From the NCBI GenBank assembly GCA_023665085.1, contig JAMPEQ010000001.1:186001-250000 (forward strand): DNA of 64,000 nt, in the 5' to 3' direction. The notes beneath the pieces were generated by a model that worked only from the letters and a program-made list of their open reading frames with translations, was not told the DNA's origin and did no database searches. Origin of the DNA: Bacteroides sp. (lineage in GTDB: Bacteria; Bacillota; Clostridia; Oscillospirales; Acutalibacteraceae). Shown in pieces: positions 1 to 64,000 of this stretch (its first letter is position 1; each line of letters begins with the position of its first letter). Made by a program: the position numbers and the translations under genes.

Positions 1-1574
1 TCAGGTGGTAAAAGCTCAGGAGATACAGGAGTATCTAAAATATCGTATAAAATATCCGCAGTCTTTTTGTCACTGTTATCTGCAACATACTGAACAAGAT
101 ATCTCACCAATGTTTTCGGTACAGATGCATTGACGCCATACATACTCATATGATCACCATTATATGTGCACCATCCCATTGCAAGCTCGCTTAAATCACC
201 TGTGCCGACAAGAAGCTTTCCATGCTTGTTTGCCATATCAAAAAGAATTTGTGTTCGTTCACGAGCCTGAGTATTTTCATAGGTAATATCCTTGATTTCT
301 TCACTATGGTCAATATCCTTAAGATGCTGGATGCAGGCATCTTTGATACTGATTTCCTTAATTGTAACACCAAGGGACTTCATTAAGTCCAAAGCATTCT
401 GATATGTTCTGTCAGTTGTACCGAATCCGGGCATTGTAATGCCGAGAATGTCACTGCTCTGCTTTCCCAAAAGTCTCATTGCCTCAACAGCAACAAGAAG
501 TGCCAGTGTTGAATCAAGTCCGCCTGATATTCCGACTACTGCACCTGATGAGCCTATGTGCTCAATTCTCTTTGCAAGTCCTGCTGACTGAATGGCAAAA
601 ATTTCCTGACAGCGTTCTTTACGTTTTTCATCATTTGCAGGAACGAAAGGACGAGGATCGACAAAGCGATACTTTAAGTCATTATCTTTATTTTCAAGAG
701 GTATAAGCTCTTTACAATATCCGTCATCAGTTTCAAAGCTCATATTCTTTTGGCGCAGTGTATTAAGCTTTTCATAGTCAACATCTGCTATGGTTATAAC
801 ATTTTCTCTGCTGAAACGCTTCCCCTCTGCCAGCACTGCTCCGTTTTCAGCAATAAGAGTAGCACCGCTGAACACCAAATCAGTTGTGCTTTCATAAACA
901 GATGCACCCGCATAGATATACGCACACATACAGCGTGCAGACTGATTGGAAATCAAACTGCGTCTGTACTCTGCCTTTGACACATATTCATCACTTGCAG
1001 AAAGATTAACAATAATATTTGCACCCGCCAATGCCATTTTTGATGACGGCGGAGATGCCACCCACAAATCCTCGCAAAGCTCTATTCCGATGGTTATATT
1101 ATCATTTTCAAGCTCCACAAGATAATCATCAGACAAAAGGCAATTATACTTTTCAATAAAGCAATTCATCCCCTCACCTGAGGAAAACCATCTTTTCTCG
1201 TAAAATTCATTATAATTTGCAATATTTATCTTGGGAACAATTTTGATTATTGCACCATTGCTTATAACAAATGCGCAGTTATACAGCTTATTTTTAAACT
1301 CGCATATTGATCCTATAATAACAACAATATTTTTGCCCCTTGTGTATTCAACAATATCAAAAATTGCATCATCGGCAGAATTTTGCAGTGCTCGTGTAAA
1401 AAAAAGATCAGCACATGTATATCCTGTTACCGAAAGCTCAGGAGTAACAAGAAGTCTCACCTCTTCCTCCAAGGCTTTATCTATTGCTTTTATTATTTCG
1501 GTTTTGTTATATTCCGGATCCGCAACCTTAAGCTTAAGAGAAGCGGCTGCCACTCTGAACATTCCATAATTCAT
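1..1574 (-). CDS. nadE: Glutamine-dependent NAD+ synthetase, C-terminus cut off by the window edge
   Basis: Makes NAD+ from deamido-NAD+, ATP and glutamine in the cytoplasm. The reading frame is open from an ATG at 1574 to base 1. The N-terminal nitrilase-type glutaminase domain (about residues 1-270) shows the expected Glu in VTPELSVTGYT (E46) and Cys in ELCEDLW (near residue 170). The C-terminal synthetase domain has the ATP-pyrophosphatase P-loop SGGLDSTLAL near residue 350 and later GTGDLSELAMGWCTYNGDH. About 524 codons are visible of a family usually near 640. The start is chosen because AGGTG lies 5 nt upstream. Family identity is secure; the last part of the protein is not visible. Confidence 0.95.
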   Translation of the reverse strand, partial: MNYGMFRVAAASLKLKVADPEYNKTEIIKAIDKALEEEVRLLVTPELSVTGYTCADLFFTRALQNSADDAIFDIVEYTRGKNIVVIIGSICEFKNKLYNCAFVISNGAIIKIVPKINIANYNEFYEKRWFSSGEGMNCFIEKYNCLLSDDYLVELENDNITIGIELCEDLWVASPPSSKMALAGANIIVNLSASDEYVSKAEYRRSLISNQSARCMCAYIYAGASVYESTTDLVFSGATLIAENGAVLAEGKRFSRENVITIADVDYEKLNTLRQKNMSFETDDGYCKELIPLENKDNDLKYRFVDPRPFVPANDEKRKERCQEIFAIQSAGLAKRIEHIGSSGAVVGISGGLDSTLALLVAVEAMRLLGKQSSDILGITMPGFGTTDRTYQNALDLMKSLGVTIKEISIKDACIQHLKDIDHSEEIKDITYENTQARERTQILFDMANKHGKLLVGTGDLSELAMGWCTYNGDHMSMYGVNASVPKTLVRYLVQYVADNSDKKTADILYDILDTPVSPELLPP

Positions 1575-1618
1575 TTAATCACCTGTTTTTATCATAATAA
1601 TATAATGTTGACAAACTA

Positions 1619-2518
1619 TTAAATTAGTGTAATTTTAAATTTAAAAGATATTGTTTCATTTGGATTAAGGATTGTCATACCACGTTTATTTTCAAATATT
1701 TCATCTTCATCAGAGCAATTGGAAATACCTGTCCATGACTCAAGAGCAACAAACGGTGCTCTGCCGACAGCAGACCATATAAGAAGATTATTCATATCCT
1801 GAAAATCAAGTCTTACTCCCTTTCCTTTCGGACCTGTAAGAGTTGCCGATTTCGCACAGCACTGTTCAAAAATGAGAGCATCATTTTCTTCAAACAAATC
1901 ATGTCTGAGCTTTAAAGTATCTCTGCCCTGCATAACATCATAATTTTTACTGATATCAACCAAGCCCGTATAATGATCAGGTCTCAGGCATGGTTTATTA
2001 ATAGGTTTATCAAAAACAACTTTGTAATCCTCAAAATCTTCTCCTTCAGCTAAAGGACAGTTGAAAGCCGGATGACCTCCTATAACAAACGGTAATTTTT
2101 CATCGCCTGTATTTGTAACGATATATTCATTAGTAACTGTATCATCGTTTACTGTATATTTTATTTTTAATTGATAATCAAAAGGAAAATCTTTCTTTGT
2201 TTCTTCACTGCTGTTTTGCACAAAAGTAATACTGTTATCCAGCTTTTCACAAACTTCAAAAGGATTTATTCTGGCAACACCATGACGTTTCATATTACAA
2301 GCTTTGCCGAAAGCCTTAGCCTGACCGTCAGGCAAAACACCGACTATCGGAAAGCAGACAGGAGCTTGTCCTGCCCAATATTCAGGATCAGCCTGCCAGA
2401 GATACTCGGTATCATTCTTTTTTAATGAATTAAGCTGCGCACCTTCAATACCGAGTACAACCTCGCATCTGTTATTCTTTATTATATATTGCTTATTTTT
2501 AACACTATTGATACTCAT
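1619..2518 (-). CDS. Aldose 1-epimerase family protein (LacX/GalM-like)
   Basis: Probably a sugar mutarotase-like cytoplasmic enzyme. The protein is about 299 residues of mostly beta structure with the family's GGHPAF motif mid-protein and a C-terminal LESWTGISN segment, resembling LacX-type members rather than classical GalM. The ATG at 2518 is preferred over an upstream start at 2536, because GGAG lies 8 nt before it. It follows nadE in the opposite direction of neither neighbour's operon and appears to be a single gene. The exact sugar substrate cannot be read from sequence. Confidence 0.85.
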   Translation of the reverse strand: MSINSVKNKQYIIKNNRCEVVLGIEGAQLNSLKKNDTEYLWQADPEYWAGQAPVCFPIVGVLPDGQAKAFGKACNMKRHGVARINPFEVCEKLDNSITFVQNSSEETKKDFPFDYQLKIKYTVNDDTVTNEYIVTNTGDEKLPFVIGGHPAFNCPLAEGEDFEDYKVVFDKPINKPCLRPDHYTGLVDISKNYDVMQGRDTLKLRHDLFEENDALIFEQCCAKSATLTGPKGKGVRLDFQDMNNLLIWSAVGRAPFVALESWTGISNCSDEDEIFENKRGMTILNPNETISFKFKITLI

Positions 2519-2641
2519 AGTAAACACTCCATTCAAAATTTATTATAAACCATATAAATTTGTAATGCAATATTGAAAATATTAGTTATATAGAGTACAA
2601 TAGGTGCAGATAATTTCATCAGATAAATCAGGAGGATTAAA

Positions 2642-3214
2642 ATGGATATTGAAAATTACATTGAAGATGCAATTTTTGGTGAAAAACAACAGCACAAACA
2701 TTTTTATCAGCTTATTTGGGACAACCTTATTGAAAACGGCTTTGTTATCGTAGATGAAAGCGGAAACGAAATAGATGCCGTGATAAAAGCAGTTGCACTG
2801 CAGAATCTTCTGGGCGAATTTATTTACAGAATATATGACGAGGTAAATGAAATAAGCTTTGAAAATATAATTGAAAATGCACAGAATCTTGGCTTCAGCG
2901 AAGAAGATATTTTGACTTACTGCGAAAATGAGCCTGAAATTGATGTAGATGACGATATTGAGCTTACAATTAAAAATGCACTTGATTACACTTCAGAAAT
3001 TATTGCAGATAAAATGCTTGAAGAGTTTTCTGCCGATGATATATTTGACTTTATGTTCACATCAGCATATGACTTTGAGCAGGATTTCGTATTTGAGTTT
3101 GAGGATTACGAAGAAATGATGGCATTCATTGACAACAATCAGGATCAGCTTGATAACTATAAGGAAGAATATTCATCTGTTGTGAGTTGGATTAACAGCG
3201 GTATGATTTGCTGA
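2642..3214 (+). CDS. Acidic hypothetical protein, 190 aa
   Basis: I do not recognise a family. The protein is very rich in Asp and Glu, with no signal peptide or membrane segment, so it is probably cytoplasmic. It looks largely helical, with repeated acidic stretches such as EPEIDVDDDIELT and DFEQDFVFEFEDYEE. An AGGAGG ribosome-binding site at 2631-2636 supports the ATG at 2642, and a strong terminator follows at 3243. It stands alone on the plus strand between two minus-strand genes, so it is a monocistronic unit. Confidence 0.75.
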   Translation: MDIENYIEDAIFGEKQQHKHFYQLIWDNLIENGFVIVDESGNEIDAVIKAVALQNLLGEFIYRIYDEVNEISFENIIENAQNLGFSEEDILTYCENEPEIDVDDDIELTIKNALDYTSEIIADKMLEEFSADDIFDFMFTSAYDFEQDFVFEFEDYEEMMAFIDNNQDQLDNYKEEYSSVVSWINSGMIC

Positions 3215-3242
3215 TTAATAACATATAATAGCTGTAGCAAAT

Positions 3243-3271
3243 AAACCCGCGAATATTATATTCGCGGGTTT
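3243..3271. terminator. Hairpin terminator between the acidic protein gene and pcrA
   Basis: Arms AAACCCGCGAATAT and ATATTCGCGGGTTT are perfectly complementary over 14 bp with a 1-nt centre. It sits between converging genes (plus-strand gene ending 3214, pcrA ending 3319) and may serve both. Confidence 0.85.
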
Positions 3272-3318
3272 CAACATATAAACTATCTATTCCATAATCT
3301 ATAAAAGAATTTGTTCTA

Positions 3319-5505
3319 TTAATTTACCTTTTCAAGTCTGGCGAAGTTCGCCATCATTTTCTTTGTGCCTGCTTTATCAAATGACACTTCCATAAGCACA
3401 TCATTACCCATAGGCTGAAGGGTTAATATAGTACCTGTACCAAATGTCTTATGAAGCACAGTATCACCAACCTTGTAATCAACAGTTGATTTTTGAGCAG
3501 TATTACCCACTTTGCCGAACTTAACAGCACTTTCGCTTGAACGTGTCGCCGGTGCTGATTTGAAAGCAGTTGCAGTATTTGCACGATAAGACTTAACAGA
3601 AACATCCTGAGTTACAGAAGCAGGAATCTCTCTCAAAAATCTCGACGGCATATTACGAGAAGTCTGACCATACAGCATTCTTTGCTGAGCATTAACTAAA
3701 TAGAGCTTTTCCTTAGCTCTTGTTATTCCAACATAAGCAAGACGGCGTTCCTCTTCAAGATCCTCATCACTGTACATAGACTGATTACCGGGGAATATTC
3801 CTTCTTCCATACCCGGAATAAACACAACAGGGAATTCAAGACCTTTGGCAGAATGCAATGTCATAAGAACAACAGAGTCTTCATCCTCATTATATGAATC
3901 AATATCGGTAATAAGTGCAACATCCTCAAGAAAATCAGAAAGATTAGGCTCTTCGCTTTCCTCCTGATATTTAATAAACATTGAAGAAAGCTCTTTGATA
4001 TTATTTACTCTGTCATCATATGTTTCAGGATCTTCACTAAGATAATCAAGATACTTTGTTTTTTCAATAACCTCCTGAAGAAGATCACTGAGCAGCATTT
4101 TTTCGTCAACACATTTTTGAAATTCCTTTATCATATCTGTAAAGCCCATAAGCTTAGAGGCACTTCGTGAAGTTTTCTGAAATTCATCTGCCCTCTCGCA
4201 AACTTCAAATGCAGACAAACCAAGACCTGTGGCAATTTCCATAACATTGCCAAACATAGTATCTCCTATCTGGCGTTTAGGAACATTGATAATTCTTTGC
4301 AGTCTTACATTATCTGCAGGATTATTAATGATTGCCATATAAGAAACTATATCCTTGATTTCTTTTCTGTCGAAGAAACGATGACCGCCGATAATTCTGT
4401 GGGATATACCACTCTTTGTCAGCATAATTTCAAGATTTCGTGACTGCGCGTTCATACGGTATAAGATAGCATGATCGCTCAGCTTTCTACCTGCTCTGAC
4501 GTTTTTTAATATCTCATCAATTATGTAGGCAGACTCATCACTTTCATTCATTGCAGTATTTAGAATGATTTTATCACCTGATCCGCTTCGGGTAAACAAA
4601 GTCTTTCCTTTACGATTTTTATTGTTTGAAATAACTGCATTAGCACCATCAAGAATATTTTGTGTTGAACGGTAATTTTCCTCAAGCCTTATTACTGATG
4701 CACCTTTGTAATGGTTTTCAAATGACAAAATATTTTCTATGGTAGCACCGCGGAAACGATAAATACTCTGGTCATCATCACCAACAACGCATATGTTTTT
4801 ATACATATCTGCCAGCATAGAAGTAAGCACATACTGAGCATGGTTAGTATCCTGATATTCATCCACCATAACATACTTGAATTGGTTTTGATATAGTTCT
4901 AATACATCTTCATTTTCACGAAGTAAAGTAACAGTATTATAAATAATATCATCAAAATCCATTGCATCGGACTTCAAAAGCTCCTGCTGATACATTTCAT
5001 AGCAAAGAGCTATCTTGCTTTTTCTGAAATCATTTACAGCGCTTGCTTTATATTCTTCAGGCGAAATAAGGCTGTCCTTTGCTCTGCTGATTTCATTAAG
5101 AATAGACTTATGATTAATAAATTTATCTTCGATTCCAAGATGTTTCTGACACTGCTTCATAACTCGACGTGAATCATCCGTATCATAAATAGTAAAATGA
5201 CTTGTATAGCCAAGTCTTTCACCATATCGTCTCAAAATTCTTGCACAGCAGCTGTGGAAGGTATATGCCCATATACTGTTAGCTTCTTCACCAATCGCCT
5301 TAACAAGTCTTTCACGCAGCTCGCCTGCTGCCTTATTTGTAAAGGTAATGGCAAGCACCTGCCACGGCTGAGCCAAGCCTGATTCAATAATATGCTGAAC
5401 ACGATTAACAAGCACAGTAGTCTTTCCCGAGCCTGCACCTGCAAGTATAAGCAAAGGACCTTCTGTAGTATCAACAGCCAACTGCTGCATCTGGTTTAGT
5501 GCCAT
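3319..5505 (-). CDS. pcrA: ATP-dependent DNA helicase PcrA (UvrD/Rep family)
   Basis: A superfamily 1A 3'-5' DNA helicase for repair and replication-conflict resolution. It has 728 residues, typical for PcrA. Visible motifs: Walker A GAGSGKTTVL near residue 25, DEYQDT (Walker B), GDDDQSIYRFRGA, and the C-terminal VVLMTLHSAKGLEFPVVFIPGMEEGIFPG and RRLAYVGITRA motifs. The last 50 residues (VGDTVLHKTFGTGTI onward) form the Tudor-like domain that in PcrA contacts RNA polymerase. AGGAGG sits just before the ATG. It is separated from oadB by a terminator, so it is transcribed alone. Confidence 0.95.
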   Translation of the reverse strand: MALNQMQQLAVDTTEGPLLILAGAGSGKTTVLVNRVQHIIESGLAQPWQVLAITFTNKAAGELRERLVKAIGEEANSIWAYTFHSCCARILRRYGERLGYTSHFTIYDTDDSRRVMKQCQKHLGIEDKFINHKSILNEISRAKDSLISPEEYKASAVNDFRKSKIALCYEMYQQELLKSDAMDFDDIIYNTVTLLRENEDVLELYQNQFKYVMVDEYQDTNHAQYVLTSMLADMYKNICVVGDDDQSIYRFRGATIENILSFENHYKGASVIRLEENYRSTQNILDGANAVISNNKNRKGKTLFTRSGSGDKIILNTAMNESDESAYIIDEILKNVRAGRKLSDHAILYRMNAQSRNLEIMLTKSGISHRIIGGHRFFDRKEIKDIVSYMAIINNPADNVRLQRIINVPKRQIGDTMFGNVMEIATGLGLSAFEVCERADEFQKTSRSASKLMGFTDMIKEFQKCVDEKMLLSDLLQEVIEKTKYLDYLSEDPETYDDRVNNIKELSSMFIKYQEESEEPNLSDFLEDVALITDIDSYNEDEDSVVLMTLHSAKGLEFPVVFIPGMEEGIFPGNQSMYSDEDLEEERRLAYVGITRAKEKLYLVNAQQRMLYGQTSRNMPSRFLREIPASVTQDVSVKSYRANTATAFKSAPATRSSESAVKFGKVGNTAQKSTVDYKVGDTVLHKTFGTGTILTLQPMGNDVLMEVSFDKAGTKKMMANFARLEKVN

Positions 5506-5537
5506 AATAGACCTCCTTATAAATATACTGATAAAAT

Positions 5538-5561
5538 TAGGGTGTCCTTTGGGACACCCTA
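5538..5561 (-). terminator. Intrinsic terminator after oadB
   Basis: TAGGGTGTCC pairs with GGACACCCTA across a 4-nt loop. Position is between the end of oadB (5571) and the start of pcrA (5505), matching a terminator of the oadG-oadB unit. Confidence 0.8.
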
Positions 5562-5570
5562 AACACTATT

Positions 5571-6779
5571 TTATCTTAACAAAGTTAAAAGAATACCTGC
5601 TGCAACTGCAGATCCGATAACACCTGAAACGTTTGGTCCCATAGCATGCATAAGAAGGAAGTTTGACGGGTTTTCTTTCTGTCCTTCCTTCTGTGCCACA
5701 CGAGCAGCCATAGGAACAGCGGATACACCTGCCGCACCGATAAGCGGATTAATTTTACCCTTTGTAAAAATATACATAAGCTTACCAAACATTACACCAC
5801 AGGCAGTACCAAGGCAAAATGCGATAAGTCCGAGAAGAACAATCTTAAGAGTATTAAGATTTAAGAAGCTGTCTGCAGATGTTGTTGCACCTACTGATAC
5901 GCCAAGCATAATAGTAATAATGTTCATAAGCTCGTTCTGAGCAGCCTTTGCAATACGCTCTGTTCTTCCGCTTTCCTTAAGCAGATTACCAAGCATTAGC
6001 ATACCTACAAGTGAGGCAGCATCAGGCAAAAGCAATGAAACAACAATTGTTACTGCAATCGGGAATAAAATCTTTTCCATCTTTGATACAGGACGAAGAT
6101 TTCCCATTACAACAGAACGCTCTTTCTTAGTTGTTAACACCCTCATAATAGGCGGCTGAATAACAGGAACAAGTGCCATATAGGAATATGCCGCCACAGC
6201 AATCGTACCAAGCAAGCCCGGTGCAAGCATAGATGTTACAAATATGGCTGTAGGTCCGTCAGCACCACCGATAATAGCAATTGAGCCTGCCTCATTAGGA
6301 GCAAATCCAAGAGCAATAGCACCTACATAAGTAAAGAATATACCGAACTGAGCTGCAGCACCAAGTATAAAGCTCTTTGGATTTGCAATAAGCGGTGAGA
6401 AATCAGTCATTGAACCTATTCCAAGGAAAATGAGCGGTGGATAAATACCTGCTTTTACACCGAAATACAGAAAATCCATAAGTCCCGGTGTACATCCGAC
6501 AAATTCACCTCTGCCGGCAATTAAATCTCTGAAGCCGTCTAAATCATGATACTGAACTGCCAGATTTGCATCGGGTATATTAGCCAGAAGCATACCGAAT
6601 GCAATAGGTATCATAAGCAATGGTTCAAAACCCTTTTTAATTCCAAGCCACAGGAAAAACAATGCTACAACGATCATAATAAGATTTTTATAACCGCCGT
6701 CTGCTGTAAAGAAGTGTGCATAACCTGAGTTTGAGAAGATACTAACGATAACTTCCCAAAGTCCCTGAAGTATTTCCAT
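5571..6779 (-). CDS. oadB: Sodium-ion-translocating decarboxylase beta subunit
   Basis: The membrane-embedded Na+ channel subunit of biotin-dependent decarboxylase pumps (oxaloacetate, glutaconyl-CoA or methylmalonyl-CoA decarboxylase). The 402-residue protein has about 10 hydrophobic segments and the family signature IIGGADGPTAIFVTS, whose Asp is essential for Na+ transport in characterised members. It follows the gamma-like subunit with 17 nt between. No carboxyltransferase or biotin-carrier subunit is encoded in this window, so the substrate is unknown; the missing subunits may be elsewhere in the genome. Confidence 0.93.
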   Translation of the reverse strand: MEILQGLWEVIVSIFSNSGYAHFFTADGGYKNLIMIVVALFFLWLGIKKGFEPLLMIPIAFGMLLANIPDANLAVQYHDLDGFRDLIAGRGEFVGCTPGLMDFLYFGVKAGIYPPLIFLGIGSMTDFSPLIANPKSFILGAAAQFGIFFTYVGAIALGFAPNEAGSIAIIGGADGPTAIFVTSMLAPGLLGTIAVAAYSYMALVPVIQPPIMRVLTTKKERSVVMGNLRPVSKMEKILFPIAVTIVVSLLLPDAASLVGMLMLGNLLKESGRTERIAKAAQNELMNIITIMLGVSVGATTSADSFLNLNTLKIVLLGLIAFCLGTACGVMFGKLMYIFTKGKINPLIGAAGVSAVPMAARVAQKEGQKENPSNFLLMHAMGPNVSGVIGSAVAAGILLTLLR

Positions 6780-6796
6780 TATATATCTCCTCCTTT

Positions 6797-7261
6797 TTAA
6801 AATGGTCTTGTATTATCAATATTAGCAGCCTGAGCCCACGGATTTCTGCCGCCGATATTTTTCTTTTTGATAGAACGAACAACTGCACTGCCGCCTTCTG
6901 TCATTGCCACTGCAGCCGCAATAGCTGCCACAACCTCACCGCTTATGCCCTCTTCAACTACGGGAGCAGGTGCCGGAACAGGAGGTGTATTAACAGCAGG
7001 CTTTTCACTTACTGAAGAATTTACGGCATTAGATACATTTTCTTTCAATACTTTTTTAGCCTTTTTTTCTGCCTTCCTTGCGGCAGACTTTTCTTCCATT
7101 GCCCTTGTTTTTCTTTCTATAACAGGAACAATTTTACCAAACAAAGCAAAAACACAGATCAAAAGTAAAAGCACACCCACAACTATCAATATACCTGATA
7201 TAACAACAGTAGCAGTAAACGTTACACTTCTGTCTGCAGTCAACATTAAAATTGGATTCAC
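6797..7261 (-). CDS. OadG-like gamma subunit of a sodium-pump decarboxylase
   Basis: Probably anchors the decarboxylase complex to OadB. The protein has one N-terminal membrane helix (TATVVISGILIVVGVLLLL), a charged Lys/Glu/Ala segment, a Pro/Ala-rich linker (PPVPAPAPVVEE) and a C-terminal EVVAAIAAAVAM segment ending in RNPWAQAANIDNTRPF, which is typical of OadG-family tails. A GTG at 7261 is preferred because a GGGGGG ribosome-binding site precedes it by the right distance; the frame stays open to 7354 upstream. It is directly upstream of oadB, in one operon. Confidence 0.8.
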   Translation of the reverse strand: MNPILMLTADRSVTFTATVVISGILIVVGVLLLLICVFALFGKIVPVIERKTRAMEEKSAARKAEKKAKKVLKENVSNAVNSSVSEKPAVNTPPVPAPAPVVEEGISGEVVAAIAAAVAMTEGGSAVVRSIKKKNIGGRNPWAQAANIDNTRPF

Positions 7262-7369
7262 AACATATCCCCCCATTTTATAAATGTTATTGGTATTATA
7301 AAACATATCACTTCGGATTTCAACGAAATTTTTATTTATTTTTAAATTTAGCAAATTGTATAAAAATGC

Positions 7370-7397
7370 TTGATTTATTTACAAAATAGTATATAAT
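7370..7397 (+). promoter_or_regulatory. Promoter of the 44-aa membrane peptide gene
   Basis: TTGATT at 7370-7375, a 16-nt spacer and TATAAT at 7392-7397, 25 nt before the start codon. Confidence 0.65.
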
Positions 7398-7422
7398 ATT
7401 ATTAGTAAAAGGAGGTTATCGT

Positions 7423-7557
7423 ATGACCGAAAAAACATTAATCATCGCAATTTTTGTTGCTCTTATACTGCTTTGGTTTGCAGAAACATTAAAGATGAAC
7501 AAAACCAGCAAAATTTTAGGCGGTGTAATTGATTTAGGTTTTGCTATTTTGCGATAG
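7423..7557 (+). CDS. Small single-pass membrane protein, 44 aa
   Basis: An ATG at 7423 follows a perfect AAAGGAGG site and a good promoter, and the 44 codons end at TAG 7557. The N-terminal half is a membrane helix (LIIAIFVALILLWFAETL) and the tail is short with few charges. A terminator follows at 7589. No family is recognised. The complete set of expression signals makes it a real gene despite its size. It stands alone between the minus-strand oadG and pheT. Confidence 0.65.
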   Translation: MTEKTLIIAIFVALILLWFAETLKMNKTSKILGGVIDLGFAILR

Positions 7558-7588
7558 ATAACCTGATTATAAAATCATATACTTATCA

Positions 7589-7615
7589 AAAGAGCAGTTT
7601 CTTGCTCTTTATTAT
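7589..7615 (+). terminator. Terminator of the 44-aa peptide gene
   Basis: AAAGAGCA pairs with TGCTCTTT around a short loop and is followed by an A/T-rich T-tract. Confidence 0.7.
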
Positions 7616-7640
7616 TTTATTCAAAAGTAAACAAAACATA

Positions 7641-7688
7641 AAAAAGACTTATGAAAAGCTGATGTGCTGTAAAATCATAAGTCTTTTT
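7641..7688. terminator. Terminator after pheT
   Basis: AAAAAGACTTATGA pairs with TCATAAGTCTTTTT (14 bp). It lies immediately downstream of the pheT stop on the minus strand, and the T-run on either strand would allow bidirectional use. Confidence 0.85.
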
Positions 7689-7710
7689 TATTTTTATTCA
7701 CATGAAATAA

Positions 7711-10071
7711 TTACTTTTTAAGCTCTACACCATTTGACTTAAGGTCTGAAATAATATCATCAACCACAGCCATAACCTCTTCTCTGGTAAGAGTTCTGTC
7801 ACTGTGTGAGAAGGTGAGTCTTGTAGTAATTGACTTACTGCTTTCATCAGCATAAATATCAACTACATCAACCTTTTTGATAAGACTGCACTTGACAGAT
7901 GCAATAGCCTTTTTAACAGGCTCAAACTTATCTGTAATAAATGAAAGATCAATTTCCATAGCAGGATACTTTGAAGGCTCTTCATAGCTGATGCTGAGAT
8001 TTTCAATATCAGCAAAGATATCTATATCAAGCTCAGCATAAACAATAGATGCCTTCTTATCAATCTTCTTTGATACAACAGGGTGAACTATACCGATTTC
8101 ACCAATAATCTTGTCATCACAGATTACTGTGTTCAGATTTCTTGGATGCTGATATGAATGAGATGCCTTAAGCGGAGCAAAGCTGATTTCTCTGTGCTTT
8201 ATATCATCCGCAGCTACAGCAAGCATATCACGAAGCTCAAAATAAAGCTGTTCAACAGTTTTTGTTTTGCTGTAAAGGGTTATTGCAAGTTTCTTTTTCT
8301 CATTGCAAAGTCCGTCATCATTTACACCATCAACTACTCTGCCGACTTCAAACACACCGAAATCTGTACTGTAGCCTGTATTGTACTTAACTTGACAAAG
8401 CTGTGTAGGAATTATTGATTTACGTATTGTTTCAATATTAGGATTTGTTGCATTTACGAGCTTAATATTATCTTCAACATCAATGCCAAGTGACTTATAT
8501 TCATCGTAATATGCCCACACATATGAATGAAGCTCATGAAGAGAGAAACGCTTTACAAGAATATCCTTAACCTCATTCTCAACAACCTTTTTAATGTCAG
8601 CTCTTACAGGATAAAGCGGTGCTTCTACTGTGTGAACATCAAAGTTATCATAGCCGTAAATTCTTGTAATTTCTTCAATAATATCAGCTTTGATTGTAAC
8701 ATCTTTTGTTGCGCGCCAGCTTGGAACAGCTACTGAGAAATTATCATTATTAAGCTCCACTCCAAAACCGAGAGAAGAAAGTGTATTAACAATAGTATCA
8801 TTGTCAATCTCTATACCTGTATATTTATCAACAAAAGCCTTGTCAAAATCGAGTTTGACATCATCATAATGAAATGCATATTCATCTGTAAGTGACGAAA
8901 CAACCTCAACCCCGCTGTCAATATCAGTCATAAGCTTGACAAATCTTGCAATAGCAGGAACTGTCATTTCAGGATCAAGACACTTTTCATAACGCATTGA
9001 AGCATCTGTTCTATGTGAAAGACGAACGGTTGACTTACGGATTGAAACTGCGTTAAAGGTAGCAGACTCAAGAGTAAGTGTAGTTGTATCTTCAACAATT
9101 TCACTGTCAAGACCACCCATAATACCGGCAATGGCGACAGGAGTATTATCATTGCAGATCATAAGAGTATTTTCATCTATATTTCTTTCAACACCGTCAA
9201 GTGTTTGAAAAACAAAAGGAGTATCAAAACGCTTAATTCTGATTTTTTCTACCTTGCGTGAATCAAAGGCATGCATTGGCTGCCCCATTTCAAGCATAAG
9301 ATAGTTTGTAAGGTCAGCAAGGAAATTAATTCCTCGCATACCGCAGTAATAAAGTCGTATTCTCATATTAACAGGTGAAACTGTTTTTGTAATATTTTCA
9401 ACCTGAAGACATGAATATCTCTGGCAAAGGTCGTCTTCTATTTTCATATCTACTTTAGGCAGACTGTTATACTGTGTCAAATCAACAGTATCAAGAGGTT
9501 TCAGCTCTCTTCCTGCAAGAGCAGCAAATTCACGGGCAATACCGTAATGTCCCCAAAGATCAGGTCTGTTTGTAAGAGACTTATTATCAACTTCAAAAAT
9601 TATATCGTCAATCTCATAGGCTTTTTTAATATCAGTACCATTAGGAATATCGTCTGTAATTTCCATAATACCTGAATTATCATCACTTATACCTATTTCT
9701 TTTTCACTGCAGCACATTCCGCAGGAGGTATAGCCTGCAAGAGCACGTGGAGTTATAGTAATATCACCAATCTGTGCACCAACCTTGGCAAAAGCTGTTT
9801 TCATACCTACTCTTACATTAGGGGCACCGCAGACAACATCTGTAAGTGCACCGTCACCTGCATCAACCTTAAGGAGATGAAGCTTTTTTGACTCAGGATG
9901 ATTTTCTACAGACTTGATTTCTGCAACAACTACACCTGAAAGATCACTGCCTTCAAAGAATATTTCATTTTCAACCTCAGCAGTGGAAAGCGAAAAACGG
10001 TGAATAAGATCAACCTTATCAAGACCTGTAAAATCAACAAAGTCTGAAATCCAATTCATTGATAAAAACAT
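7711..10071 (-). CDS. pheT: Phenylalanine-tRNA ligase beta subunit
   Basis: Beta chain of the alpha2-beta2 phenylalanyl-tRNA synthetase. The 786-residue length is normal. Domain order: N-terminal tRNA-binding (EMAP-like) domain about 40-150, B3/B4 editing region about 200-400 containing GQPMHAFDSRKV, B5 domain about 400-480, catalytic-like core, and a C-terminal anticodon-binding ferredoxin-like domain (about 695-786, ending LTFSHSDRTLTREEV). It is the second gene of the T-box controlled pheST operon, 17 nt after pheS. Start supported by AAAGGAG upstream of 10071. Confidence 0.97.
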   Translation of the reverse strand: MFLSMNWISDFVDFTGLDKVDLIHRFSLSTAEVENEIFFEGSDLSGVVVAEIKSVENHPESKKLHLLKVDAGDGALTDVVCGAPNVRVGMKTAFAKVGAQIGDITITPRALAGYTSCGMCCSEKEIGISDDNSGIMEITDDIPNGTDIKKAYEIDDIIFEVDNKSLTNRPDLWGHYGIAREFAALAGRELKPLDTVDLTQYNSLPKVDMKIEDDLCQRYSCLQVENITKTVSPVNMRIRLYYCGMRGINFLADLTNYLMLEMGQPMHAFDSRKVEKIRIKRFDTPFVFQTLDGVERNIDENTLMICNDNTPVAIAGIMGGLDSEIVEDTTTLTLESATFNAVSIRKSTVRLSHRTDASMRYEKCLDPEMTVPAIARFVKLMTDIDSGVEVVSSLTDEYAFHYDDVKLDFDKAFVDKYTGIEIDNDTIVNTLSSLGFGVELNNDNFSVAVPSWRATKDVTIKADIIEEITRIYGYDNFDVHTVEAPLYPVRADIKKVVENEVKDILVKRFSLHELHSYVWAYYDEYKSLGIDVEDNIKLVNATNPNIETIRKSIIPTQLCQVKYNTGYSTDFGVFEVGRVVDGVNDDGLCNEKKKLAITLYSKTKTVEQLYFELRDMLAVAADDIKHREISFAPLKASHSYQHPRNLNTVICDDKIIGEIGIVHPVVSKKIDKKASIVYAELDIDIFADIENLSISYEEPSKYPAMEIDLSFITDKFEPVKKAIASVKCSLIKKVDVVDIYADESSKSITTRLTFSHSDRTLTREEVMAVVDDIISDLKSNGVELKK

Positions 10072-10088
10072 AGCTTTATTCTCCTTTC

Positions 10089-11141
10089 TTATTCATCATA
10101 AGTGAACTGTGACAGTGTCTTAAGACTTCCGCTGTTCAGGTCACGAATATCTTTAATGCCGTATTTCATCATAACAAGTCGTGTAAGACCAAGACCAAAG
10201 GCAAAACCTGTGTACTCATCAGGATCAATTCCTCCTGCCTTAAGTACCTCAGGATGTATCATACCGCAAGGGCAAAGCTCAAGCCATCCGCTGTGCTTAC
10301 AGCTCGGACAACCCTCACCGCCGCAGATAAGACAGCTTATGTCAAGCTCAAAGCCCGGCTCAACGAATGGGAAAAATCCCGGACGAAGTCTTACATTAAT
10401 ATCTTTTTGGAACACTTCTGAAAGCATTGTTTTCATAAAGTAAATAAGATTTGAAATTGAAATATTCTTATCTACCATTACACCTTCCATCTGGAAAAAG
10501 GTATTTTCATGGCAGGCATCTGTTGCCTCATTTCTGAAGCATCTGCCCGGGAAAATAGCTTTAATAGGAACGCCGTCATTTATAAGGGCATCTTTATATT
10601 TCTTATAAATAGCATTCTGTGCAGCAGATGTCTGGCTCTTAAGAAGCTGTCCGTTTTCAAGATAATAGGTATCCTGCATATCTCTTGCAGGGTGATGCTT
10701 AGGAATATTTAAAGATTCAAAGCACTCATAATCAGTTACAACCTCACTGTAATCCTCAACTGTAAAGCCCATTGACTTAAATATACGTTCGCATTCACGC
10801 TGAACAAGAGTGATAGGATGATATGAGCCTCTGTCAAGCTTTGCAGGCATTGACAAATCAAATTCAGGCATAAGATTAATCTGTGCCTCAACTTCTTTTT
10901 TCTTAAGTTCTTCGGTTTTTGCTGCAATTTTTTCTGCAACAACACCCTTAAGCTCATTTACTTTCTGACCAAAGGTCTTTTTTTCATCATTTGAAAGAGC
11001 CTTCATTCCTTTAAGAAGATCGGTTACACTGCCCTTTTTTCCAAGATATGCAACACGAACATTCTCAAGTTCTGACATATTTTCAATCTTTTCCAGTTCA
11101 TTTTCAAACTTTTCTTTAAGACTGATAATCTTTTCGTCCAT
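10089..11141 (-). CDS. pheS: Phenylalanine-tRNA ligase alpha subunit
   Basis: Catalytic alpha chain charging tRNA-Phe. The 350 residues comprise an N-terminal coiled coil (1-90) and a class II catalytic core. Motif 2 is around GRCFRNEATDACHENTFFQ, and FPFVEPGFE and the motif 3 GFAFGLGLTRLVM are clear. A short cysteine-rich insert (CLICGGEGCPSCKHSG) replaces the usual loop before GWLELCPCGM; it has the spacing of a zinc-binding site and is seen in some Clostridia PheS proteins. First gene after the T-box, so amino-acid starvation should raise its expression. Confidence 0.97.
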   Translation of the reverse strand: MDEKIISLKEKFENELEKIENMSELENVRVAYLGKKGSVTDLLKGMKALSNDEKKTFGQKVNELKGVVAEKIAAKTEELKKKEVEAQINLMPEFDLSMPAKLDRGSYHPITLVQRECERIFKSMGFTVEDYSEVVTDYECFESLNIPKHHPARDMQDTYYLENGQLLKSQTSAAQNAIYKKYKDALINDGVPIKAIFPGRCFRNEATDACHENTFFQMEGVMVDKNISISNLIYFMKTMLSEVFQKDINVRLRPGFFPFVEPGFELDISCLICGGEGCPSCKHSGWLELCPCGMIHPEVLKAGGIDPDEYTGFAFGLGLTRLVMMKYGIKDIRDLNSGSLKTLSQFTYDE

Positions 11142-11159
11142 ACTGTGACCTCCTGTAAA

Positions 11160-11400
11160 TAATTACATAAAAAAATAAAACCGCCTCAATACATGAGGCG
11201 GAATAAATCCGTGGTACCACTCAAATTGCAGTAAAACTGCCGCTCTTATGCTTTAACGCAGCAATACGTTCGGCTTAGTTTCTCGCCGAAAGCTCCAAGG
11301 CTGAAATTCGATTTACAGATGCTGTATGCTCACACCAAACGCATACTCTCTAAAAGCTAAAAGCAAACCTACTTACACCTTTTCACAGCCATATATCATA
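11160..11400 (-). promoter_or_regulatory. T-box riboswitch leader of pheST
   Basis: On the minus strand the conserved T-box antiterminator TGGTACCACGG lies at 11209-11219. It is followed by a perfect terminator stem, CCGCCTC with GAGGCGG at 11181-11201, and a T-tract, immediately before pheS. Upstream of these, a long Stem I region (about 11270-11400) includes GAATTTCAGC near 11303-11312. Reading TTC there as the specifier gives Phe, matching the downstream genes (inference from T-box rules). Uncharged tRNA-Phe would pair with the antiterminator and permit read-through. Confidence 0.92.
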
Positions 11401-11474
11401 AAAGATTATAAACCAATCCAAAGCAATAAGTCAAGTGAAAAATAGTACAATAAAAAACTAAATTAAAAAAAGTA

Positions 11475-11503
11475 TTGTAATTTATAGTTTTTTTGTATAT
11501 AAT
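11475..11503 (+). promoter_or_regulatory. Promoter of ireB
   Basis: TTGTAA at 11475-11480, a 17-nt spacer and TATAAT at 11498-11503. GGAGGTGA and the GTG start follow about 20 nt later. Confidence 0.7.
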
Positions 11504-11537
11504 TACTTTGTAATATTTTATTGGAGGTGACTTTACC

Positions 11538-11780
11538 GTGACTGATAAAACCATGACTTTCAGAATTGGCGACGAAAAAGAAGATGTATTAAAAGGAACT
11601 TTAACAGAGGTATTTGATGCTCTGCGTGAAAAGGGATATAATCCGATTAACCAGATAGTCGGCTATATACTTTCAGAAGATCCTACTTATATCACCACTC
11701 ATAACAATGCCCGAAGTCTTATCAGACGCATCGACCGTGACGAGCTTTTGGCTGCAATGGTAAAGTCCTATCTCGATTAG
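11538..11780 (+). CDS. ireB: IreB family regulatory phosphoprotein (UPF0297)
   Basis: A small cytoplasmic protein that in enterococci is a substrate of the PASTA kinase IreK and regulates cell-envelope stress resistance. The 80-residue length and the sequence [21 protein letters not shown] with the following [15 protein letters not shown] are diagnostic. N-terminal threonines (MTDKTMTF) match the phosphorylated region in IreB. Start is GTG, supported by GGAGGTGA 7 nt upstream. In many Firmicutes it precedes ruvX and a DUF1292 gene; here the second gene is a different small protein. Confidence 0.92.
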
Positions 11781-11797
11781 TTGAAGGAGGGTTATCT

Positions 11798-12094
11798 TTG
11801 GAAGAAAGCAAAAAGGAAAAATTCCTTGAGTACAAAGGTAGACCTTTGGTTAGATGCAAAAATACAATTTACTATGGAAGCATGAGTGATCCATATGTAA
11901 TCTGCTTAAACATTCTTGAAAGCAAAAACGAAAATAATCTGGATATTTCAGGCAAAGTGGCAATTCAGCTTCTCAGCACTGATCCGGATGCATCACCAAA
12001 GGAAATGGTTGTAAAAAAGAGTGAAAAGGTCGGTCTTTTCAACGCACTTGATTTAGGTGCAGTTTGGCTTCAAAGAGCTTTAAAGCAACAATAA
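11798..12094 (+). CDS. Unrecognised 98-aa protein in the ireB operon
   Basis: Starts with TTG at 11798, 7 nt after AAGGAGGG, and lies 17 nt after ireB, so the two are co-transcribed. The protein is soluble and mixed alpha/beta: a basic N-terminus (ESKKEKFLEYKGRPLVRCKN), a beta-rich middle (YVICLNILESK, KVAIQLLSTD) and a C-terminal helix (ALDLGAVWLQRALKQQ). It occupies the place often held by ruvX or a DUF1292 gene but does not resemble either. Function unknown; the context hints at a link to the same kinase pathway (inference). Confidence 0.75.
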   Translation: MEESKKEKFLEYKGRPLVRCKNTIYYGSMSDPYVICLNILESKNENNLDISGKVAIQLLSTDPDASPKEMVVKKSEKVGLFNALDLGAVWLQRALKQQ

Positions 12095-12106
12095 ATTCAT
12101 TAAGAG

Positions 12107-12137
12107 AAAAAGAGAGGTTTAAAACCTCTCTTTTTTT
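12107..12137. terminator. Terminator between the ireB operon and atpC
   Basis: AAAGAGAGGTTT pairs with AAACCTCTCTTT and is followed by seven T residues. It lies between convergent transcription units and can serve the plus-strand unit; the A-run on the other side may also serve the atp operon. Confidence 0.88.
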
Positions 12138-12152
12138 GTTATATCGCTTAGT

Positions 12153-12566
12153 TTATATCTCGTGTCTGTTTTTTACCTTAAGACGATGCATTGCTCTTGA
12201 AAGATTTGCCTGAGAATGATGATATTCAAGCTGGGAATGATGCTGACGCATTTCCTCTTCAGCACGTTCCTTTGCTTCTTTGGCTCTTCTGGCATCAATT
12301 TCATGAGGAAGCTCTGCAGATACACAAACAAGCTTTGCAGTATTATCAAGAAATTCTAAAGATCCATTACCGACAAATGCCTCAATAATCTTACCATTGG
12401 CATCAACAATTTTCATTTCACCTGTTTCTACAGGCATAATACAGTTTTCATGATTTGCAAGAAAGCCTATTTTTCCGTTATCAATGTGCGGAACAACCAA
12501 AGATTCAGCTTCGCCGTCAAAAAAAATCCTGTTTGATGCAATGATTTTTAATTTAAAGGTACTCAT
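12153..12566 (-). CDS. atpC: ATP synthase F1 epsilon subunit
   Basis: Central-stalk subunit that couples rotation and inhibits ATP hydrolysis. At 137 residues it has the N-terminal beta sandwich (FKLKIIASNRIFFDGEAESLVVPHIDNGKIGFLANHE, quoted here only by its start FKLKIIASNR) and a C-terminal helical hairpin, which is His/Glu-rich. Last gene of the atp operon, 14 nt after atpD. Confidence 0.95.
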   Translation of the reverse strand: MSTFKLKIIASNRIFFDGEAESLVVPHIDNGKIGFLANHENCIMPVETGEMKIVDANGKIIEAFVGNGSLEFLDNTAKLVCVSAELPHEIDARRAKEAKERAEEEMRQHHSQLEYHHSQANLSRAMHRLKVKNRHEI

Positions 12567-12579
12567 AGACGCCTCCTGA

Positions 12580-14856
<2,277 letters not shown>

Positions 14857-14864
<8 letters not shown>

Positions 14865-16863
14865 TATTTACCTTCTTAAATTCATTCACGGCAGCTAAAA
14901 TCTGCTCTTTAATATCATCGTCAAGCACCTTTTCCTTTTCAATAGAATCAGGTATTTCGGAATAATTTGTATTTATAAACTCAAGCATATCCATCTGATA
15001 TTTTTTAATCTCGCTGACAGGAACATCAATAAATTTTTTTGATGTTGCAGCCACAAGAGTTATAACCATATCAGCTAAAGACAAAGGATTGCCTAAAGGC
15101 TGTTTTAACAGCTCCATAAGACCTTTGCCGTAATCAAGACCTGCTTTTGTTTCTTCATCAAGATCGGAAGAAAACTGGGTGAACACTTCCATTTCTCTGT
15201 ACTGAGCAAGATCAATACGAAGTGATCCTGCTGCTTTCTTCATTGCCTTTGTCTGTGCCGCACCGCCTACACGAGAAACGGAAAGACCTACATTAACCGC
15301 AGGGCGCATACCGCTGAAGAACAAATCACTTTCAAGGAAAATCTGCCCGTCAGTAATAGAAATTACATTTGTAGGAATATACGCAGATACATCACCTGCC
15401 TGTGTTTCAACTATAGGAAGAGCTGTTATTGAGCCTCCTCCAAGCTCGTCGCTAAGCTTGCTTGAACGTTCAAGCAAACGTGAATGCAAATAGAAAACGT
15501 CACCTGGATAAGCCTCTCTGCCCGGACTTCTTTCAAGAAGCAATGACAATGCACGATATGCAACTGCATGCTTGCTCAAATCATCATAAACAATAAGGCA
15601 ATCCTTACCCTGATACATGAAATGCTCAGCAAGAGCTGTTGCCGCATAAGGTGAAATGTACTGCAATGATGCAGGATCTGAAGCAGTAGCACATACAACG
15701 ATCGTATAATCCATTGCACCTGCTTTTTCCAGTGTGTTTACAAGCTTTGCCACGCTTGAAGCCTTCTGACCGATTGCATTATATATACAGATAACACCCT
15801 TGCCCTTTTGATTAAGAATTGTATCAATGGCAATAGAAGTTTTTCCTGTCTGTCTGTCACCGATGATAAGCTCTCTCTGACCTCTTCCTATAGGGAACAT
15901 AGAGTCGATAGAGAGAATGCCTGTAGCCATTGGAGTATCCACACTCTTTCGGTCAACAATTGACGGTGCACTCTGCTCTATAGGTCTGTAATCCTCAGCT
16001 TCAATATCACCTTTACCGTCAATAGACTCTCCCAGAGAATTTACAATTCTGCCGATAAAGCCTTCACCTACAGGAACGCCTGCCATTTTATGTGTTCTTT
16101 TAACCCTTGTACCCTGATGAATACCAACATCAGAACCGAAAAGAATGATACCTACAGACTGTCTTTTAATATCCTGCACCATTCCCTTAACACCGTTTTC
16201 AAACACAACAATTTCGCCATACATAGCATGGTCAAGTCCGTGAACAGTTGCAATACTGTCACCAACCTTGATAACAGTTCCTATTTCTTCACTGTTTGTT
16301 TTTAGTTCAAAATCTTTTACATCCTTGCGAAGAACGGTTATGATAGAGTTATGATCGGCATCACTTTCTTTTGCAGTTTTTATAACACGGTTTTTGATAG
16401 TTTCCAGCTTTGTTTTTAAGCTGAAATCAAATTCCTTACTGCCGATACGGATTATAAATCCGCCGATAAGACTTTCGTCCTTGACAATTTCAACATTTGC
16501 CTGTGACGCGTTTTCCTCTTTGCAAACAAAGTTCTTAATTTTTTCAAGCTGCTTGTCATCAGGAGGTGTAACACAATACACTGCAGCATCAGCAATATTG
16601 TTCTTTTTATTAAGCTCTGAAATAAATTCCTTAATAATTTCTTCGAGTTCGGAAATTTTGCATTCTGCCGACAAATTTACTATAAACTCTCTGACCGACG
16701 GAACAAAAAGATCGTCAGCAACCTGCTGCTTTTCACTGAGCAACACATTCGGATTATCAAGTATTTCGGAAAGTTCGCTGTTATTCTTTATAAGCTTAAG
16801 TGCATCCTCAAGACCTGAAACACCCGCCTGTGAAGAAAGCAGCATTTCAACATATTTATTCAT
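14857..16863 (-). CDS. atpA: Fused ATP synthase F1 delta-alpha subunit
   Basis: A single 668-codon frame encodes both delta (atpH) and alpha (atpA). Residues about 1-165 are a delta/OSCP protein: helical N-domain (YVEMLLSSQAGVSGLEDALKL) and C-terminal sheet ending in ESLIGGFIIRIGSKEFDFSLKTKLE. Residues about 190-668 are a full alpha subunit starting EEIGTVIKVGDSIATVHGL, with Walker A GDRQTGKTSIA. The linker (about 165-190) contains no in-frame ATG, GTG or TTG, so alpha cannot easily be started separately. No other delta gene lies in the operon, where atpF would normally be followed by atpH. Since F1 has three alpha but one delta, the fusion raises a stoichiometry problem. Confidence 0.95.
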
Positions 16864-16865
16864 AT

Positions 16866-17348
16866 TTATTCATCACTGCTTTCATCTAAAAATTTATCAT
16901 ACATAGCACTGTCGTAGTCTGATGATGCTTTATCAGCGACCACCTTTGCAGCAGTTTCCATAGCAAGAGACGCAATTTCTTCTCTTACCGCACGCTTGAT
17001 TTTTTCAGTTTCAATATTAGCTACTTTCTGTGCATCTGCTTTAATTTTATCAGCATCGCTGTAGGCTTTATCAACTATTTTATTATATTCAGCCTTTGCA
17101 CTTGAGCGGGCATCAACAATAATCTGCTTTCTCTCATCTTCAACACCGCTGAGCTGTGACTGATATTCGTTATAAAGCTCCATAGCACTCTTTTCTTTCT
17201 CTTCAGCTGCACTGAATTGATTATCAATCATCTCTTTACGCTTATCCAAAACCTTTTTTATAGGCTTGAATAAAAACAATCTCATAAGCAGAAAGAAAAT
17301 AACTAAATTTATAATTGTCCAAACTAAATTAAAGTCAAACTTTAACAT
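16866..17348 (-). CDS. atpF: ATP synthase Fo b subunit
   Basis: Peripheral stalk subunit; 160 residues. One N-terminal membrane helix (NLVWTIINLVIFFLLMRLFLF) is followed by a long charged coiled coil (KPIKKVLDKRKEMIDNQFSAAEEKE onward), as in all b subunits. It ends 2 nt before the delta-alpha fusion gene, a gap with no room for a separate atpH. Confidence 0.95.
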   Translation of the reverse strand: MLKFDFNLVWTIINLVIFFLLMRLFLFKPIKKVLDKRKEMIDNQFSAAEEKEKSAMELYNEYQSQLSGVEDERKQIIVDARSSAKAEYNKIVDKAYSDADKIKADAQKVANIETEKIKRAVREEIASLAMETAAKVVADKASSDYDSAMYDKFLDESSDE

Positions 17349-17370
17349 TTGATTTTGTTCCTTTCAATAA

Positions 17371-17610
<240 letters not shown>

Positions 17611-17634
17611 CTAACAAAATATTTTTATTTTATA

Positions 17635-18423
17635 TTAAGCAGTTTTTGCTGCTTTTTTCTTAGCCTTTTTACTTAATTTTTTCATCTTCTTTGTCTGTTT
17701 GTCTTTAGCAGGCTCTTCCTCTTCTTCTACAGCCTCCTGAATATAAAGTGCAGTCAGGAAAACAAAAATATACGCCTGAAGCAGAGCATCAAACAAATCA
17801 AAGTATAAACTGAATACAACCGGAACGCCAACCTTCAAAACAGGTATAGCCTTGATAAGTTCCATTATTATAAAGGCTCCGATAATATTACCGAAAAGTC
17901 GCATACAAAGCGACAAAGGCTTTGTTAAAATTTCGAGAATATTAATCGGTGCGACTATAGGAGTAGGCTTTGCAAAAGCCTTTATTCTTCCTATAAATCC
18001 TTTATCTTTAATAGAGGCATATTCAATAATAACAATACTCGTAAGCGCCATTGCAAGAGTTACCTGCATACTTTTAGTCGGTGGTTTCATTCCAAACAAA
18101 CCCATCATATTTGAAACTCCGATAAATAACGCCATACTCATAAGCCACGGAATAAAATTTTCAACCTTAGGGCCTAATATTCCTTTAAAGAAATCTACAG
18201 ACTTTTCATAACAAAATTCCAGAAGCTGCTGCCTCTTTGAAATTTTTCCTGTAACCTTTAGGTTTCGAGTTAAAATTATTGCCACAATTGTAAGTACCGC
18301 AATAATTATCCATGAAACAACTGTTGATTCATCAAATCCAATATGAATACTTCCTAAATCAAATCCAAAAACTTCTTCTATCTCAAGCTGTTCTGACAAT
18401 TCAGCCTGCAAATCAAGCTTCAT
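17635..18423 (-). CDS. atpB: ATP synthase Fo a subunit
   Basis: Stator channel subunit; about 262 residues, with 5-6 membrane helices, the conserved Arg in CMRLFGNIIGA and a Lys-rich C-terminal tail. The ATG at 18423 is preferred (TTAGGTG 8 nt upstream); a GTG at 18450 lacks a ribosome-binding site. First gene of the operon atpB-E-F-HA-G-D-C. No atpI is visible upstream. Confidence 0.95.
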   Translation of the reverse strand: MKLDLQAELSEQLEIEEVFGFDLGSIHIGFDESTVVSWIIIAVLTIVAIILTRNLKVTGKISKRQQLLEFCYEKSVDFFKGILGPKVENFIPWLMSMALFIGVSNMMGLFGMKPPTKSMQVTLAMALTSIVIIEYASIKDKGFIGRIKAFAKPTPIVAPINILEILTKPLSLCMRLFGNIIGAFIIMELIKAIPVLKVGVPVVFSLYFDLFDALLQAYIFVFLTALYIQEAVEEEEEPAKDKQTKKMKKLSKKAKKKAAKTA

Positions 18424-18471
18424 ATTTATTGCACCTAATATTACAGTCACCCCCTAAATCAATCTGTGCTA

Positions 18472-18500
18472 ATTATACTACAATTAATTTAAATTTTCAA
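18472..18500 (-). promoter_or_regulatory. Promoter of the atp operon
   Basis: On the minus strand TTGAAA (18495-18500), a 17-nt spacer and a perfect TATAAT (18472-18477), about 50 nt upstream of atpB. Confidence 0.75.
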
Positions 18501-18624
18501 TAATTAAAATAAATTTTATATACATTACGTTGTATGCATTATTACATATTGTATAATCTCATGTGATAACTTTCAGTTATTTAAATATACTTTGTGTATT
18601 TTTTTGAATAAAATTATTTTTTTA

Positions 18625-18653
18625 TTTACATATTATTCTAATTCGTATATAAT
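18625..18653 (+). promoter_or_regulatory. Promoter of proS
   Basis: TTTACA (18625-18630), a 17-nt spacer and TATAAT (18648-18653), 44 nt before proS and divergent from the atp promoter. The rest of the intergenic region is A/T-rich with no further feature seen. Confidence 0.7.
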
Positions 18654-18696
18654 ATTTTCCAAAAGAATTAATTACATCTTATAAAGGAGTTTAGAT

Positions 18697-20139
18697 ATGG
18701 CAAAAGATCAAAAAAAGATGGTTGACAGCATTACAGCCATGGATGAAGATTTTGCAAAATGGTATACTGACGTATGCAAAAAAGCAGAGCTGGTATCATA
18801 CACAAGCGTTAAAGGATGTATGGTAATACGTCCTTACGGTTATGCTATCTGGGAAAATATACAGAAAATTCTTGACGGTATGTTCAAGAAAACAGGTCAT
18901 GAAAACGTAAATATGCCTATGTTTATTCCTGAAAGCCTGCTTCAGAAGGAAGCCGATCATGTTGAGGGATTTGCCCCTGAATGTGCGTGGGTAACCTACG
19001 GCGGAAGTGAAAAGCTTGAAGAAAGATTATGCGTAAGGCCTACATCAGAAACACTGTTCTGCGAGCATTTCAAGGATATTGTACATTCTCACAGAGATCT
19101 TCCTAAATTATATAACCAGTGGGTATCAGTTGTACGATGGGAAAAGACTACAAGGCCATTTCTTCGTTCCAGAGAATTTCTCTGGCAGGAGGGACACACT
19201 CTTCATGCCACTGCTGAAGAAGCTATTGAAGAAACTGAAAGAATGCTGAATGTTTACACAAAATTCTGCCAGGAGGATCTTGCAATCCCGGTTGTTCAGG
19301 GTATGAAAACAGAAAGTGATAAATTTGCAGGTGCAGAAAGAACTTACTGTATTGAGGCTCTTATGCACGATGGCAAAGCACTTCAGGCAGGCACAAGCCA
19401 TTATTTCGGTGACGGCTTCGCAAAAGCCTTTGATATCCAGTATTCAAACAAAGAAAACAAGCTTACCTACCCTCACCAAACCTCTTGGGGTATGACAACC
19501 AGACTCATTGGTGCTATCATCATGACTCATGGCGACGATAACGGATTAGTTCTTCCTCCTGCTGTTGCTCCTATTCAGGTAATTGTACTGCCTATTGCTC
19601 AGCACAAAGAGGGTGTACTTGAAAGAGCGAATGCCCTCACAGATGAACTCAAAAAAATATGCCGTGTAAAGATTGATGATTCAAACAATTCTCCCGGCTG
19701 GAAATTTGCAGAATATGAAATGAAAGGCGTTCCTGTAAGAATTGAACTTGGCCCTAAAGACATTGAAAATAATCAGTGTGTTGTTGTAACTCGACATAAC
19801 AGAGAAAAAACTGTTGTTTCTCTTGACGATATTGCTGAAATAATTCCGCAGAAGCTCAAGGAAGTTCGCGACGGTTTATATGCAAAAGCTTTGGAAAACA
19901 GAGAAAACAAAACTTATAAATGTACAACTACAGATGAAATTGTAAAAGCACTTGAAGAAAACGGCGACGGCTTTGTTAAAGCTATGTGGTGCGGTAATGA
20001 AGAGTGTGAAGACAAGGTTAAAGAGCTTACAGGTGTCGGCTCACGCTGTATTCCATTTGATCAGGAAGAAATCAGTGATGTGTGCGTCTGCTGCGGAAAG
20101 CCTGCTAACAAAATGCTCTATTGGGGCAAAGCATATTAA
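18697..20139 (+). CDS. proS: Proline-tRNA ligase, short archaeal/eukaryote-like type
   Basis: Charges tRNA-Pro. The 480-residue protein lacks the editing insertion of the long bacterial form (about 570 aa) and matches the short ProS (type 3) found in many Clostridia. Visible: class II motif 2 around [22 protein letters not shown], motif 3 region [20 protein letters not shown], an anticodon-binding domain and a C-terminal domain with two Cys pairs ([19 protein letters not shown]) that could bind zinc. AAAGGAG precedes the start. Confidence 0.96.
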
Positions 20140-20166
20140 TAAATATATAAACACGGAGGTAACATT

Positions 20167-21183
20167 ATGTCAGTTTTAGTAACCGGAGGATTAGGCTATA
20201 TAGGATCTCACACCTGCGTTGAACTTATGAATGCCGGTGTTGATGTAGTAGTTGTTGATAATCTTTACAACTGTAAAAAAAGCTCGTATGACAGAATTAA
20301 GGCTTTAGTAGGCAGGGATTTCAAATTCTATCAATGCGACATCCGTGACGCTGATGGAATGGGTAAAATTTTTGAAAACGAAAGCATTGACTCGGTTATT
20401 CACTTTGCAGGACTTAAGGCAGTTGGTGAAAGTGTTGAAAAACCGCTTGAATATTTTGATAATAATGTAAACGGTACTCTCGTTCTTCTTGATGTAATGA
20501 GAAAGCATAATTGTAAAAAGATTGTATTTTCATCATCTGCAACAGTATACGGAATGAACAATATATCTCCTCTTAATGAAAATATGGAGGTTGGCGGAGT
20601 AACTAACCCATATGGCAGAACAAAATTCATGATTGAGTGTATTCTCAAGGACTTATTTACTTCTGACAACAGCTGGTCAATCTGTCTGCTTAGATATTTC
20701 AACCCAATCGGTGCTCACAAGAGCGGTACAATGGGTGAAGATCCTAACGGTATTCCAAACAACCTTATGCCTTATATAACACAAGTGGCTATCGGAAAAA
20801 GAGAGCATCTTAATGTATGGGGTAATGATTATGATACCCCTGACGGCACAGGCGTAAGAGATTATATTCACGTTGTCGACCTTGCTCTTGGTCATGTTAA
20901 GGCTGTTGAAAAGGTACGCGGTGAGGATGGATTATTCATTTATAATCTCGGAACAGGTACTGGATACTCTGTACTTGATGTTGTTAAGGCTTTTGAAAAA
21001 GCATCAGGGCAGAATATTCCTTATGAAATAGGACCAAGGCGTGCCGGCGACATTGCAACCTGCTATTCAGATCCAAGCAAAGCACTCAATGAGCTCGGCT
21101 GGAAAGCCGAAAGAGGCATTGAGGAAATGTGTGAGGATTCATGGAGATGGCAGAGCACTAATCCAAATGGATATCCCGACTAA
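20167..21183 (+). CDS. galE: UDP-glucose 4-epimerase
   Basis: Interconverts UDP-glucose and UDP-galactose (Leloir pathway and exopolysaccharide precursors). The 338-residue protein has the NAD-binding motif GGLGYIGSHTC at the N-terminus, SSSATVYG and the catalytic YGRTK. The C-terminal region has GTGTGYSVLDVV, typical of GalE. GGAGG lies 8 nt before the ATG. It follows proS by 27 nt and may be co-transcribed; a terminator follows. Confidence 0.95.
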   Translation: MSVLVTGGLGYIGSHTCVELMNAGVDVVVVDNLYNCKKSSYDRIKALVGRDFKFYQCDIRDADGMGKIFENESIDSVIHFAGLKAVGESVEKPLEYFDNNVNGTLVLLDVMRKHNCKKIVFSSSATVYGMNNISPLNENMEVGGVTNPYGRTKFMIECILKDLFTSDNSWSICLLRYFNPIGAHKSGTMGEDPNGIPNNLMPYITQVAIGKREHLNVWGNDYDTPDGTGVRDYIHVVDLALGHVKAVEKVRGEDGLFIYNLGTGTGYSVLDVVKAFEKASGQNIPYEIGPRRAGDIATCYSDPSKALNELGWKAERGIEEMCEDSWRWQSTNPNGYPD

Positions 21184-21192
21184 TAAAAAGAA

Positions 21193-21260
21193 AACCCTTC
21201 AATGATATGCATCCAAATATTAGACTTTTTGGGAATTCATATCACTGAAGGGTTATTTTA
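21193..21260 (+). terminator. Long hairpin terminator after galE
   Basis: AACCCTTCAATGATATG pairs with CATATCACTGAAGGGTT with one mismatch (21193-21209 with 21238-21254) around a 28-nt loop, followed by a T-rich stretch. Confidence 0.8.
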
Positions 21261-21319
21261 TGCCTTCTTGTTCACACCGCACCACTAAACTTTCTGCAAA
21301 CGCAAATGTTTCAATGATA

Positions 21320-21805
21320 TTATTGCATTAATTCAGCAGTTTTTATAACAAATTTATTAACTTTTTTCATTAATAAATATGAGATTATCAATGTCACAAT
21401 TTCAGCTATCGGGAATGTAAACCAAATAACGAAATTATCTATCTGTGACTTTAATACCAGCTGAGAAAATACCAAAACAACAGGAATACTGCATAAATTA
21501 TAATCGCGAGAAACTGAGCATTGCCCGCTACCTTGCTTGCCTTTTCCTTATCACCTAAACCTAAATTTTTAGCAACGAGCACACTTGTGCCTATTCCTGT
21601 ACCAATTGAAATAACTACCATAAGCATTTGAAACGGAAATGCCGGTGTTAATGCACTTTCTCCATTTTCTGCCATATTAGAAATAAATACGCTGTCAACA
21701 ATATTGTAAAGTGCTTGCAGCATCATTGAAACAATCATTGAATTCCCATTGACAGCATTAACTTTTTCACATGCATAACTGCCATTTTTCATCTCTTTTA
21801 TCCAT
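21320..21805 (-). pseudogene. Decayed MATE-family efflux pump gene
   Basis: The middle frame (21451-21792) encodes a MATE N-terminus (VSMMLQALYNIVDSVFISNM, then GTGIGTSVLVAKNLGLGDKEK). A second frame, from about 21470 down to the TAA at 21320, encodes a MATE C-terminus (VIWFTFPIAEIVTLIISYLLMKK). About 280 central residues are missing, so an internal deletion joined the ends out of frame. A good AGGAGG-ATG at 21805 opens a third frame that stops after about 12 codons, indicating another frameshift near the start. Not functional. Confidence 0.85.
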
Positions 21806-21826
21806 AACTACCTCCTGAAAACAAAA

Positions 21827-21877
21827 AAGATGCATAGCCATTACGATTGGAATTACGCAATAAGCTACACATCTTTG
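21827..21877. repeat. Imperfect hairpin between MATE remnant and ABC permease
   Basis: AAAGATGCATAGC and GCTACACATCTTTG can pair with one small internal mismatch around a 25-nt loop. It lies upstream of the MATE remnant and downstream of the ABC permease, and probably serves as the ABC operon terminator. Nothing else is seen up to 21966. Confidence 0.45.
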
Positions 21878-21966
21878 TATTATTATAATGTCTTTTCTAA
21901 AATTATCAAAGGCGATTTTGCACAAACTTGATACATAAATCGCACATGAATTTATGTTTTATTTCG

Positions 21967-24411
21967 CTATTCAACGCCCTTTAGCGATGTTACCATATCA
22001 AGCTTTTTAATATTTTTTCGAAATAGCAGACTTACAAGCAGCGATACACCGATTGTTATACCTGCACTGATAAAGAAGGATGGAGCACTAAGATTTACCA
22101 TCATATCAAATTCATCACCTGCCGATTTGATAACAGCAGATACCAAGCCAAGTCCGCACGGTACACCAAAAATAACACCGGCAACAGCAAAGATTAGATT
22201 CTGGATAAGATTGAGATTTAATATTCTGCCCGTCGAAAAGCCTATAACCTTAAGCGTTGCATTTTCTCTTTCTTTTTCAGTAAACGTCAACTGACCGAGG
22301 TTATAAAGAACAACTACAGCAAGAATCAATGCAAACAGTATCAAAACTGCAACCATCATATTCATAGTTTCCATATAATTACTCCAGAAATTATGCATAT
22401 CATCAGCAGTTAGAACATTAATTACTGAATCACTCTTATAATCATTCAGTTTTTGCAGAGTATCAACATAGGTCGGATTAAATTCGCAGCCGAGGCTTTC
22501 AAGTGTATTCCTTGTGATAACCAAACCCTGTGTCATAGGTGTTCGACATATTATGGAAACCTTTGATTTAACCCATTTATCAGAGGTGTAGATATGCCAT
22601 TCAAACTCGTCACCCTCTTTAAGACCGAGTGCGTTTGCTGCTTTTAAAGACAGTGCAATCGTATTATTATCAGGTGCAATCTGTTTTCTTCCTGAGTCAG
22701 TAATATAAAAACATCCCTCGCCGTCTGCAACAGTAACAGTCTGCGTCTTTTTAACACCATTTGCTCTGATTTCAATCGGCGAAGTCATAATCAATTCACC
22801 GTTGATATTCTTAGCGATACTCTCAGCTTCTTTTATTGATACTGATGAATCAAGTGTAAGTCTTGTTTGCTGCACCTGAATTTCATTATACATCCAATGT
22901 TCCATATCGTCCATACAGTCATACATTGAAAATGCGCCGACGAGCAGTGCCATACAGCTTACTGTACCTACTATTCCCATAAGAGTTCTTGCTTTTCCTC
23001 TTATAAAGCTTCGCCAGCTCCACCTGAAATTGAAATTCATTTTACTCCAGACGGCTGATTTTTCAATTTTTGATATTTTAAAATTCTTTGGTGCTTTTGG
23101 TCTGAGTGTTGCTGCAGGAGTATCTCCAAGTACTTTATATACAGTTAAAAATGTTGTAAGCGTGCATGCAAGAACAGTTACAACAGCTACTAGGATAAAC
23201 GAAATATCAAAGCCCGATTTCCATTCAGGCAAGGCAAAATAGCTCGACATTGAACCATAGAATAAATGCGGTAAGGTTAACGGACCTATAATACATCCGA
23301 GCACCGCACCAATTAGGCTTACCCAAAAGCCGTAATTTACATAATGCAGTGTTATTTTTGCCTTACCAAATCCAAGTGCTTTGAGTGTGCCAATCTGTGT
23401 TCTTTGGTTATTAACAAGCCTGTTCATACTTGTAATAATTGCAAGAATTGCAATTATCAAAAATGCCACCGGGAAAATCGCTCCCATCATTTTGTGCTGT
23501 GACATCTCGGCATCCAGCATCATAATTCCTTCAGTTTCCGCTCTTGTGGTAAAAACTGCATAACTGCCTTTTAGTACCTCGTCTATTTCATCAGACAAAT
23601 CCTTTGCATCAACTGAGGATGTAAAAATAATCTGCGTGAACGGAGTCATCTCGGCAAACTCGCTTGCGTCTGCCCTTTCAATTATGTTAATTATACTATC
23701 TTTAGAAAAGCGTTTAATCAGATTAGCATTCTTTTTTATATCTTCGTTATCGTCTGCAAACTCACCAATAAGATCTTCAACAGATTTATCACTATTTTTT
23801 ACGTAATTGATAATATAGTCCTTAATTGGAAGAGATTTATATGAGCAGTACGCAAAACCAACAGTATTATAATCAGGCCACAAGTCATTTTCATTTGCAT
23901 AATACTGATATTCACTGCTGTATATCAAGCCCGCAATTTTCAATGAAAAAGGTGTACCCTCAAATACAAATGTATATTCGTCTCCCAATTTTAAGCCTTT
24001 AGTATCTGCAAACTGCTTATCAAGCCACACCTTGCCATCAACATCAGGGTTAAACTCCTCACCCTCAACTACTAACGGCTTGCATATAGAGTTCTTCTCT
24101 AAGCCGTAAAGGTAAACAGTAGGATTATACTTGTCCTGTCCCGTGACCTCAACATAGCATCTCTTTTCTGCACCGGTAATACCATCAATATTTTTAACTT
24201 TATTTACATCGGCGTTACTGAATCCCTCGCCCCATATCCAGCCGTCTGCAAGATTAGTCTGTTCGTAGTAGCCTTTGCGGAAGCTATCAACGCCTGCCCA
24301 TTCACCGCCGATTCCCGTAAATATAAAAACGCCTAAAAATGCCATTATCATAACAGAAATGAACTGCCATTTATTTTGCTTTATGTCCTGAAGCATTTTT
24401 TGTTTGAGCAT
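21967..24411 (-). CDS. ABC transporter permease, FtsX/MacB type
   Basis: An 814-residue membrane protein with the double FtsX arrangement. The first membrane helix is near residues 15-35 (FISVMIMAFLGVFIFTGI), followed by a large extracellular domain, three helices (about 310-430), a second extracellular domain and three terminal helices. This resembles exporters of antimicrobial peptides, lipids or drugs, or envelope-modifying transporters. Its ATG overlaps the stop of the ATPase gene (TAATG), with GAGGTG 8 nt upstream, so the two are translationally coupled. Substrate unknown. Confidence 0.9.
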   Translation of the reverse strand: MLKQKMLQDIKQNKWQFISVMIMAFLGVFIFTGIGGEWAGVDSFRKGYYEQTNLADGWIWGEGFSNADVNKVKNIDGITGAEKRCYVEVTGQDKYNPTVYLYGLEKNSICKPLVVEGEEFNPDVDGKVWLDKQFADTKGLKLGDEYTFVFEGTPFSLKIAGLIYSSEYQYYANENDLWPDYNTVGFAYCSYKSLPIKDYIINYVKNSDKSVEDLIGEFADDNEDIKKNANLIKRFSKDSIINIIERADASEFAEMTPFTQIIFTSSVDAKDLSDEIDEVLKGSYAVFTTRAETEGIMMLDAEMSQHKMMGAIFPVAFLIIAILAIITSMNRLVNNQRTQIGTLKALGFGKAKITLHYVNYGFWVSLIGAVLGCIIGPLTLPHLFYGSMSSYFALPEWKSGFDISFILVAVVTVLACTLTTFLTVYKVLGDTPAATLRPKAPKNFKISKIEKSAVWSKMNFNFRWSWRSFIRGKARTLMGIVGTVSCMALLVGAFSMYDCMDDMEHWMYNEIQVQQTRLTLDSSVSIKEAESIAKNINGELIMTSPIEIRANGVKKTQTVTVADGEGCFYITDSGRKQIAPDNNTIALSLKAANALGLKEGDEFEWHIYTSDKWVKSKVSIICRTPMTQGLVITRNTLESLGCEFNPTYVDTLQKLNDYKSDSVINVLTADDMHNFWSNYMETMNMMVAVLILFALILAVVVLYNLGQLTFTEKERENATLKVIGFSTGRILNLNLIQNLIFAVAGVIFGVPCGLGLVSAVIKSAGDEFDMMVNLSAPSFFISAGITIGVSLLVSLLFRKNIKKLDMVTSLKGVE

Positions 24412-25112
24412 TACCAATTCACCTCGCAAACTGCTTTAGGATTTTCGTTGATAATAACATCTTTGATTTTGCCGTTTTTAACCTTTATAATTTTGTCTGC
24501 CGCCTCAGCAAGTGCAGCATTGTGAGTAACAATAATTACAGTTGTGCCCTTTTCTCTGCTTAAACTCTGTAAAAGCGTTAATATCTGCACACCTGTTTCA
24601 CTGTCAAGTGCACCTGTTGGCTCATCACATAAAAGCATTTTAGGATTTTTGCAAATTGCTCTTGCTATTGACACTCGCTGTTGCTCACCGCCTGAAAGCT
24701 GTGACGGAAACTGATATTTATGATCAAGCAGTCCTACCTCATCAAGCACCTGAGATGCAGTCATAGCATTGTCGCATATATCTGAAATCAACTCAATATT
24801 TTCAATAGCAGTCAGGGTTGGAATTAAGTTGTAAAACTGAAATACAAAACCAACATCTGATGCCCTATACTTAGTCATTTTCTTGTCGTTAAGAGCAGCA
24901 ATATTCTTGCCGTCAACAATAATTTCACCGCTTGCTGCCTTTTCCATTCCGCCAAGCAAATTGAGTAATGTTGACTTTCCTGCGCCTGATGGTCCGAGAA
25001 TAACAACAAATTCACCCTTATCAATACTGAAGCTTGCCTCATCAAGTGCATTAATAATGTGAAGCCCTGTAAAATACTGCTTTGTAACATTTTTAAATTC
25101 AATTAACGCCAT
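24411..25112 (-). CDS. ABC transporter ATP-binding protein (LolD/MacB type)
   Basis: The ATPase partner of the FtsX-type permease. It has Walker A GPSGAGKSTLL, signature LSGGEQQRVSIARAI, Walker B MLLCDEPTGALD and the H-loop VTHNAALAE; 233 residues from the ATG at 25112, which has AAAGAG 7 nt upstream. Its promoter region carries two inverted-repeat operators (see 25131-25248), but no regulator gene is next to it. Confidence 0.95.
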   Translation of the reverse strand: MALIEFKNVTKQYFTGLHIINALDEASFSIDKGEFVVILGPSGAGKSTLLNLLGGMEKAASGEIIVDGKNIAALNDKKMTKYRASDVGFVFQFYNLIPTLTAIENIELISDICDNAMTASQVLDEVGLLDHKYQFPSQLSGGEQQRVSIARAICKNPKMLLCDEPTGALDSETGVQILTLLQSLSREKGTTVIIVTHNAALAEAADKIIKVKNGKIKDVIINENPKAVCEVNW

Positions 25113-25130
25113 TCTGTTCACTCTTTCTTG

Positions 25131-25248
25131 AGTTAGTCACTACTAACTATCTGTAAAAAAATATAGGCATAATGCCATAAATCAGAAATAATTATAGTCA
25201 TGTATTTATTTCTATATATAAGTTAGCATAAACTAACTTATTTGTCAA
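25131..25248 (-). promoter_or_regulatory. Promoter with two palindromic operators for the ABC exporter operon
   Basis: On the minus strand TTGACA (25243-25248) and TAACTT (about 25220-25225) form a promoter with a 17-nt spacer. The spacer and -10 contain the palindrome TAAGTTAG-6-CTAACTTA (25219-25240). A second palindrome with the same half-site, AGTTAGT-4-ACTAACT (25131-25148), lies between promoter and start codon. Such repeats are typical of TetR- or MarR-type repressor sites (inference). Confidence 0.7.
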
Positions 25249-25614
25249 TAATAATGTCAAAAATAAATGTGTCAGGAAAATTCTATCTGATTAAATCAAA
25301 CTGAATTTAATCTGCAATCAAATCATTTGGCTGTTTACAAAGTTTTAGGACACCCTCTTTATCAAGGATGTCCTAAAGTACTTTTTTTAATGGTGGAGAT
25401 GTCCAACATTGAAAAATTGGAGTTCTTCAAAAACGGCGTAACTACGGCACTTTTTAAAGTTAATCAATTACTGAATTTTAAAATCTACCCCTTATTCTAC
25501 CCCACTAAGTAAAAAACTATAAATATTTGTTCAACAAAACAACAACTCACTTATAATTGTTAATATAGATTATAATCATTTATTATATTAATGTCAAAAT
25601 CTTTTATTAAAATA
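25249..25614. other. Chromosome-to-ICE junction region
   Basis: No gene is seen. It holds a hairpin at 25344-25377 (TTTAGGACA with TGTCCTAAA, extended by CCT/AGG) followed by a T-run, probably a terminator. Direct repeats of CTACCCC occur near 25485-25504, close to the integrase 3' end. The left attachment site most likely lies here, but the other ICE end is outside the window, so its core cannot be fixed. Confidence 0.45.
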
Positions 25615-26784
25615 TCAACCTGCTAAATTTACAATGTAACTATCTAACTTTGTAATGGAATCATTGTTCATACTATCGAATACATCTGCATAGGTATCCA
25701 ATGTTATATGAATATCCGTATGCCCCAACCATTTTTTTAATACTATTGCAGGTACATTAGCTTCAATACAACGGGTAGCAAATGTATGCCTTAAAGAATG
25801 CTGTCCTCTTTTTTCAATACCACATTTTTCGCAAACTCTCTTAAAAAAGCAATTCACTTGACTTGTGCTAATAATACCATTCTTTTGCTCATCGTAAAAA
25901 ATCAAATTAAATGGATTCTCGCTTTTATTATCAATAGCATCTTTAAGAATAGGCTTTAACATATTCATTATTGGAATATCTCTAACACCTGCATCTGTTT
26001 TTGTACCATTTTTTATAAAATCCCTATAGTTTTCTCCTCGTGCTACAGTTGACCTAATATGTATAACATCTTTCTCAAAATCAATACATTCAGGTGTAAG
26101 GGCATTAATTTCGCCCATCCTCATTCCTGTAAATAATTCAATCAATAACTGTCTACTATAATCATTTCGATTTTTTTGCCCTTTATAATTTTGCAAAAAG
26201 GCAGCAAATTTTGCTTGTTCACACCTTGTAAGTGCTTTAACCTTTTTATCGGGCTTATTTGATTTAGGACACCTTAGATTATTAGATAGCATTATATTTT
26301 TCTGAATAATATCTCTATTACAAGCCTCTCTAAAAGCCATTTTTAATTGCAAAAAGACTTTTCCTATAGTGCTATTAGAATAGTGTGTTATCGAGCGAAG
26401 AAACATATCAACTTGAAATTCAGTTAATTCACATATTGGAACATCTCCAATAAAACTTTTTTCAATGATACGCAGATTAGCCATATTTCTTGAATATCCC
26501 TGCTCGTGAACAAAATTCTTTTCTAAATCCGATTGGTACTTTTCTTTAACTATATCAGGTATAGTAGCATCAATATCTATACCTGATTTTTTCTTTTCTA
26601 AATCGCAAAGGAATTTTTCTGCCTTTTTCATACAGATAATATCGCTTTGACCATAAAATGATTTTCGTTTGATTTCGTTATATTCATCTGTATATACGAT
26701 TCTGTATTCAAATGTACCATTTGAGCGTTTTCTGAAAGAGCCTTCACCTTTTTCTTTTTTCACTTGCTTTTTTGTTTTTGCCAT
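25615..26784 (-). CDS. int: Tyrosine site-specific recombinase (ICE integrase)
   Basis: Integrates and excises the element. It has 389 residues: an N-terminal AP2-like arm-binding domain (GSFRKRSNGTFEYRI), a SAM-like core-binding domain (about 70-170) and a catalytic domain with Arg in FTGMRMGEINAL, HxxR in HSLRHTFATR, a second His in LGHTDIHITLDTY and the nucleophilic Tyr at the end of that motif. The ATG at 26784 is supported by AAGGAG. It sits at the outer left end reading outward, as in Tn916-like elements. Confidence 0.95.
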   Translation of the reverse strand: MAKTKKQVKKEKGEGSFRKRSNGTFEYRIVYTDEYNEIKRKSFYGQSDIICMKKAEKFLCDLEKKKSGIDIDATIPDIVKEKYQSDLEKNFVHEQGYSRNMANLRIIEKSFIGDVPICELTEFQVDMFLRSITHYSNSTIGKVFLQLKMAFREACNRDIIQKNIMLSNNLRCPKSNKPDKKVKALTRCEQAKFAAFLQNYKGQKNRNDYSRQLLIELFTGMRMGEINALTPECIDFEKDVIHIRSTVARGENYRDFIKNGTKTDAGVRDIPIMNMLKPILKDAIDNKSENPFNLIFYDEQKNGIISTSQVNCFFKRVCEKCGIEKRGQHSLRHTFATRCIEANVPAIVLKKWLGHTDIHITLDTYADVFDSMNNDSITKLDSYIVNLAG

Positions 26785-26798
26785 AATTACCTTTCTCC

Positions 26799-27035
26799 TT
26801 ATTTCCAAAATCCGTCATTCTGTTTCAAATGCTTTTTTGAAAAGTAATCAATTAAAGCGTGTGCCTCTACTACCTTTATTCTTCCGAAATCAGATGACGG
26901 GAATTTAGGATCATTAAATAATTTCTGCACAGTATTTTCACTCCAGCCAAGCATTTCCTTAAGGTCTGAAATGGTATAAAATTTCACATCACTTGATATA
27001 TACATCTGACGATGCTTTTCACTAATACTGTTCAT
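26799..27035 (-). CDS. Excisionase-like helix-turn-helix protein
   Basis: A 78-residue winged-helix DNA-binding protein (ISDLKEMLGWSENTVQKLFNDPKFP), directly upstream of the integrase with 14 nt between. Position and size match the excisionase that directs element excision; that role is inferred. Confidence 0.8.
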   Translation of the reverse strand: MNSISEKHRQMYISSDVKFYTISDLKEMLGWSENTVQKLFNDPKFPSSDFGRIKVVEAHALIDYFSKKHLKQNDGFWK

Positions 27036-27130
27036 AACTACCTCCTTGGCGCTGATTTTATATCGTTTATTAAAATCTGTTAATTATGCGATTTGAAAAT
27101 TTGCATATTTGACAGTTGTATATGTTTTTA

Positions 27131-27487
27131 TTATTTAATTTGCCCTATGCCCAAACTAATACATATTGCATTATCAATATTTTCAATATGAACATCACTC
27201 AAATGTCCGATATATGAATCTAATCGTTTCTTATCAATCGTTCTTATCTGCTCAAGCAAAACGATTGACGGAGCCTCAAGACCACTTTCGGTATTAACAA
27301 AGTAGTGAGTAGGCAGTTTGGCTTTTACTCCCACTCGGCTTGTTATGGCTGCGATAATTACTGTCGGACTATGCTTGTTACCAACATTGTTTTGAATAAT
27401 AAGTACAGGTCTGTAGCCCCTCTGTTCAGAGCCTATGCCTCTGCCTAAATCGGCATAATACATATCTCCTCTTAAATAATCTTTCAT
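27131..27487 (-). CDS. MazF/PemK-family endoribonuclease-like protein, no antitoxin next to it
   Basis: A 118-residue MazF-fold protein: RGDMYYADLGRGIGSEQRGYRPVLIIQN matches the MazF N-terminus (shown by RGDMYYADLGRGIGSEQRGY), and later ITSRVGVKAKLPTHY and LEQIRTIDKKRL are conserved. In the family it cuts mRNA. GAAGGAGG precedes the ATG closely. No antitoxin gene lies upstream; instead there is about 500 nt of non-coding DNA with hairpins, one of which (27523-27593) is in its leader. Such orphan mazF genes are common in Tn1549-like elements. Confidence 0.88.
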   Translation of the reverse strand: MKDYLRGDMYYADLGRGIGSEQRGYRPVLIIQNNVGNKHSPTVIIAAITSRVGVKAKLPTHYFVNTESGLEAPSIVLLEQIRTIDKKRLDSYIGHLSDVHIENIDNAICISLGIGQIK

Positions 27488-27984
27488 AAGTAACCTCCTT
27501 CATAGACTTTTGCCTATGTAAGAGCCAATCAATAAGACTTTAATTGTTGAGTTTCTCATTAAGAAAAAATAAATGTTGTCCTACTGATTGGCTAATATAT
27601 GAAAGCAATTTAATTTGTCCTCAACACCCCAAATTGCAAATAAGGGAATCATCAAACGGCTGATTGCTAATCAGCTCCACAGGAGTTCCACCTCTCCGAT
27701 TTCATCCGAGCTGCTCTCATTAGTTGCGACGGTTTTATCACGCTCGACTTGTGACTAAGCAGGAGTATCATTGTCCCTATTGCCTGTCATCGCCGTATCA
27801 GTGGCAAACTGATATTTATAACAATCAATTCTCGCTCGGCTAAATAGTGTCTTGGCGTGATTATTAAAGCAGCTTATGCACCCTGCATAACAATAGGAAT
27901 GTATTTGATGAATGACTTATTCAGTTGTACGAAAGGTAGTCCTTTCATAAACTTCAACTTGTTCGGGGCGTTTTGTTCGGGGTA
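27488..27984 (-). ncRNA. Candidate structured RNA or leader between sigma-like gene and mazF
   Basis: About 500 nt with no convincing gene and a less A/T-rich, motif-dense sequence. Hairpins seen on the minus strand: GAAAGG-4-CCTTTC (near 27935-27950), ATCAGT-5-ACTGAT (27797-27813), GCTGATT-3-AATCAGC (27659-27675) and AGCCAATCA/TGATTGGCT (27585-27593 with 27523-27531). A direct repeat of GTTCGGGG with a 14-nt period lies at 27961-27982. One small frame (27874-27948, 24 codons, beginning MKGLPFVQLNKSF) lacks a clear ribosome-binding site. RNA identity is not recognised. Confidence 0.4.
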
Positions 27985-28473
27985 TTATTCAAAATTTTTC
28001 AAAAACTTTTTTCGAGCAGTCATAATTGACTCATAAATTGTTGATACTGCTTTGCATTCCTCCTCTGCAATTTGTCTGTATGTATAGTTTTCTGAATAGT
28101 GTTTTAGAAACCTTCTTTTCGGCAATGGTAATAATGTTGACAATGCCATTTCAATCTTGCTTTGCAATTCGGCATTATTTAATATTTCGGCAATAGAATC
28201 AGTTTCATATCTCATCAGAGTATCCGATTCAATTCTTTTTGACTGCCTGATTTCTCTCATTTGATGTTTGGATTCATTTCGGTTATATAACTGATTGATT
28301 TCCAAATACTGCTGCCATTCACCAATACTAAAAACCTTGTTAAAATTCAATTTCAGTTCAGGCAATATTGAAAACAGCTTGTCCTGTTCAATATCACTAA
28401 CACAAACCAAAACTGAATTTTCTTTCATTTCATATTCGTGAGAAACATCATATATCTCACATATCTTTTTCAT
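27985..28473 (-). CDS. Sigma-70 region-4-like regulator of the ICE
   Basis: A 162-residue protein whose C-terminal 65 residues form a sigma region 4 helix-turn-helix (LLPLPKRRFLKHYSENYTYRQIAEEE, shown in part as KRRFLKHYSENYTYRQIAEE). The N-terminal half is unrelated to known sigma domains. Such proteins are standard near the integrase end of Tn916/Tn1549-like elements and are thought to control element genes. Confidence 0.8.
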   Translation of the reverse strand: MKKICEIYDVSHEYEMKENSVLVCVSDIEQDKLFSILPELKLNFNKVFSIGEWQQYLEINQLYNRNESKHQMREIRQSKRIESDTLMRYETDSIAEILNNAELQSKIEMALSTLLPLPKRRFLKHYSENYTYRQIAEEECKAVSTIYESIMTARKKFLKNFE

Positions 28474-28588
28474 TTGTTTTAACCTCCAAATTTTGAACTG
28501 TCCTGATTTTCAAAATTCAGAGATTATGGATATTTTGCTATGTATGGTTGCCAAAGAGATATAGTTATATCGTCCTTTCAAAAAGAAC

Positions 28589-28630
28589 AAAAGAGATAGA
28601 AGCCGGATTTCTCCGACTTCTATCTCTTTT
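28589..28630 (-). terminator. Strong hairpin terminator after the agrDB-xre unit
   Basis: AAAAGAGATAGAAG pairs with CTTCTATCTCTTTT, extended by CGG/CCG past one mismatch. On the minus strand a T-rich tract follows. The remaining intergenic DNA (28474-28588 and 28631-28770) shows nothing else. Confidence 0.85.
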
Positions 28631-28770
28631 ATAACTATTCTTTTGTCCTTTTAGTCTTTTATATGTTAAGCATATATTATATGCGTTATTATCAAATTTA
28701 GGTGTTCCCCATTGGGTAACAGCAAGTTCAAAAAATATATCCCGATTGGGACATATTTTTATTTTTCAAT

Positions 28771-29142
28771 TTATTTCAATAATTCATTCCAAAATTCATT
28801 TGAATATCCAAGTTTGCTTGCTTTCCGTATAAGGTTGTTTGCCTTTTCCTCGCTGATCAAATATTCAGAAATATCTGCAGGGATATAAAAATTCTTATCA
28901 TCATTTATTCTTTTACACTTGGCAGCCAAGTCAAAGAATATTTCAGCAGATTCATCATCAAGATTTAATCCCTTTGCAAGTCTTAATAAAACATCATCAC
29001 TTGGTGGCGGTTTGCTGCCATTTTCTATTTTCAAAATATATGTATGTGCTACATCTGCTTTATTAGATAATTCTCTTAAAGAGATATTTTTTTGCTGTCG
29101 TTTTTCTTTCAGAAAGACACCAAACAAGTTATGTTTCAACAT
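28771..29142 (-). CDS. XRE-family transcriptional regulator in the agr operon
   Basis: About 123 residues: an N-terminal XRE helix-turn-helix (FLKEKRQQKNISLRELSNKA, then HTYILKIENGSKPPPSDDVL) and a short C-terminal tail. The ATG at 29142 overlaps the agrB stop by 14 bp, so it is the third gene of agrD-agrB-xre. It may regulate agr or element genes (inference). Confidence 0.88.
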   Translation of the reverse strand: MLKHNLFGVFLKEKRQQKNISLRELSNKADVAHTYILKIENGSKPPPSDDVLLRLAKGLNLDDESAEIFFDLAAKCKRINDDKNFYIPADISEYLISEEKANNLIRKASKLGYSNEFWNELLK

Positions 29143-29725
29143 TCTGTTTTTGCGATACCCTCTTAATTTTTCCTGCAGCAAGTAATATACTTTCAAGAAT
29201 TAAACTCAAACAGCAAGGCACAGTAACCATTTTGAATTTGAAAATATATGAAACAACAATTACAGCAATTATCACCAGCAATACGATCCACGAAACCTTG
29301 CGAAAGTATCTGAACTCCTTATCAGACAATGGCTTTTCAGGTGTATCAAGTGGGCAAAACACAAATATACAAACTGCTGACAACGCACTGATTATCAGTA
29401 ATGTAATCTGAATATCATATGTTTTTGACAACCTGATTACAACAATACAAGCCAAGATTGACAGAGTAGATAATACCTCACATCTTGTTTCTGTTGATGC
29501 GTGATAGCCTCCTGCATATCTTCTAATGAACTGAAATGCAATATAGAAAATTATACTTTCAAACACACATCCTAATATCAAGCCAAATATACAGGCTATG
29601 ATAAAAAACATAAGATGAGAAATCAGCATAAACAAGCCATATATGTATAGGTCTTTATCTTCTTCGCTGATCGTTCCGTTTGAAAGCAGTTTTTCGGTAA
29701 GGCAGGTTGATAGTTTACTTATCAT
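29129..29725 (-). CDS. agrB: AgrB-like autoinducer-processing membrane peptidase
   Basis: Cleaves the AgrD precursor and forms the thiolactone ring of the signal peptide at the membrane. The 198-residue protein has five to six hydrophobic segments and the catalytic pair in RRYAGGYHASTETRCE: His75 and Cys82, with the spacing of known AgrB enzymes. It overlaps agrD by 11 bp. The gene order agrD-agrB differs from the agrBD order of staphylococci. Confidence 0.94.
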   Translation of the reverse strand: MISKLSTCLTEKLLSNGTISEEDKDLYIYGLFMLISHLMFFIIACIFGLILGCVFESIIFYIAFQFIRRYAGGYHASTETRCEVLSTLSILACIVVIRLSKTYDIQITLLIISALSAVCIFVFCPLDTPEKPLSDKEFRYFRKVSWIVLLVIIAVIVVSYIFKFKMVTVPCCLSLILESILLAAGKIKRVSQKQNVET

Positions 29726-29870
29726 TCTCTACCTTGCTGAATTTCTTTAAAGACACTGGTGCTTTTGGCTGATAATAAATCATACAACTAGTACTATTAG
29801 CCTCTCGCACAAGTGACTTTTCAACAACAGTTTTCATTACTTTTGTGAAAATTTTCTTTTGAGATTTCAT
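29715..29870 (-). CDS. agrD: AgrD-like autoinducer peptide precursor, 51 aa
   Basis: A small frame upstream of agrB: amphipathic, positively charged N-terminal helix (KKIFTKVMKTVVEKSLV), the signal core NSTSCMIYY and a C-terminal tail QPKAPVSLKKFSK. The lone Cys29 followed by four residues, then Gln-Pro, matches cyclic-lactone autoinducers with a five-residue ring (Cys-Met-Ile-Tyr-Tyr predicted; inference). AAGGGGG lies 8 nt before the ATG, and a promoter lies about 30 nt further up. It is the presumed ligand of the AgrC kinase at 31307. Confidence 0.92.
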   Translation of the reverse strand: MKSQKKIFTKVMKTVVEKSLVREANSTSCMIYYQPKAPVSLKKFSKVENDK

Positions 29871-29898
29871 TAAAAATCCCCCTTTCCTTGATGAGTTA

Positions 29899-29971
29899 AT
29901 TCTATTTTATAAATGCTTTCAAGTCAATATTGGTATCAAAACTATTAAAATATTGGCAAAAATTATCGAAA
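29899..29971 (-). promoter_or_regulatory. agrD promoter with LytTR-type direct-repeat operator
   Basis: Minus strand: -35 TTGACT (29922-29927), 17-nt spacer, -10 TAGAAT (29899-29904). Upstream are two direct repeats, ATAATTTTT (29958-29966) and ATAGTTTTG (29937-29945), exactly 21 bp apart; the second ends 10 nt before the -35. This is the architecture of AgrA/LytTR activator sites. The same arrangement with the same flanking TTTCGATAATTT recurs at 32641. Confidence 0.8.
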
Positions 29972-30093
29972 ATACCCATAATATAAGAATAATCTAATTT
30001 TATTTGTCTTTAATTCTATTATAATAAGAATATACTAATTATATGCGTGTAATAAATTGTCAAAAATTGGTAAAGTTACCTTGAGGTGATTTT

Positions 30094-30474
30094 ATGACAT
30101 ATGAAGTATTTCTAAAAGATTTAGGTTTTAAGTTAAAACAACAAAGAAAGTATCTTGGGCTAAAACAAAGTCAACTAGTAGAAAAAATTAATAGTGGATT
30201 AGAAAAAAACGATGATGATTATTTATCTGATAAACAGCTTTCCAGAGTTGAATGTGGCAAAAGTGCAACTAGATTAGATAAATTTATAAAACTATCGTTA
30301 GCATTAGAAAAAACGCCTGATTATTTTTTATTAGGTATAGACCATGGTGACGATAACAAGGATGGAAAAATCCTTCAGATTTGTGGATGTTTAAAAAATT
30401 GCAGTAATGAAGATATAGACACCGTTTTGATGTTAGTTCGAGGAATGAATGCAAAAAATCAAAATATTAAATAG
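30094..30474 (+). CDS. XRE-family transcriptional regulator
   Basis: A 126-residue protein with an N-terminal helix-turn-helix (KLKQQRKYLGLKQSQLVEKI, then DKQLSRVECGKSATRLDKF) and a short C-terminal helical part. GAGGTGA precedes the ATG. It is divergent from agrD and upstream of agrA, separated from agrA by a strong hairpin. Its target is not evident; the shared intergenic region makes agrD or itself the first candidates. Confidence 0.85.
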   Translation: MTYEVFLKDLGFKLKQQRKYLGLKQSQLVEKINSGLEKNDDDYLSDKQLSRVECGKSATRLDKFIKLSLALEKTPDYFLLGIDHGDDNKDGKILQICGCLKNCSNEDIDTVLMLVRGMNAKNQNIK

Positions 30475-30509
30475 ATTTGACAAATTTATTTTTATATGGT
30501 ATTTGTATG

Positions 30510-30553
30510 GTATATAAAACATATCAATTTTAATTCGGATATGTTTTATATAC
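30510..30553. terminator. 15-bp inverted repeat before agrA
   Basis: GTATATAAAACATAT pairs perfectly with ATATGTTTTATATAC around a 14-nt loop and is followed by TTTTATTTTTT. It fits an intrinsic terminator for the xre gene, although an operator for agrAC cannot be excluded. Confidence 0.65.
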
Positions 30554-30578
30554 TTTTATTTTTTGAAAGGCAACATTT

Positions 30579-31304
30579 ATGAATATAGCAATATGTGATG
30601 ATGACAAGTCTTTCAGAGATTTGTTAGAAAAACATTTAAGAAACTATTTTAATGAAAGAAGTATTTCTCTTAACTTTTTTCATTTTGGTTCAGGTGAAGA
30701 ATTACTTGACAATCAGCTATTGTTTGATTTAGTTTTTCTTGATGTAGAAATGGGTAATATCAATGGAATTGATACAGGGAAAGAATTAAAAAGACGAAAT
30801 CCTCACAATATTATTTTTGTTATTACCTCTTATGATGGTTACCTTGATGATGCTTTCAAAATCAGAGCATTCAGATTCTTGCCTAAGCCGTTAGATGTTA
30901 TTCGCCTTTACAAAGCACTTGATGATGCAGCAGAGCTTATTAACAATGATATTATTGTTTTCTATGATGTTAATACAGGCTCAGATGTTCGTATATACAC
31001 AAATGATATAATTTATCTTGAAATAGAGAAAAAGAAAACAAAAATTGTTACTGTTAATGGTGTCTACTATTCCAATGATAAAATCAATGTTTGGAAGAGC
31101 AGATTAAATGGTATATCATTCGTATGTCCTCACTCAAGCTATATTGCTAATTTAGATTATTCAATAAATCATACAAGAACTCTTCTTGTTTTAGCAAAAA
31201 AGGATCTTGATGGAAATATTATTGAACGATATGAAATAAACATTGCTCCGAAAAAACAAGCTGAAATTAAAAGATTATTCTTTTATGTTTTAGAAAGGAG
31301 ATAA
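30579..31304 (+). CDS. agrA: LytTR response regulator (AgrA-like)
   Basis: The output of the agr circuit. The 241-residue protein has a receiver domain with the acidic pair in ICDDD, phosphoacceptor Asp55 in LVFLDVEM and Lys in RFLPKP. It ends in a LytTR DNA-binding domain (about 130-241: IIYLEIEKKKTKIVTVNG; FVCPHSSYIANLDYS). AAAGG precedes the ATG. It is followed by agrC after 2 nt, with agrC translation coupled. Predicted binding sites are the direct repeats at agrD and the rhs gene. Confidence 0.93.
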   Translation: MNIAICDDDKSFRDLLEKHLRNYFNERSISLNFFHFGSGEELLDNQLLFDLVFLDVEMGNINGIDTGKELKRRNPHNIIFVITSYDGYLDDAFKIRAFRFLPKPLDVIRLYKALDDAAELINNDIIVFYDVNTGSDVRIYTNDIIYLEIEKKKTKIVTVNGVYYSNDKINVWKSRLNGISFVCPHSSYIANLDYSINHTRTLLVLAKKDLDGNIIERYEINIAPKKQAEIKRLFFYVLERR

Positions 31305-31306
31305 CG

Positions 31307-32599
31307 GTGCCTGCTTTAATATTTTTGATTTTTACATATTTTGCTGAGGCTTTAATTGTTTATTCATATGCTAAATCGGTTTATGAAGAAAAAAGAAATA
31401 GTATTATTACATTTGGTGTTATTTTCTTATCGTATGTGGCATTGCTGGTTATTTTTAAATTTCTGTTTAAGAATGAAATTTTCAATATATTTTCTATAAT
31501 TATCGTTAATATACTCAACATTAAATTCCTTTTCAACAGTTCATTTAAATCTGCGGTTTTTCATGGCTCAGCACTTGGAATTTGTCAGCTGCTTTCTGAG
31601 TTTTTTACAGCTTATATATCTGCAATGATTCTGAATATATCAACTCAGGAAAGTGTTAACACTCATTTCGAATTAGGTGCAATATCGAGTATGATGCTTT
31701 ATTTCTTGATTTCTCGCTTGTTATCAAGATTTTCAGTTAAAGAAAATAATTCTCATTCTTGGGGAAAATGGTTTTCATTGTCTTTGCTGCCGATTGGAAG
31801 TTTGTTGGTGCTAATTTCGTTTAGGGTAATAACAAATAGCATTATCCTGACTTCATCAGAAAATACCTTTTTAATAGTTGCTGTTTCATTTTTACTAATC
31901 ATAAATATAATCGTATATTTAATTTATGAACAAGCTGAAAAAAGTAATCAAAAGCTTGTAGAATTAGAATTAATTAATCAAAAAAATGATATTGATATGC
32001 AGTATCTTAATTTGCTTGAAAAGAAAAATGAAACAATGAATGTAATGGCTCATGATTATAAAAATCATATTATGACAATCAGTAATATGTCAGACTCACC
32101 TGAAATTAAAGATTATATAAATAATATGATAGGTGAAATCACTAAATATAATCAAATCGGCAAAACGCAAAACAGATTGCTTGATGTTATTCTGAGCAAA
32201 TATAGAGATATATGCAAAGAAAATGGAATAAAGTTTGAAACGGATATTATGTCAGATAATCTTAAATTTATCAGCAATTATGATTTGTCTGCAATGCTTA
32301 ACAATATTCTTGACAATGCAGTAGAGGCAGCTGTTAAATCAGCAGTTAAGCTCATCCATATAGAAATTGCAAACAGCTTAAGCTCATATCATAAAATAAC
32401 CATAATTAACAGCTGTGATAATGAGCCGAAAAGTAATAAGGATAAACTGATTACTACAAAGCGTGATAAAAACACCCATGGTTTTGGAACAAAGAGTATA
32501 CGAAAAATTGTTAATAAATATGATGGTGAACTGCGGTGGGAGTTTGATAATTCGAGCAGACAATTCAAACTTGTAATCTTATTTCCAAATGAACAATAG
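31307..32599 (+). CDS. agrC: AgrC-like sensor histidine kinase (GHKL type)
   Basis: Membrane receptor for the cyclic peptide. It has 430 residues. The N-terminal 210 residues form six to seven membrane helices, followed by a coiled linker, the phosphoacceptor His249 in MAHDYKNHIMTI, the N-box LNNILDNAVEAA and a G-box with HGFGTKSI. GTG start with GAAAGGAG 6 nt upstream, 2 nt after agrA. This order (agrA then agrC) and the opposite strand from agrDB are unlike the staphylococcal single operon. Confidence 0.92.
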   Translation: MPALIFLIFTYFAEALIVYSYAKSVYEEKRNSIITFGVIFLSYVALLVIFKFLFKNEIFNIFSIIIVNILNIKFLFNSSFKSAVFHGSALGICQLLSEFFTAYISAMILNISTQESVNTHFELGAISSMMLYFLISRLLSRFSVKENNSHSWGKWFSLSLLPIGSLLVLISFRVITNSIILTSSENTFLIVAVSFLLIINIIVYLIYEQAEKSNQKLVELELINQKNDIDMQYLNLLEKKNETMNVMAHDYKNHIMTISNMSDSPEIKDYINNMIGEITKYNQIGKTQNRLLDVILSKYRDICKENGIKFETDIMSDNLKFISNYDLSAMLNNILDNAVEAAVKSAVKLIHIEIANSLSSYHKITIINSCDNEPKSNKDKLITTKRDKNTHGFGTKSIRKIVNKYDGELRWEFDNSSRQFKLVILFPNEQ

Positions 32600-32610
32600 A
32601 ATAAGTTGAT

Positions 32611-32640
32611 AATAAGCACTTCAAATGAGGTGCTTATTTT
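32611..32640 (+). terminator. Terminator after agrC
   Basis: AATAAGCAC pairs with GTGCTTATT and is followed by TTTTTT. It separates agrAC from the secreted operon, so that operon depends on its own promoter. Confidence 0.85.
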
Positions 32641-32713
32641 TTTCGATAATTTCGCCCTGATTTTTAATAATTTTGACCTGCGTATTGATTCATATATATT
32701 AATTATTTATTTT
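32641..32713 (+). promoter_or_regulatory. Promoter of the secreted Rhs operon with the same direct repeats as agrD
   Basis: -35 TTGATT (32685-32690), 17-nt spacer, weak -10 TATTTT (32708-32713). Direct repeats ATAATTTCG (32646-32654) and ATAATTTTG (32667-32675) are 21 bp apart, at the same distance from the -35 as at agrD, and flanking bases TTTCGATAATTT and TTAATA are also shared. A weak core promoter with an activator site fits dependence on AgrA (inference). The remaining 113 nt to the start codon look like an untranslated leader ending in AAAGGA. Confidence 0.78.
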
Positions 32714-32826
32714 AATAGTGAATATTTTTCTTAACTTTCTTTGAAATATTTTTATGGAAGGGTGATATTTTACTAACAAACAAATTTCAAGTAACAACCC
32801 ATTTATTAAGAAAGGATTAAAATTTT

Positions 32827-35800
32827 ATGAAAAAGACTTTTAAAAGATTTCTTTCTGTTTTTCTCGCCGTACTTATGGTAATCACTGTGATACCAATGGG
32901 TGTGTACGCAGCAGAAACAGAAGAAACGGAAGTTATACAGGTTTCTGTGCTTGAAGAGTCAAGAGATTTGTATTCTAAAACTTATGAAACTTCAGAAGAT
33001 ACAAATGTTGTTATCTCTGCTGCTGTTCCACTTCACTATGAAGAAGATGGCGAACTCAAAGACATTGACAACACACTTGTAAAATCTGAAACGGACAGTT
33101 CAATTTTAACAAACAATGCAAATGCGTATAATGTTGAGCTGCCAAAGAAATATACCGACGATTCAGAAATCAAAGTTGATTATGACGGTAATTCAGTAAG
33201 CTTTAAACTCATAAACGATGTTAAGTCAAGCAAGGGTGATATTGCTGAAACTGAAAAAGCTAATGTTGATGAAACAAATGCTGAAAGTGTTGCGTACGCT
33301 GAAAGCAACATGGATAAGTTATCATCATCAATTACATATGAAAACATTATGCCTGATACTGACTTTGAGTATAATGTTCAACCTGATGCACTTAAAGAGA
33401 ACATCATTTTGAATAAAGTTCCTGATGAGAATTACAACATTCAGTATGAATTGAGTGTTGGAAATCTTAAAGCAGTATTAAATGATGATAACTCAATCTC
33501 ACTCTTTGATGGAGATAACGAGGTATTTACTATTGAAGCTCCATATATGATTGACGCTAATGATGTTATTTCTGAAAATGTTACTGTAGTTTTAGAAAAA
33601 GCAGAGAATGGTTATGTACTCACCTATACACCTAATTATTCTTGGCTTTCAAGTGAAGATACAGTTTATCCAGTAACTATTGATCCAACAATTAAAATCA
33701 CTAGTAATAATGAAAGTATAGAAGATACTTTCATTGATAATGAAGATATTTATGCAGTTAATTCAAGTTTGGATTATGTATGTGTACAAAATTTAAATGA
33801 AAACGATGAAAAAATTGCTTTCTTTAAGATTAATTCATTACCAGATTTAGGATTATCTAATTCAATAATTGACGCATCTTTTAATTTCACTATTATTTCA
33901 GACGTAGAAAATGATTATGAAAACAATAATTTTTTATCATTATATACTCTAATTAATAGTTCTTCAGAAAATTTAAGTAATAATTTTATAAAAAGTTTAT
34001 CATCATACTCATTTAATAATAGCAATTTTAAATTAAATGAAAATGTGTCAGACATTATTAGTTTTTATAATAAGTCACCACAACAATATTCGTTTAATAT
34101 AACTAATATAGTAAATGAGTGGAATAAAAACAAAAATACACCTAGAGTATTAGCAATTAAAGCAACTGAAACTACCGAATATGTAGAAATTGCAGCAAAT
34201 TGCTATGAAGATTATTCTCAAATTCCTTATATTACAGTAGAATATCTTACAAACTCTGGAATTAATGAAAATTATACATATACTAGTCATAATTTAGATA
34301 TGGCAGGTATTTCATACATTAATGAATTTAGCGGAGAAAATATATTAGAAAGAACTGACTTTAGTTCTCCTAGTGCTATTGGCGATCTCACTTTCTATTT
34401 TGGTAAAAATTGCAACACCCCTGAAAATAAAATTTTCGGAAACAATGCTTCAATGAATTATTATAAAACATTAACAATAGATGATAATTCACTTGATAAC
34501 AATGCAAATTATATTATTACAAATGGTGATGGAACAACGATTCGTTTAGATTCTAACTATTCCGTTAAAAACAGTGTGAATGAAAACAATCAAAAAGAAC
34601 GCATCGTTACATATACCGATAATGATAATAATTCAATCCTTGATGTTTATAATGCTGCTTTTGTTAAAAGCAATGATAACAGCGATAATGATATATATGT
34701 TTTGACTAAACACACAATAAAAAAAGAAAATTCCAATGAAAATGAATTACAAAATGTAATAATCAATTATAACCCTTCAAATTATCGCATTACTTCGATA
34801 TCGGATGATCATTATTCTTATAATTTTTCATATTCAAATCAAAAAATAAATCGAATAACTCAAGAATCATTATCAACTTATGATATAAACAGTGATAATA
34901 ATTACTTGTCAAGAAAAATTATACAAGATGATATTACGTCAACGGATGCTACCGTGAAGCCTATAAAACAAATCTATTCAAGATATTCATATACAAACAA
35001 CAACTTAACTTCCGTTACTATGGGATATAACAGCAAAAATTTTCCAACCAAAAACATATCATATGAATGGGATGAAAATAGAATAACAAAAGCTATAGAT
35101 ATATTTGGCAACTGTTATATATACACTTATAATGATTTAGATCAAGTTGTCAAGGTACAAAAATTTAACAAAGATAATCAGGAAGGTGAATACCTTACTT
35201 TTGAGTATGGTATTAACACAACCATAATTTCTGATGGCACTAATACATATACAGAATATTTTGATAATAACGGAAATCTTTTATCAACAATTGATCAAAA
35301 TGGCAATGCTGTATTCAATCAATATGAAAACGGATTAATTACACAAACGTCACAAATTAGAAACAGCAGTAATTACGTTGCTGACTTTTATGGATTTGAA
35401 AGCAGCAACGATAGTTTTATTTCATTAAATTCAAGTAGCAAAGTTCTTGATTCTGATGTTAAGTTTAACGGTGACAAATCCTTAAAACTTACTGCACAGG
35501 CAAATAAAAAAGCTACCTTTGACGAAAACATAAGTGGTCTTGATAAAAATACTACTTATACTGTTTCTATGTGGGTAAATCAAAATTCTGAAACAAACTC
35601 TAATTTTGAATTATCAAATGATGCAGGAATCACTGAAGATTTTGAAATAATAGAAACCATTGGTGATTGGCAGCGTTACTCCTGCACTTTAGACACAGAA
35701 GATGCTAATTCTCTTGAAATCAGTTTAGAAATTAACAACAAGGGCTCTAATTCTTCAAGTGTTATCTATTTAGATAATGCCTATGTACAGAAATCCACTA

Positions 35801-38800
35801 CATCAACAGCCATTAACTGTATAAAAAATGGTGAATTTACCGACAGTACGGATTCATGGACTGCAGGATCAAATGCAAGTGTTGTAGAGAATTCTGATAC
35901 TATTGCGACAAATGATTCTAATTGTCTTAAACTTAATGGAATATACACTGATACTAATACAGTTTCTCAAGAAGTTAATCTAAATAATACAAAAGAAAAT
36001 GATAAATATGTTTTCGGTGCTTGGGTAAAAGCAGTAAATGCCCTTCCAATCAAAGAAGGTACTAACAGAGAATTTTCCGTTTCAGTTTATCCAACTTATT
36101 CTGATAATAATATTGTTTCAGAGCCATTAAAAACAATAACATATTCGACTGATAATTCATACTGGCAGTATATTGAAGAAGAGTTAATCTTAAATTCTGA
36201 TTCTGTTAATAATTTTGATAAATTAAACGGTCTTGAAATAAAAATCAACTATAATTATCAAATGGGTTATGCTTTAGTTGATGGTATTTCTTTGTTGAAA
36301 GATGAATTATACAACATCGAATATAAATATGATAAGAACGAGAATATTGAAGATGTTCAGATTGACGGAGAATCTATTTTAACGGATGAGTCAAATAATG
36401 AAAGTTCTGAACAAGAACCATCAGTTACTGAAGAAAACAAAACTGATTCCAATAATACACCAAATGTTACATATGATTATGATGAATATGGCAATTTGAT
36501 AAAAACAGTTTCATCTGCAACAATTAACGATGTAACAGAAAGTCTGTTATCAAAATACACTTACGGAAACAAGGGCTCTTTACTAACATCATCGTTAAAT
36601 CGTGTGGGATACAGTACAAAATACGGCTATGATTATTTTGGAAATGTTGCTGCTGTTTCTGATGCAAATCAATTGTTTGATGAAAAAGGTAATCCGATAA
36701 ACTATAATACAACATACTATCAATATGATAATTTTCAAAATATTTCTTCAATTCTCAATACCTTTGAGCAATATTCAACAGGTAATGATAGTGACGGAAA
36801 CCCTATCTACAAAACTGCAACATTAAATGTAAAATATACATATACTGGCAGCCGTTTGGATAAAATAGAAACTATAAACCTTGATAATACTGATAATTCT
36901 GACAGTGAAAATACTGAAACAGGTGAAATCACAGATGGTTCAAACACTGAAGATGAAGAATCTAACGAGTTCACCGAAACCAGTACAAACAGTATTTATT
37001 CCTTTGAATATGATTCTTGGGGTAATTTAACTAAAATTTTTATTGAGAAATCAAATAAAACTAAAAGCAATGAATCCGTGCCTTATATTCAGTATGAATA
37101 TGATGACAATAATTATCATCAGCTAAACTCTGTTTCATATATAAATGGACAGAAAATTCAATACACCTATGATGAAAACAATAATTTAATTCATCAGAAA
37201 GATTCCAATAATTTAGGTAAAGATTCTTTAGAGTATAGTTATTTTTATCTTGATGACGGCACTTGTTATGCAAAAAAGAATTTGAATTCAGGTGTTGTTG
37301 AAACATACTCAAGCAATACTACAACACTAAGAGATTCAGACGGCAATATTATTCATTCTTACTCATATGATTCTAACGGAAATACAATTGAGCAAGTAGG
37401 AAATAACTCAATTGAAACATATACAAATAGTGAAAACAACGGAACAAATTATATAACTAATATAAATGGCTCTGAAAATGTTCTGTTCTCAAAATATGAT
37501 GAGTTGGGAAGAATTTCAGAAGAGCATTTTTCTGTTGATAGTGCTAACGGTCATATTTCAAGAGAGTATACCTATTATAAAAAGGAAATTAAATCTGATG
37601 GCGAAAATACAACTCTTTATGATGATATAGTTAAAGGAATTGAAAATACATATGGCGAATCTGATACTGAATTCAATTCATCTGAATTGCCAAGATATAT
37701 CACATACTATTATGTTAATTCTGATGAAGAAAAAACAAAGTTGTATGAATATAGGTATACATATCTTCCTAATGAAAACACTTTTACCTATACACTGGTA
37801 AAAGGTGGAGATACTGCAAATGCAGGTCAAACACAAGACGAAGAAGGAATACAGACAAGAATAGTTAACTATAATTCTTCAAATATGGTTTCGTTTGATT
37901 TGAATCTTGATGCTAGCAGATATACTAATGCTAACACAGCGAGTAATTCTTCTGCCGAAGCATCAAAAAAATCATCATTTCTTGAGTCACTTGGAGACTT
38001 TATAATCAGTATAGGCAGTGCCATCGGGCAAGTATTAAATGAAAATACAACTAATTTTGCCTATGATTCAAATGGTAATATTTTGATAGCTGAAAATGGT
38101 TCCAGTGGTCCTGTTTATTTTACTTATGATGAAGCTACTTCCAACTCCAACATCAGTAACTGCTTAACAGGAATTCATTTTGGAGAGAATAATGAAATAT
38201 CAATTTCTTATGATGAAATCGGAAATGTAAACAAAGTTGATCTAAGTAATTCATCTACAATGAACTTTGATGGAATTCTTGATTCAGTTAATTTGAATTG
38301 GTCAAGAGGAAATACTTTAGACAGTATCTATTTGAAAAGCCGAAAATTCTTGGGTGTAACCTCAGCTAATATAAAAGTTCTTGATTATCAATATGATGAT
38401 AATAATTTAAGAACTCACAAAACGATTGATTTAGGAAGTCAATTAAGTTACTTATTTGGTGCTCAGGCAATTGCAAATGCTGAAATTGATTATATTTGGA
38501 ACGGAAATAAACTTGTTGGTGAAAATATAGATTGTTCAGGTTCTATATTTAATGAATTCAGTGGTGATGACCAAATTAACGAAGCAGGCAAATTTAACCT
38601 TGTTATACTTTATGATGATAATGATAATGCCTATGGATTAGTTGTAAATAAAACAGAAGATGCTTATGGTAATGAGATAGCAGACAACAATCCAGAAAAA
38701 ACAAATGTTTATTATTATCTTAAAGATGCTGACAATACAATTACCGGATTAATAGACACTGAAGGAAATTGTGTAGTTTCTTATTCATATAATACATTCG

Positions 38801-39486
38801 GTGCAGCAACTGCTGATCACGCAGAAGGATATAAATATTTAATGCTTATAAATCCATTGGCATATAAGGATTATATCTATGATTATGAAACAGGAATGTA
38901 TTATTTACAGTCAAGATATTATGCCCCATTTGTTGGTAGGTTTATCAGTGCAGATAGTTTATTGGATACAGGCTCAGGAACAGCAATGTGTACTAATGCA
39001 TATGCATATTGTGAAAATGATCCGATTAACAATTCAGATCCTACTGGTATGGCATCAATAAAAAGAGGAACTCTTGCAACATTGTTGGATATAGCATTTG
39101 ATATACTGATACCAGCTGCTGCAGGTTCTGTTGATGTTATAGGAAAATCTCTTAAAACAATTATCGGCGGAACAAAAACATATGCCAAAGTTAGTAAAGT
39201 AATTAATAAATTAAAAACAGGTGTAGTTCCAACAGTAAAAGGAATTTATAGTAAATTTCACACAGCTATAAGAACAGCAATATGGAGGGCAACAGGATAT
39301 ACAATATCCAGTGCGTTAGGAAATTCAATATCCTCTGGATTAAATAAAATTGTTAACTGGATTACAAATTCCAAATTTACAGAACAAGTTGAAATAATAT
39401 TCTGCCTTTTTTCACTTGGAGGGTGGATTGCATTACTAATAGATGCAACTGACGGTAGATTAAATGGAGTTTGTAGATTATGGTAA
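32827..39486 (+). CDS. Giant secreted Rhs/YD-repeat protein with variable C-terminal domain
   Basis: A 2219-residue exported protein. Signal peptide 1-28 (hydrophobic core VFLAVLMVITVIPMG, cleavage near VYA-AE). About 290-480 resembles a DNRLRE-type beta domain; two jelly-roll, carbohydrate-binding-like domains follow at about 850-990 and 1000-1155. YD repeats occupy about 640-850 and 1150-2000. A classic Rhs core (YDYETGMYYLQSRYYAPFVG, then GRFISADS and NDPINNSDPTGM) ends near residue 2078. The last 140 residues differ: hydrophobic, Gly/Ser-rich, ending in a membrane-like segment FCLFSLGGWIALLI. In this family (WapA-like) the tail after DPTG is usually a toxin. No LPxTG anchor is seen. Under agr-type promoter control. 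Confidence 0.9.
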   Translation: MKKTFKRFLSVFLAVLMVITVIPMGVYAAETEETEVIQVSVLEESRDLYSKTYETSEDTNVVISAAVPLHYEEDGELKDIDNTLVKSETDSSILTNNANAYNVELPKKYTDDSEIKVDYDGNSVSFKLINDVKSSKGDIAETEKANVDETNAESVAYAESNMDKLSSSITYENIMPDTDFEYNVQPDALKENIILNKVPDENYNIQYELSVGNLKAVLNDDNSISLFDGDNEVFTIEAPYMIDANDVISENVTVVLEKAENGYVLTYTPNYSWLSSEDTVYPVTIDPTIKITSNNESIEDTFIDNEDIYAVNSSLDYVCVQNLNENDEKIAFFKINSLPDLGLSNSIIDASFNFTIISDVENDYENNNFLSLYTLINSSSENLSNNFIKSLSSYSFNNSNFKLNENVSDIISFYNKSPQQYSFNITNIVNEWNKNKNTPRVLAIKATETTEYVEIAANCYEDYSQIPYITVEYLTNSGINENYTYTSHNLDMAGISYINEFSGENILERTDFSSPSAIGDLTFYFGKNCNTPENKIFGNNASMNYYKTLTIDDNSLDNNANYIITNGDGTTIRLDSNYSVKNSVNENNQKERIVTYTDNDNNSILDVYNAAFVKSNDNSDNDIYVLTKHTIKKENSNENELQNVIINYNPSNYRITSISDDHYSYNFSYSNQKINRITQESLSTYDINSDNNYLSRKIIQDDITSTDATVKPIKQIYSRYSYTNNNLTSVTMGYNSKNFPTKNISYEWDENRITKAIDIFGNCYIYTYNDLDQVVKVQKFNKDNQEGEYLTFEYGINTTIISDGTNTYTEYFDNNGNLLSTIDQNGNAVFNQYENGLITQTSQIRNSSNYVADFYGFESSNDSFISLNSSSKVLDSDVKFNGDKSLKLTAQANKKATFDENISGLDKNTTYTVSMWVNQNSETNSNFELSNDAGITEDFEIIETIGDWQRYSCTLDTEDANSLEISLEINNKGSNSSSVIYLDNAYVQKSTTSTAINCIKNGEFTDSTDSWTAGSNASVVENSDTIATNDSNCLKLNGIYTDTNTVSQEVNLNNTKENDKYVFGAWVKAVNALPIKEGTNREFSVSVYPTYSDNNIVSEPLKTITYSTDNSYWQYIEEELILNSDSVNNFDKLNGLEIKINYNYQMGYALVDGISLLKDELYNIEYKYDKNENIEDVQIDGESILTDESNNESSEQEPSVTEENKTDSNNTPNVTYDYDEYGNLIKTVSSATINDVTESLLSKYTYGNKGSLLTSSLNRVGYSTKYGYDYFGNVAAVSDANQLFDEKGNPINYNTTYYQYDNFQNISSILNTFEQYSTGNDSDGNPIYKTATLNVKYTYTGSRLDKIETINLDNTDNSDSENTETGEITDGSNTEDEESNEFTETSTNSIYSFEYDSWGNLTKIFIEKSNKTKSNESVPYIQYEYDDNNYHQLNSVSYINGQKIQYTYDENNNLIHQKDSNNLGKDSLEYSYFYLDDGTCYAKKNLNSGVVETYSSNTTTLRDSDGNIIHSYSYDSNGNTIEQVGNNSIETYTNSENNGTNYITNINGSENVLFSKYDELGRISEEHFSVDSANGHISREYTYYKKEIKSDGENTTLYDDIVKGIENTYGESDTEFNSSELPRYITYYYVNSDEEKTKLYEYRYTYLPNENTFTYTLVKGGDTANAGQTQDEEGIQTRIVNYNSSNMVSFDLNLDASRYTNANTASNSSAEASKKSSFLESLGDFIISIGSAIGQVLNENTTNFAYDSNGNILIAENGSSGPVYFTYDEATSNSNISNCLTGIHFGENNEISISYDEIGNVNKVDLSNSSTMNFDGILDSVNLNWSRGNTLDSIYLKSRKFLGVTSANIKVLDYQYDDNNLRTHKTIDLGSQLSYLFGAQAIANAEIDYIWNGNKLVGENIDCSGSIFNEFSGDDQINEAGKFNLVILYDDNDNAYGLVVNKTEDAYGNEIADNNPEKTNVYYYLKDADNTITGLIDTEGNCVVSYSYNTFGAATADHAEGYKYLMLINPLAYKDYIYDYETGMYYLQSRYYAPFVGRFISADSLLDTGSGTAMCTNAYAYCENDPINNSDPTGMASIKRGTLATLLDIAFDILIPAAAGSVDVIGKSLKTIIGGTKTYAKVSKVINKLKTGVVPTVKGIYSKFHTAIRTAIWRATGYTISSALGNSISSGLNKIVNWITNSKFTEQVEIIFCLFSLGGWIALLIDATDGRLNGVCRLW

Positions 39487-39681
39487 ATGAAAGAGCAATA
39501 TAAAAATATATTAATTCTTATTGCAGAATTAGGACTTTGCTTTTTTGCAATAGGTAATTGCATAAATCATTGGATAAATCATCCTAATGAAAACTCCATT
39601 GGAACAAGCGTAATTAATTTTATCAGTTATTTTGCTTTGGCAATATTTTTTATAGTAATTTATTTAAAGGATAGAAATTAA
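39487..39681 (+). CDS. Two-TM small protein, candidate immunity factor for the Rhs tail
   Basis: A 64-residue protein that starts directly after the Rhs stop codon (no spacer, probably translationally coupled). Two hydrophobic segments (ILILIAELGLCFFAIGNCI and NFISYFALAIFFIVIYL) suggest a membrane hairpin. In polymorphic Rhs/WapA systems the gene right after the toxin tail encodes the specific immunity protein; a membrane protein fits a membrane-acting tail. Both assignments are inference from position; no family is recognised. Confidence 0.6.
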   Translation: MKEQYKNILILIAELGLCFFAIGNCINHWINHPNENSIGTSVINFISYFALAIFFIVIYLKDRN

Positions 39682-39700
39682 CCTAAAAGGAGTGGTGTTT

Positions 39701-42661
39701 GTGAAAAAATTAATAAGCATTTTATCAGCTATCTGTTTGGTGGTGACAATGATACCGTTTTCAGCATATGCGGCAGACATCACTCCTGAAATTTCTCTTG
39801 AAGAATTTTCAGAACAGTTATCAGAAATGAACGAAGAGTATGCTGATGAACCTGTTTCAAACAGATTGATTGTTAAATCTGAAAGAAAAATTGATAAACT
39901 TGATAGTGTTGATATTGTAGAAGGTTATGATGATTTACATATCGTTCAATTTGACAATTCTGAAAGTGCTGAACAAGCTCTTGAACATTATAATACCATT
40001 AAATATATTGAATACGCCGAAGAAGATATACCAATGTCAACCAGTGAGATGTCAAGTGGTATAACATACGATAATCATTTATCTTGGGGTAGCGAAAGTA
40101 TAGGCGTAGATGATTATGTAGATTATCTTGGTAATGTATCAGCTTTGCCTGAAATAGTTGTTGGTATTATTGATACAGGCATTGATTTAGACCACGAATT
40201 CTTAAAAGATAGAATAATTCCAACAGGAATAAACTATAGTGATAGTGGCACAGAAAGCTCAGAAGATGATGACAATGGACACGGAACACACGTTGCTGGT
40301 ATTATTGCAGACAATACAACAGAAAATGTAAAACTAAAAGCATATAAGTGTATGAATAACACGGGAACAGGAATAAGTTCTAATATTGTCATGTGTTTAC
40401 TGAAAGCAATTGAAGATAAGGTAAATGTTATAAATATGAGTTTAGGGGCAAGGTCAAACAGTGATGTTTATGAAGACATAATCAATAATGCTACACAGCA
40501 AGGAATAGCTGTTTGCGTCTCTGCAGGAAATGATGGCGCTAATGCCGATAATTACATTCCTGCTAATGTTGATTCTGCTATAACAGTAGCAGCAATAGAC
40601 TATAATGATAGTTTTCCATATTGGACTAATTATGGTGACTGTGTCGACATTATTGCCCCTGGCGTATCAATATACAGTTCATATATAGATGGTGAATATA
40701 AGTCCTTAAGTGGTACTTCAATGGCAAGTCCTTTTGTTGCTGCCGCTTGTGCACTAATTAAATCAAAAGATATAAACATATCTGTTGATAAAATAAGTGC
40801 TACATTAGAATCGAATGGTAGGGATTGCTCACCACCCAACAGACTCTCAAACAAGCATGCACTATATATAGGCAACATATCAACATATGATTACGCACGA
40901 ACGCCTGCGCCAACATTCAGCATTGAATCTGGTAGATATGATGATAGGATTACACTTGAGATAAATTGTTCAGACAACGAAGCAGAAATATACTATACCC
41001 TTGATGGTAATAGAGCTTCTCAAAATAATGGTATATTATATACCCAGCCAATTATTGTTGATTGTGTAACGACTATACATGCAGTTTCTTATTCTGCCGG
41101 TAAATTAAAAAGTTTGCAATCAAAAGCAGATTATTATATTACGCACACTGATTCAAATTCTAATTTCATTGTTGATAGCAATGGCACAATTACAAAATAT
41201 TTAGGAAACAGCAAATATTTAACTATACCTGATAATATTTCAGGTATTAGTGTAACAGGTATTGGTGATAATGTTTTTAAAAATTCTGATATAGTAATGA
41301 TAAAGTTTCCTGATACATTAACTTATATCGGAAACAGTGCATTTAGTAATTGTCAAAATCTGATTTCTGTTTATGCAAATAATATTGAAATTGTAGGAAA
41401 TGAAGGATTTTATCACTGTAGAAATTTAGTAGATATTAATTTATCTAATTTGACGAGTGTTGGACAATACGCATTTTTTTCATGTATATTAATACCATAT
41501 GTAAAAAATGATAGAATAAAGATTATTAATGAATATTCTTTTGGAGATTTAAGTAGTGCAGTTAGTGTAAGTTTTACCAATGTAACAACAGTAAAACAAG
41601 GAGGTCTAATGGATGTACAACAAGCTAAATCTATATTTCTTCCCGAATTAGAAACTGTGTATCCACAAGCTTTTGAAGGCTGTTATTCAATCAATGAATT
41701 AAATTTTCAGAAACTTAAAACATTGATTAAGGTTGAAAATGCCGAGTATTTTGGGCACTGTGAAGCTCTTGAATTTTTTTACGCTCCTAATATTACAGGT
41801 GATTTACCAAATTATTCTTTTAGATGCTGTCAAAATTTAAGAAAAATAATACTTAATAATATAACAAACATAGGTAAATATGCATTTGATTTTTGCCAAA
41901 AACTTGAAACAATATATATTTCAAATGTAAAAACTATCGACTTGAATGCTTTCTCACATTGCAAAAACATAAAAATGATTTTTGCACCAAATCTTGAAAA
42001 TACTAAAGTTTTACCTGAATGTAACGGGATAAATATTTATCTTTCAGATAAATTCACCTCAAGCTCTGCAAAAACAACAAATACCTACAATATTATTGCT
42101 CCAAGTGGCTCAAATGCGGAACAATGGGCAAAGGATAATGGTCACACATTTATTCCGAGTGATTATCGGGATACTGCCAATGACAAACTTGATGATACAG
42201 ATGACTTAAATGTCAGAGCATATGGCAGGAGTATAAGAATAACAAATGCAGGATTGCGTTTTGGCTTTTCATGGGATACAATACCTGAAATTCAAGATTT
42301 AGCATCAAATGTTGAATATGGTTTTGTTTATCATTATAACTATGATAATGAGCCTTTCAGTTCTAATAAATTAACTGTTGATAATGTCGGAACAGACAAT
42401 GTCAAAATGAAAAAGGCAGTTAATCTTGATGATACAACTGAAGGTAAAACAGTATTCAATTTGGTGTTTACAAACATTCCTGATTCTAACCAAGATACAA
42501 ATATTTCTGTAAGGGCTTATGTTTGTATTGACGGAATGTATTTCTACTCTAACAGCCTTAATGGCAGCTTTGCAGAGGTATCAAGTAAAGTGCTTGAGGA
42601 TGATGAAATTGATCAATCAACAAAAACCATGGTAAAACAATTATTAAGAAGTGAGGTATAA
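39701..42661 (+). CDS. Secreted subtilisin-like (S8) protease with leucine-rich repeats
   Basis: A 986-residue exported serine protease. Signal peptide ends at AYA-AD; a propeptide-like region spans about 30-110. The catalytic triad is Asp158 (GIIDTGID), His194 (NGHGTHVAG) and Ser340 (SGTSMASP). After it come a chitobiase-like Ig domain (about 405-480: TPAPTFSIESGRYDD), BspA-type LRR_5 repeats (about 490-800: TYIGNSAFSNCQNLI; IGKYAFDFCQKLETI) and a C-terminal beta domain. GTG at 39701 is chosen because AAAAGGAG is 8 nt upstream; two earlier GTGs are too close. It may process the Rhs protein or other surface targets (inference). Confidence 0.92.
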   Translation: MKKLISILSAICLVVTMIPFSAYAADITPEISLEEFSEQLSEMNEEYADEPVSNRLIVKSERKIDKLDSVDIVEGYDDLHIVQFDNSESAEQALEHYNTIKYIEYAEEDIPMSTSEMSSGITYDNHLSWGSESIGVDDYVDYLGNVSALPEIVVGIIDTGIDLDHEFLKDRIIPTGINYSDSGTESSEDDDNGHGTHVAGIIADNTTENVKLKAYKCMNNTGTGISSNIVMCLLKAIEDKVNVINMSLGARSNSDVYEDIINNATQQGIAVCVSAGNDGANADNYIPANVDSAITVAAIDYNDSFPYWTNYGDCVDIIAPGVSIYSSYIDGEYKSLSGTSMASPFVAAACALIKSKDINISVDKISATLESNGRDCSPPNRLSNKHALYIGNISTYDYARTPAPTFSIESGRYDDRITLEINCSDNEAEIYYTLDGNRASQNNGILYTQPIIVDCVTTIHAVSYSAGKLKSLQSKADYYITHTDSNSNFIVDSNGTITKYLGNSKYLTIPDNISGISVTGIGDNVFKNSDIVMIKFPDTLTYIGNSAFSNCQNLISVYANNIEIVGNEGFYHCRNLVDINLSNLTSVGQYAFFSCILIPYVKNDRIKIINEYSFGDLSSAVSVSFTNVTTVKQGGLMDVQQAKSIFLPELETVYPQAFEGCYSINELNFQKLKTLIKVENAEYFGHCEALEFFYAPNITGDLPNYSFRCCQNLRKIILNNITNIGKYAFDFCQKLETIYISNVKTIDLNAFSHCKNIKMIFAPNLENTKVLPECNGINIYLSDKFTSSSAKTTNTYNIIAPSGSNAEQWAKDNGHTFIPSDYRDTANDKLDDTDDLNVRAYGRSIRITNAGLRFGFSWDTIPEIQDLASNVEYGFVYHYNYDNEPFSSNKLTVDNVGTDNVKMKKAVNLDDTTEGKTVFNLVFTNIPDSNQDTNISVRAYVCIDGMYFYSNSLNGSFAEVSSKVLEDDEIDQSTKTMVKQLLRSEV

Positions 42662-42666
42662 CTATT

Positions 42667-42789
42667 ATGAAAGAAAATTACACAAAACCGATTGCTGAAA
42701 TTGATGTATTCAAAACAGTTGATGTTGTTACAACAAGCGGTATTGATGACATCCAAAAGGGTGATACTGACTTGGATTTTGGTGACTAA
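42667..42789 (+). CDS. 40-aa acidic-tailed peptide of the secreted operon
   Basis: Frame of 40 codons between protease and lipoprotein, 5 nt after the first and overlapping the second by one base (TAATG). Sequence pattern: N-terminal ENYTKPIAEIDVFKTVDVVTT, here cited as YTKPIAEIDVFKTVDVVTT, then SGIDD and an acidic end TDLDFGD. Small proteins with a Y-KP-hydrophobic, DV(I/V)T-S-G and acidic end recur in Clostridia near secreted proteins (recalled, not searched). It could be a modified-peptide precursor or a chaperone-like tag. No signal peptide. A ribosome-binding site is GAGG at 42653-42656. Confidence 0.65.
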   Translation: MKENYTKPIAEIDVFKTVDVVTTSGIDDIQKGDTDLDFGD

Positions 42790-43331
42790 TGAAAAAACTA
42801 ATACTTATAATTTCAGTGTTAGTTATAATAGTCAGTATTTTTGTTTCCTGTTCTGTAAACAGCAGTAGTGATGATATTTCAACTACTGCTGTTACTGATG
42901 GCAATGGCACAACACATTATTATGAGCCTCTTACAGATGATAAAGGCAATGTGTCTACAACAGAAAAGGAACAGGGTGTTTTTGCTGAAATTGAGACACA
43001 ATCAAACGGCAAGGCAGTTACCAAGAAAAATGGTACTTATATTACAAATGAGCATACAACTGTTCTACCGATTGAAAGTACAACAAACAGCAAAACTACC
43101 TTAACAACACAAAACTCAACATCTGAAACCACAAAGAGTGCTAATGACGCTGATAACGAGATTGAATTTAAACATGATGAAACAACATCATCCTCAAAAC
43201 CGACTGTAACAACTACTACTGAAAAAGAAACAACAAGCACTACAGTAACCACAACCGAAACCACAACCACAACAAAAAAAGAAATTCCACCTGCAACTGA
43301 TAAAGACGGTTGGATAACAAAGTGGTATTAA
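42789..43331 (+). CDS. Thr-rich lipoprotein
   Basis: A 180-residue exported lipoprotein: signal segment LILIISVLVIIVSIFVSC with a lipobox cysteine (VSC), an N-terminal globular-looking part and a Thr/Ser-rich low-complexity segment (about 100-165, runs of TTTT and TETT), ending GWITKWY. No enzyme domain is seen; the Thr-rich part is probably a wall-spanning spacer. Start overlaps the stop of the 40-aa peptide gene. Confidence 0.8.
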   Translation: MKKLILIISVLVIIVSIFVSCSVNSSSDDISTTAVTDGNGTTHYYEPLTDDKGNVSTTEKEQGVFAEIETQSNGKAVTKKNGTYITNEHTTVLPIESTTNSKTTLTTQNSTSETTKSANDADNEIEFKHDETTSSSKPTVTTTTEKETTSTTVTTTETTTTTKKEIPPATDKDGWITKWY

Positions 43332-43344
43332 TAAGGATTAAATA

Positions 43345-43791
43345 ATGAAAAATAAAGTAATTTGTATTGTCATAATCATAAGTTTTTGTTTTGCATTTTC
43401 TTCATGTGCCAAAAATTCCGATACCGATAACAGTAAAACAAGAAACGATTCGAGTTATTCTCAATCAACGGATGATACAAACCAACAAAGCAATACTTCT
43501 TTAGAATACGATGGAAAAAAAGTTAAAGATGTTGTTTTAAATTTATTGGATTCTAAAACTTCAATGGGCACAGACAATGTTGAAGAATTACTACACATTG
43601 AAGATTTTTGTGAGCCTGTTGATGTAAAATTAAATATGCAAATCGGTAAAATTGTTATTATTTATAATGATGACAGCGAATATAATTTTGGTAAAATATA
43701 TATTGGGAATACCAATAATAAATATTATCTGCAAATCGAAAGAAATGGCACAACAAACATTTATGAATTAAATGATGATATTACTAATTAA
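43345..43791 (+). CDS. Small lipoprotein, last gene of the secreted operon
   Basis: 148 residues with a signal segment (VICIVIIISFCFAFSSC) and lipobox Cys in FSSC. It continues with a Ser/Asp/Gln-rich linker (about 22-50) and a beta-rich domain (VEELLHIEDFCEPVDVKLN). No family recognised. A terminator follows at 43801. Possible role as surface partner of the Rhs protein or protease is inference from position. Confidence 0.78.
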   Translation: MKNKVICIVIIISFCFAFSSCAKNSDTDNSKTRNDSSYSQSTDDTNQQSNTSLEYDGKKVKDVVLNLLDSKTSMGTDNVEELLHIEDFCEPVDVKLNMQIGKIVIIYNDDSEYNFGKIYIGNTNNKYYLQIERNGTTNIYELNDDITN

Positions 43792-43800
43792 ATCTAACAG

Positions 43801-43833
43801 TAAAATTGCTCACCCATTTGGTGAGCAATTTTA
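43801..43833. terminator. Bidirectional terminator between secreted operon and transfer operon
   Basis: TAAAATTGCTCACC pairs perfectly with GGTGAGCAATTTTA around a 5-nt loop, between convergent genes ending at 43791 and 43835. Confidence 0.9.
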
Positions 43834-43834
43834 C

Positions 43835-45571
43835 TTATACAAGGTTCTTATTATTCTCCCATCCCCAAGCAAAACCTTTATATGTTTTAATCCAATCCTC
43901 AATAGGCTCTATTTTTATATAGCCAATATTATGTGCAACCATACCATTACCAATATAAATACCGACATGTCCGTATTGACTTGAAGAATATCCGTAAACT
44001 GTTGCACCAACAGGAATTTTGCTCCAATCAGTAGATATTGCCCACATATCAGCTGCACATAATGCACAATGAGCAGATCCCCTTGAGCCTGTTACAGCTT
44101 GATACACATCTGCTACCCACGCCTGACAGTAACCTGACTTTGCCGAAATACCGTAGCTTGATGAATTTGTAGCAACAGTTACAATTTTCTTTTGCGTTTC
44201 ATTTACAACCTCATCACCAAAATCTAATGTTCCTATATCAATATCAACATTGCTGTTGCCTGTGCTGAATATGATTGATGCCCATAGCTTATCATTACTA
44301 TCGTTCATCAGTTCTGCAAGGTAGGACTTTTGTTTATTATCAAAACAATAAGCCTGTGCCATTTCATCAGCCGTTTTACTGCTAATGGAAATAATCAAAA
44401 CCTTTGTAGTAATTTCATCAGTAGATATAATCTCATTGCCATATTCATCAGTGGTAATGGTTTCTTTCGTTTCTGTTCTTGTTTCAGTCTTTGAATCAAT
44501 ACTGTTCATATCCCAAAAGATATTTGATAGTATTGATTTTTTGTTATCATCAATGGTCGCAATCTCCATAGGGTTATCAGGATCAGATGTCACCTTAACT
44601 GCATATATAGATAGAACATCTTTCCAATTCGCTTTACTGCCGTTAATTTCAACACTGTCATAACTGTCTGATGCTTTTAGCTCATCAATTCTGTTATCAT
44701 AATCAGCGTTGATTTCCTGAATAACGCCTGATATATTCATACCGTTTTCAGATGTTTCAGCAGAGAAAAATATCCCGTAAAAAGAGCTTGCCAAAGCACC
44801 CACAAGGCATAATACAATGATAACAATAACAGCAATCCAACCTCCTGCAATAATGGCAGATACAAGGCTTTTAGCTGCCTTAACAGCACCCTTGATTGCT
44901 TTTATCAAAGCCTTTAAACTGTTCTTTGCAAGTTTAGCAGCCTCTTTTGCAGTTTCTTTCATATACTGTGCTGCTTTTCTTGACCTCTCTGCATTTTTGC
45001 TTATTGCAAGATGATTGACTGCTATGTTATTCTTTGGAGCATTTACAGTCTTAACACCTTTAGCTTTAGAGAAAGTATCGTTAGCAGTCTTGATTGTCTT
45101 GCCTTTGTTTTTAGGTGCAGAATTGTTACCCATACGAATATCATTGCTTGCCGTTTTAGGTGCGTTCTTTACAATCTTTTCAGCTTGCTTTTTGGTTTCA
45201 GTTTCAGCAGTTTTAACAACATTCTGATTTGTCTGTTCTGCTGATTTTGCTTTAGCCTTGCGTTCTGCTCTGCGTGCCTTTATATCCTCAAGAGTAACCT
45301 GTGCATTTTCAATATTCTTTTTTGTTTCAATAATACTCTTTTTGCCCTTCTTGTTGAAATAGTAGGCTGTATCGGTAGCAGTTGAATGAACAGTATCCTG
45401 AAATCTTTGAGCTGCATATTGTTCAGGTGTATCGGAATCAGTGTTAATAGCCTTACCAATATCATCTTTTGTTTTAACACCTGCATCTTTTACCTTTTCA
45501 GTAATTATGCCGACAGTTTCAAGTGTCTTGATATTCTTTTTAGCAACTGTTTTTATATCGGTTTTAGCCAT
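43835..45571 (-). CDS. VirB1-like NlpC/P60 or CHAP cell-wall hydrolase of the transfer system
   Basis: A 578-residue protein. The N-terminal 220 residues are basic and Lys/Ala-rich; one membrane helix lies near residue 240-265 (AIIAGGWIAVIVIIVLCLVG); an extracellular helical region follows. The C-terminal cysteine peptidase-like domain has Cys in SGYCQAWVADVYQ and His in SSQYGHVGIYIGNGM. In Gram-positive conjugation such enzymes open peptidoglycan for the channel. Last gene of the transfer operon. Confidence 0.85.
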   Translation of the reverse strand: MAKTDIKTVAKKNIKTLETVGIITEKVKDAGVKTKDDIGKAINTDSDTPEQYAAQRFQDTVHSTATDTAYYFNKKGKKSIIETKKNIENAQVTLEDIKARRAERKAKAKSAEQTNQNVVKTAETETKKQAEKIVKNAPKTASNDIRMGNNSAPKNKGKTIKTANDTFSKAKGVKTVNAPKNNIAVNHLAISKNAERSRKAAQYMKETAKEAAKLAKNSLKALIKAIKGAVKAAKSLVSAIIAGGWIAVIVIIVLCLVGALASSFYGIFFSAETSENGMNISGVIQEINADYDNRIDELKASDSYDSVEINGSKANWKDVLSIYAVKVTSDPDNPMEIATIDDNKKSILSNIFWDMNSIDSKTETRTETKETITTDEYGNEIISTDEITTKVLIISISSKTADEMAQAYCFDNKQKSYLAELMNDSNDKLWASIIFSTGNSNVDIDIGTLDFGDEVVNETQKKIVTVATNSSSYGISAKSGYCQAWVADVYQAVTGSRGSAHCALCAADMWAISTDWSKIPVGATVYGYSSSQYGHVGIYIGNGMVAHNIGYIKIEPIEDWIKTYKGFAWGWENNKNLV

Positions 45572-46341
45572 TATGATACCTCCTTTAACCTTTCTCTTAA
45601 TGCAGTATAAAATTCCTTTTTATGAATGCTTTTACCTTGAGTCTGCCATTCCTCCTCAAAGTCAAAGCGAACATTTAAAGCCTGAACGGAGTATCCGGGC
45701 TTAAATGTTCGCCAAGTATTTTTGTCCCAAAATTCAAGCTGTTGCCATAATTCAGGAAAATATTTTCGTAGTTTTCTTAATTCATCAAGACTTTGTAAAG
45801 GACAGCACCAACAGGATACACGATGAAATATATTATACAGTCCATCCCAATCAAAACCACGCTCATAGCAATAATTAAGACAATCCTTTTCAGTCATATT
45901 CCATTTCACTAATGGATAGCAGGCATCTTTAACTCTGTGTGGCTCATCAGCAGCAATACCGATGTATTCAATGATTTCAAAATCTTTCTTTAAGTCCTTG
46001 AAATAAGCATCTAATACTCTTTTTTTGAGCATTGCAGTACACCAACGATTACGAGGTCCACCCCAACTCATTCCGTCATACTTTTCTAATTCAGGATTTT
46101 TGCGTTTTGGATGATAAATGAAAAAGTAATATTCAAAATCGTGTTCAGCTTTAATCCTGATAATCGGTCTGCCGATGTATTTTTCTAACTTGTCGATATG
46201 CTCATACATTTGTGGAAATTCCAAGCCTGTGTCACAAAAAATGATGTAGTCAATAGGCTTGCCCTCCTCAATCAATCTTAAAAGCATAGCAGTGGAATCT
46301 TTGCCACCTGATAGGGATACAACATACTTTTTAGGTTTCAT
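45571..46341 (-). CDS. PAPS-reductase/adenine-nucleotide alpha-hydrolase-like protein of ICEs
   Basis: 256 residues with the P-loop SLSGGKDSTAMLLRL at the N-terminus and a C-terminal Cys cluster (HRVSCWCCPLQSLDELR). The family includes sulfate-activating and nucleotide-modifying enzymes; ICE-borne members are common in Clostridia but their role is unclear. A DNA- or tRNA-sulfur modification link is only speculative. It overlaps the sortase gene by 11 bp and the hydrolase gene by one base. Confidence 0.82.
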   Translation of the reverse strand: MKPKKYVVSLSGGKDSTAMLLRLIEEGKPIDYIIFCDTGLEFPQMYEHIDKLEKYIGRPIIRIKAEHDFEYYFFIYHPKRKNPELEKYDGMSWGGPRNRWCTAMLKKRVLDAYFKDLKKDFEIIEYIGIAADEPHRVKDACYPLVKWNMTEKDCLNYCYERGFDWDGLYNIFHRVSCWCCPLQSLDELRKLRKYFPELWQQLEFWDKNTWRTFKPGYSVQALNVRFDFEEEWQTQGKSIHKKEFYTALRERLKEVS

Positions 46342-47068
46342 TATTGTTTACCTCTATCAGCTTTGCCACTACAACAAATCTGCCGTTGTTCTGTGAATAC
46401 TCACAAGTAGAAAGTGTTATCAACTTATCGCCGTACTCAGCAGTAACGCCCGTGTCATAAAAAGAAAGTGCCTTGCATTTTTCAATGTAGGCACTAAAAT
46501 CTTCTTTTGTATTTGCATTGACAAAGTTATAGTAATCAAAGCCGTTGCTTGTATAAGCAACCGTCTTAAAGGCACAGATAACCTCATAAGTTCGCCGATC
46601 CGATAAGGTATCAAGATTGATGAATTTGTGAGAGTTATAAAAGTTCTTGTTTGAATATTTCGTCAGTTCATTGAACATAGATTTGTTTTTCATATTATGT
46701 GCATAGACGATAATATTGTCCGATGATAACGAGCAGTTCTCCTGAATGTACGGAACACCAAAACGAGAATATTCTTTGTTAAAATTGTGATTGAGATAAA
46801 AGTTAGGATTGTCCTTTGACTGCATAACAGGATAATCAATGACAGTATCATCAATATTTATCCAACCGACAAAATCTTTATTCTGTGCATACAAATCAGC
46901 ATACTTGTTATCAGAGCATTGCTCGCTGTCCTCGACGGCCTGCGCAATGCTCTCAAATTTATCCATTTGCTCTATATCCTGCATACTTTGCGTTACAAGA
47001 AAATAGGTGCTGACTGCGAAAATCGCAGCCAACACCAAAATCATAACAATACATATTTTGTTTTTCAT
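46331..47068 (-). CDS. srtB: Class B sortase
   Basis: A membrane-anchored transpeptidase of 245 residues with an N-terminal membrane helix (IVMILVLAAIFAVSTYFLV). The catalytic triad is visible: His in VYAHNMKNKSMF, Cys in LSTCEYS, Arg in NNGRFVVVAKL. ATG at 47068 follows GGAGG. In Tn1549-like elements such sortases probably attach element-encoded surface proteins; no NPQTN- or LPxTG-tailed partner is visible in this window. Confidence 0.93.
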   Translation of the reverse strand: MKNKICIVMILVLAAIFAVSTYFLVTQSMQDIEQMDKFESIAQAVEDSEQCSDNKYADLYAQNKDFVGWINIDDTVIDYPVMQSKDNPNFYLNHNFNKEYSRFGVPYIQENCSLSSDNIIVYAHNMKNKSMFNELTKYSNKNFYNSHKFINLDTLSDRRTYEVICAFKTVAYTSNGFDYYNFVNANTKEDFSAYIEKCKALSFYDTGVTAEYGDKLITLSTCEYSQNNGRFVVVAKLIEVNNNET

Positions 47069-47139
47069 TTCTTCCTCCATAAAATAAAGTGCCTGTAAAG
47101 ATACAAGCACTTCAAATGTCTTTTTTAATCGTTGTTGTG

Positions 47140-47185
47140 TTTAGGGAACAAATCAGAATAATTTTTGCTTTGCTTGTTCCCTAAA
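47140..47185. repeat. Inverted repeat directly after fic, sharing its arms with the fic promoter repeat
   Basis: TTTAGGGAACAA (47140-47151) pairs perfectly with TTGTTCCCTAAA (47174-47185), ending at the fic stop codon. The same TAGGGAACA arm occurs in the palindrome of the fic promoter (48137-48177), so the gene is bracketed by related inverted repeats. On the minus strand it may act as a weak terminator. Confidence 0.7.
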
Positions 47186-48124
47186 TCAAAATGTTTTCCA
47201 GCATTTTGTTTTTATAAACTCTGCAATTTCGCCATTATCCTTATCTTCATAATATGATACAAGCAGTTTCTTGAATTCAGGTACAAATTCTTCTGATATA
47301 GCAATAAATCCCTGTCCCATTGATATTAAATAGTGGTTAGCAAATATAACTGAAGCCCTTTTGTTCCCATCGTTGAAAATCTGTGTTTTCATACAATAAA
47401 GGCAAAGCTGAATAGCGTTATATATATACTCATTTTTACTGTTAACAATTTTATCAATATCATCTTTGACCTTAAGTTCATTTGGCAATGGTGGAATATA
47501 ACTTGTTCCTCCTATCGTAACAGGAACTCCTCTTATTCTGCCTCCGTCACTGTAAAATCCCTCATTGACGAGTTTAGCAATGTGGCACAAAATATAATAA
47601 TTACTCTCACATTGTATAACATCATTATCAAGAATAAATTCCCAAGCGTGTTTAAGATTTAGAATTTTTTGAACATCGGTTGCGGTAACACCATTAATTT
47701 TACCATTATCAATAATATCTTCAGTTTGTGGAAATGTTGTTGCAACACCCTCTAAAACTGCCTGAGAATATATATTTGATTTCATATTCGCTCTTGCAAA
47801 TTCTAAATTCAAAACAATTTTTTCAGGCAATTCACCGGAAGAAAATCCTAATTCTGCAAGCCTTTTATCAATTTTTCGTATGCTTTTATTAAGTTCTCGC
47901 CTTTCACGATTATTTCTTAATAAAAGTTGGTATAAATCATCAGAATATGCATCAACATAAGTAGATGTTACTCGGCTGCCTATTCTTTTTCTAATATAAA
48001 GATATTTTTTATCATTGATATTTTTTATTTCAGGAGTACCATCATAAGCAAGCAGATTAATTCTTGCCTGAAAATCAGCTTTCTGATTTAAAAGTTCCTG
48101 TATTTCATTAAAATTATTATCCAT
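47186..48124 (-). CDS. Fic-family protein with altered catalytic motif
   Basis: Fic enzymes usually transfer AMP to proteins. The 312-residue protein has a helical N-terminal part (1-110), an inhibitory-helix-like segment YSQAVLEGV near 130 and a Fic core. The Fic motif reads TQIFNDGNKRAS: Phe, Asp, Gly, Asn and Arg are kept, but the catalytic His (HxFx(D/E)GNxR) is Gln. It may therefore be inactive, altered in chemistry or regulatory. It lies between virB4 and sortase genes as an inserted monocistron with its own promoter; AAGGAGG precedes the start. Confidence 0.88.
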   Translation of the reverse strand: MDNNFNEIQELLNQKADFQARINLLAYDGTPEIKNINDKKYLYIRKRIGSRVTSTYVDAYSDDLYQLLLRNNRERRELNKSIRKIDKRLAELGFSSGELPEKIVLNLEFARANMKSNIYSQAVLEGVATTFPQTEDIIDNGKINGVTATDVQKILNLKHAWEFILDNDVIQCESNYYILCHIAKLVNEGFYSDGGRIRGVPVTIGGTSYIPPLPNELKVKDDIDKIVNSKNEYIYNAIQLCLYCMKTQIFNDGNKRASVIFANHYLISMGQGFIAISEEFVPEFKKLLVSYYEDKDNGEIAEFIKTKCWKTF

Positions 48125-48136
48125 AGTGCCTCCTTA

Positions 48137-48199
48137 TAGGGAACATTTGTAATTTAATTATACAATTATGTTCCCTAAATTGCAACCAATAAATATTAT
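48137..48199 (-). promoter_or_regulatory. fic promoter with embedded palindromic operator
   Basis: On the minus strand, -35 TTGCAA, a 17-nt spacer and -10 TATAAT (about 48156-48184). The palindrome TAGGGAACAT (48137-48146) and ATGTTCCCTA (48068+100 to 48177) flanks the -10, with one arm inside the spacer, a classic repressor arrangement. The start codon follows after AAGGAGG. Nothing else is seen up to virB4 (48245). Confidence 0.7.
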
Positions 48200-48245
48200 T
48201 ACCTGAAAAAATTAAGTTATTCTGATTTTTGCATAATCAAGTCCG

Positions 48246-50585
48246 TTATGACATTTGGTGCAGTTCACTTAATTTCGTAGTCATCAACTTATAAAGTTCA
48301 GTGTCTTTAGGGAATTTGTTTACATAAGGCACAAGGCTTGAGCCTATCTTCATAAGTCCGTGACCTGCGTCAACATTTGTAAAGAATTCTGTTTGATTAT
48401 CAGAAATATCAAGCAGTTGTGCAAGTTTTGCCTTATCCTGTCCTTTTTGATTAAGCATAACAACAAATTCCGAATTGGATACCATTGTGCTTGCAGTATG
48501 GCTCTGAAGCATATCACCGACATTCTGTGTAATGCCTGTTGCAAAAGCTCCATACTTTCGCACTCGTTTCCATACTCGGTATAAGAAATCGGCAGAATAT
48601 TTCTGTGCAAGAAGGATATATATTTCGTCAATAAAAATATATGTTGTTCTGCCTTTTCGCCTGTTTGATGTAATTCTGTTCAGAATATTATCAAGTACAA
48701 CAAGCATACCAACAGGCAAAAGCTGACTGCCTAAATCGTGAATATCAAAGCAGATAAGTCTGTTGTTTGTGTCAACATTGGTAGGCTGTGCAAAGGTATC
48801 AAGTGAGCCGTTCGTGAAAAGCTCAATCGCAAGTGCAATTTCCTGTGCCTCAATCTCACTTTGCTTTAACAACTCCTCTCTGAAATCCTGCAAGGTAGGG
48901 GGTGCAATCTTGTAGCCACTTTTGATATATTCGTCATAGACATTACGGCAGCAACGGTCAATGATTGATTTGTCTTTCGCATCGACAGTTTCACCGATAA
49001 GCTGTTCACATAGTGACATAATAAATTCTGCTTTTGTTGCAATCGGGTTCTTGTCATCCTCATAGTTTGCGTTCATATCCATAGCGTTGATATGATTTTC
49101 AGAGTTTGCAGAAATGTTGATAACCTCACCACCGAGCGTGGTAACAAGTGGGTTGTACTCTCGTTCAGGATCAATGATTAAAATATCTGCATTTTCATCA
49201 GACAGGAATATTGAGGTAATATCCTCTTTTACAAAGAAAGATTTACCCCCACCTGATACACCAAGCACAATGCAGTTACCATTGAGCAGCTTGTTACGAT
49301 TTATGAAAATCATATTGTTGCTGATAGCGTTCTGTCCGTAATAAGTGCCGTGCTTGTGTTGCATTTCCTGTGCGTTAAATGGCATAAAGGCTGCAAGGGA
49401 TTCAGTGGTAAGTGTTCTGAAACAATTTATCTTTCTTGTTCCGAATGGTAATACTGTATTCAGTCCGTCAAGCTGCTGATAACGAAGTGTAGCAAACTGA
49501 TTTGTACTGCTGTCTGCAACCTTTGCAAATATAGTTTCGGTTACATTATCAAGTTCCTGCTTTGTATCAGCAGTAATAACCATTGTGATTAAGGTTTCAT
49601 ATATCCTTTGGTCACGGTTACGCATATCATTCTTGATTTCAAGAATTTCACCCTCACGCTGTTCAAGGTCATAATTTGTAGCACCGTAGTTATTGTTCTG
49701 TATTTGCTTTCGATTGAAATTTGCCTTATCGGTCTGAATGCCGAGCAGTACCTTGTCAACCTCTTTCGTAGCCTCGCCTGTAGGTATCGGAATGAAATCA
49801 ACGGACAACATAAGGTTTCTGTTGATAGAGGTTAAGTCAGATACAGTATTGTCATCAACAAATGTGCCGTAGTTTCGCAGGAATATTGTTCTGCAATACA
49901 CATCATTGATTTTCATACAGTCACTTTCAAAGTCCATTGAATCAGGGCAGATGTAATCACGAATATCACAGCCGTTATTCATAAGCTGCTCAAAATCGAG
50001 ATTGTAGTTCTGCTCATTACCGACACGATAAAAATTGTGGAATATACGCAGCTTATCATCAGCAGTTAACGGCTCACATTTACTGCCTATTTTTGAAAGC
50101 CTTGCATTAAGGTCATTTCCGATACGATTGAAAAAGGCTCTTACATCATCAATACTTTTCTTGCTGACTGTAACAGTGAAATACTTATCCTGAACAATAC
50201 AGTTTGATGAATTAGCTTTATCAAGCAGCATTTCGTTATATTCCTTTCGATAATCATCAAGACCGTCATACTTGAACGGGATAAGGATTGACTTTTCAAA
50301 TTCTGCTCTGTCAAGTTTATGATTATTGATTGTCAGCTTAATTGTGACACCTGCACCAAAGGAATTGATAACCGACCAATAGCCCTGCATAAGCTCCTTC
50401 TTTTCCTCATCACTTGCGATGTGGTAGTTAATATCAGAAAACTTGAATGTTTTTGAGTAATTGTTATTGCTCAAAAGAAAAATGCCGTCTTTGTAGACGG
50501 CTTTGATAGGGATAATGTCCTGAACAGATTTAGGAATCGTAAATCGTTCCTGTTCTTTTTTTATCATTGCTTTAAGCGTTTTCAT
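48246..50585 (-). CDS. VirB4/TraE-type conjugation ATPase
   Basis: Powers assembly of and DNA transfer through the type IV secretion channel. 779 residues; Walker A VLGVSGGGKSFFVKEDI near residue 440, Walker B around TYIFIDEIYILL, and a C-terminal GFATGITQNVGD-like AFATGITQNVGDML motif. It overlaps the upstream prgI gene by 14 bp. Confidence 0.95.
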   Translation of the reverse strand: MKTLKAMIKKEQERFTIPKSVQDIIPIKAVYKDGIFLLSNNNYSKTFKFSDINYHIASDEEKKELMQGYWSVINSFGAGVTIKLTINNHKLDRAEFEKSILIPFKYDGLDDYRKEYNEMLLDKANSSNCIVQDKYFTVTVSKKSIDDVRAFFNRIGNDLNARLSKIGSKCEPLTADDKLRIFHNFYRVGNEQNYNLDFEQLMNNGCDIRDYICPDSMDFESDCMKINDVYCRTIFLRNYGTFVDDNTVSDLTSINRNLMLSVDFIPIPTGEATKEVDKVLLGIQTDKANFNRKQIQNNNYGATNYDLEQREGEILEIKNDMRNRDQRIYETLITMVITADTKQELDNVTETIFAKVADSSTNQFATLRYQQLDGLNTVLPFGTRKINCFRTLTTESLAAFMPFNAQEMQHKHGTYYGQNAISNNMIFINRNKLLNGNCIVLGVSGGGKSFFVKEDITSIFLSDENADILIIDPEREYNPLVTTLGGEVINISANSENHINAMDMNANYEDDKNPIATKAEFIMSLCEQLIGETVDAKDKSIIDRCCRNVYDEYIKSGYKIAPPTLQDFREELLKQSEIEAQEIALAIELFTNGSLDTFAQPTNVDTNNRLICFDIHDLGSQLLPVGMLVVLDNILNRITSNRRKGRTTYIFIDEIYILLAQKYSADFLYRVWKRVRKYGAFATGITQNVGDMLQSHTASTMVSNSEFVVMLNQKGQDKAKLAQLLDISDNQTEFFTNVDAGHGLMKIGSSLVPYVNKFPKDTELYKLMTTKLSELHQMS

Positions 50586-50931
50586 TTGCCTTAAAAATCT
50601 CCTTTTCTTTCTGTTTGATTAGTTCCTTGCTTTGCTTGCATAAATCGCTTTCTGCCTTAAATATGAGCCTTTTCGGTGTTAAAAATTCTGATTTGATAAA
50701 TGCCCATACAAACTGCTCGGCAGTCATTCCGTTATATGTTACAAAACCGAGTGCAGCAAGGATAATGCACAGCCACGATAATGTTTCCAAGCTCAAATAT
50801 GGCTTGAGCAGAAAATATGAGCCGACTGCCATAACAACTGCAAGGGCAGAAAAAATGAGCTGACGCATATTCAGCCCAAAATATATTTTTTCGCTGTAAT
50901 CACGAAATTCTTTATTGATTTGAATATCCAA
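50572..50931 (-). CDS. prgI: PrgI-family conjugation membrane protein (VirB3-like)
   Basis: A 119-residue inner-membrane protein with two helices (LIFSALAVVMAVGSYFLL; LSWLCIILAALGFVTY) and the motif NKEFRDYSEKIYFGLNMRQ, typical of PrgI. TTG start with AAGGAGG 7 nt upstream. It lies between trbL-like and virB4 genes in conserved order. Confidence 0.92.
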   Translation of the reverse strand: MDIQINKEFRDYSEKIYFGLNMRQLIFSALAVVMAVGSYFLLKPYLSLETLSWLCIILAALGFVTYNGMTAEQFVWAFIKSEFLTPKRLIFKAESDLCKQSKELIKQKEKEIFKANENA

Positions 50932-50943
50932 AATTATACCTCC

Positions 50944-51780
50944 TTAAATACCCATCATTTCGTGAACAGTTCTGTCTGCCATCTTTACTGTTCCGACAAG
51001 AATTAGCATATTGAATACAAGCTCGCCGATATATTTCCATACCATTGTTACGGCAGCTGCACTTGTATCAACCTGTGGTGGTGATGAAGCGTAGAGAGAA
51101 AAAATTATACAAGCAAGTATGATTACTGCACCCTCAAGCAACACACCACAATATGCTTTAATAAATGACCTTCCTACATTCTGCGTAGGCTCACCTGCAA
51201 AGGTCGATAACGGTATCGGTGCAAGTGCTGTGAACATATATAACTTAAAGAATCTGCCATACACGGTTAATATCAATACAAATGATAAAACCGTTACGAA
51301 CAGACTGCCTATCAAGGTGACTGCCCATAACGGAATACTCTCAAAAAATCCACAGTTTTCAATAGCCGTTACCATTTCATCAGGTAAGGTTGTTTTACTG
51401 CTTGCTCCAAGTCCTGCACTATCCATAATTGTTGAAATAATACCCTGCACAATTTCAAACAGGGCAAGCATTAACTCCATACCATAGGTTACCAATGCTT
51501 TTGCAAGAGCAAAACGCACAAACAGTTTCAAAGCGTGTTCAGGCTTTTTAACCTCGACAAATGACGAACAAGTCTTTACCATTCCTATTACAAAGAATAG
51601 GACAAGAAGGGCAAGACCAATGGCTTGAACAGCGCCATTGATATTGACGATTACATTCCATATTCCGCCACCCTTAAAGTCCTGTGGTGATTGTGTCAGT
51701 AAAGTCCATATCTCTGACAACTTTTCATTCCAAGTGTCAAGTGCATTTTCAAGGTGTTGTACTACCCAATTATCTGACAT
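50944..51780 (-). CDS. TrbL/VirB6-like conjugation channel protein
   Basis: A 278-residue polytopic membrane protein with about six helices (VNINGAVQAIGLALLVLFFVIG, in part; FVTVLSFVLILTVYG; VIILACIIFSLYA). The TAFAGEP-like segment PLSTFAGEPTQNVGRSFIKAY is a conserved feature of the family in Tn1549-type elements. AAAGGAG precedes the ATG. Normally its gene directly follows maff2; here about 3 kb of cargo separate them. Confidence 0.88.
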   Translation of the reverse strand: MSDNWVVQHLENALDTWNEKLSEIWTLLTQSPQDFKGGGIWNVIVNINGAVQAIGLALLVLFFVIGMVKTCSSFVEVKKPEHALKLFVRFALAKALVTYGMELMLALFEIVQGIISTIMDSAGLGASSKTTLPDEMVTAIENCGFFESIPLWAVTLIGSLFVTVLSFVLILTVYGRFFKLYMFTALAPIPLSTFAGEPTQNVGRSFIKAYCGVLLEGAVIILACIIFSLYASSPPQVDTSAAAVTMVWKYIGELVFNMLILVGTVKMADRTVHEMMGI

Positions 51781-51819
51781 TTATTAACTCCTTTCGTAAA
51801 TATTTTAGTATATATTAAA

Positions 51820-51853
51820 AGTCCCAAACGGTGTCGACTTGCCGTTTGGGACT
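51820..51853 (-). terminator. Strong terminator at the end of the uS9 cargo block
   Basis: AGTCCCAAACGG pairs perfectly with CCGTTTGGGACT around a 10-nt loop, and on the minus strand TTTTAATATATA follows. It ends the uS9-fusion transcript 45 nt downstream of its stop and should also reduce read-through into the trbL-like gene. Confidence 0.85.
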
Positions 51854-51897
51854 ATGTATTCTACTAGAATTAAAAAATGTCATACTTTCACTGAACT

Positions 51898-52662
51898 TTA
51901 CCTTTTGGAGTGTTGTGGGGCTTTTCTAGCAGCCTTTAATCCATATTTTTTTCGCTCTTTTATTCTAGAATCTCTTGTTAGATATCCAGCACTTTTAAAT
52001 TCTGCCCTCAAAGCATTATTATATATCAATAATGCTTTAGATATACCAAGTCTAACAGCACTTGCTTGTCCCGCAACTCCACCACCTTTTACATTACAAA
52101 TTATATCGAAATTATTAACATTATTTGATAAAACTAAAGGTTGTTTCACTAGACATTTTAATGAATCCATCGCAAAATAATCATCTATATTTCTGTTATT
52201 AATAATTATTTTACCAGTACCATAGTAAATACGCACTCGGGCAACGGCTTTTTTTCTACGTCCAGTACCATAATAAAATAATGTAGAATTATACGGTAGT
52301 GTCTTGTTTACTTCACTATAAAAATTTTTGATTTCGCTTTTTAAAAAACTATTAGGTATTTTATATGATTTGAAAAAACAACATATTTTATCAGAAGTAC
52401 CAAAAATCATATCATTTTCTTTTGGTTGGAATGCATAAATTGGTTTGGAGCCCAAAGAAATTTGTATTACAGAATTTTCAATATTGTTCAAAGGAATAAT
52501 TTTGTCATTAATATCGTCCAAAATTTCAGTAAATTCATAAATTTCATCATTATCACCATTTTGGAAATAAAAAGTATTATTATATTCAAATACAGGATAT
52601 GTAAAATCAGGAATTATATTAAACACATTTAAAAAACCGATTAGTTTGTATTCTTTTTTCAT
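51898..52662 (-). CDS. Ribosomal protein uS9 fused to an unknown N-terminal domain
   Basis: 254 residues. Residues about 129-254 are a full-length bacterial uS9: YYGTGRRKKAVARVRI, VKGGGVAGQASAVRLGISKALL, TRDSRIKERKKYGLKAARKA and the terminal SKR, which in the ribosome reaches the P-site tRNA anticodon (known for bacterial uS9). Residues 1-128 are an unrecognised aromatic- and Asn-rich domain (YPVFEYNNTFYFQNGDNDEI). It is not the housekeeping rpsI, which follows rplM and has no such extension. The start overlaps the stop of the 255-aa gene by 4 bp (ATGA), so both are translated together. It could sit on ribosomes with its extra domain outside, or act as a decoy (inference). Confidence 0.93.
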   Translation of the reverse strand: MKKEYKLIGFLNVFNIIPDFTYPVFEYNNTFYFQNGDNDEIYEFTEILDDINDKIIPLNNIENSVIQISLGSKPIYAFQPKENDMIFGTSDKICCFFKSYKIPNSFLKSEIKNFYSEVNKTLPYNSTLFYYGTGRRKKAVARVRIYYGTGKIIINNRNIDDYFAMDSLKCLVKQPLVLSNNVNNFDIICNVKGGGVAGQASAVRLGISKALLIYNNALRAEFKSAGYLTRDSRIKERKKYGLKAARKAPQHSKR

Positions 52663-53423
52663 TTAATATATCCCTCCTCTTTAAAATATTCTATAACTTT
52701 CTGAAATATAACTTCATTATACCTATTAGGTGGACAGAGTCTTCTTGTTTCATATGTTTTGCATTTAGCAACAGTATTTTTTAACCATTCATTTACTGTA
52801 TCATTTTTTAATAGACTATCTGGCAAAATAACACACTTAACAATATCACTCAAAACATATGATTCATCAGATATTATTTCTATAGTATTTGCTCTTTCAT
52901 CGTATTCTTCAACATTATCAGATTTTAATAAATCGAATAAAGATGTTAGCTCTGGTTTTTGATGAGGTGGCAATTTATCAAAAATTTCACCGAACATATA
53001 GTTTTTATTTGAGCCATAGACAACAGAAATATATTTCAGTATACCATTCTTATCATCAATAAGATAATGTTCAATTTGTGTTTTACGGTGTATATATCTC
53101 TCATAACGTTTGCTCATAAAAGCTCCAGAATCAAATGGAAAAATTTTTTTAGGCTTTATTTTTTCGACATCTATTATAAAACAAACAGGATTAAAAGAAG
53201 ATGATGCCGTATTGATCTTGATTTTTTCAGTTGGTGGATAAGATGGTTTTCCATAAAAAAAATATAAAAGGTTCTCATTGAATACTGGACATAATTGAGT
53301 TTTTAATTTATCATCACTTATAATTAAATAAGCTTCATATCCACCACAGGAGTGTATCAATGGTAATAATCTATCGTCTGTATATACAAAATTACGAGTA
53401 ATATAATCATATAATACACTCAT
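52659..53423 (-). CDS. Unrecognised 255-aa partner of the uS9 fusion
   Basis: I do not recognise the family. No signal peptide or membrane helix. Distinct segments: CGGYEAYLIISDD near the N-terminus, LLYFFYGKPSYPP near 60, VCFIIDVEKIKPKKIFPFDSGAF near 110 (cited as IFPFDSGAF), RYERYIHRKTQIEHYL, and a C-terminal helix. The pattern aromatic-YGxPxY followed by FPFDSGA looks like conserved motifs of an enzyme, but no mechanism can be named. ATG at 53423 is preferred (AGGGGG 8 nt upstream) over a GTG at 53432. It is the first gene of the two-gene cargo operon. Confidence 0.8.
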   Translation of the reverse strand: MSVLYDYITRNFVYTDDRLLPLIHSCGGYEAYLIISDDKLKTQLCPVFNENLLYFFYGKPSYPPTEKIKINTASSSFNPVCFIIDVEKIKPKKIFPFDSGAFMSKRYERYIHRKTQIEHYLIDDKNGILKYISVVYGSNKNYMFGEIFDKLPPHQKPELTSLFDLLKSDNVEEYDERANTIEIISDESYVLSDIVKCVILPDSLLKNDTVNEWLKNTVAKCKTYETRRLCPPNRYNEVIFQKVIEYFKEEGYIK

Positions 53424-53432
53424 ATTATCCAC

Positions 53433-53736
53433 CCCCTAGTAAATCAACATTGAATAATATCTAATATTGAAATGATTTTCAAGCAAATTCAAACAATTCC
53501 AATAGCAGAATTACTAATTAGATGAAATTGCTCTTTTCAGTAAATCCTATATCATATTAAATCAACAAATATAGCTTGTCAACAATCATCGTAAAAATCT
53601 ACATAATTAACAAAAATATACAAGCATTTTTGTTATATTTTACAAATTATAATTTTTATAATGTATTGACTTTTTAATATTAAAATATTATATTATAAAT
53701 AAATATAATACTAATCAGATTGGATAAAATAATTTT
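53433..53736. promoter_or_regulatory. Divergent promoter region of the uS9 cargo block
   Basis: About 300 nt of very A/T-rich DNA. Minus-strand promoter: TTGACA (53577-53582), 17-nt spacer, TAATAT (53554-53559), leaving a leader of about 125 nt. Plus-strand promoter: TTGACT (53666-53671), 17-nt spacer, TATATT (53689-53694), for the HTH gene. The two promoters point away from each other, so the HTH protein may control both (inference). No clear palindrome is obvious. Confidence 0.65.
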
Positions 53737-54747
53737 ATGAATGAGATGAACAAAAAATTTGTTACTTCCGAAGTATTTTACGAACGAATAATGAATATAA
53801 TGGAGTGCAAAGGAATAAGTATCGACGAACTTTATAATATAATAAATAACGAAGTTGGATATTGTATAAATAAAAATAACTTAAATATATATTTCCAAAG
53901 AGTACCTAGTGTTAATTTTTTAGTAGCATTAAGTAAGTCTTTAAATGTATCAACAGATTATTTATTAGGTCTAGAAGATTTTAATTACTATTCGTCTGGA
54001 TTTGATTATAACTATAATAATAAAAGATATAAAAAATATATAAATAATTATTATTTTTATTTCTTTCCAACAGTTTCAAATTCTCCAAAAAAAATAATGA
54101 AAGCAGAATTATCTATTGTATTCGATGTTGACTATTTTGTTACATTGAAAATAAAAACCGATGAAAATGATAATAAAGAATATTCTGGGAAATTACTTTT
54201 ATCTAAAGATTATCCTATTGGATATATCTCTTTAAAAGGTCAAAGAATTGGGGAAATAGTTCACTTATCATTTTTTGATCCAAGTATTAATGGAAATGCT
54301 GTTACCATAACTACCATTTTAGGTGCAATGATTTCAATATCAAGTGGAGATTCAAAACGAGCACCCGTAATGTCACGATTTTTCATCTCCAAAGAAGATG
54401 TCTCAGAATCTGATTATGACATAATCAAATCTCATCTTTATCTAAATAGCAAATTTATTAATATTAGTTCTGAATTAATTGAAGTATCATTGTCTACCAT
54501 TGATATTGACGATAGTCAAAAAACAAAAATATTATCAAGACTTACATCTGCTTTTGAAGAAAAAAAGTATTTTAAAATTGAAGAAAGCTATTTATTAAAC
54601 ACTTTAAAAAATGATTGCAATTTGTCATCGATTCAAGTCGAGCAAATCATTTCACAATTAAGATTAAATTCAGAAGTAGATGCCAATATAAAAATCAATA
54701 AATCTTTAGATAGTAGATTATTCAATTATTTATCTCATAAAAATTAA
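53737..54747 (+). CDS. HTH protein with a large C-terminal sensor-like domain
   Basis: 336 residues. The N-terminal 80 residues form an XRE-like helix-turn-helix (IMECKGISIDELYNIINNEV; VPSVNFLVALSKSLNVSTDYLLGLEDF is the helix-turn-helix end, cited by LNVSTDYLLGLEDF). The remaining 250 residues form an unrecognised, beta-rich then helical domain (ELSIVFDVDYFVTLKIK; MISISSGDSKRAPVMSRFFIS). Weak ribosome-binding site (GGAT). It is divergent from the uS9 operon and followed by its own terminator. A ligand- or peptide-sensing regulator of the block is the simplest reading. Confidence 0.8.
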   Translation: MNEMNKKFVTSEVFYERIMNIMECKGISIDELYNIINNEVGYCINKNNLNIYFQRVPSVNFLVALSKSLNVSTDYLLGLEDFNYYSSGFDYNYNNKRYKKYINNYYFYFFPTVSNSPKKIMKAELSIVFDVDYFVTLKIKTDENDNKEYSGKLLLSKDYPIGYISLKGQRIGEIVHLSFFDPSINGNAVTITTILGAMISISSGDSKRAPVMSRFFISKEDVSESDYDIIKSHLYLNSKFINISSELIEVSLSTIDIDDSQKTKILSRLTSAFEEKKYFKIEESYLLNTLKNDCNLSSIQVEQIISQLRLNSEVDANIKINKSLDSRLFNYLSHKN

Positions 54748-54795
54748 TATAAAAGATTTCTATTAAAATCATCATCAAACAAAGAAACTATGTAT

Positions 54796-54826
54796 AATCC
54801 AGAGGAGATTAACCTCTGGATTTTTA
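54796..54826 (+). terminator. Terminator of the HTH sensor gene
   Basis: AATCCAGAGG pairs with CCTCTGGATT around a 7-nt loop, then TTTAATTTT. It closes the cargo block on its right side. Confidence 0.85.
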
Positions 54827-54829
54827 ATT

Positions 54830-55168
54830 TTACCCAATAATCAAATCAAGGATTTCTTTTGCAAAGGTGATAACAATACCACCTGCAAGGGTGAGAAAGC
54901 CGTTGGCTCTCTGTGACGGATCGTGTGATTGGAATGATAATCCGACCTGCACAATACCCCAGCCGAGAATTATCATACCAACGGCACGGATAATACCGAA
55001 AATGAAGGTTGAAAGATTATTGATTACAGCGAGAGGATCACCTGCAGCATAAGCAGTTACCCCAAAGCAAAAGCAGAATACTACTGTTAAACATACAGCA
55101 AGTATTCTGCTTAATTTTTTACCCCTTTTGTTCTCCAAAGGTGATTTGTTTTTATTCAGTTTTGTCAT
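54830..55168 (-). CDS. Maff2-family conjugation membrane protein
   Basis: 112 residues, with a signal-like N-terminal helix ending VTAYAAG and two hydrophobic segments (FIFGIIRAVGMIILGWGI; GGIVITFAKEILDLII). It resembles VirB2-like small membrane proteins placed between the coupling protein and TrbL in Tn1549-like elements. Overlaps the coupling-protein gene by 4 bp. Confidence 0.88.
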   Translation of the reverse strand: MTKLNKNKSPLENKRGKKLSRILAVCLTVVFCFCFGVTAYAAGDPLAVINNLSTFIFGIIRAVGMIILGWGIVQVGLSFQSHDPSQRANGFLTLAGGIVITFAKEILDLIIG

Positions 55169-56973
55169 TTTGAAATTAGCTCCTTTTCTAATATTTCTTC
55201 AAGTTCTGTTTCTGTTAAAAGCTCATAGCCATAGTCAGAAACATCTATTTTCTCAATATCCTTAAGTGAAATATTGAGAATTTCAATATCTGCAACATCT
55301 CTGTTGACTTCATTGTGGATATACGGCTTTGCTCCTCCGTCTTCGGTAAGACTGAATTTAGGGTGCTTGAATATATCAAACTTAAAATCTAAAATCGGTC
55401 TTTCACCACGAATGAACAAAATCGCATATTGATTGTCAAGCATACGCACCTCATCAGGTGTCATAAGCTCTCTGCCTGCATTTTGGTAGTTCGTAGAATA
55501 ACTGCCGTTGCGACCTCTGCTTTTGCCGTAGGTGTTGGTGTCGATTGTTTCCTTTCCGAGCAGTTCGGACACATATTTATGCGTGCTTTGCTCATTGCCG
55601 CCAAGATAAAGAAATTCATCACAGTTACCAACTATGGATTCCCATTGCTTTTCAAACAAGGCTTTGAGCTGTGCCATATTCTGTATGATGATTGATACGG
55701 ATACACCCCTTGACCTCATTACTGCAAGAATTTTGTCAAAGTCATCAGGCAGTGATACATTTGCAAATTCATCCATAAGAAAATGAACAGGCACAGGCAA
55801 TGCACCTTTGTGGATATGGTCAGCCGAATAGAATAATTGCTGAAATAACTGTGTGTAAAGAATGGATACAAGAAAATTAAAACTTGTGTCATTATCAGGT
55901 ATTACAGCAAATATAACGGTCTTTTCCTCACCGAGTGTGTTCAACTCAAGCTCATCCGTCTGCGTGAGTGATGCAAGACTTTCAAGGTTGAATTTCTCAA
56001 GCCTTGAGATAAGTGTAATTTGAATAGATTTCAAGGTCTTTGCAGAGCCTGAACGATAGGAATGATAATACTTTACTGCAATGTGTTCGGGATTATGGCG
56101 TTCAAGGTCATAGAACAGCATATCAAGTGGACTGTATGACATCTCCTCCTCGTCATCAATCGCACCTGCTCTGATCATTTCCATAATCATTGCAAAGTTT
56201 TGTTCCTCCTCAGGTGCCTCATAATAGAGATAAAATATGAGTGCAAGTAAAAGCATTTGTGCTGCATTATCCCAAAACGGATCATTGTTTGTAGAATCCT
56301 TTGGCGTTGTACTCTTAAAAAGATTTGTAACAAGCCTTTGAACATCATTATCGCTTTGGATATAGACAAATGGATTGTAGCAGTCACTGTGTTCCATATC
56401 TACTAAATTCAGCACACGCAGCTTGTAGCCTTCATCTTTGAGCATAGAGCCACAGTTACGCAATATTTCACCCTTTGGATCAAGCACAACAAAGGAGCAG
56501 TTACACTGCATAAGATTTGGTTTTGCATAGAAAAAGGTTTTACCTGCACCACTGCCGCCTGTGACTAAAGTATTCAGATTTCGTCTGTGCTTTTTAGCAT
56601 TCAGACCGATACTGACATTCTGTGTCATAATCTTGTTATTGTTTTCAGGCTGTTGGTGATATTTCTTGTTTATCCTGAATTTATTGCCCCATTTTGCAGA
56701 GCCGTTCTCCTCACCTCGTCGGTAATTTCGCATACTTGAGAAAATAACACCGATAGCAATTCCATAGATTAAAAGCAAAATGAGGACAGTTTTTAAGCTG
56801 TCCTCACATAAATGTATATCAAAAGGCTTTTCAGTCCACCTTGCAAATGCAGAAAGTATTTCAATAAGACCTTCGTCAGCAGACGGGGCAATATATAAAC
56901 CAATCCATATTACAGGAATAATGCCAAGCAGAGATAAAATCATAATAGCCTGTTTGTTATTCCTATCTTGCAT
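55165..56973 (-). CDS. Type IV coupling protein (VirD4/TraG family)
   Basis: Links the relaxosome to the secretion channel. About 602 residues. Two N-terminal membrane helices (AIMILSLLGIIPVIWIGLYI; VLILLLIYGIAIGVIF), Walker A VTGGSGAGKTFFYAKPNLMQ, Walker B VHFLMDEFANV and the C-terminal ATPase part. ATG at 56973 has AAAGGG 9 nt upstream; earlier Met codons fall inside the preceding gene. Confidence 0.95.
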   Translation of the reverse strand: MQDRNNKQAIMILSLLGIIPVIWIGLYIAPSADEGLIEILSAFARWTEKPFDIHLCEDSLKTVLILLLIYGIAIGVIFSSMRNYRRGEENGSAKWGNKFRINKKYHQQPENNNKIMTQNVSIGLNAKKHRRNLNTLVTGGSGAGKTFFYAKPNLMQCNCSFVVLDPKGEILRNCGSMLKDEGYKLRVLNLVDMEHSDCYNPFVYIQSDNDVQRLVTNLFKSTTPKDSTNNDPFWDNAAQMLLLALIFYLYYEAPEEEQNFAMIMEMIRAGAIDDEEEMSYSPLDMLFYDLERHNPEHIAVKYYHSYRSGSAKTLKSIQITLISRLEKFNLESLASLTQTDELELNTLGEEKTVIFAVIPDNDTSFNFLVSILYTQLFQQLFYSADHIHKGALPVPVHFLMDEFANVSLPDDFDKILAVMRSRGVSVSIIIQNMAQLKALFEKQWESIVGNCDEFLYLGGNEQSTHKYVSELLGKETIDTNTYGKSRGRNGSYSTNYQNAGRELMTPDEVRMLDNQYAILFIRGERPILDFKFDIFKHPKFSLTEDGGAKPYIHNEVNRDVADIEILNISLKDIEKIDVSDYGYELLTETELEEILEKELISK

Positions 56974-57160
56974 TCGCATTAGCCCTTTCAACTGTCTTGA
57001 ATTTCTTTGTAGGTGCTTTACCGACCTTGACGATAAGCTCATCAACTGCATCAGTAGATTTCTTTTGCTTAATCAAGTCCGTTCTTTTGTCATTCAAGGC
57101 ACGGAGTAAAACACCTTGCTCATATTCATCAACAGAAAGATAATAGCGTTCTTCTTTCAT
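56963..57160 (-). CDS. Small hypothetical protein of the transfer operon, 65 aa
   Basis: A charged, helical, soluble protein (YYLSVDEYEQGVLLRALNDK, then a Lys-rich tail). It sits between the LtrC/ArdC-like gene and the coupling protein, overlapping the latter by 11 bp. A small gene at this place is usual in Tn1549-like elements; function unknown. Confidence 0.75.
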   Translation of the reverse strand: MKEERYYLSVDEYEQGVLLRALNDKRTDLIKQKKSTDAVDELIVKVGKAPTKKFKTVERANANAR

Positions 57161-57174
57161 TCAGAATACCTCCA

Positions 57175-58050
57175 TTATCGTGCAGGCTCTTTGTTAGCCT
57201 TTTCCTTATCCTTCTGCAACTGCACATAAAGATTTTTGCTGACTGCATAAAGTCCGTCATTTGCCATAGCAAGATTTGTACGAACATCCTTGTTCTCAAG
57301 ACCTGACCATTCCTTTGTGGCATTTGTAACATTCATATCAGAATTATCAATGCCGTATTTCTGACAGAGCATATATGATGAACATACGGCAGAGGGCAGG
57401 CATTCCTGTCTGTTGTACTCATCGCAGCCGTCTGCAATTTCAACAAGTGCAAGCTCTCTTGCAACATCTTTAAATAATGTAGCAGAATTAGAATTCAATT
57501 TGATAAGCAACGCATTTTTATCGTGGTCATAAAATGCCGTTGAATTTGAAACCGGTAAATTTTCAACTTTTACTTTTCGCACAGGGGAAGAATCCATCAA
57601 TGCTATTGCAAGCACTTTCGGCTTATTTTCAATTTTCTGTGGTGGTTTAGGTTCTGCGTTGGTCTGTGAAATATCATAGACATACTCAACATTGTAGGAT
57701 CTTCGCTGATTACCCTCGTTATCAATATAATCAGAGGGTTTAAGAATATGGATTGATTCATCCTCACCGACAGTAACCTCAACATCAAGGTCTTTCCACA
57801 CGCTCTTTGACTTAAGCTGTGTAGCATCAGGACAGCGTGACATAATGAGAATTGCATTTGAAACGGAATAGCTTTCCATTCGTGACTGAAAATTGAGGTA
57901 GTTTACAAAGCTCTCATCACTCTGCATCATCTCACTGATACTGTCATCAATCGTTTCATAAGCGGCCTCTTTTTCTGCTTTCTTGCGAGCTGCATATTCT
58001 GCCTTTGTTTCACGCTTTCTGAAATTTCTTTGTTTTGACTTGTAAGCCAT
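57175..58050 (-). CDS. LtrC/ArdC-N-like ICE protein
   Basis: 291 residues. A basic N-terminus (KQRNFRKRETKAEYAARKKA) is followed by a segment like the ArdC/LtrC N-terminal ssDNA-binding domain (LNFQSRMESYSVSNAILIMS, then RCPDATQLKSKSVWKDL). A protease-like second half keeps ELALVEI where ArdC has a zinc-site helix (HExxH is absent). It follows pcfB closely. A DNA-protection role during transfer is inferred. Confidence 0.72.
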   Translation of the reverse strand: MAYKSKQRNFRKRETKAEYAARKKAEKEAAYETIDDSISEMMQSDESFVNYLNFQSRMESYSVSNAILIMSRCPDATQLKSKSVWKDLDVEVTVGEDESIHILKPSDYIDNEGNQRRSYNVEYVYDISQTNAEPKPPQKIENKPKVLAIALMDSSPVRKVKVENLPVSNSTAFYDHDKNALLIKLNSNSATLFKDVARELALVEIADGCDEYNRQECLPSAVCSSYMLCQKYGIDNSDMNVTNATKEWSGLENKDVRTNLAMANDGLYAVSKNLYVQLQKDKEKANKEPAR

Positions 58051-58052
58051 AG

Positions 58053-58877
58053 TTATCTCTCCTTTGGAATTTTAATATTGGGTTTAGGAATTTGATGTTC
58101 GCCCTTTGCAACATCAAGAATCTTTGATTTATCTGATTTCTGCTTTTCGGCTGCTTTCTTAAAATCGTTTAATTTCGATTTAACAGATTCCTTTTTGTCC
58201 TTATCGGCAATACCCTTATCAGATAATTGTGTTGTGTCTGTTGAGCTTTGCTCGGACAGAGGGCTTTCTGTCCTCTCGGTAAAAGGGTTTTCACTGTCAT
58301 CAACCTCTGTGTCTGCTTTTTGAGCAGGCTCTTTCTCTGCCTTTTCAGTTTCAGGCTCATCATCACCAAATATATCTTTATAGAAATCGTCATCTTCTGA
58401 TTTTTCATCAGACTCGGTTTCTGCATTGTCTTTGGATTCGGATTTTTTCTTTTTGCTTTCCATATCCTTTTCAACTGCTGTGACAATTTTACCTCTGTCA
58501 ACACAGGCAAGCTCAAATCTATCCATAATTCGCTGAATTTTTGATGCATCCTCTGCTCTTGCAATAATATCAATAACAGCGTGCTGATCCTTATTACCTT
58601 TTTCACGCAGAACAGTATAGAGTACACCATACTTTTTAGCCTGTTCCTTGAATTTAGATAAGTCCTTTTGCTCAACTGAAAATACTTTAAGCTCTTTACC
58701 TGATTTAATCATATTGGTAAGCCTTGCTTTACCTTTGGTTTTCTGTTCCTGTCTCAACACAGAAATCAAAAGCATTGCAATATTTTTTGCAGCCTCGCCT
58801 GTGATTTTGGCAGCCACCTGAAAGCCTTCAAGGGATAAGCGAACAATTTGTTCGGCTGCGTCACCACCGTTATACAT
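58053..58877 (-). CDS. PcfB family relaxosome accessory protein (DUF3801)
   Basis: 274 residues. The N-terminal 150 residues are the conserved domain (AEQIVRLSLEGFQVAAKITG; FSVEQKDLSKFKEQAKKYGV); the rest is disordered, Glu/Ser/Asp-rich, and then basic. In pCF10 PcfB binds the coupling protein and brings the relaxosome to it. Overlaps the relaxase gene by 8 bp. Confidence 0.88.
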   Translation of the reverse strand: MYNGGDAAEQIVRLSLEGFQVAAKITGEAAKNIAMLLISVLRQEQKTKGKARLTNMIKSGKELKVFSVEQKDLSKFKEQAKKYGVLYTVLREKGNKDQHAVIDIIARAEDASKIQRIMDRFELACVDRGKIVTAVEKDMESKKKKSESKDNAETESDEKSEDDDFYKDIFGDDEPETEKAEKEPAQKADTEVDDSENPFTERTESPLSEQSSTDTTQLSDKGIADKDKKESVKSKLNDFKKAAEKQKSDKSKILDVAKGEHQIPKPNIKIPKER

Positions 58878-60279
58878 TTCGGTTTTCCTCCTTTGAAATA
58901 TATTTACTCTTTCGGTTTAGTCTTTCATCATCTGCAATAATCTGCTCGACATTGTTTTCTAAAATGTGGGAATGTGCAGCAATATCATCGCAGAGTGAAA
59001 TCTCCCGACGGAGTTCTTTAAGTCTTTGACTTATCCGTGAAATCTCGGACTTAACCTTTGCCGACTCAACCTCACTTATATTTCTTCTCTCTTTATTTCT
59101 CAGGTGTTTACGGTCATCGGTTAAAGTTTCAAGTTCCTTTTGCAAAGACTCTTTATATGAGAAAAGCTGCTCGGTAGTATCAATGTGATTTTTACCGAGC
59201 AGCTCTGCCTCCTGTGAATATTTATCGACTTTCATTAAATCTTCTCTTAAAAGATAATGCAGTCTATTGTAATCTCGGATATTCTGCTTTTCATTCGGCT
59301 TATTAAAATATCCGAGCCGATAGCAATAGTATAAATACAAATTATACAGACTGCCTTTGACTTTACGAGGATTGTATTTCTCATTAGGCACATATATAGC
59401 AGGCTGATATGATTTCATATTTATACTCATAAATATATCGTTTTCCTTAATGCGTTCCTGAATACGCACATTGGTGTAATTTTCACCAAGTCTGTAAAGA
59501 CGGATTGGCTTATCCCAGCCTTTAGGGGTAACTGTCCAATATTTAAGGGTAGGACTGATTTTGTACTTATATCCCATTGCTGAAAGACATCTTTTGAATT
59601 CTTCAAGTGTTCTGCTGTTTTCAACTGCCTCATCAATGGCAGCACGGGCAAGATTATATCTTGTAGGTATTCCTGCCTGTTCCTTCATTGTTTGTTGACT
59701 GTCAAGCAAAGTTACATAATCAGGTTCTTTGTTCCTGTCAGGATTTTCAATAACAGACAATCCATATTCCCTGCAAACCTCGTCTGCAATATGCCTGAAA
59801 TAAAACCAAGCCTTTTCTCTGTTCTGCAATCTCTTGCCGTCAACAAGTGAAACAGAATTTACGACATAATGGCAGTGCAGACATTTTGTGTTCAGGTGAG
59901 TAGTAACAACGACTTGAAATCTCTCGCCCCATACTCTGTTTACAAATTCAATTCCGATTTGTTGAGCAAGATCAGGAGATATGTTATCTGTGTCCTTAAA
60001 ACTGATATATCCGTGATACGCTTGTATGCCATCCGTTTTATTGTATTGCTCTTTTACCATAACAAATTGCTCACGGGCTTTATCAGGATTACAGTTTATT
60101 CCTGACACATAAAATTGTTGTTCTGTTTTTTCCTCATCTTTGGCATATTTCAAAACATCTTTGAGTGACTGCCATTCCTTTTCGGAATATTTCGGCTTGC
60201 GTGTTTTTTCTTCATCCTCGGCATAGTCTATCACTCGGTCAAGATTATCTGTTACCTTCCATAGCTTTGTTACTGCCAT
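58870..60279 (-). CDS. Relaxase/mobilisation nuclease
   Basis: Nicks DNA at oriT and leads the strand. 469 residues, with the metal-binding histidines in THLNTKCLHCHYVVNSVS (HxxxxxxHxH) and an upstream conserved block (GYISFKDTDNISPDLAQQIG). A catalytic Tyr is likely in the first 50 residues. The C-terminal part is coiled coil. 2 nt after mobC. Confidence 0.93.
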   Translation of the reverse strand: MAVTKLWKVTDNLDRVIDYAEDEEKTRKPKYSEKEWQSLKDVLKYAKDEEKTEQQFYVSGINCNPDKAREQFVMVKEQYNKTDGIQAYHGYISFKDTDNISPDLAQQIGIEFVNRVWGERFQVVVTTHLNTKCLHCHYVVNSVSLVDGKRLQNREKAWFYFRHIADEVCREYGLSVIENPDRNKEPDYVTLLDSQQTMKEQAGIPTRYNLARAAIDEAVENSRTLEEFKRCLSAMGYKYKISPTLKYWTVTPKGWDKPIRLYRLGENYTNVRIQERIKENDIFMSINMKSYQPAIYVPNEKYNPRKVKGSLYNLYLYYCYRLGYFNKPNEKQNIRDYNRLHYLLREDLMKVDKYSQEAELLGKNHIDTTEQLFSYKESLQKELETLTDDRKHLRNKERRNISEVESAKVKSEISRISQRLKELRREISLCDDIAAHSHILENNVEQIIADDERLNRKSKYISKEENRNV

Positions 60280-60281
60280 AA

Positions 60282-60605
60282 TTATTCCTTATCGGGTTTA
60301 AGATATTTTTCATACAAATCGTCTTTCAGTTTTTCAATACTTTCAAACTCTTTATACAGTCTTGGAACATCAACAAAGCCGAGAGAATTTGCTTTCGCTG
60401 CAATCTGATTTATGCTGTTGCCGATTGATGATAAATTTCTTAATGCGTTGTAAAATTCTTTATCAGGTTTCGGCTTAGGCTTGTATCCGAGAATTAACAT
60501 ACGAACAAGTGCAGAATCAGTCAGGCAGCAAAACTGTGCCTTATGCTTTAAGATTTCATTTTCATCAATGTTAAATCTGAATTGTCTGATTATGTTTCTT
60601 TTCAT
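60282..60605 (-). CDS. MobC-like relaxosome protein
   Basis: 107 residues with an N-terminal ribbon-helix-helix-like part (RQFRFNIDENEILKHKAQFC) and a helical C-terminus (NLSSIGNSINQIAAKANSLG), the MobC signature. It helps open oriT for the relaxase. Its start overlaps the DUF3789 gene in another frame. Confidence 0.9.
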   Translation of the reverse strand: MKRNIIRQFRFNIDENEILKHKAQFCCLTDSALVRMLILGYKPKPKPDKEFYNALRNLSSIGNSINQIAAKANSLGFVDVPRLYKEFESIEKLKDDLYEKYLKPDKE

Positions 60606-60726
60606 TTTCAGTTTCTGCCTTTCTTAATTCATTTTCGGTGTCACGGTTTATCTGCACCATACACATACAGATAATTCCTGCCGTTCCACCGATAATAAAT
60701 CCAATTAAAAAAATCAATATTTTCAT
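60571..60726 (-). CDS. DUF3789-like small membrane protein, 51 aa
   Basis: ATG at 60726 with AAAGG upstream; 51 codons ending inside mobC (35-bp overlap). N-terminal helix ILIFLIGFIIGGTAGIICMC followed by a charged tail (NRDTENELRKAETENEKK). DUF3789 proteins of this type recur at this position in Tn1549-like elements. Confidence 0.75.
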   Translation of the reverse strand: MKILIFLIGFIIGGTAGIICMCMVQINRDTENELRKAETENEKKHNQTIQI

Positions 60727-60792
60727 TTTACATTTTCCTTTCGATATTTTGTTAATCTAAATGGGATAAAATTGTACCTCTTTTGAAACCTC

Positions 60793-60821
60793 TTGACTGC
60801 ATATCAATATTTTGATATAAT
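60793..60821 (+). promoter_or_regulatory. Toxin-antitoxin promoter with embedded operator
   Basis: -35 TTGACT (60793-60798), 17-nt spacer, -10 TATAAT (60816-60821). The spacer holds the palindrome ATATCAA-4-TTGATAT (60801-60818), the expected autorepression site of a Phd/RelE pair. Confidence 0.8.
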
Positions 60822-60851
60822 TTGAGTATAATAATAACGGAGGTGAGTTTA

Positions 60852-61115
60852 ATGCCAACAATAAGACCAAGTGCAGATTTGAGAAACAGTTATAATGAAA
60901 TTTCTCAATTTTGTCACGAATATTGTGAACCTGTTTTCATAACAAAAAACGGAAAAGGTGACCTTGCCGTTTTGAGTATTGAAGCATATGAAAAACTCTG
61001 TGGTAAATTTGAATTATATAATCTTTTAAACGAGGGTTTACAAGCTGAAAAATCAGGCAACACAAAACCTTTTGATGATGTCATAGCTGACTTAAGGAAA
61101 GGATTAAATGCCTGA
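60852..61115 (+). CDS. Phd/YefM-type antitoxin
   Basis: 87 residues from the ATG at 60852 (GGAGGTGAG upstream; an earlier TTG at 60822 lacks one). The N-terminal DNA-binding part (IRPSADLRNSYNEISQF; PVFITKNGKGDLAVLSIEAYE) is typical of Phd/YefM; the acidic C-terminus binds the toxin. Overlaps the toxin gene by one base. Confidence 0.9.
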   Translation: MPTIRPSADLRNSYNEISQFCHEYCEPVFITKNGKGDLAVLSIEAYEKLCGKFELYNLLNEGLQAEKSGNTKPFDDVIADLRKGLNA

Positions 61116-61447
61116 TGTATAAAATTATTGTAACCGAGCCTGCACAAAAAGATTTAAGCGATGCTGTTTCATATATTTCAAACGAATTAAAAAATAATCA
61201 AGCGGCAGTCAATCTTCTTGACCTTGTTGAAAAAACTGTTCATTCATTAACTGATATGCCTGAAAGATACGCAATTGTTGATGACGAAATTCTTGCAAGA
61301 GAAGGTTTCAGATTTATCACAATAAAAAACTATCTCTTGTTTTATATTATTCGTAAAGAAACTGAAACTGTTGTTGTTCAGCGTTTTCTTTATGCAAGAA
61401 GAGATTGGATGAATATTCTTAAATCAGGAGATATGAAAAACAATTGA
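61115..61447 (+). CDS. RelE/ParE-type toxin
   Basis: 110 residues of the RelE/ParE fold: YKIIVTEPAQKDLSDAVSYI at the N-terminus, then MPERYAIVDDEIL and the C-terminal VVQRFLYARRDWMNIL. RelE members cleave mRNA on the ribosome and ParE members poison gyrase; the sequence alone does not decide. Placed against the direction of the transfer genes, the pair probably stabilises the element. Confidence 0.9.
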   Translation: MYKIIVTEPAQKDLSDAVSYISNELKNNQAAVNLLDLVEKTVHSLTDMPERYAIVDDEILAREGFRFITIKNYLLFYIIRKETETVVVQRFLYARRDWMNILKSGDMKNN

Positions 61448-61763
61448 ATCTGAATTAACACAGCCTGCATGAAAATGTGCAGGCTATATTTTTCGGTCCT
61501 CTTCAAGCCGTGACAAATTGTCACGGCTTTATTTTCTCGATTTTTAATCATTATTTTAACTTATACCAATATAGTGTCGGAACATCATTATCAGTTTGAA
61601 TAATAAACTACATCAACTATTGATTAAAGGGGTATTAGGGGCTTGCCCCTAAACAGCTTTTACTGTTTGGATGTAAGTACAAACAGTCTGCTGGCTAAGA
61701 TAACGCAATCCTTTTTACGCCATTTTTTCAATTACACAATTCTTTAAGAAAAATCATACTTTT
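61448..61763. other. Non-coding hairpin-rich region, candidate oriT
   Basis: No gene is seen. Structures: AGCCTGCA/TGCAGGCT (61462-61485, toxin terminator with T-run), a 25-bp near-perfect palindrome AAGCCGTGACAA/TTGTCACGGCTT (61505-61529), TTAGGGGC/GCCCCTAA (61635-61652) and AAACAG/CTGTTT (61651-61668), then a CTGCTGGCTAAGATAACGCA stretch. Density of repeats and closeness to the mobilisation genes suggest oriT or an associated site; no nick sequence can be assigned. Confidence 0.4.
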
Positions 61764-62183
61764 TTATCGTTCGATTGCCTTTTCAGAATTGCTTTTTTCA
61801 CCGATTACTATAATTTCACCGTTCTTATTTCGATGAAATTTATCAGGCTTTTCAAACTGTTTGAAATACTTATCGACAAGTTCCTGCGTTATATCAGCAA
61901 GAGTATTTTCACCCTTTGGTGTATGGGCAACGATGAAATTGTCGGCTAAAATTTGATTAACAACAGGCACATTTTCTTTGATTATTGCAACACGATTAAG
62001 CATTTTTCCGTTCTTCACAGCGTCTTTTTGAAAGAGAATTGTAACATCATCAGAGGGTATTTTTATCCTGTCAATCTCTCCTCCGACAATAGATTTTATA
62101 GCCTGCTCGTCATCCTCAATCTGAATAATTCTTGGCTTTGATTTAGGCTCAACGAGCAGGACATAGGCTTTGTTTTTTGGCAC
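61764..62183 (-). CDS. DUF3846 ICE protein
   Basis: About 139 residues; the N-terminal part (KAYVLLVEPKSKPRIIQIED; LQ-like IKSIVGGEIDRI) matches DUF3846, a common small protein of Tn1549-like elements. GTG at 62183 is preferred since GGAGG is 9 nt upstream; an ATG at 62192 is too close to it. It overlaps the Toprim gene's end. Function unknown. Confidence 0.8.
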   Translation of the reverse strand: MPKNKAYVLLVEPKSKPRIIQIEDDEQAIKSIVGGEIDRIKIPSDDVTILFQKDAVKNGKMLNRVAIIKENVPVVNQILADNFIVAHTPKGENTLADITQELVDKYFKQFEKPDKFHRNKNGEIIVIGEKSNSEKAIER

Positions 62184-63150
62184 TTTTATCATTCCTCCAA
62201 TCGTATTTGAAAGGCTTAATTATACCTTTCTTTATAAGCAAAAAGTCATTGACATCCTTTCCAAACGGAGTGGGATTATCAATGACTTTTATATCGTTTG
62301 GCAGTATTATTTTGAGTGCTTTTGTCATCTTTCTGCCTGCAATATCGTTATCCAAATGCAGATAAATTTGCTTTGTATTTGGATATTCTTCAAAGTATTT
62401 TACAAGTGCAATAGGGACTTTACTGTCCTTAATTTCTTTCTTTGGCATATATACTCCTGACAAAGAAATGAGGTTGTGTTTTTGCCAATCGCCTTCAACC
62501 ATTTTAATTAAGGTGGCATAAGACATAACATCAATCGCACTTTCAAAAAGGTGTACGGTATCATTGCTTTTACTACCAATCAGCCGAAAAGAATACTCCT
62601 TTGAACTGCCTGAACAGTCGCCCATAACTCTGCTGCCATCGCACGCACGAAAGGCTGCATATTTAGCAACATTATTACTATCATAGCCGACAAAAACAGC
62701 ACTGTGATACCTTTTGCTTTCATAGATAAAGCCTTTTTGAATACAGTAATCTACTATCTCGCTGTCAATTCCTCTGACCTGTGTAAGATAATTTGCAACA
62801 TTTGTAGCATACCTATATACATCAGGCAAAATGAGCTTTTCAGGTCTATTTTTACGCTCGATTTTAGAAGGAATTGCAGGCTGAATTGCTGTTTTGTTTA
62901 CGATTCTGTCAACTGCATCAATAAAAGACATACCCCTGACCTCTGTCAAATATTTTAAAGCAGATCTGCCCCCGAAACCTCTTGACCACCAAAACCATAA
63001 GCCATTTGAAATTTTCAGACTATCGTGTTCTCTTGTGGTATATATGCCATCAGAAAGTTTAACGAGTTCATTCGGCTCATAGTTTTCAAGATATGTCAGC
63101 AAGTCAATTTTCTTTACCTCTGCAATGGTTTCTTTTGAATAATACGGCAT
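62149..63150 (-). CDS. Toprim-domain protein of the ICE (DUF3991/primase-like)
   Basis: 333 residues. The N-terminal DUF3991-like zinc-poor part (SNGLWFWWSRGFGGRSALKYL) is followed by a Toprim domain: Glu in VHLFESAIDVMSYATL and DxD in IYLHLDNDIAGRKM. Likely a primase-related protein acting on the transferred strand. AAGGTG precedes the ATG. Confidence 0.88.
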   Translation of the reverse strand: MPYYSKETIAEVKKIDLLTYLENYEPNELVKLSDGIYTTREHDSLKISNGLWFWWSRGFGGRSALKYLTEVRGMSFIDAVDRIVNKTAIQPAIPSKIERKNRPEKLILPDVYRYATNVANYLTQVRGIDSEIVDYCIQKGFIYESKRYHSAVFVGYDSNNVAKYAAFRACDGSRVMGDCSGSSKEYSFRLIGSKSNDTVHLFESAIDVMSYATLIKMVEGDWQKHNLISLSGVYMPKKEIKDSKVPIALVKYFEEYPNTKQIYLHLDNDIAGRKMTKALKIILPNDIKVIDNPTPFGKDVNDFLLIKKGIIKPFKYDWRNDKSAKKQSLCPAR

Positions 63151-63154
63151 ATAA

Positions 63155-63538
63155 TCACCTTGTTGTAATTTCGGTTTGCTTGTTATTTTTGCCGTACTGA
63201 ATTTCCTTAGCAGCAGAATACTTTATACTGTCAACAAGCAAATCAATATATGAGCTGTCCATATCAAGCCACTCCTGATAGAGATAATCAAGAGGATTCT
63301 TTTTAGACAGTAGTGCCTTTGCCTGCTTTTCATCAAGTGGATTACTCTCATCAAAACAGTTCAATATTTCCTCCTTGAAAACTTTTTCGTATGAGCTTTC
63401 AATAATCTTTTCAGGTGATAAAGTTTTAAGATTATCAATAAAGCTATCAAATTCCAATTCCATTTTCAGATATATGGATGTATTAAGTTTTGTTGCTCGT
63501 ATATCTTCAGGAACTGATGTTTTAATTTTATATTTCAT
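63155..63538 (-). CDS. DUF3848 ICE protein
   Basis: 127 residues, helical and acidic (IESSYEKVFKEEILNCFDES; LDEKQAKALLSKKNPLDYLY), matching DUF3848 of Tn1549-like elements. AAAGGAG precedes the start. 4 nt before the Toprim gene. Function unknown. Confidence 0.8.
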   Translation of the reverse strand: MKYKIKTSVPEDIRATKLNTSIYLKMELEFDSFIDNLKTLSPEKIIESSYEKVFKEEILNCFDESNPLDEKQAKALLSKKNPLDYLYQEWLDMDSSYIDLLVDSIKYSAAKEIQYGKNNKQTEITTR

Positions 63539-63565
63539 AATGTAATCTCCTTTACAATAGAAAAA

Positions 63566-63598
63566 GCCGACTGATTTTCTGTTTGAAAACCAATCGGC
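63566..63598 (-). terminator. Hairpin between the right-edge gene and DUF3848
   Basis: GCCGACTGATTTTC pairs imperfectly with GAAAACCAATCGGC around a 5-nt loop, downstream of the partial gene. Minus-strand flank is TTTTTCTA; a terminator is likely. Confidence 0.7.
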
Positions 63599-63616
63599 GT
63601 ATCATCATATTAAATT

Positions 63617-64000
63617 TTATATAAAATTGATTACTATTCCCGCAATTCCTATAATTGCTCCGACAACACCTACTACTATGCCCCATTTGCCAATAGCTGC
63701 ATCTTTTGTACTTTTATGCTTTGCTATTTCTAAATTATCCAATGAATCTTCAATATATTTATGAAGATCATAATAATTGTTATAAGCATCTTCATATTTT
63801 TCATATAAAAGTTCTTCTTCCGAATCAGGTTCTAATTCATACGACTTTGCGATAATTAATGACTCTGTAGCTTTTTTACGCATTTTAGATAAGTTGGCAA
63901 TAAATTCACCATTATCTACAATAGACATATCAGTACCTTTATACATTGAATTAAAAACATTATACTGATCATCAAAACTTAAACAGCAGTATTTAAAGCC
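63617..64000 (-). CDS. Membrane-tailed hypothetical protein, 5' end cut by the window edge
   Basis: The frame is open to base 64000 without a stop, and codons upstream of the first Met at 63946 (GFKYCCLSFDDQYNVFNSMY) look coding, so the true start is probably outside the window. Visible part: a helical charged region (KYEDAYNNYYDLHKYIEDSL) and a C-terminal membrane helix (IVVGVVGAIIGIAGIVINFI). Tail-anchored protein of unknown function. Confidence 0.7.
   Translation of the reverse strand, partial: GFKYCCLSFDDQYNVFNSMYKGTDMSIVDNGEFIANLSKMRKKATESLIIAKSYELEPDSEEELLYEKYEDAYNNYYDLHKYIEDSLDNLEIAKHKSTKDAAIGKWGIVVGVVGAIIGIAGIVINFI

Follow-up and report, generated by a model that had tools for sequence, protein, structure and literature searches.

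Gene content of the locus

The window, which is the whole stretch of 64,000 nucleotides that was analysed, contains two overlapping genes, referred to here as A and B, within a conjugative element: genes for a relaxase, a coupling protein and a TraG-like ATPase lie around the pair, and a tyrosine recombinase gene lies 25 kb away. The features of the locus are as follows.

51781..54829 (strand not given): cargo slot between a VirB6-like gene (50944-51780) and a VirB2-like pilin gene (54830-55168)
51820..51853 (strand not given): terminator-like 14-pair hairpin downstream of B
51898..52662, minus strand: gene B, 254 aa, constant N-domain followed by a complete uS9
51901..52278, minus strand: B residues 129-254, complete uS9 down to its SKR tail, from a sequence match
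52279..52662, minus strand: B residues 1-128, constant N-domain common to B proteins, β-rich in the model and followed by helices at 90-99 and 105-119
52659..52662, minus strand: ATGA overlap of the A stop and the B start, predicted translational coupling
52659..53423, minus strand: gene A, 254 aa, effector of ADP-ribosyltransferase fold, predicted to be DarT-like
53737..54747, plus strand: divergent HTH-like gene, 336 aa, in the same slot and not conserved with the A-B pair

The uS9 match in B comprises residues 134-254 and covers the whole Pfam model (PF00380 Ribosomal_S9, 1.2e-43). B exceeds the curated cut-off of the bacterial S9 equivalog and keeps 47 of the 52 positions that are invariant in 24 chromosomal uS9 proteins. 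Ribosomal_S9 is the sole Pfam domain detected in B at E values up to 1, and no macro domain is found. An ordinary rpsI is present on another contig of the same genome; whereas the product of a chromosomal rpsI is a single-domain protein of about 130 aa and the sole uS9 of its genome, B has 254 aa and an additional domain and is a second uS9. Among 60 genomes of the class, including the window's own, 56 gave a uS9 match, and no uS9 frame as long as 254 aa was found in the other genomes. The separate rpsI and the frame lengths in the class (45-202 aa) rule out the possibility that the extended uS9 is an ordinary feature of the lineage. IMESag-rpsI is an element of streptococci (PMC5090054) that, to judge by its name, integrates at rpsI. 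Origin of the fusion from integration of such an element was set aside: the chromosomal rpsI lies on another contig, and the fusion comprises a whole uS9 together with a domain found elsewhere. The preliminary description is upheld in that an accessory, full-length uS9 with an extra, novel N-terminal domain is encoded by a mobile element and translated together with a partner gene.

The two genes flanking the slot, whose VirB6-like and pilin-like names derive from matches below the Pfam cut-off, stand side by side in many relatives within the family. Among 300 genomes of the same family, the gap between the two flank matches measures 51-117 bp in at least 15 by hand count (G016, G018, G032, G084, G106, G135, G146, G158, G185, G217, G234, G239, G261, G282 and G289) and 0.57-1.55 kb in at least four more (G029, G080, G149 and G292). 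Because the flanks are close together in these relatives, A, B and the HTH gene are cargo of a slot that holds different cargo elsewhere. The HTH gene, previously taken as part of the system, is absent from all three other loci with a uS9 fusion and has no relative in 151 loci, so that its candidacy as the regulator of the system is rejected.

Fold and family of the A protein

Matching of structure models indicates that A almost certainly adopts an ADP-ribosyltransferase (ART) fold. The predicted model has a pLDDT of 94, and its Foldseek and VIA matches are led by DarT, followed by Tpt1, SopF, CteC and OspC3; no Foldseek match was obtained at an E value of 0.001. The residues H24, C45, Y54, P96, F97, D98, G100, D175, R177 and E182 are invariant in alignment A4, which omits L034 (in-frame stop), L070, L087, L090 and the short L005; alignment A3 omits L087 and L090. 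H24, Y54 and E182 are invariant across 78 aligned members and, from the alignment, constitute a candidate catalytic set of the H-Y-E type. The model is consistent with A being a likely ADP-ribosylating toxin. The partner of the uS9 fusion, described at first as unrecognised, can now be assigned a fold.

At the sequence level A matches no Pfam family, including the DarT profile PF14487, to which the true DarT encoded at locus L040 gives 1.9e-56, and hhalign of alignment A4 against this DarT yields only a 22-column match. Of 78 A proteins searched against PADLOC-DB 2.0.0 (2023) none has a significant match, one member giving a single weak one (0.022); the same number have no family in PHROGs v4 at 1e-3. 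The A profile has no match among PDB sequences at an E value of 5, no relative was detected in phage records with the A protein of L006 as query, and a scan of viral contigs with the window's B alone gave nothing informative. The libraries searched (Pfam, curated profiles, PADLOC-DB and PHROGs) thus provide no name for A.

A and B form a module with a constant N-domain

Relatives of A occur on 12 PLSDB plasmid records. In the seven that were examined first, all six annotated records show a hypothetical protein of variable length encoded next downstream of A, and the seventh (L006) has a similar ORF. Scanning one genome per species gave 79 A loci (102 stretches matched the pattern), and viral contigs gave three (of 23 stretches). 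For 75 of the 82 loci a B gene could be called; its start, when the longest frame is taken, lies between -56 and +53 bases from the stop of A. The four-base overlap is present in 25 of the 75 pairs, and B ranges from 238 to 1134 aa.

Profiles built with tail groups held out detect the N-domain in 80 of 83 B proteins (the 75 above, the window and seven plasmid loci), the missed ones being L053, L056 and L072 with group 0 held out, and in none of the 3953 other ORFs of those loci at E values up to 10. The N-domain of the window's B is found at 2.7e-16 by a profile built without any uS9 member; in fold searches with full-length B, the matches are filled by uS9 chains. Seven of the 82 loci (L032, L036, L049, L059, L065, L066 and L069) had been dropped for lack of a usable B call. 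The N-domain was later detected in L036, in which the frame of A looks broken, and is absent at E values up to 0.01 from the remaining six, of which L049, L066 and L069 end near A and L032, L059 and L065 do not. As judged by profile detection, these six loci, three of them not ending near A, count against strict pairing of A with the N-domain. Beside the A remnant of L146, no N-domain was found at E values up to 0.01.

Co-occurrence of the partner and the HTH gene with extended uS9 had been suggested as a check on the system. The same A is indeed present at L010, L011 and L012, and the HTH gene is not; because these loci were found through A, the shared A proves nothing by itself. An unbiased form of the comparison is provided by a class sample of 385 alphaproteobacterial genomes, in which A is found in seven and the N-domain, searched for in its own right, in the same seven, always adjoining A (the seven include the genome of L075, which served as the centre of the sample). 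There is very little doubt that A and B constitute one module with a constant N-domain. A is rare in the lineage of the window's genome, being found in two of 300 family genomes and two of 391 class genomes, with the window's own genome counted in both and one copy broken.

Exchangeable C-terminal tails

The residues of B after position 125 fall into 35 groups by BLAST, a low count in that the Rel tail of L075 was joined to group 0 through shared middle residues; the three largest groups comprise 15, 9 and 8 loci. A Pfam-named domain is present in the tail of a minority of the 81 members scanned. The named tails are as follows.

uS9: window, L010, L011, L012
Rel: L075, and a second Rel in L150
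Cold-shock protein (CspA): L058, with one cold-shock match coming from a tally over 81 members
DrmD/RapA-like SNF2 helicase: L018, two genes after a DUF1156 antiphage-like gene
BREX-2 PglX: L152, model positions 5-411, frame lost thereafter
DarG C-terminal domain: L040
SF1/UvrD-like helicase: L153
Fatty acyl-AMP ligase (FAAL): L083
FecR: L068
FGE-sulfatase domain: L091, assigned by eye and from related NCBIfam matches, with an FGE match in the 81-member tally
RES: L022
TPR: L067, assigned by eye from the sequence, with a TPR match in the 81-member tally

The FAAL and PglX tails exceed curated cut-offs. The eight tails of group 2, with which L148 was grouped by eye only, are FtsZ-like at the profile level: FtsZ accounts for 25 of the 29 PDB chains listed at E values up to 5 (best 1.1e-4), and the tails lack the GGGTGTG motif. 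The best E values of tail groups A9 and A11 against PDB sequences are 0.48 and 0.28. Within the family, uS9 is one of many C-termini on a constant N-domain, and for this reason the system does not concern uS9 as such, contrary to the emphasis of the preliminary description.

The great diversity of the tails, in 35 groups, would be expected if a cassette of A and the N-domain landed upstream of various genes and gained functionless tails in frame. This explanation is scarcely credible, because several named tails are full-length proteins or full domains (uS9, the Rel of L075 and FAAL), because tails recur as families, as in the three largest groups, and because the uS9 part is conserved more strongly than the N-domain to which it is attached.

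The uS9-tailed branch

The number of invariant uS9 positions kept, of 52, is 47 in the window, 52 in L010, 50 in L011 and 52 in L012. The window's B is 58-61% identical to the other three in the uS9 part, as against 34-36% in the N-domain. In a FastTree tree of A the four uS9-tailed A proteins fall together, with L013, which has another tail, inside or adjoining them. The uS9 gene tree, which includes 24 of the 33 chromosomal loci offered (the start motif used by the script was not found in the others), places the window copy on a long branch; constraining the four B copies to one clade is 9.36 log-likelihood units worse and is not rejected (p-AU 0.102). Values of dN/dS for the uS9 loci are largely saturated. 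Genome G000 and the genomes of L010 and L011 possess their own chromosomal uS9, as the genome of L075 possesses its own Rel. In the L012 genome only the fusion uS9 was found; since the contig ends just beyond rplM, a gap in the assembly is the likely cause, and loss of the normal rpsI was set aside.

A swap of uS9 to sense or control translation had been proposed initially. On such a model B would take the place of host uS9 in a share of the ribosomes and alter translation, and A would be its partner in processing or modification. Such a swap would suit a uS9 part that is complete with its SKR tail, retains nearly all or all of the invariant positions in the four copies and is more conserved than the N-domain. 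Mitochondrial uS9 proteins carry about 150-300 residues before the uS9 fold (chain numbering), so that B could enter ribosomes. A role of this kind, however, covers four loci only, most other named tails of the family being non-ribosomal, and replacement of uS9 in the host ribosome, though possible, is required by nothing in the data; we consider it quite improbable.

Loci suggesting that the tail is an input

At L068, the order of genes is A, then B composed of the N-domain, one transmembrane segment (residues 130-148) and a FecR domain, then a TonB-dependent receptor. The transmembrane segment is the only one among the 83 B proteins at the hydropathy threshold used. A histidine-biosynthesis gene lies upstream of A, no sigma factor is seen between, and Pfam calls no signalling domain in the receptor. 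FecR is reported to bind the sigma factor through its N-proximal part in the cytoplasm, to span the membrane with residues 85-100 and to take up the signal of the receptor through its C-proximal part in the periplasm (PMC9249621). By analogy, A of L068 would correspond to the sigma factor and the N-domain to the cytosolic part of FecR; the arrangement copies the sigma factor-regulator-receptor layout of FecI-FecR-FecA, with the difference that the output is an ART-fold protein, not a sigma factor. The correspondence argues that the N-domain is the regulator of A, which we regard as probable, and that the tail is the input, which we regard as rather likely for the C-terminus of B in general.

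At L040, the order is darT (PF14487, 1.9e-56), a macro gene (PF01661, 5.6e-27), A, and a fusion of the N-domain to the C-terminal part of DarG, which indicates that the A-B pair is set inside a darTG operon. The tail matches the part of DarG that is present in the structure of the DarTG complex (7yk3, 5.7e-27), and on the strength of this match it can probably feel DarT.

A possible two-gene alarm and its alternatives

Our preferred reading, to which we give a probability of roughly one half, is that the module is a two-gene alarm with swappable input domains, in which the N-domain holds A and the tail senses. Translation of A and B would be coupled, and the N-domain would bind A and hold it back. 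The C-terminus would be the sensor, often a bait that resembles a cell or defence protein attacked by phages or rival elements. Once something binds, modifies, sequesters or destroys the bait, A would be set free and would use NAD+ to ADP-ribosylate a target, so that growth or phage replication stops. A uS9 tail may dock on or imitate a place in the ribosome, or may be met by factors that act on uS9; the trigger in the window might then be a changed state of the ribosome, or else an agent whose target is uS9 or the 30S head. Phage proteins are reported to act on host ribosomes early in infection, the case studied in that source binding the 50S subunit and not uS9 (PMC10914614). There is, in our estimation, a little under an even chance that what the uS9-tailed form detects is an attack on the ribosome. 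For the A-B system as a whole we lean towards a role in defence, and the conflict or defence role suggested at the outset is retained as the best guess.

Alternatively, the C-terminus of B may bring the ART to its substrate. The uS9 tail would then dock A on the 30S subunit for ADP-ribosylation of rRNA, mRNA, tRNA or a ribosomal protein, PglX and DrmD-like tails would direct it to DNA, and an FtsZ tail to the divisome. Many of the named tails do come from nucleic-acid machines (uS9, Rel, CspA, SNF2, PglX and SF1 helicase), and the mitochondrial proteins indicate that ribosomes can accommodate a uS9 with an extra N-terminal domain. The periplasmic domain of FecR (L068) and the DarT-binding domain of DarG (L040), however, are signal-receiving or binding parts and no obvious addresses for a cytosolic ART. 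Delivery also gives no reason for catalytically spoiled Rel copies, although binding alone could suffice, and on balance it is rather unlikely.

It is also conceivable that the N-domain serves as the antitoxin to a toxin, A, such that loss or inactivation of the fused protein is punished and the pair guards defence genes (DarG, PglX or DrmD-like) or its own mobile element rather than the cell. The functional logic of cargo tied in this way is known for CreTA and CRISPR-Cas (PMC9458426). Tails from defence systems, namely PglX, the DarG domain beside darT and a macro gene, and the DrmD-like helicase, with its DUF1156 antiphage-like gene two genes ahead, fit such a guard, as does the location of the window copy on a conjugative element. 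Housekeeping copies would need no guarding in the hosts checked, which have their own uS9 (G000, L010 and L011) or Rel (L075), and dead Rel copies would not be worth keeping as cargo, making this explanation clearly unlikely.

The Rel tails bear on the preferred reading of a sensing tail. The Rel tail of L075 is 62.4% identical to the Rel of its own host over 742 positions, yet among the stretches regarded as catalytic in Rel, HDTIEDT is altered to HGGSAET, KLADRLHNM to KLAARLHEM, YFTHPLE to RQSSPAA and QLSDIFGFRV to QLTH-YAFRI; two others, YRSIHT and ELQIRT, are essentially kept. L150, which has a different A, carries a Rel-type tail with HD_4 and TGS, RelA_SpoT being absent at 0.01; in comparison with the Rel of the L075 host only, this tail retains KLADRLHNM and has lost most of the synthetase stretches. 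As far as these sequences go, dead copies of host proteins would be the expected look of decoys. A bait may, on the other hand, need to stay intact to be attacked, and a dead enzyme may merely avoid harm. Given both readings of dead enzymes, the FAAL and PglX tails above curated cut-offs and the nearly intact uS9 copies, delivery of the ART and guarding of cargo still stand beside the alarm.

Relation to known systems

The effector fold and gene order of the module are of a known kind, that of ART toxin-antitoxin pairs; what is new are the exchangeable tails. No prior description of the module was found in the titles and beginnings of abstracts of the open-licence PMC papers that were matched. 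A broader proposal, which we make tentatively and at somewhat less than even odds, is that bacteria and mobile elements possess a general integrated-decoy alarm, in which one ART and one regulator domain have repeatedly been fused to relatives of attacked proteins (uS9, Rel, FtsZ and CspA) or to parts of defence systems (DarG, PglX and the DrmD-like helicase). The decoy principle, if this reading is right, would to our knowledge be new for bacteria, and effector-triggered, decoy-based immunity, well known in plants, would be extended to a bacterial mobile-element system. As a rule, bacterial immune sensors come to light trigger by trigger. In a family that combines a single effector and a single regulator domain with dozens of exchangeable tails, triggers could be read from sequence, each tail naming a host or defence component worth attacking, and the tails together would chart, from genomes, the targets of phages and rival elements. 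For Clostridia, the uS9-tailed form would point to attacks of a so far unrecognised class, directed at uS9 or the head of the 30S subunit, and it gives a direct test for those on uS9.

The module resembles DarTG in the predicted DarT-like fold of A and in having the effector gene first and the partner next with a short overlap. It differs in that A matches no DarT sequence profile, the window's B has no macro domain and the second half of the partner is swapped for unrelated proteins. CapRel is a fused toxin-antitoxin, of which one form depends on FtsZ. As in the reading proposed for A-B, a regulator restrains an effector that arrests growth and responds to a phage protein; in the case of CapRel-Ebc, activation takes a phage protein in combination with host FtsZ (PMC13423816). 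Compared with CapRel, A-B consists of two genes, its effector has an ART fold, and its regulator carries the host-like protein as a fused part instead of sensing it in trans.

The constant core and exchangeable host-protein baits of A-B, if baits they are, have a parallel in integrated decoys. Plant NLRs that contain them combine a constant immune core with exchangeable bait domains derived from host proteins; the proteins of A-B are unrelated to NLRs and form a bacterial two-gene unit. Avs and similar antiphage systems have a common core and variable sensors. Modular swapping of sensors is shared with A-B, in which, unlike in Avs, no STAND NTPase is found and several of the sensors resemble host or defence proteins.

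Cargo at the VirB6-pilin junction

The junction between the VirB6-like and VirB2-like pilin genes in the conjugative element family of the window (50944-55168) is a cargo slot whose contents differ among the relatives: in locus L174 it is occupied by an unknown gene of 346 aa, encoded on the opposite strand, in L175 by a pair of genes (319-aa and 128-aa), and in L176 by an MT-A70 methyltransferase gene (PF05063, 4.6e-29). Further genes of the element that bears the pair formed by A, the gene with a predicted ADP-ribosyltransferase fold, and its neighbor B lie downstream of the transfer genes (window 43835-48124):

43835-45571, unrecognised 578-aa protein
45571-46341, PAPS-reductase-like protein (PF01507)
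47186-48124, Fic/DOC protein (PF02661)

Elsewhere in the window, a putative Agr-type signalling operon, judged by eye, is adjoined by putative surface proteins:

29129-32599, putative Agr-type operon
32827-42661, two very large putative surface proteins, 2219 and 989 aa

Relatives of the A-B pair

Among pairs in which B lacks the uS9 tail, the nearest relative of the window pair is found in Lachnospiraceae (L013:6699-7706), where B joins the same N-domain (the constant residues 1-128) to an unrecognised tail of ~210 residues. At L032:5629-6807, the N-terminus of A is extended by a long stretch that is pentapeptide-repeat-like by eye, and the N-domain was not found near A in this locus; perhaps the input is here fused directly to A. 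A remnant of A persists on a Paraburkholderia plasmid (L146:4001-4450), and the annotated CBASS genes near it give a hint of a defence island.

Upstream of the pair with a cold-shock tail lies a DUF4231/SLATT-like gene (L058:462-1049; PF14015, 2.5e-8); SLATT domains take their name from SMODS/SLOG conflict systems. Upstream of the second Rel-tailed pair lies a ParB-like gene (L150:3986-5710; PF02195).
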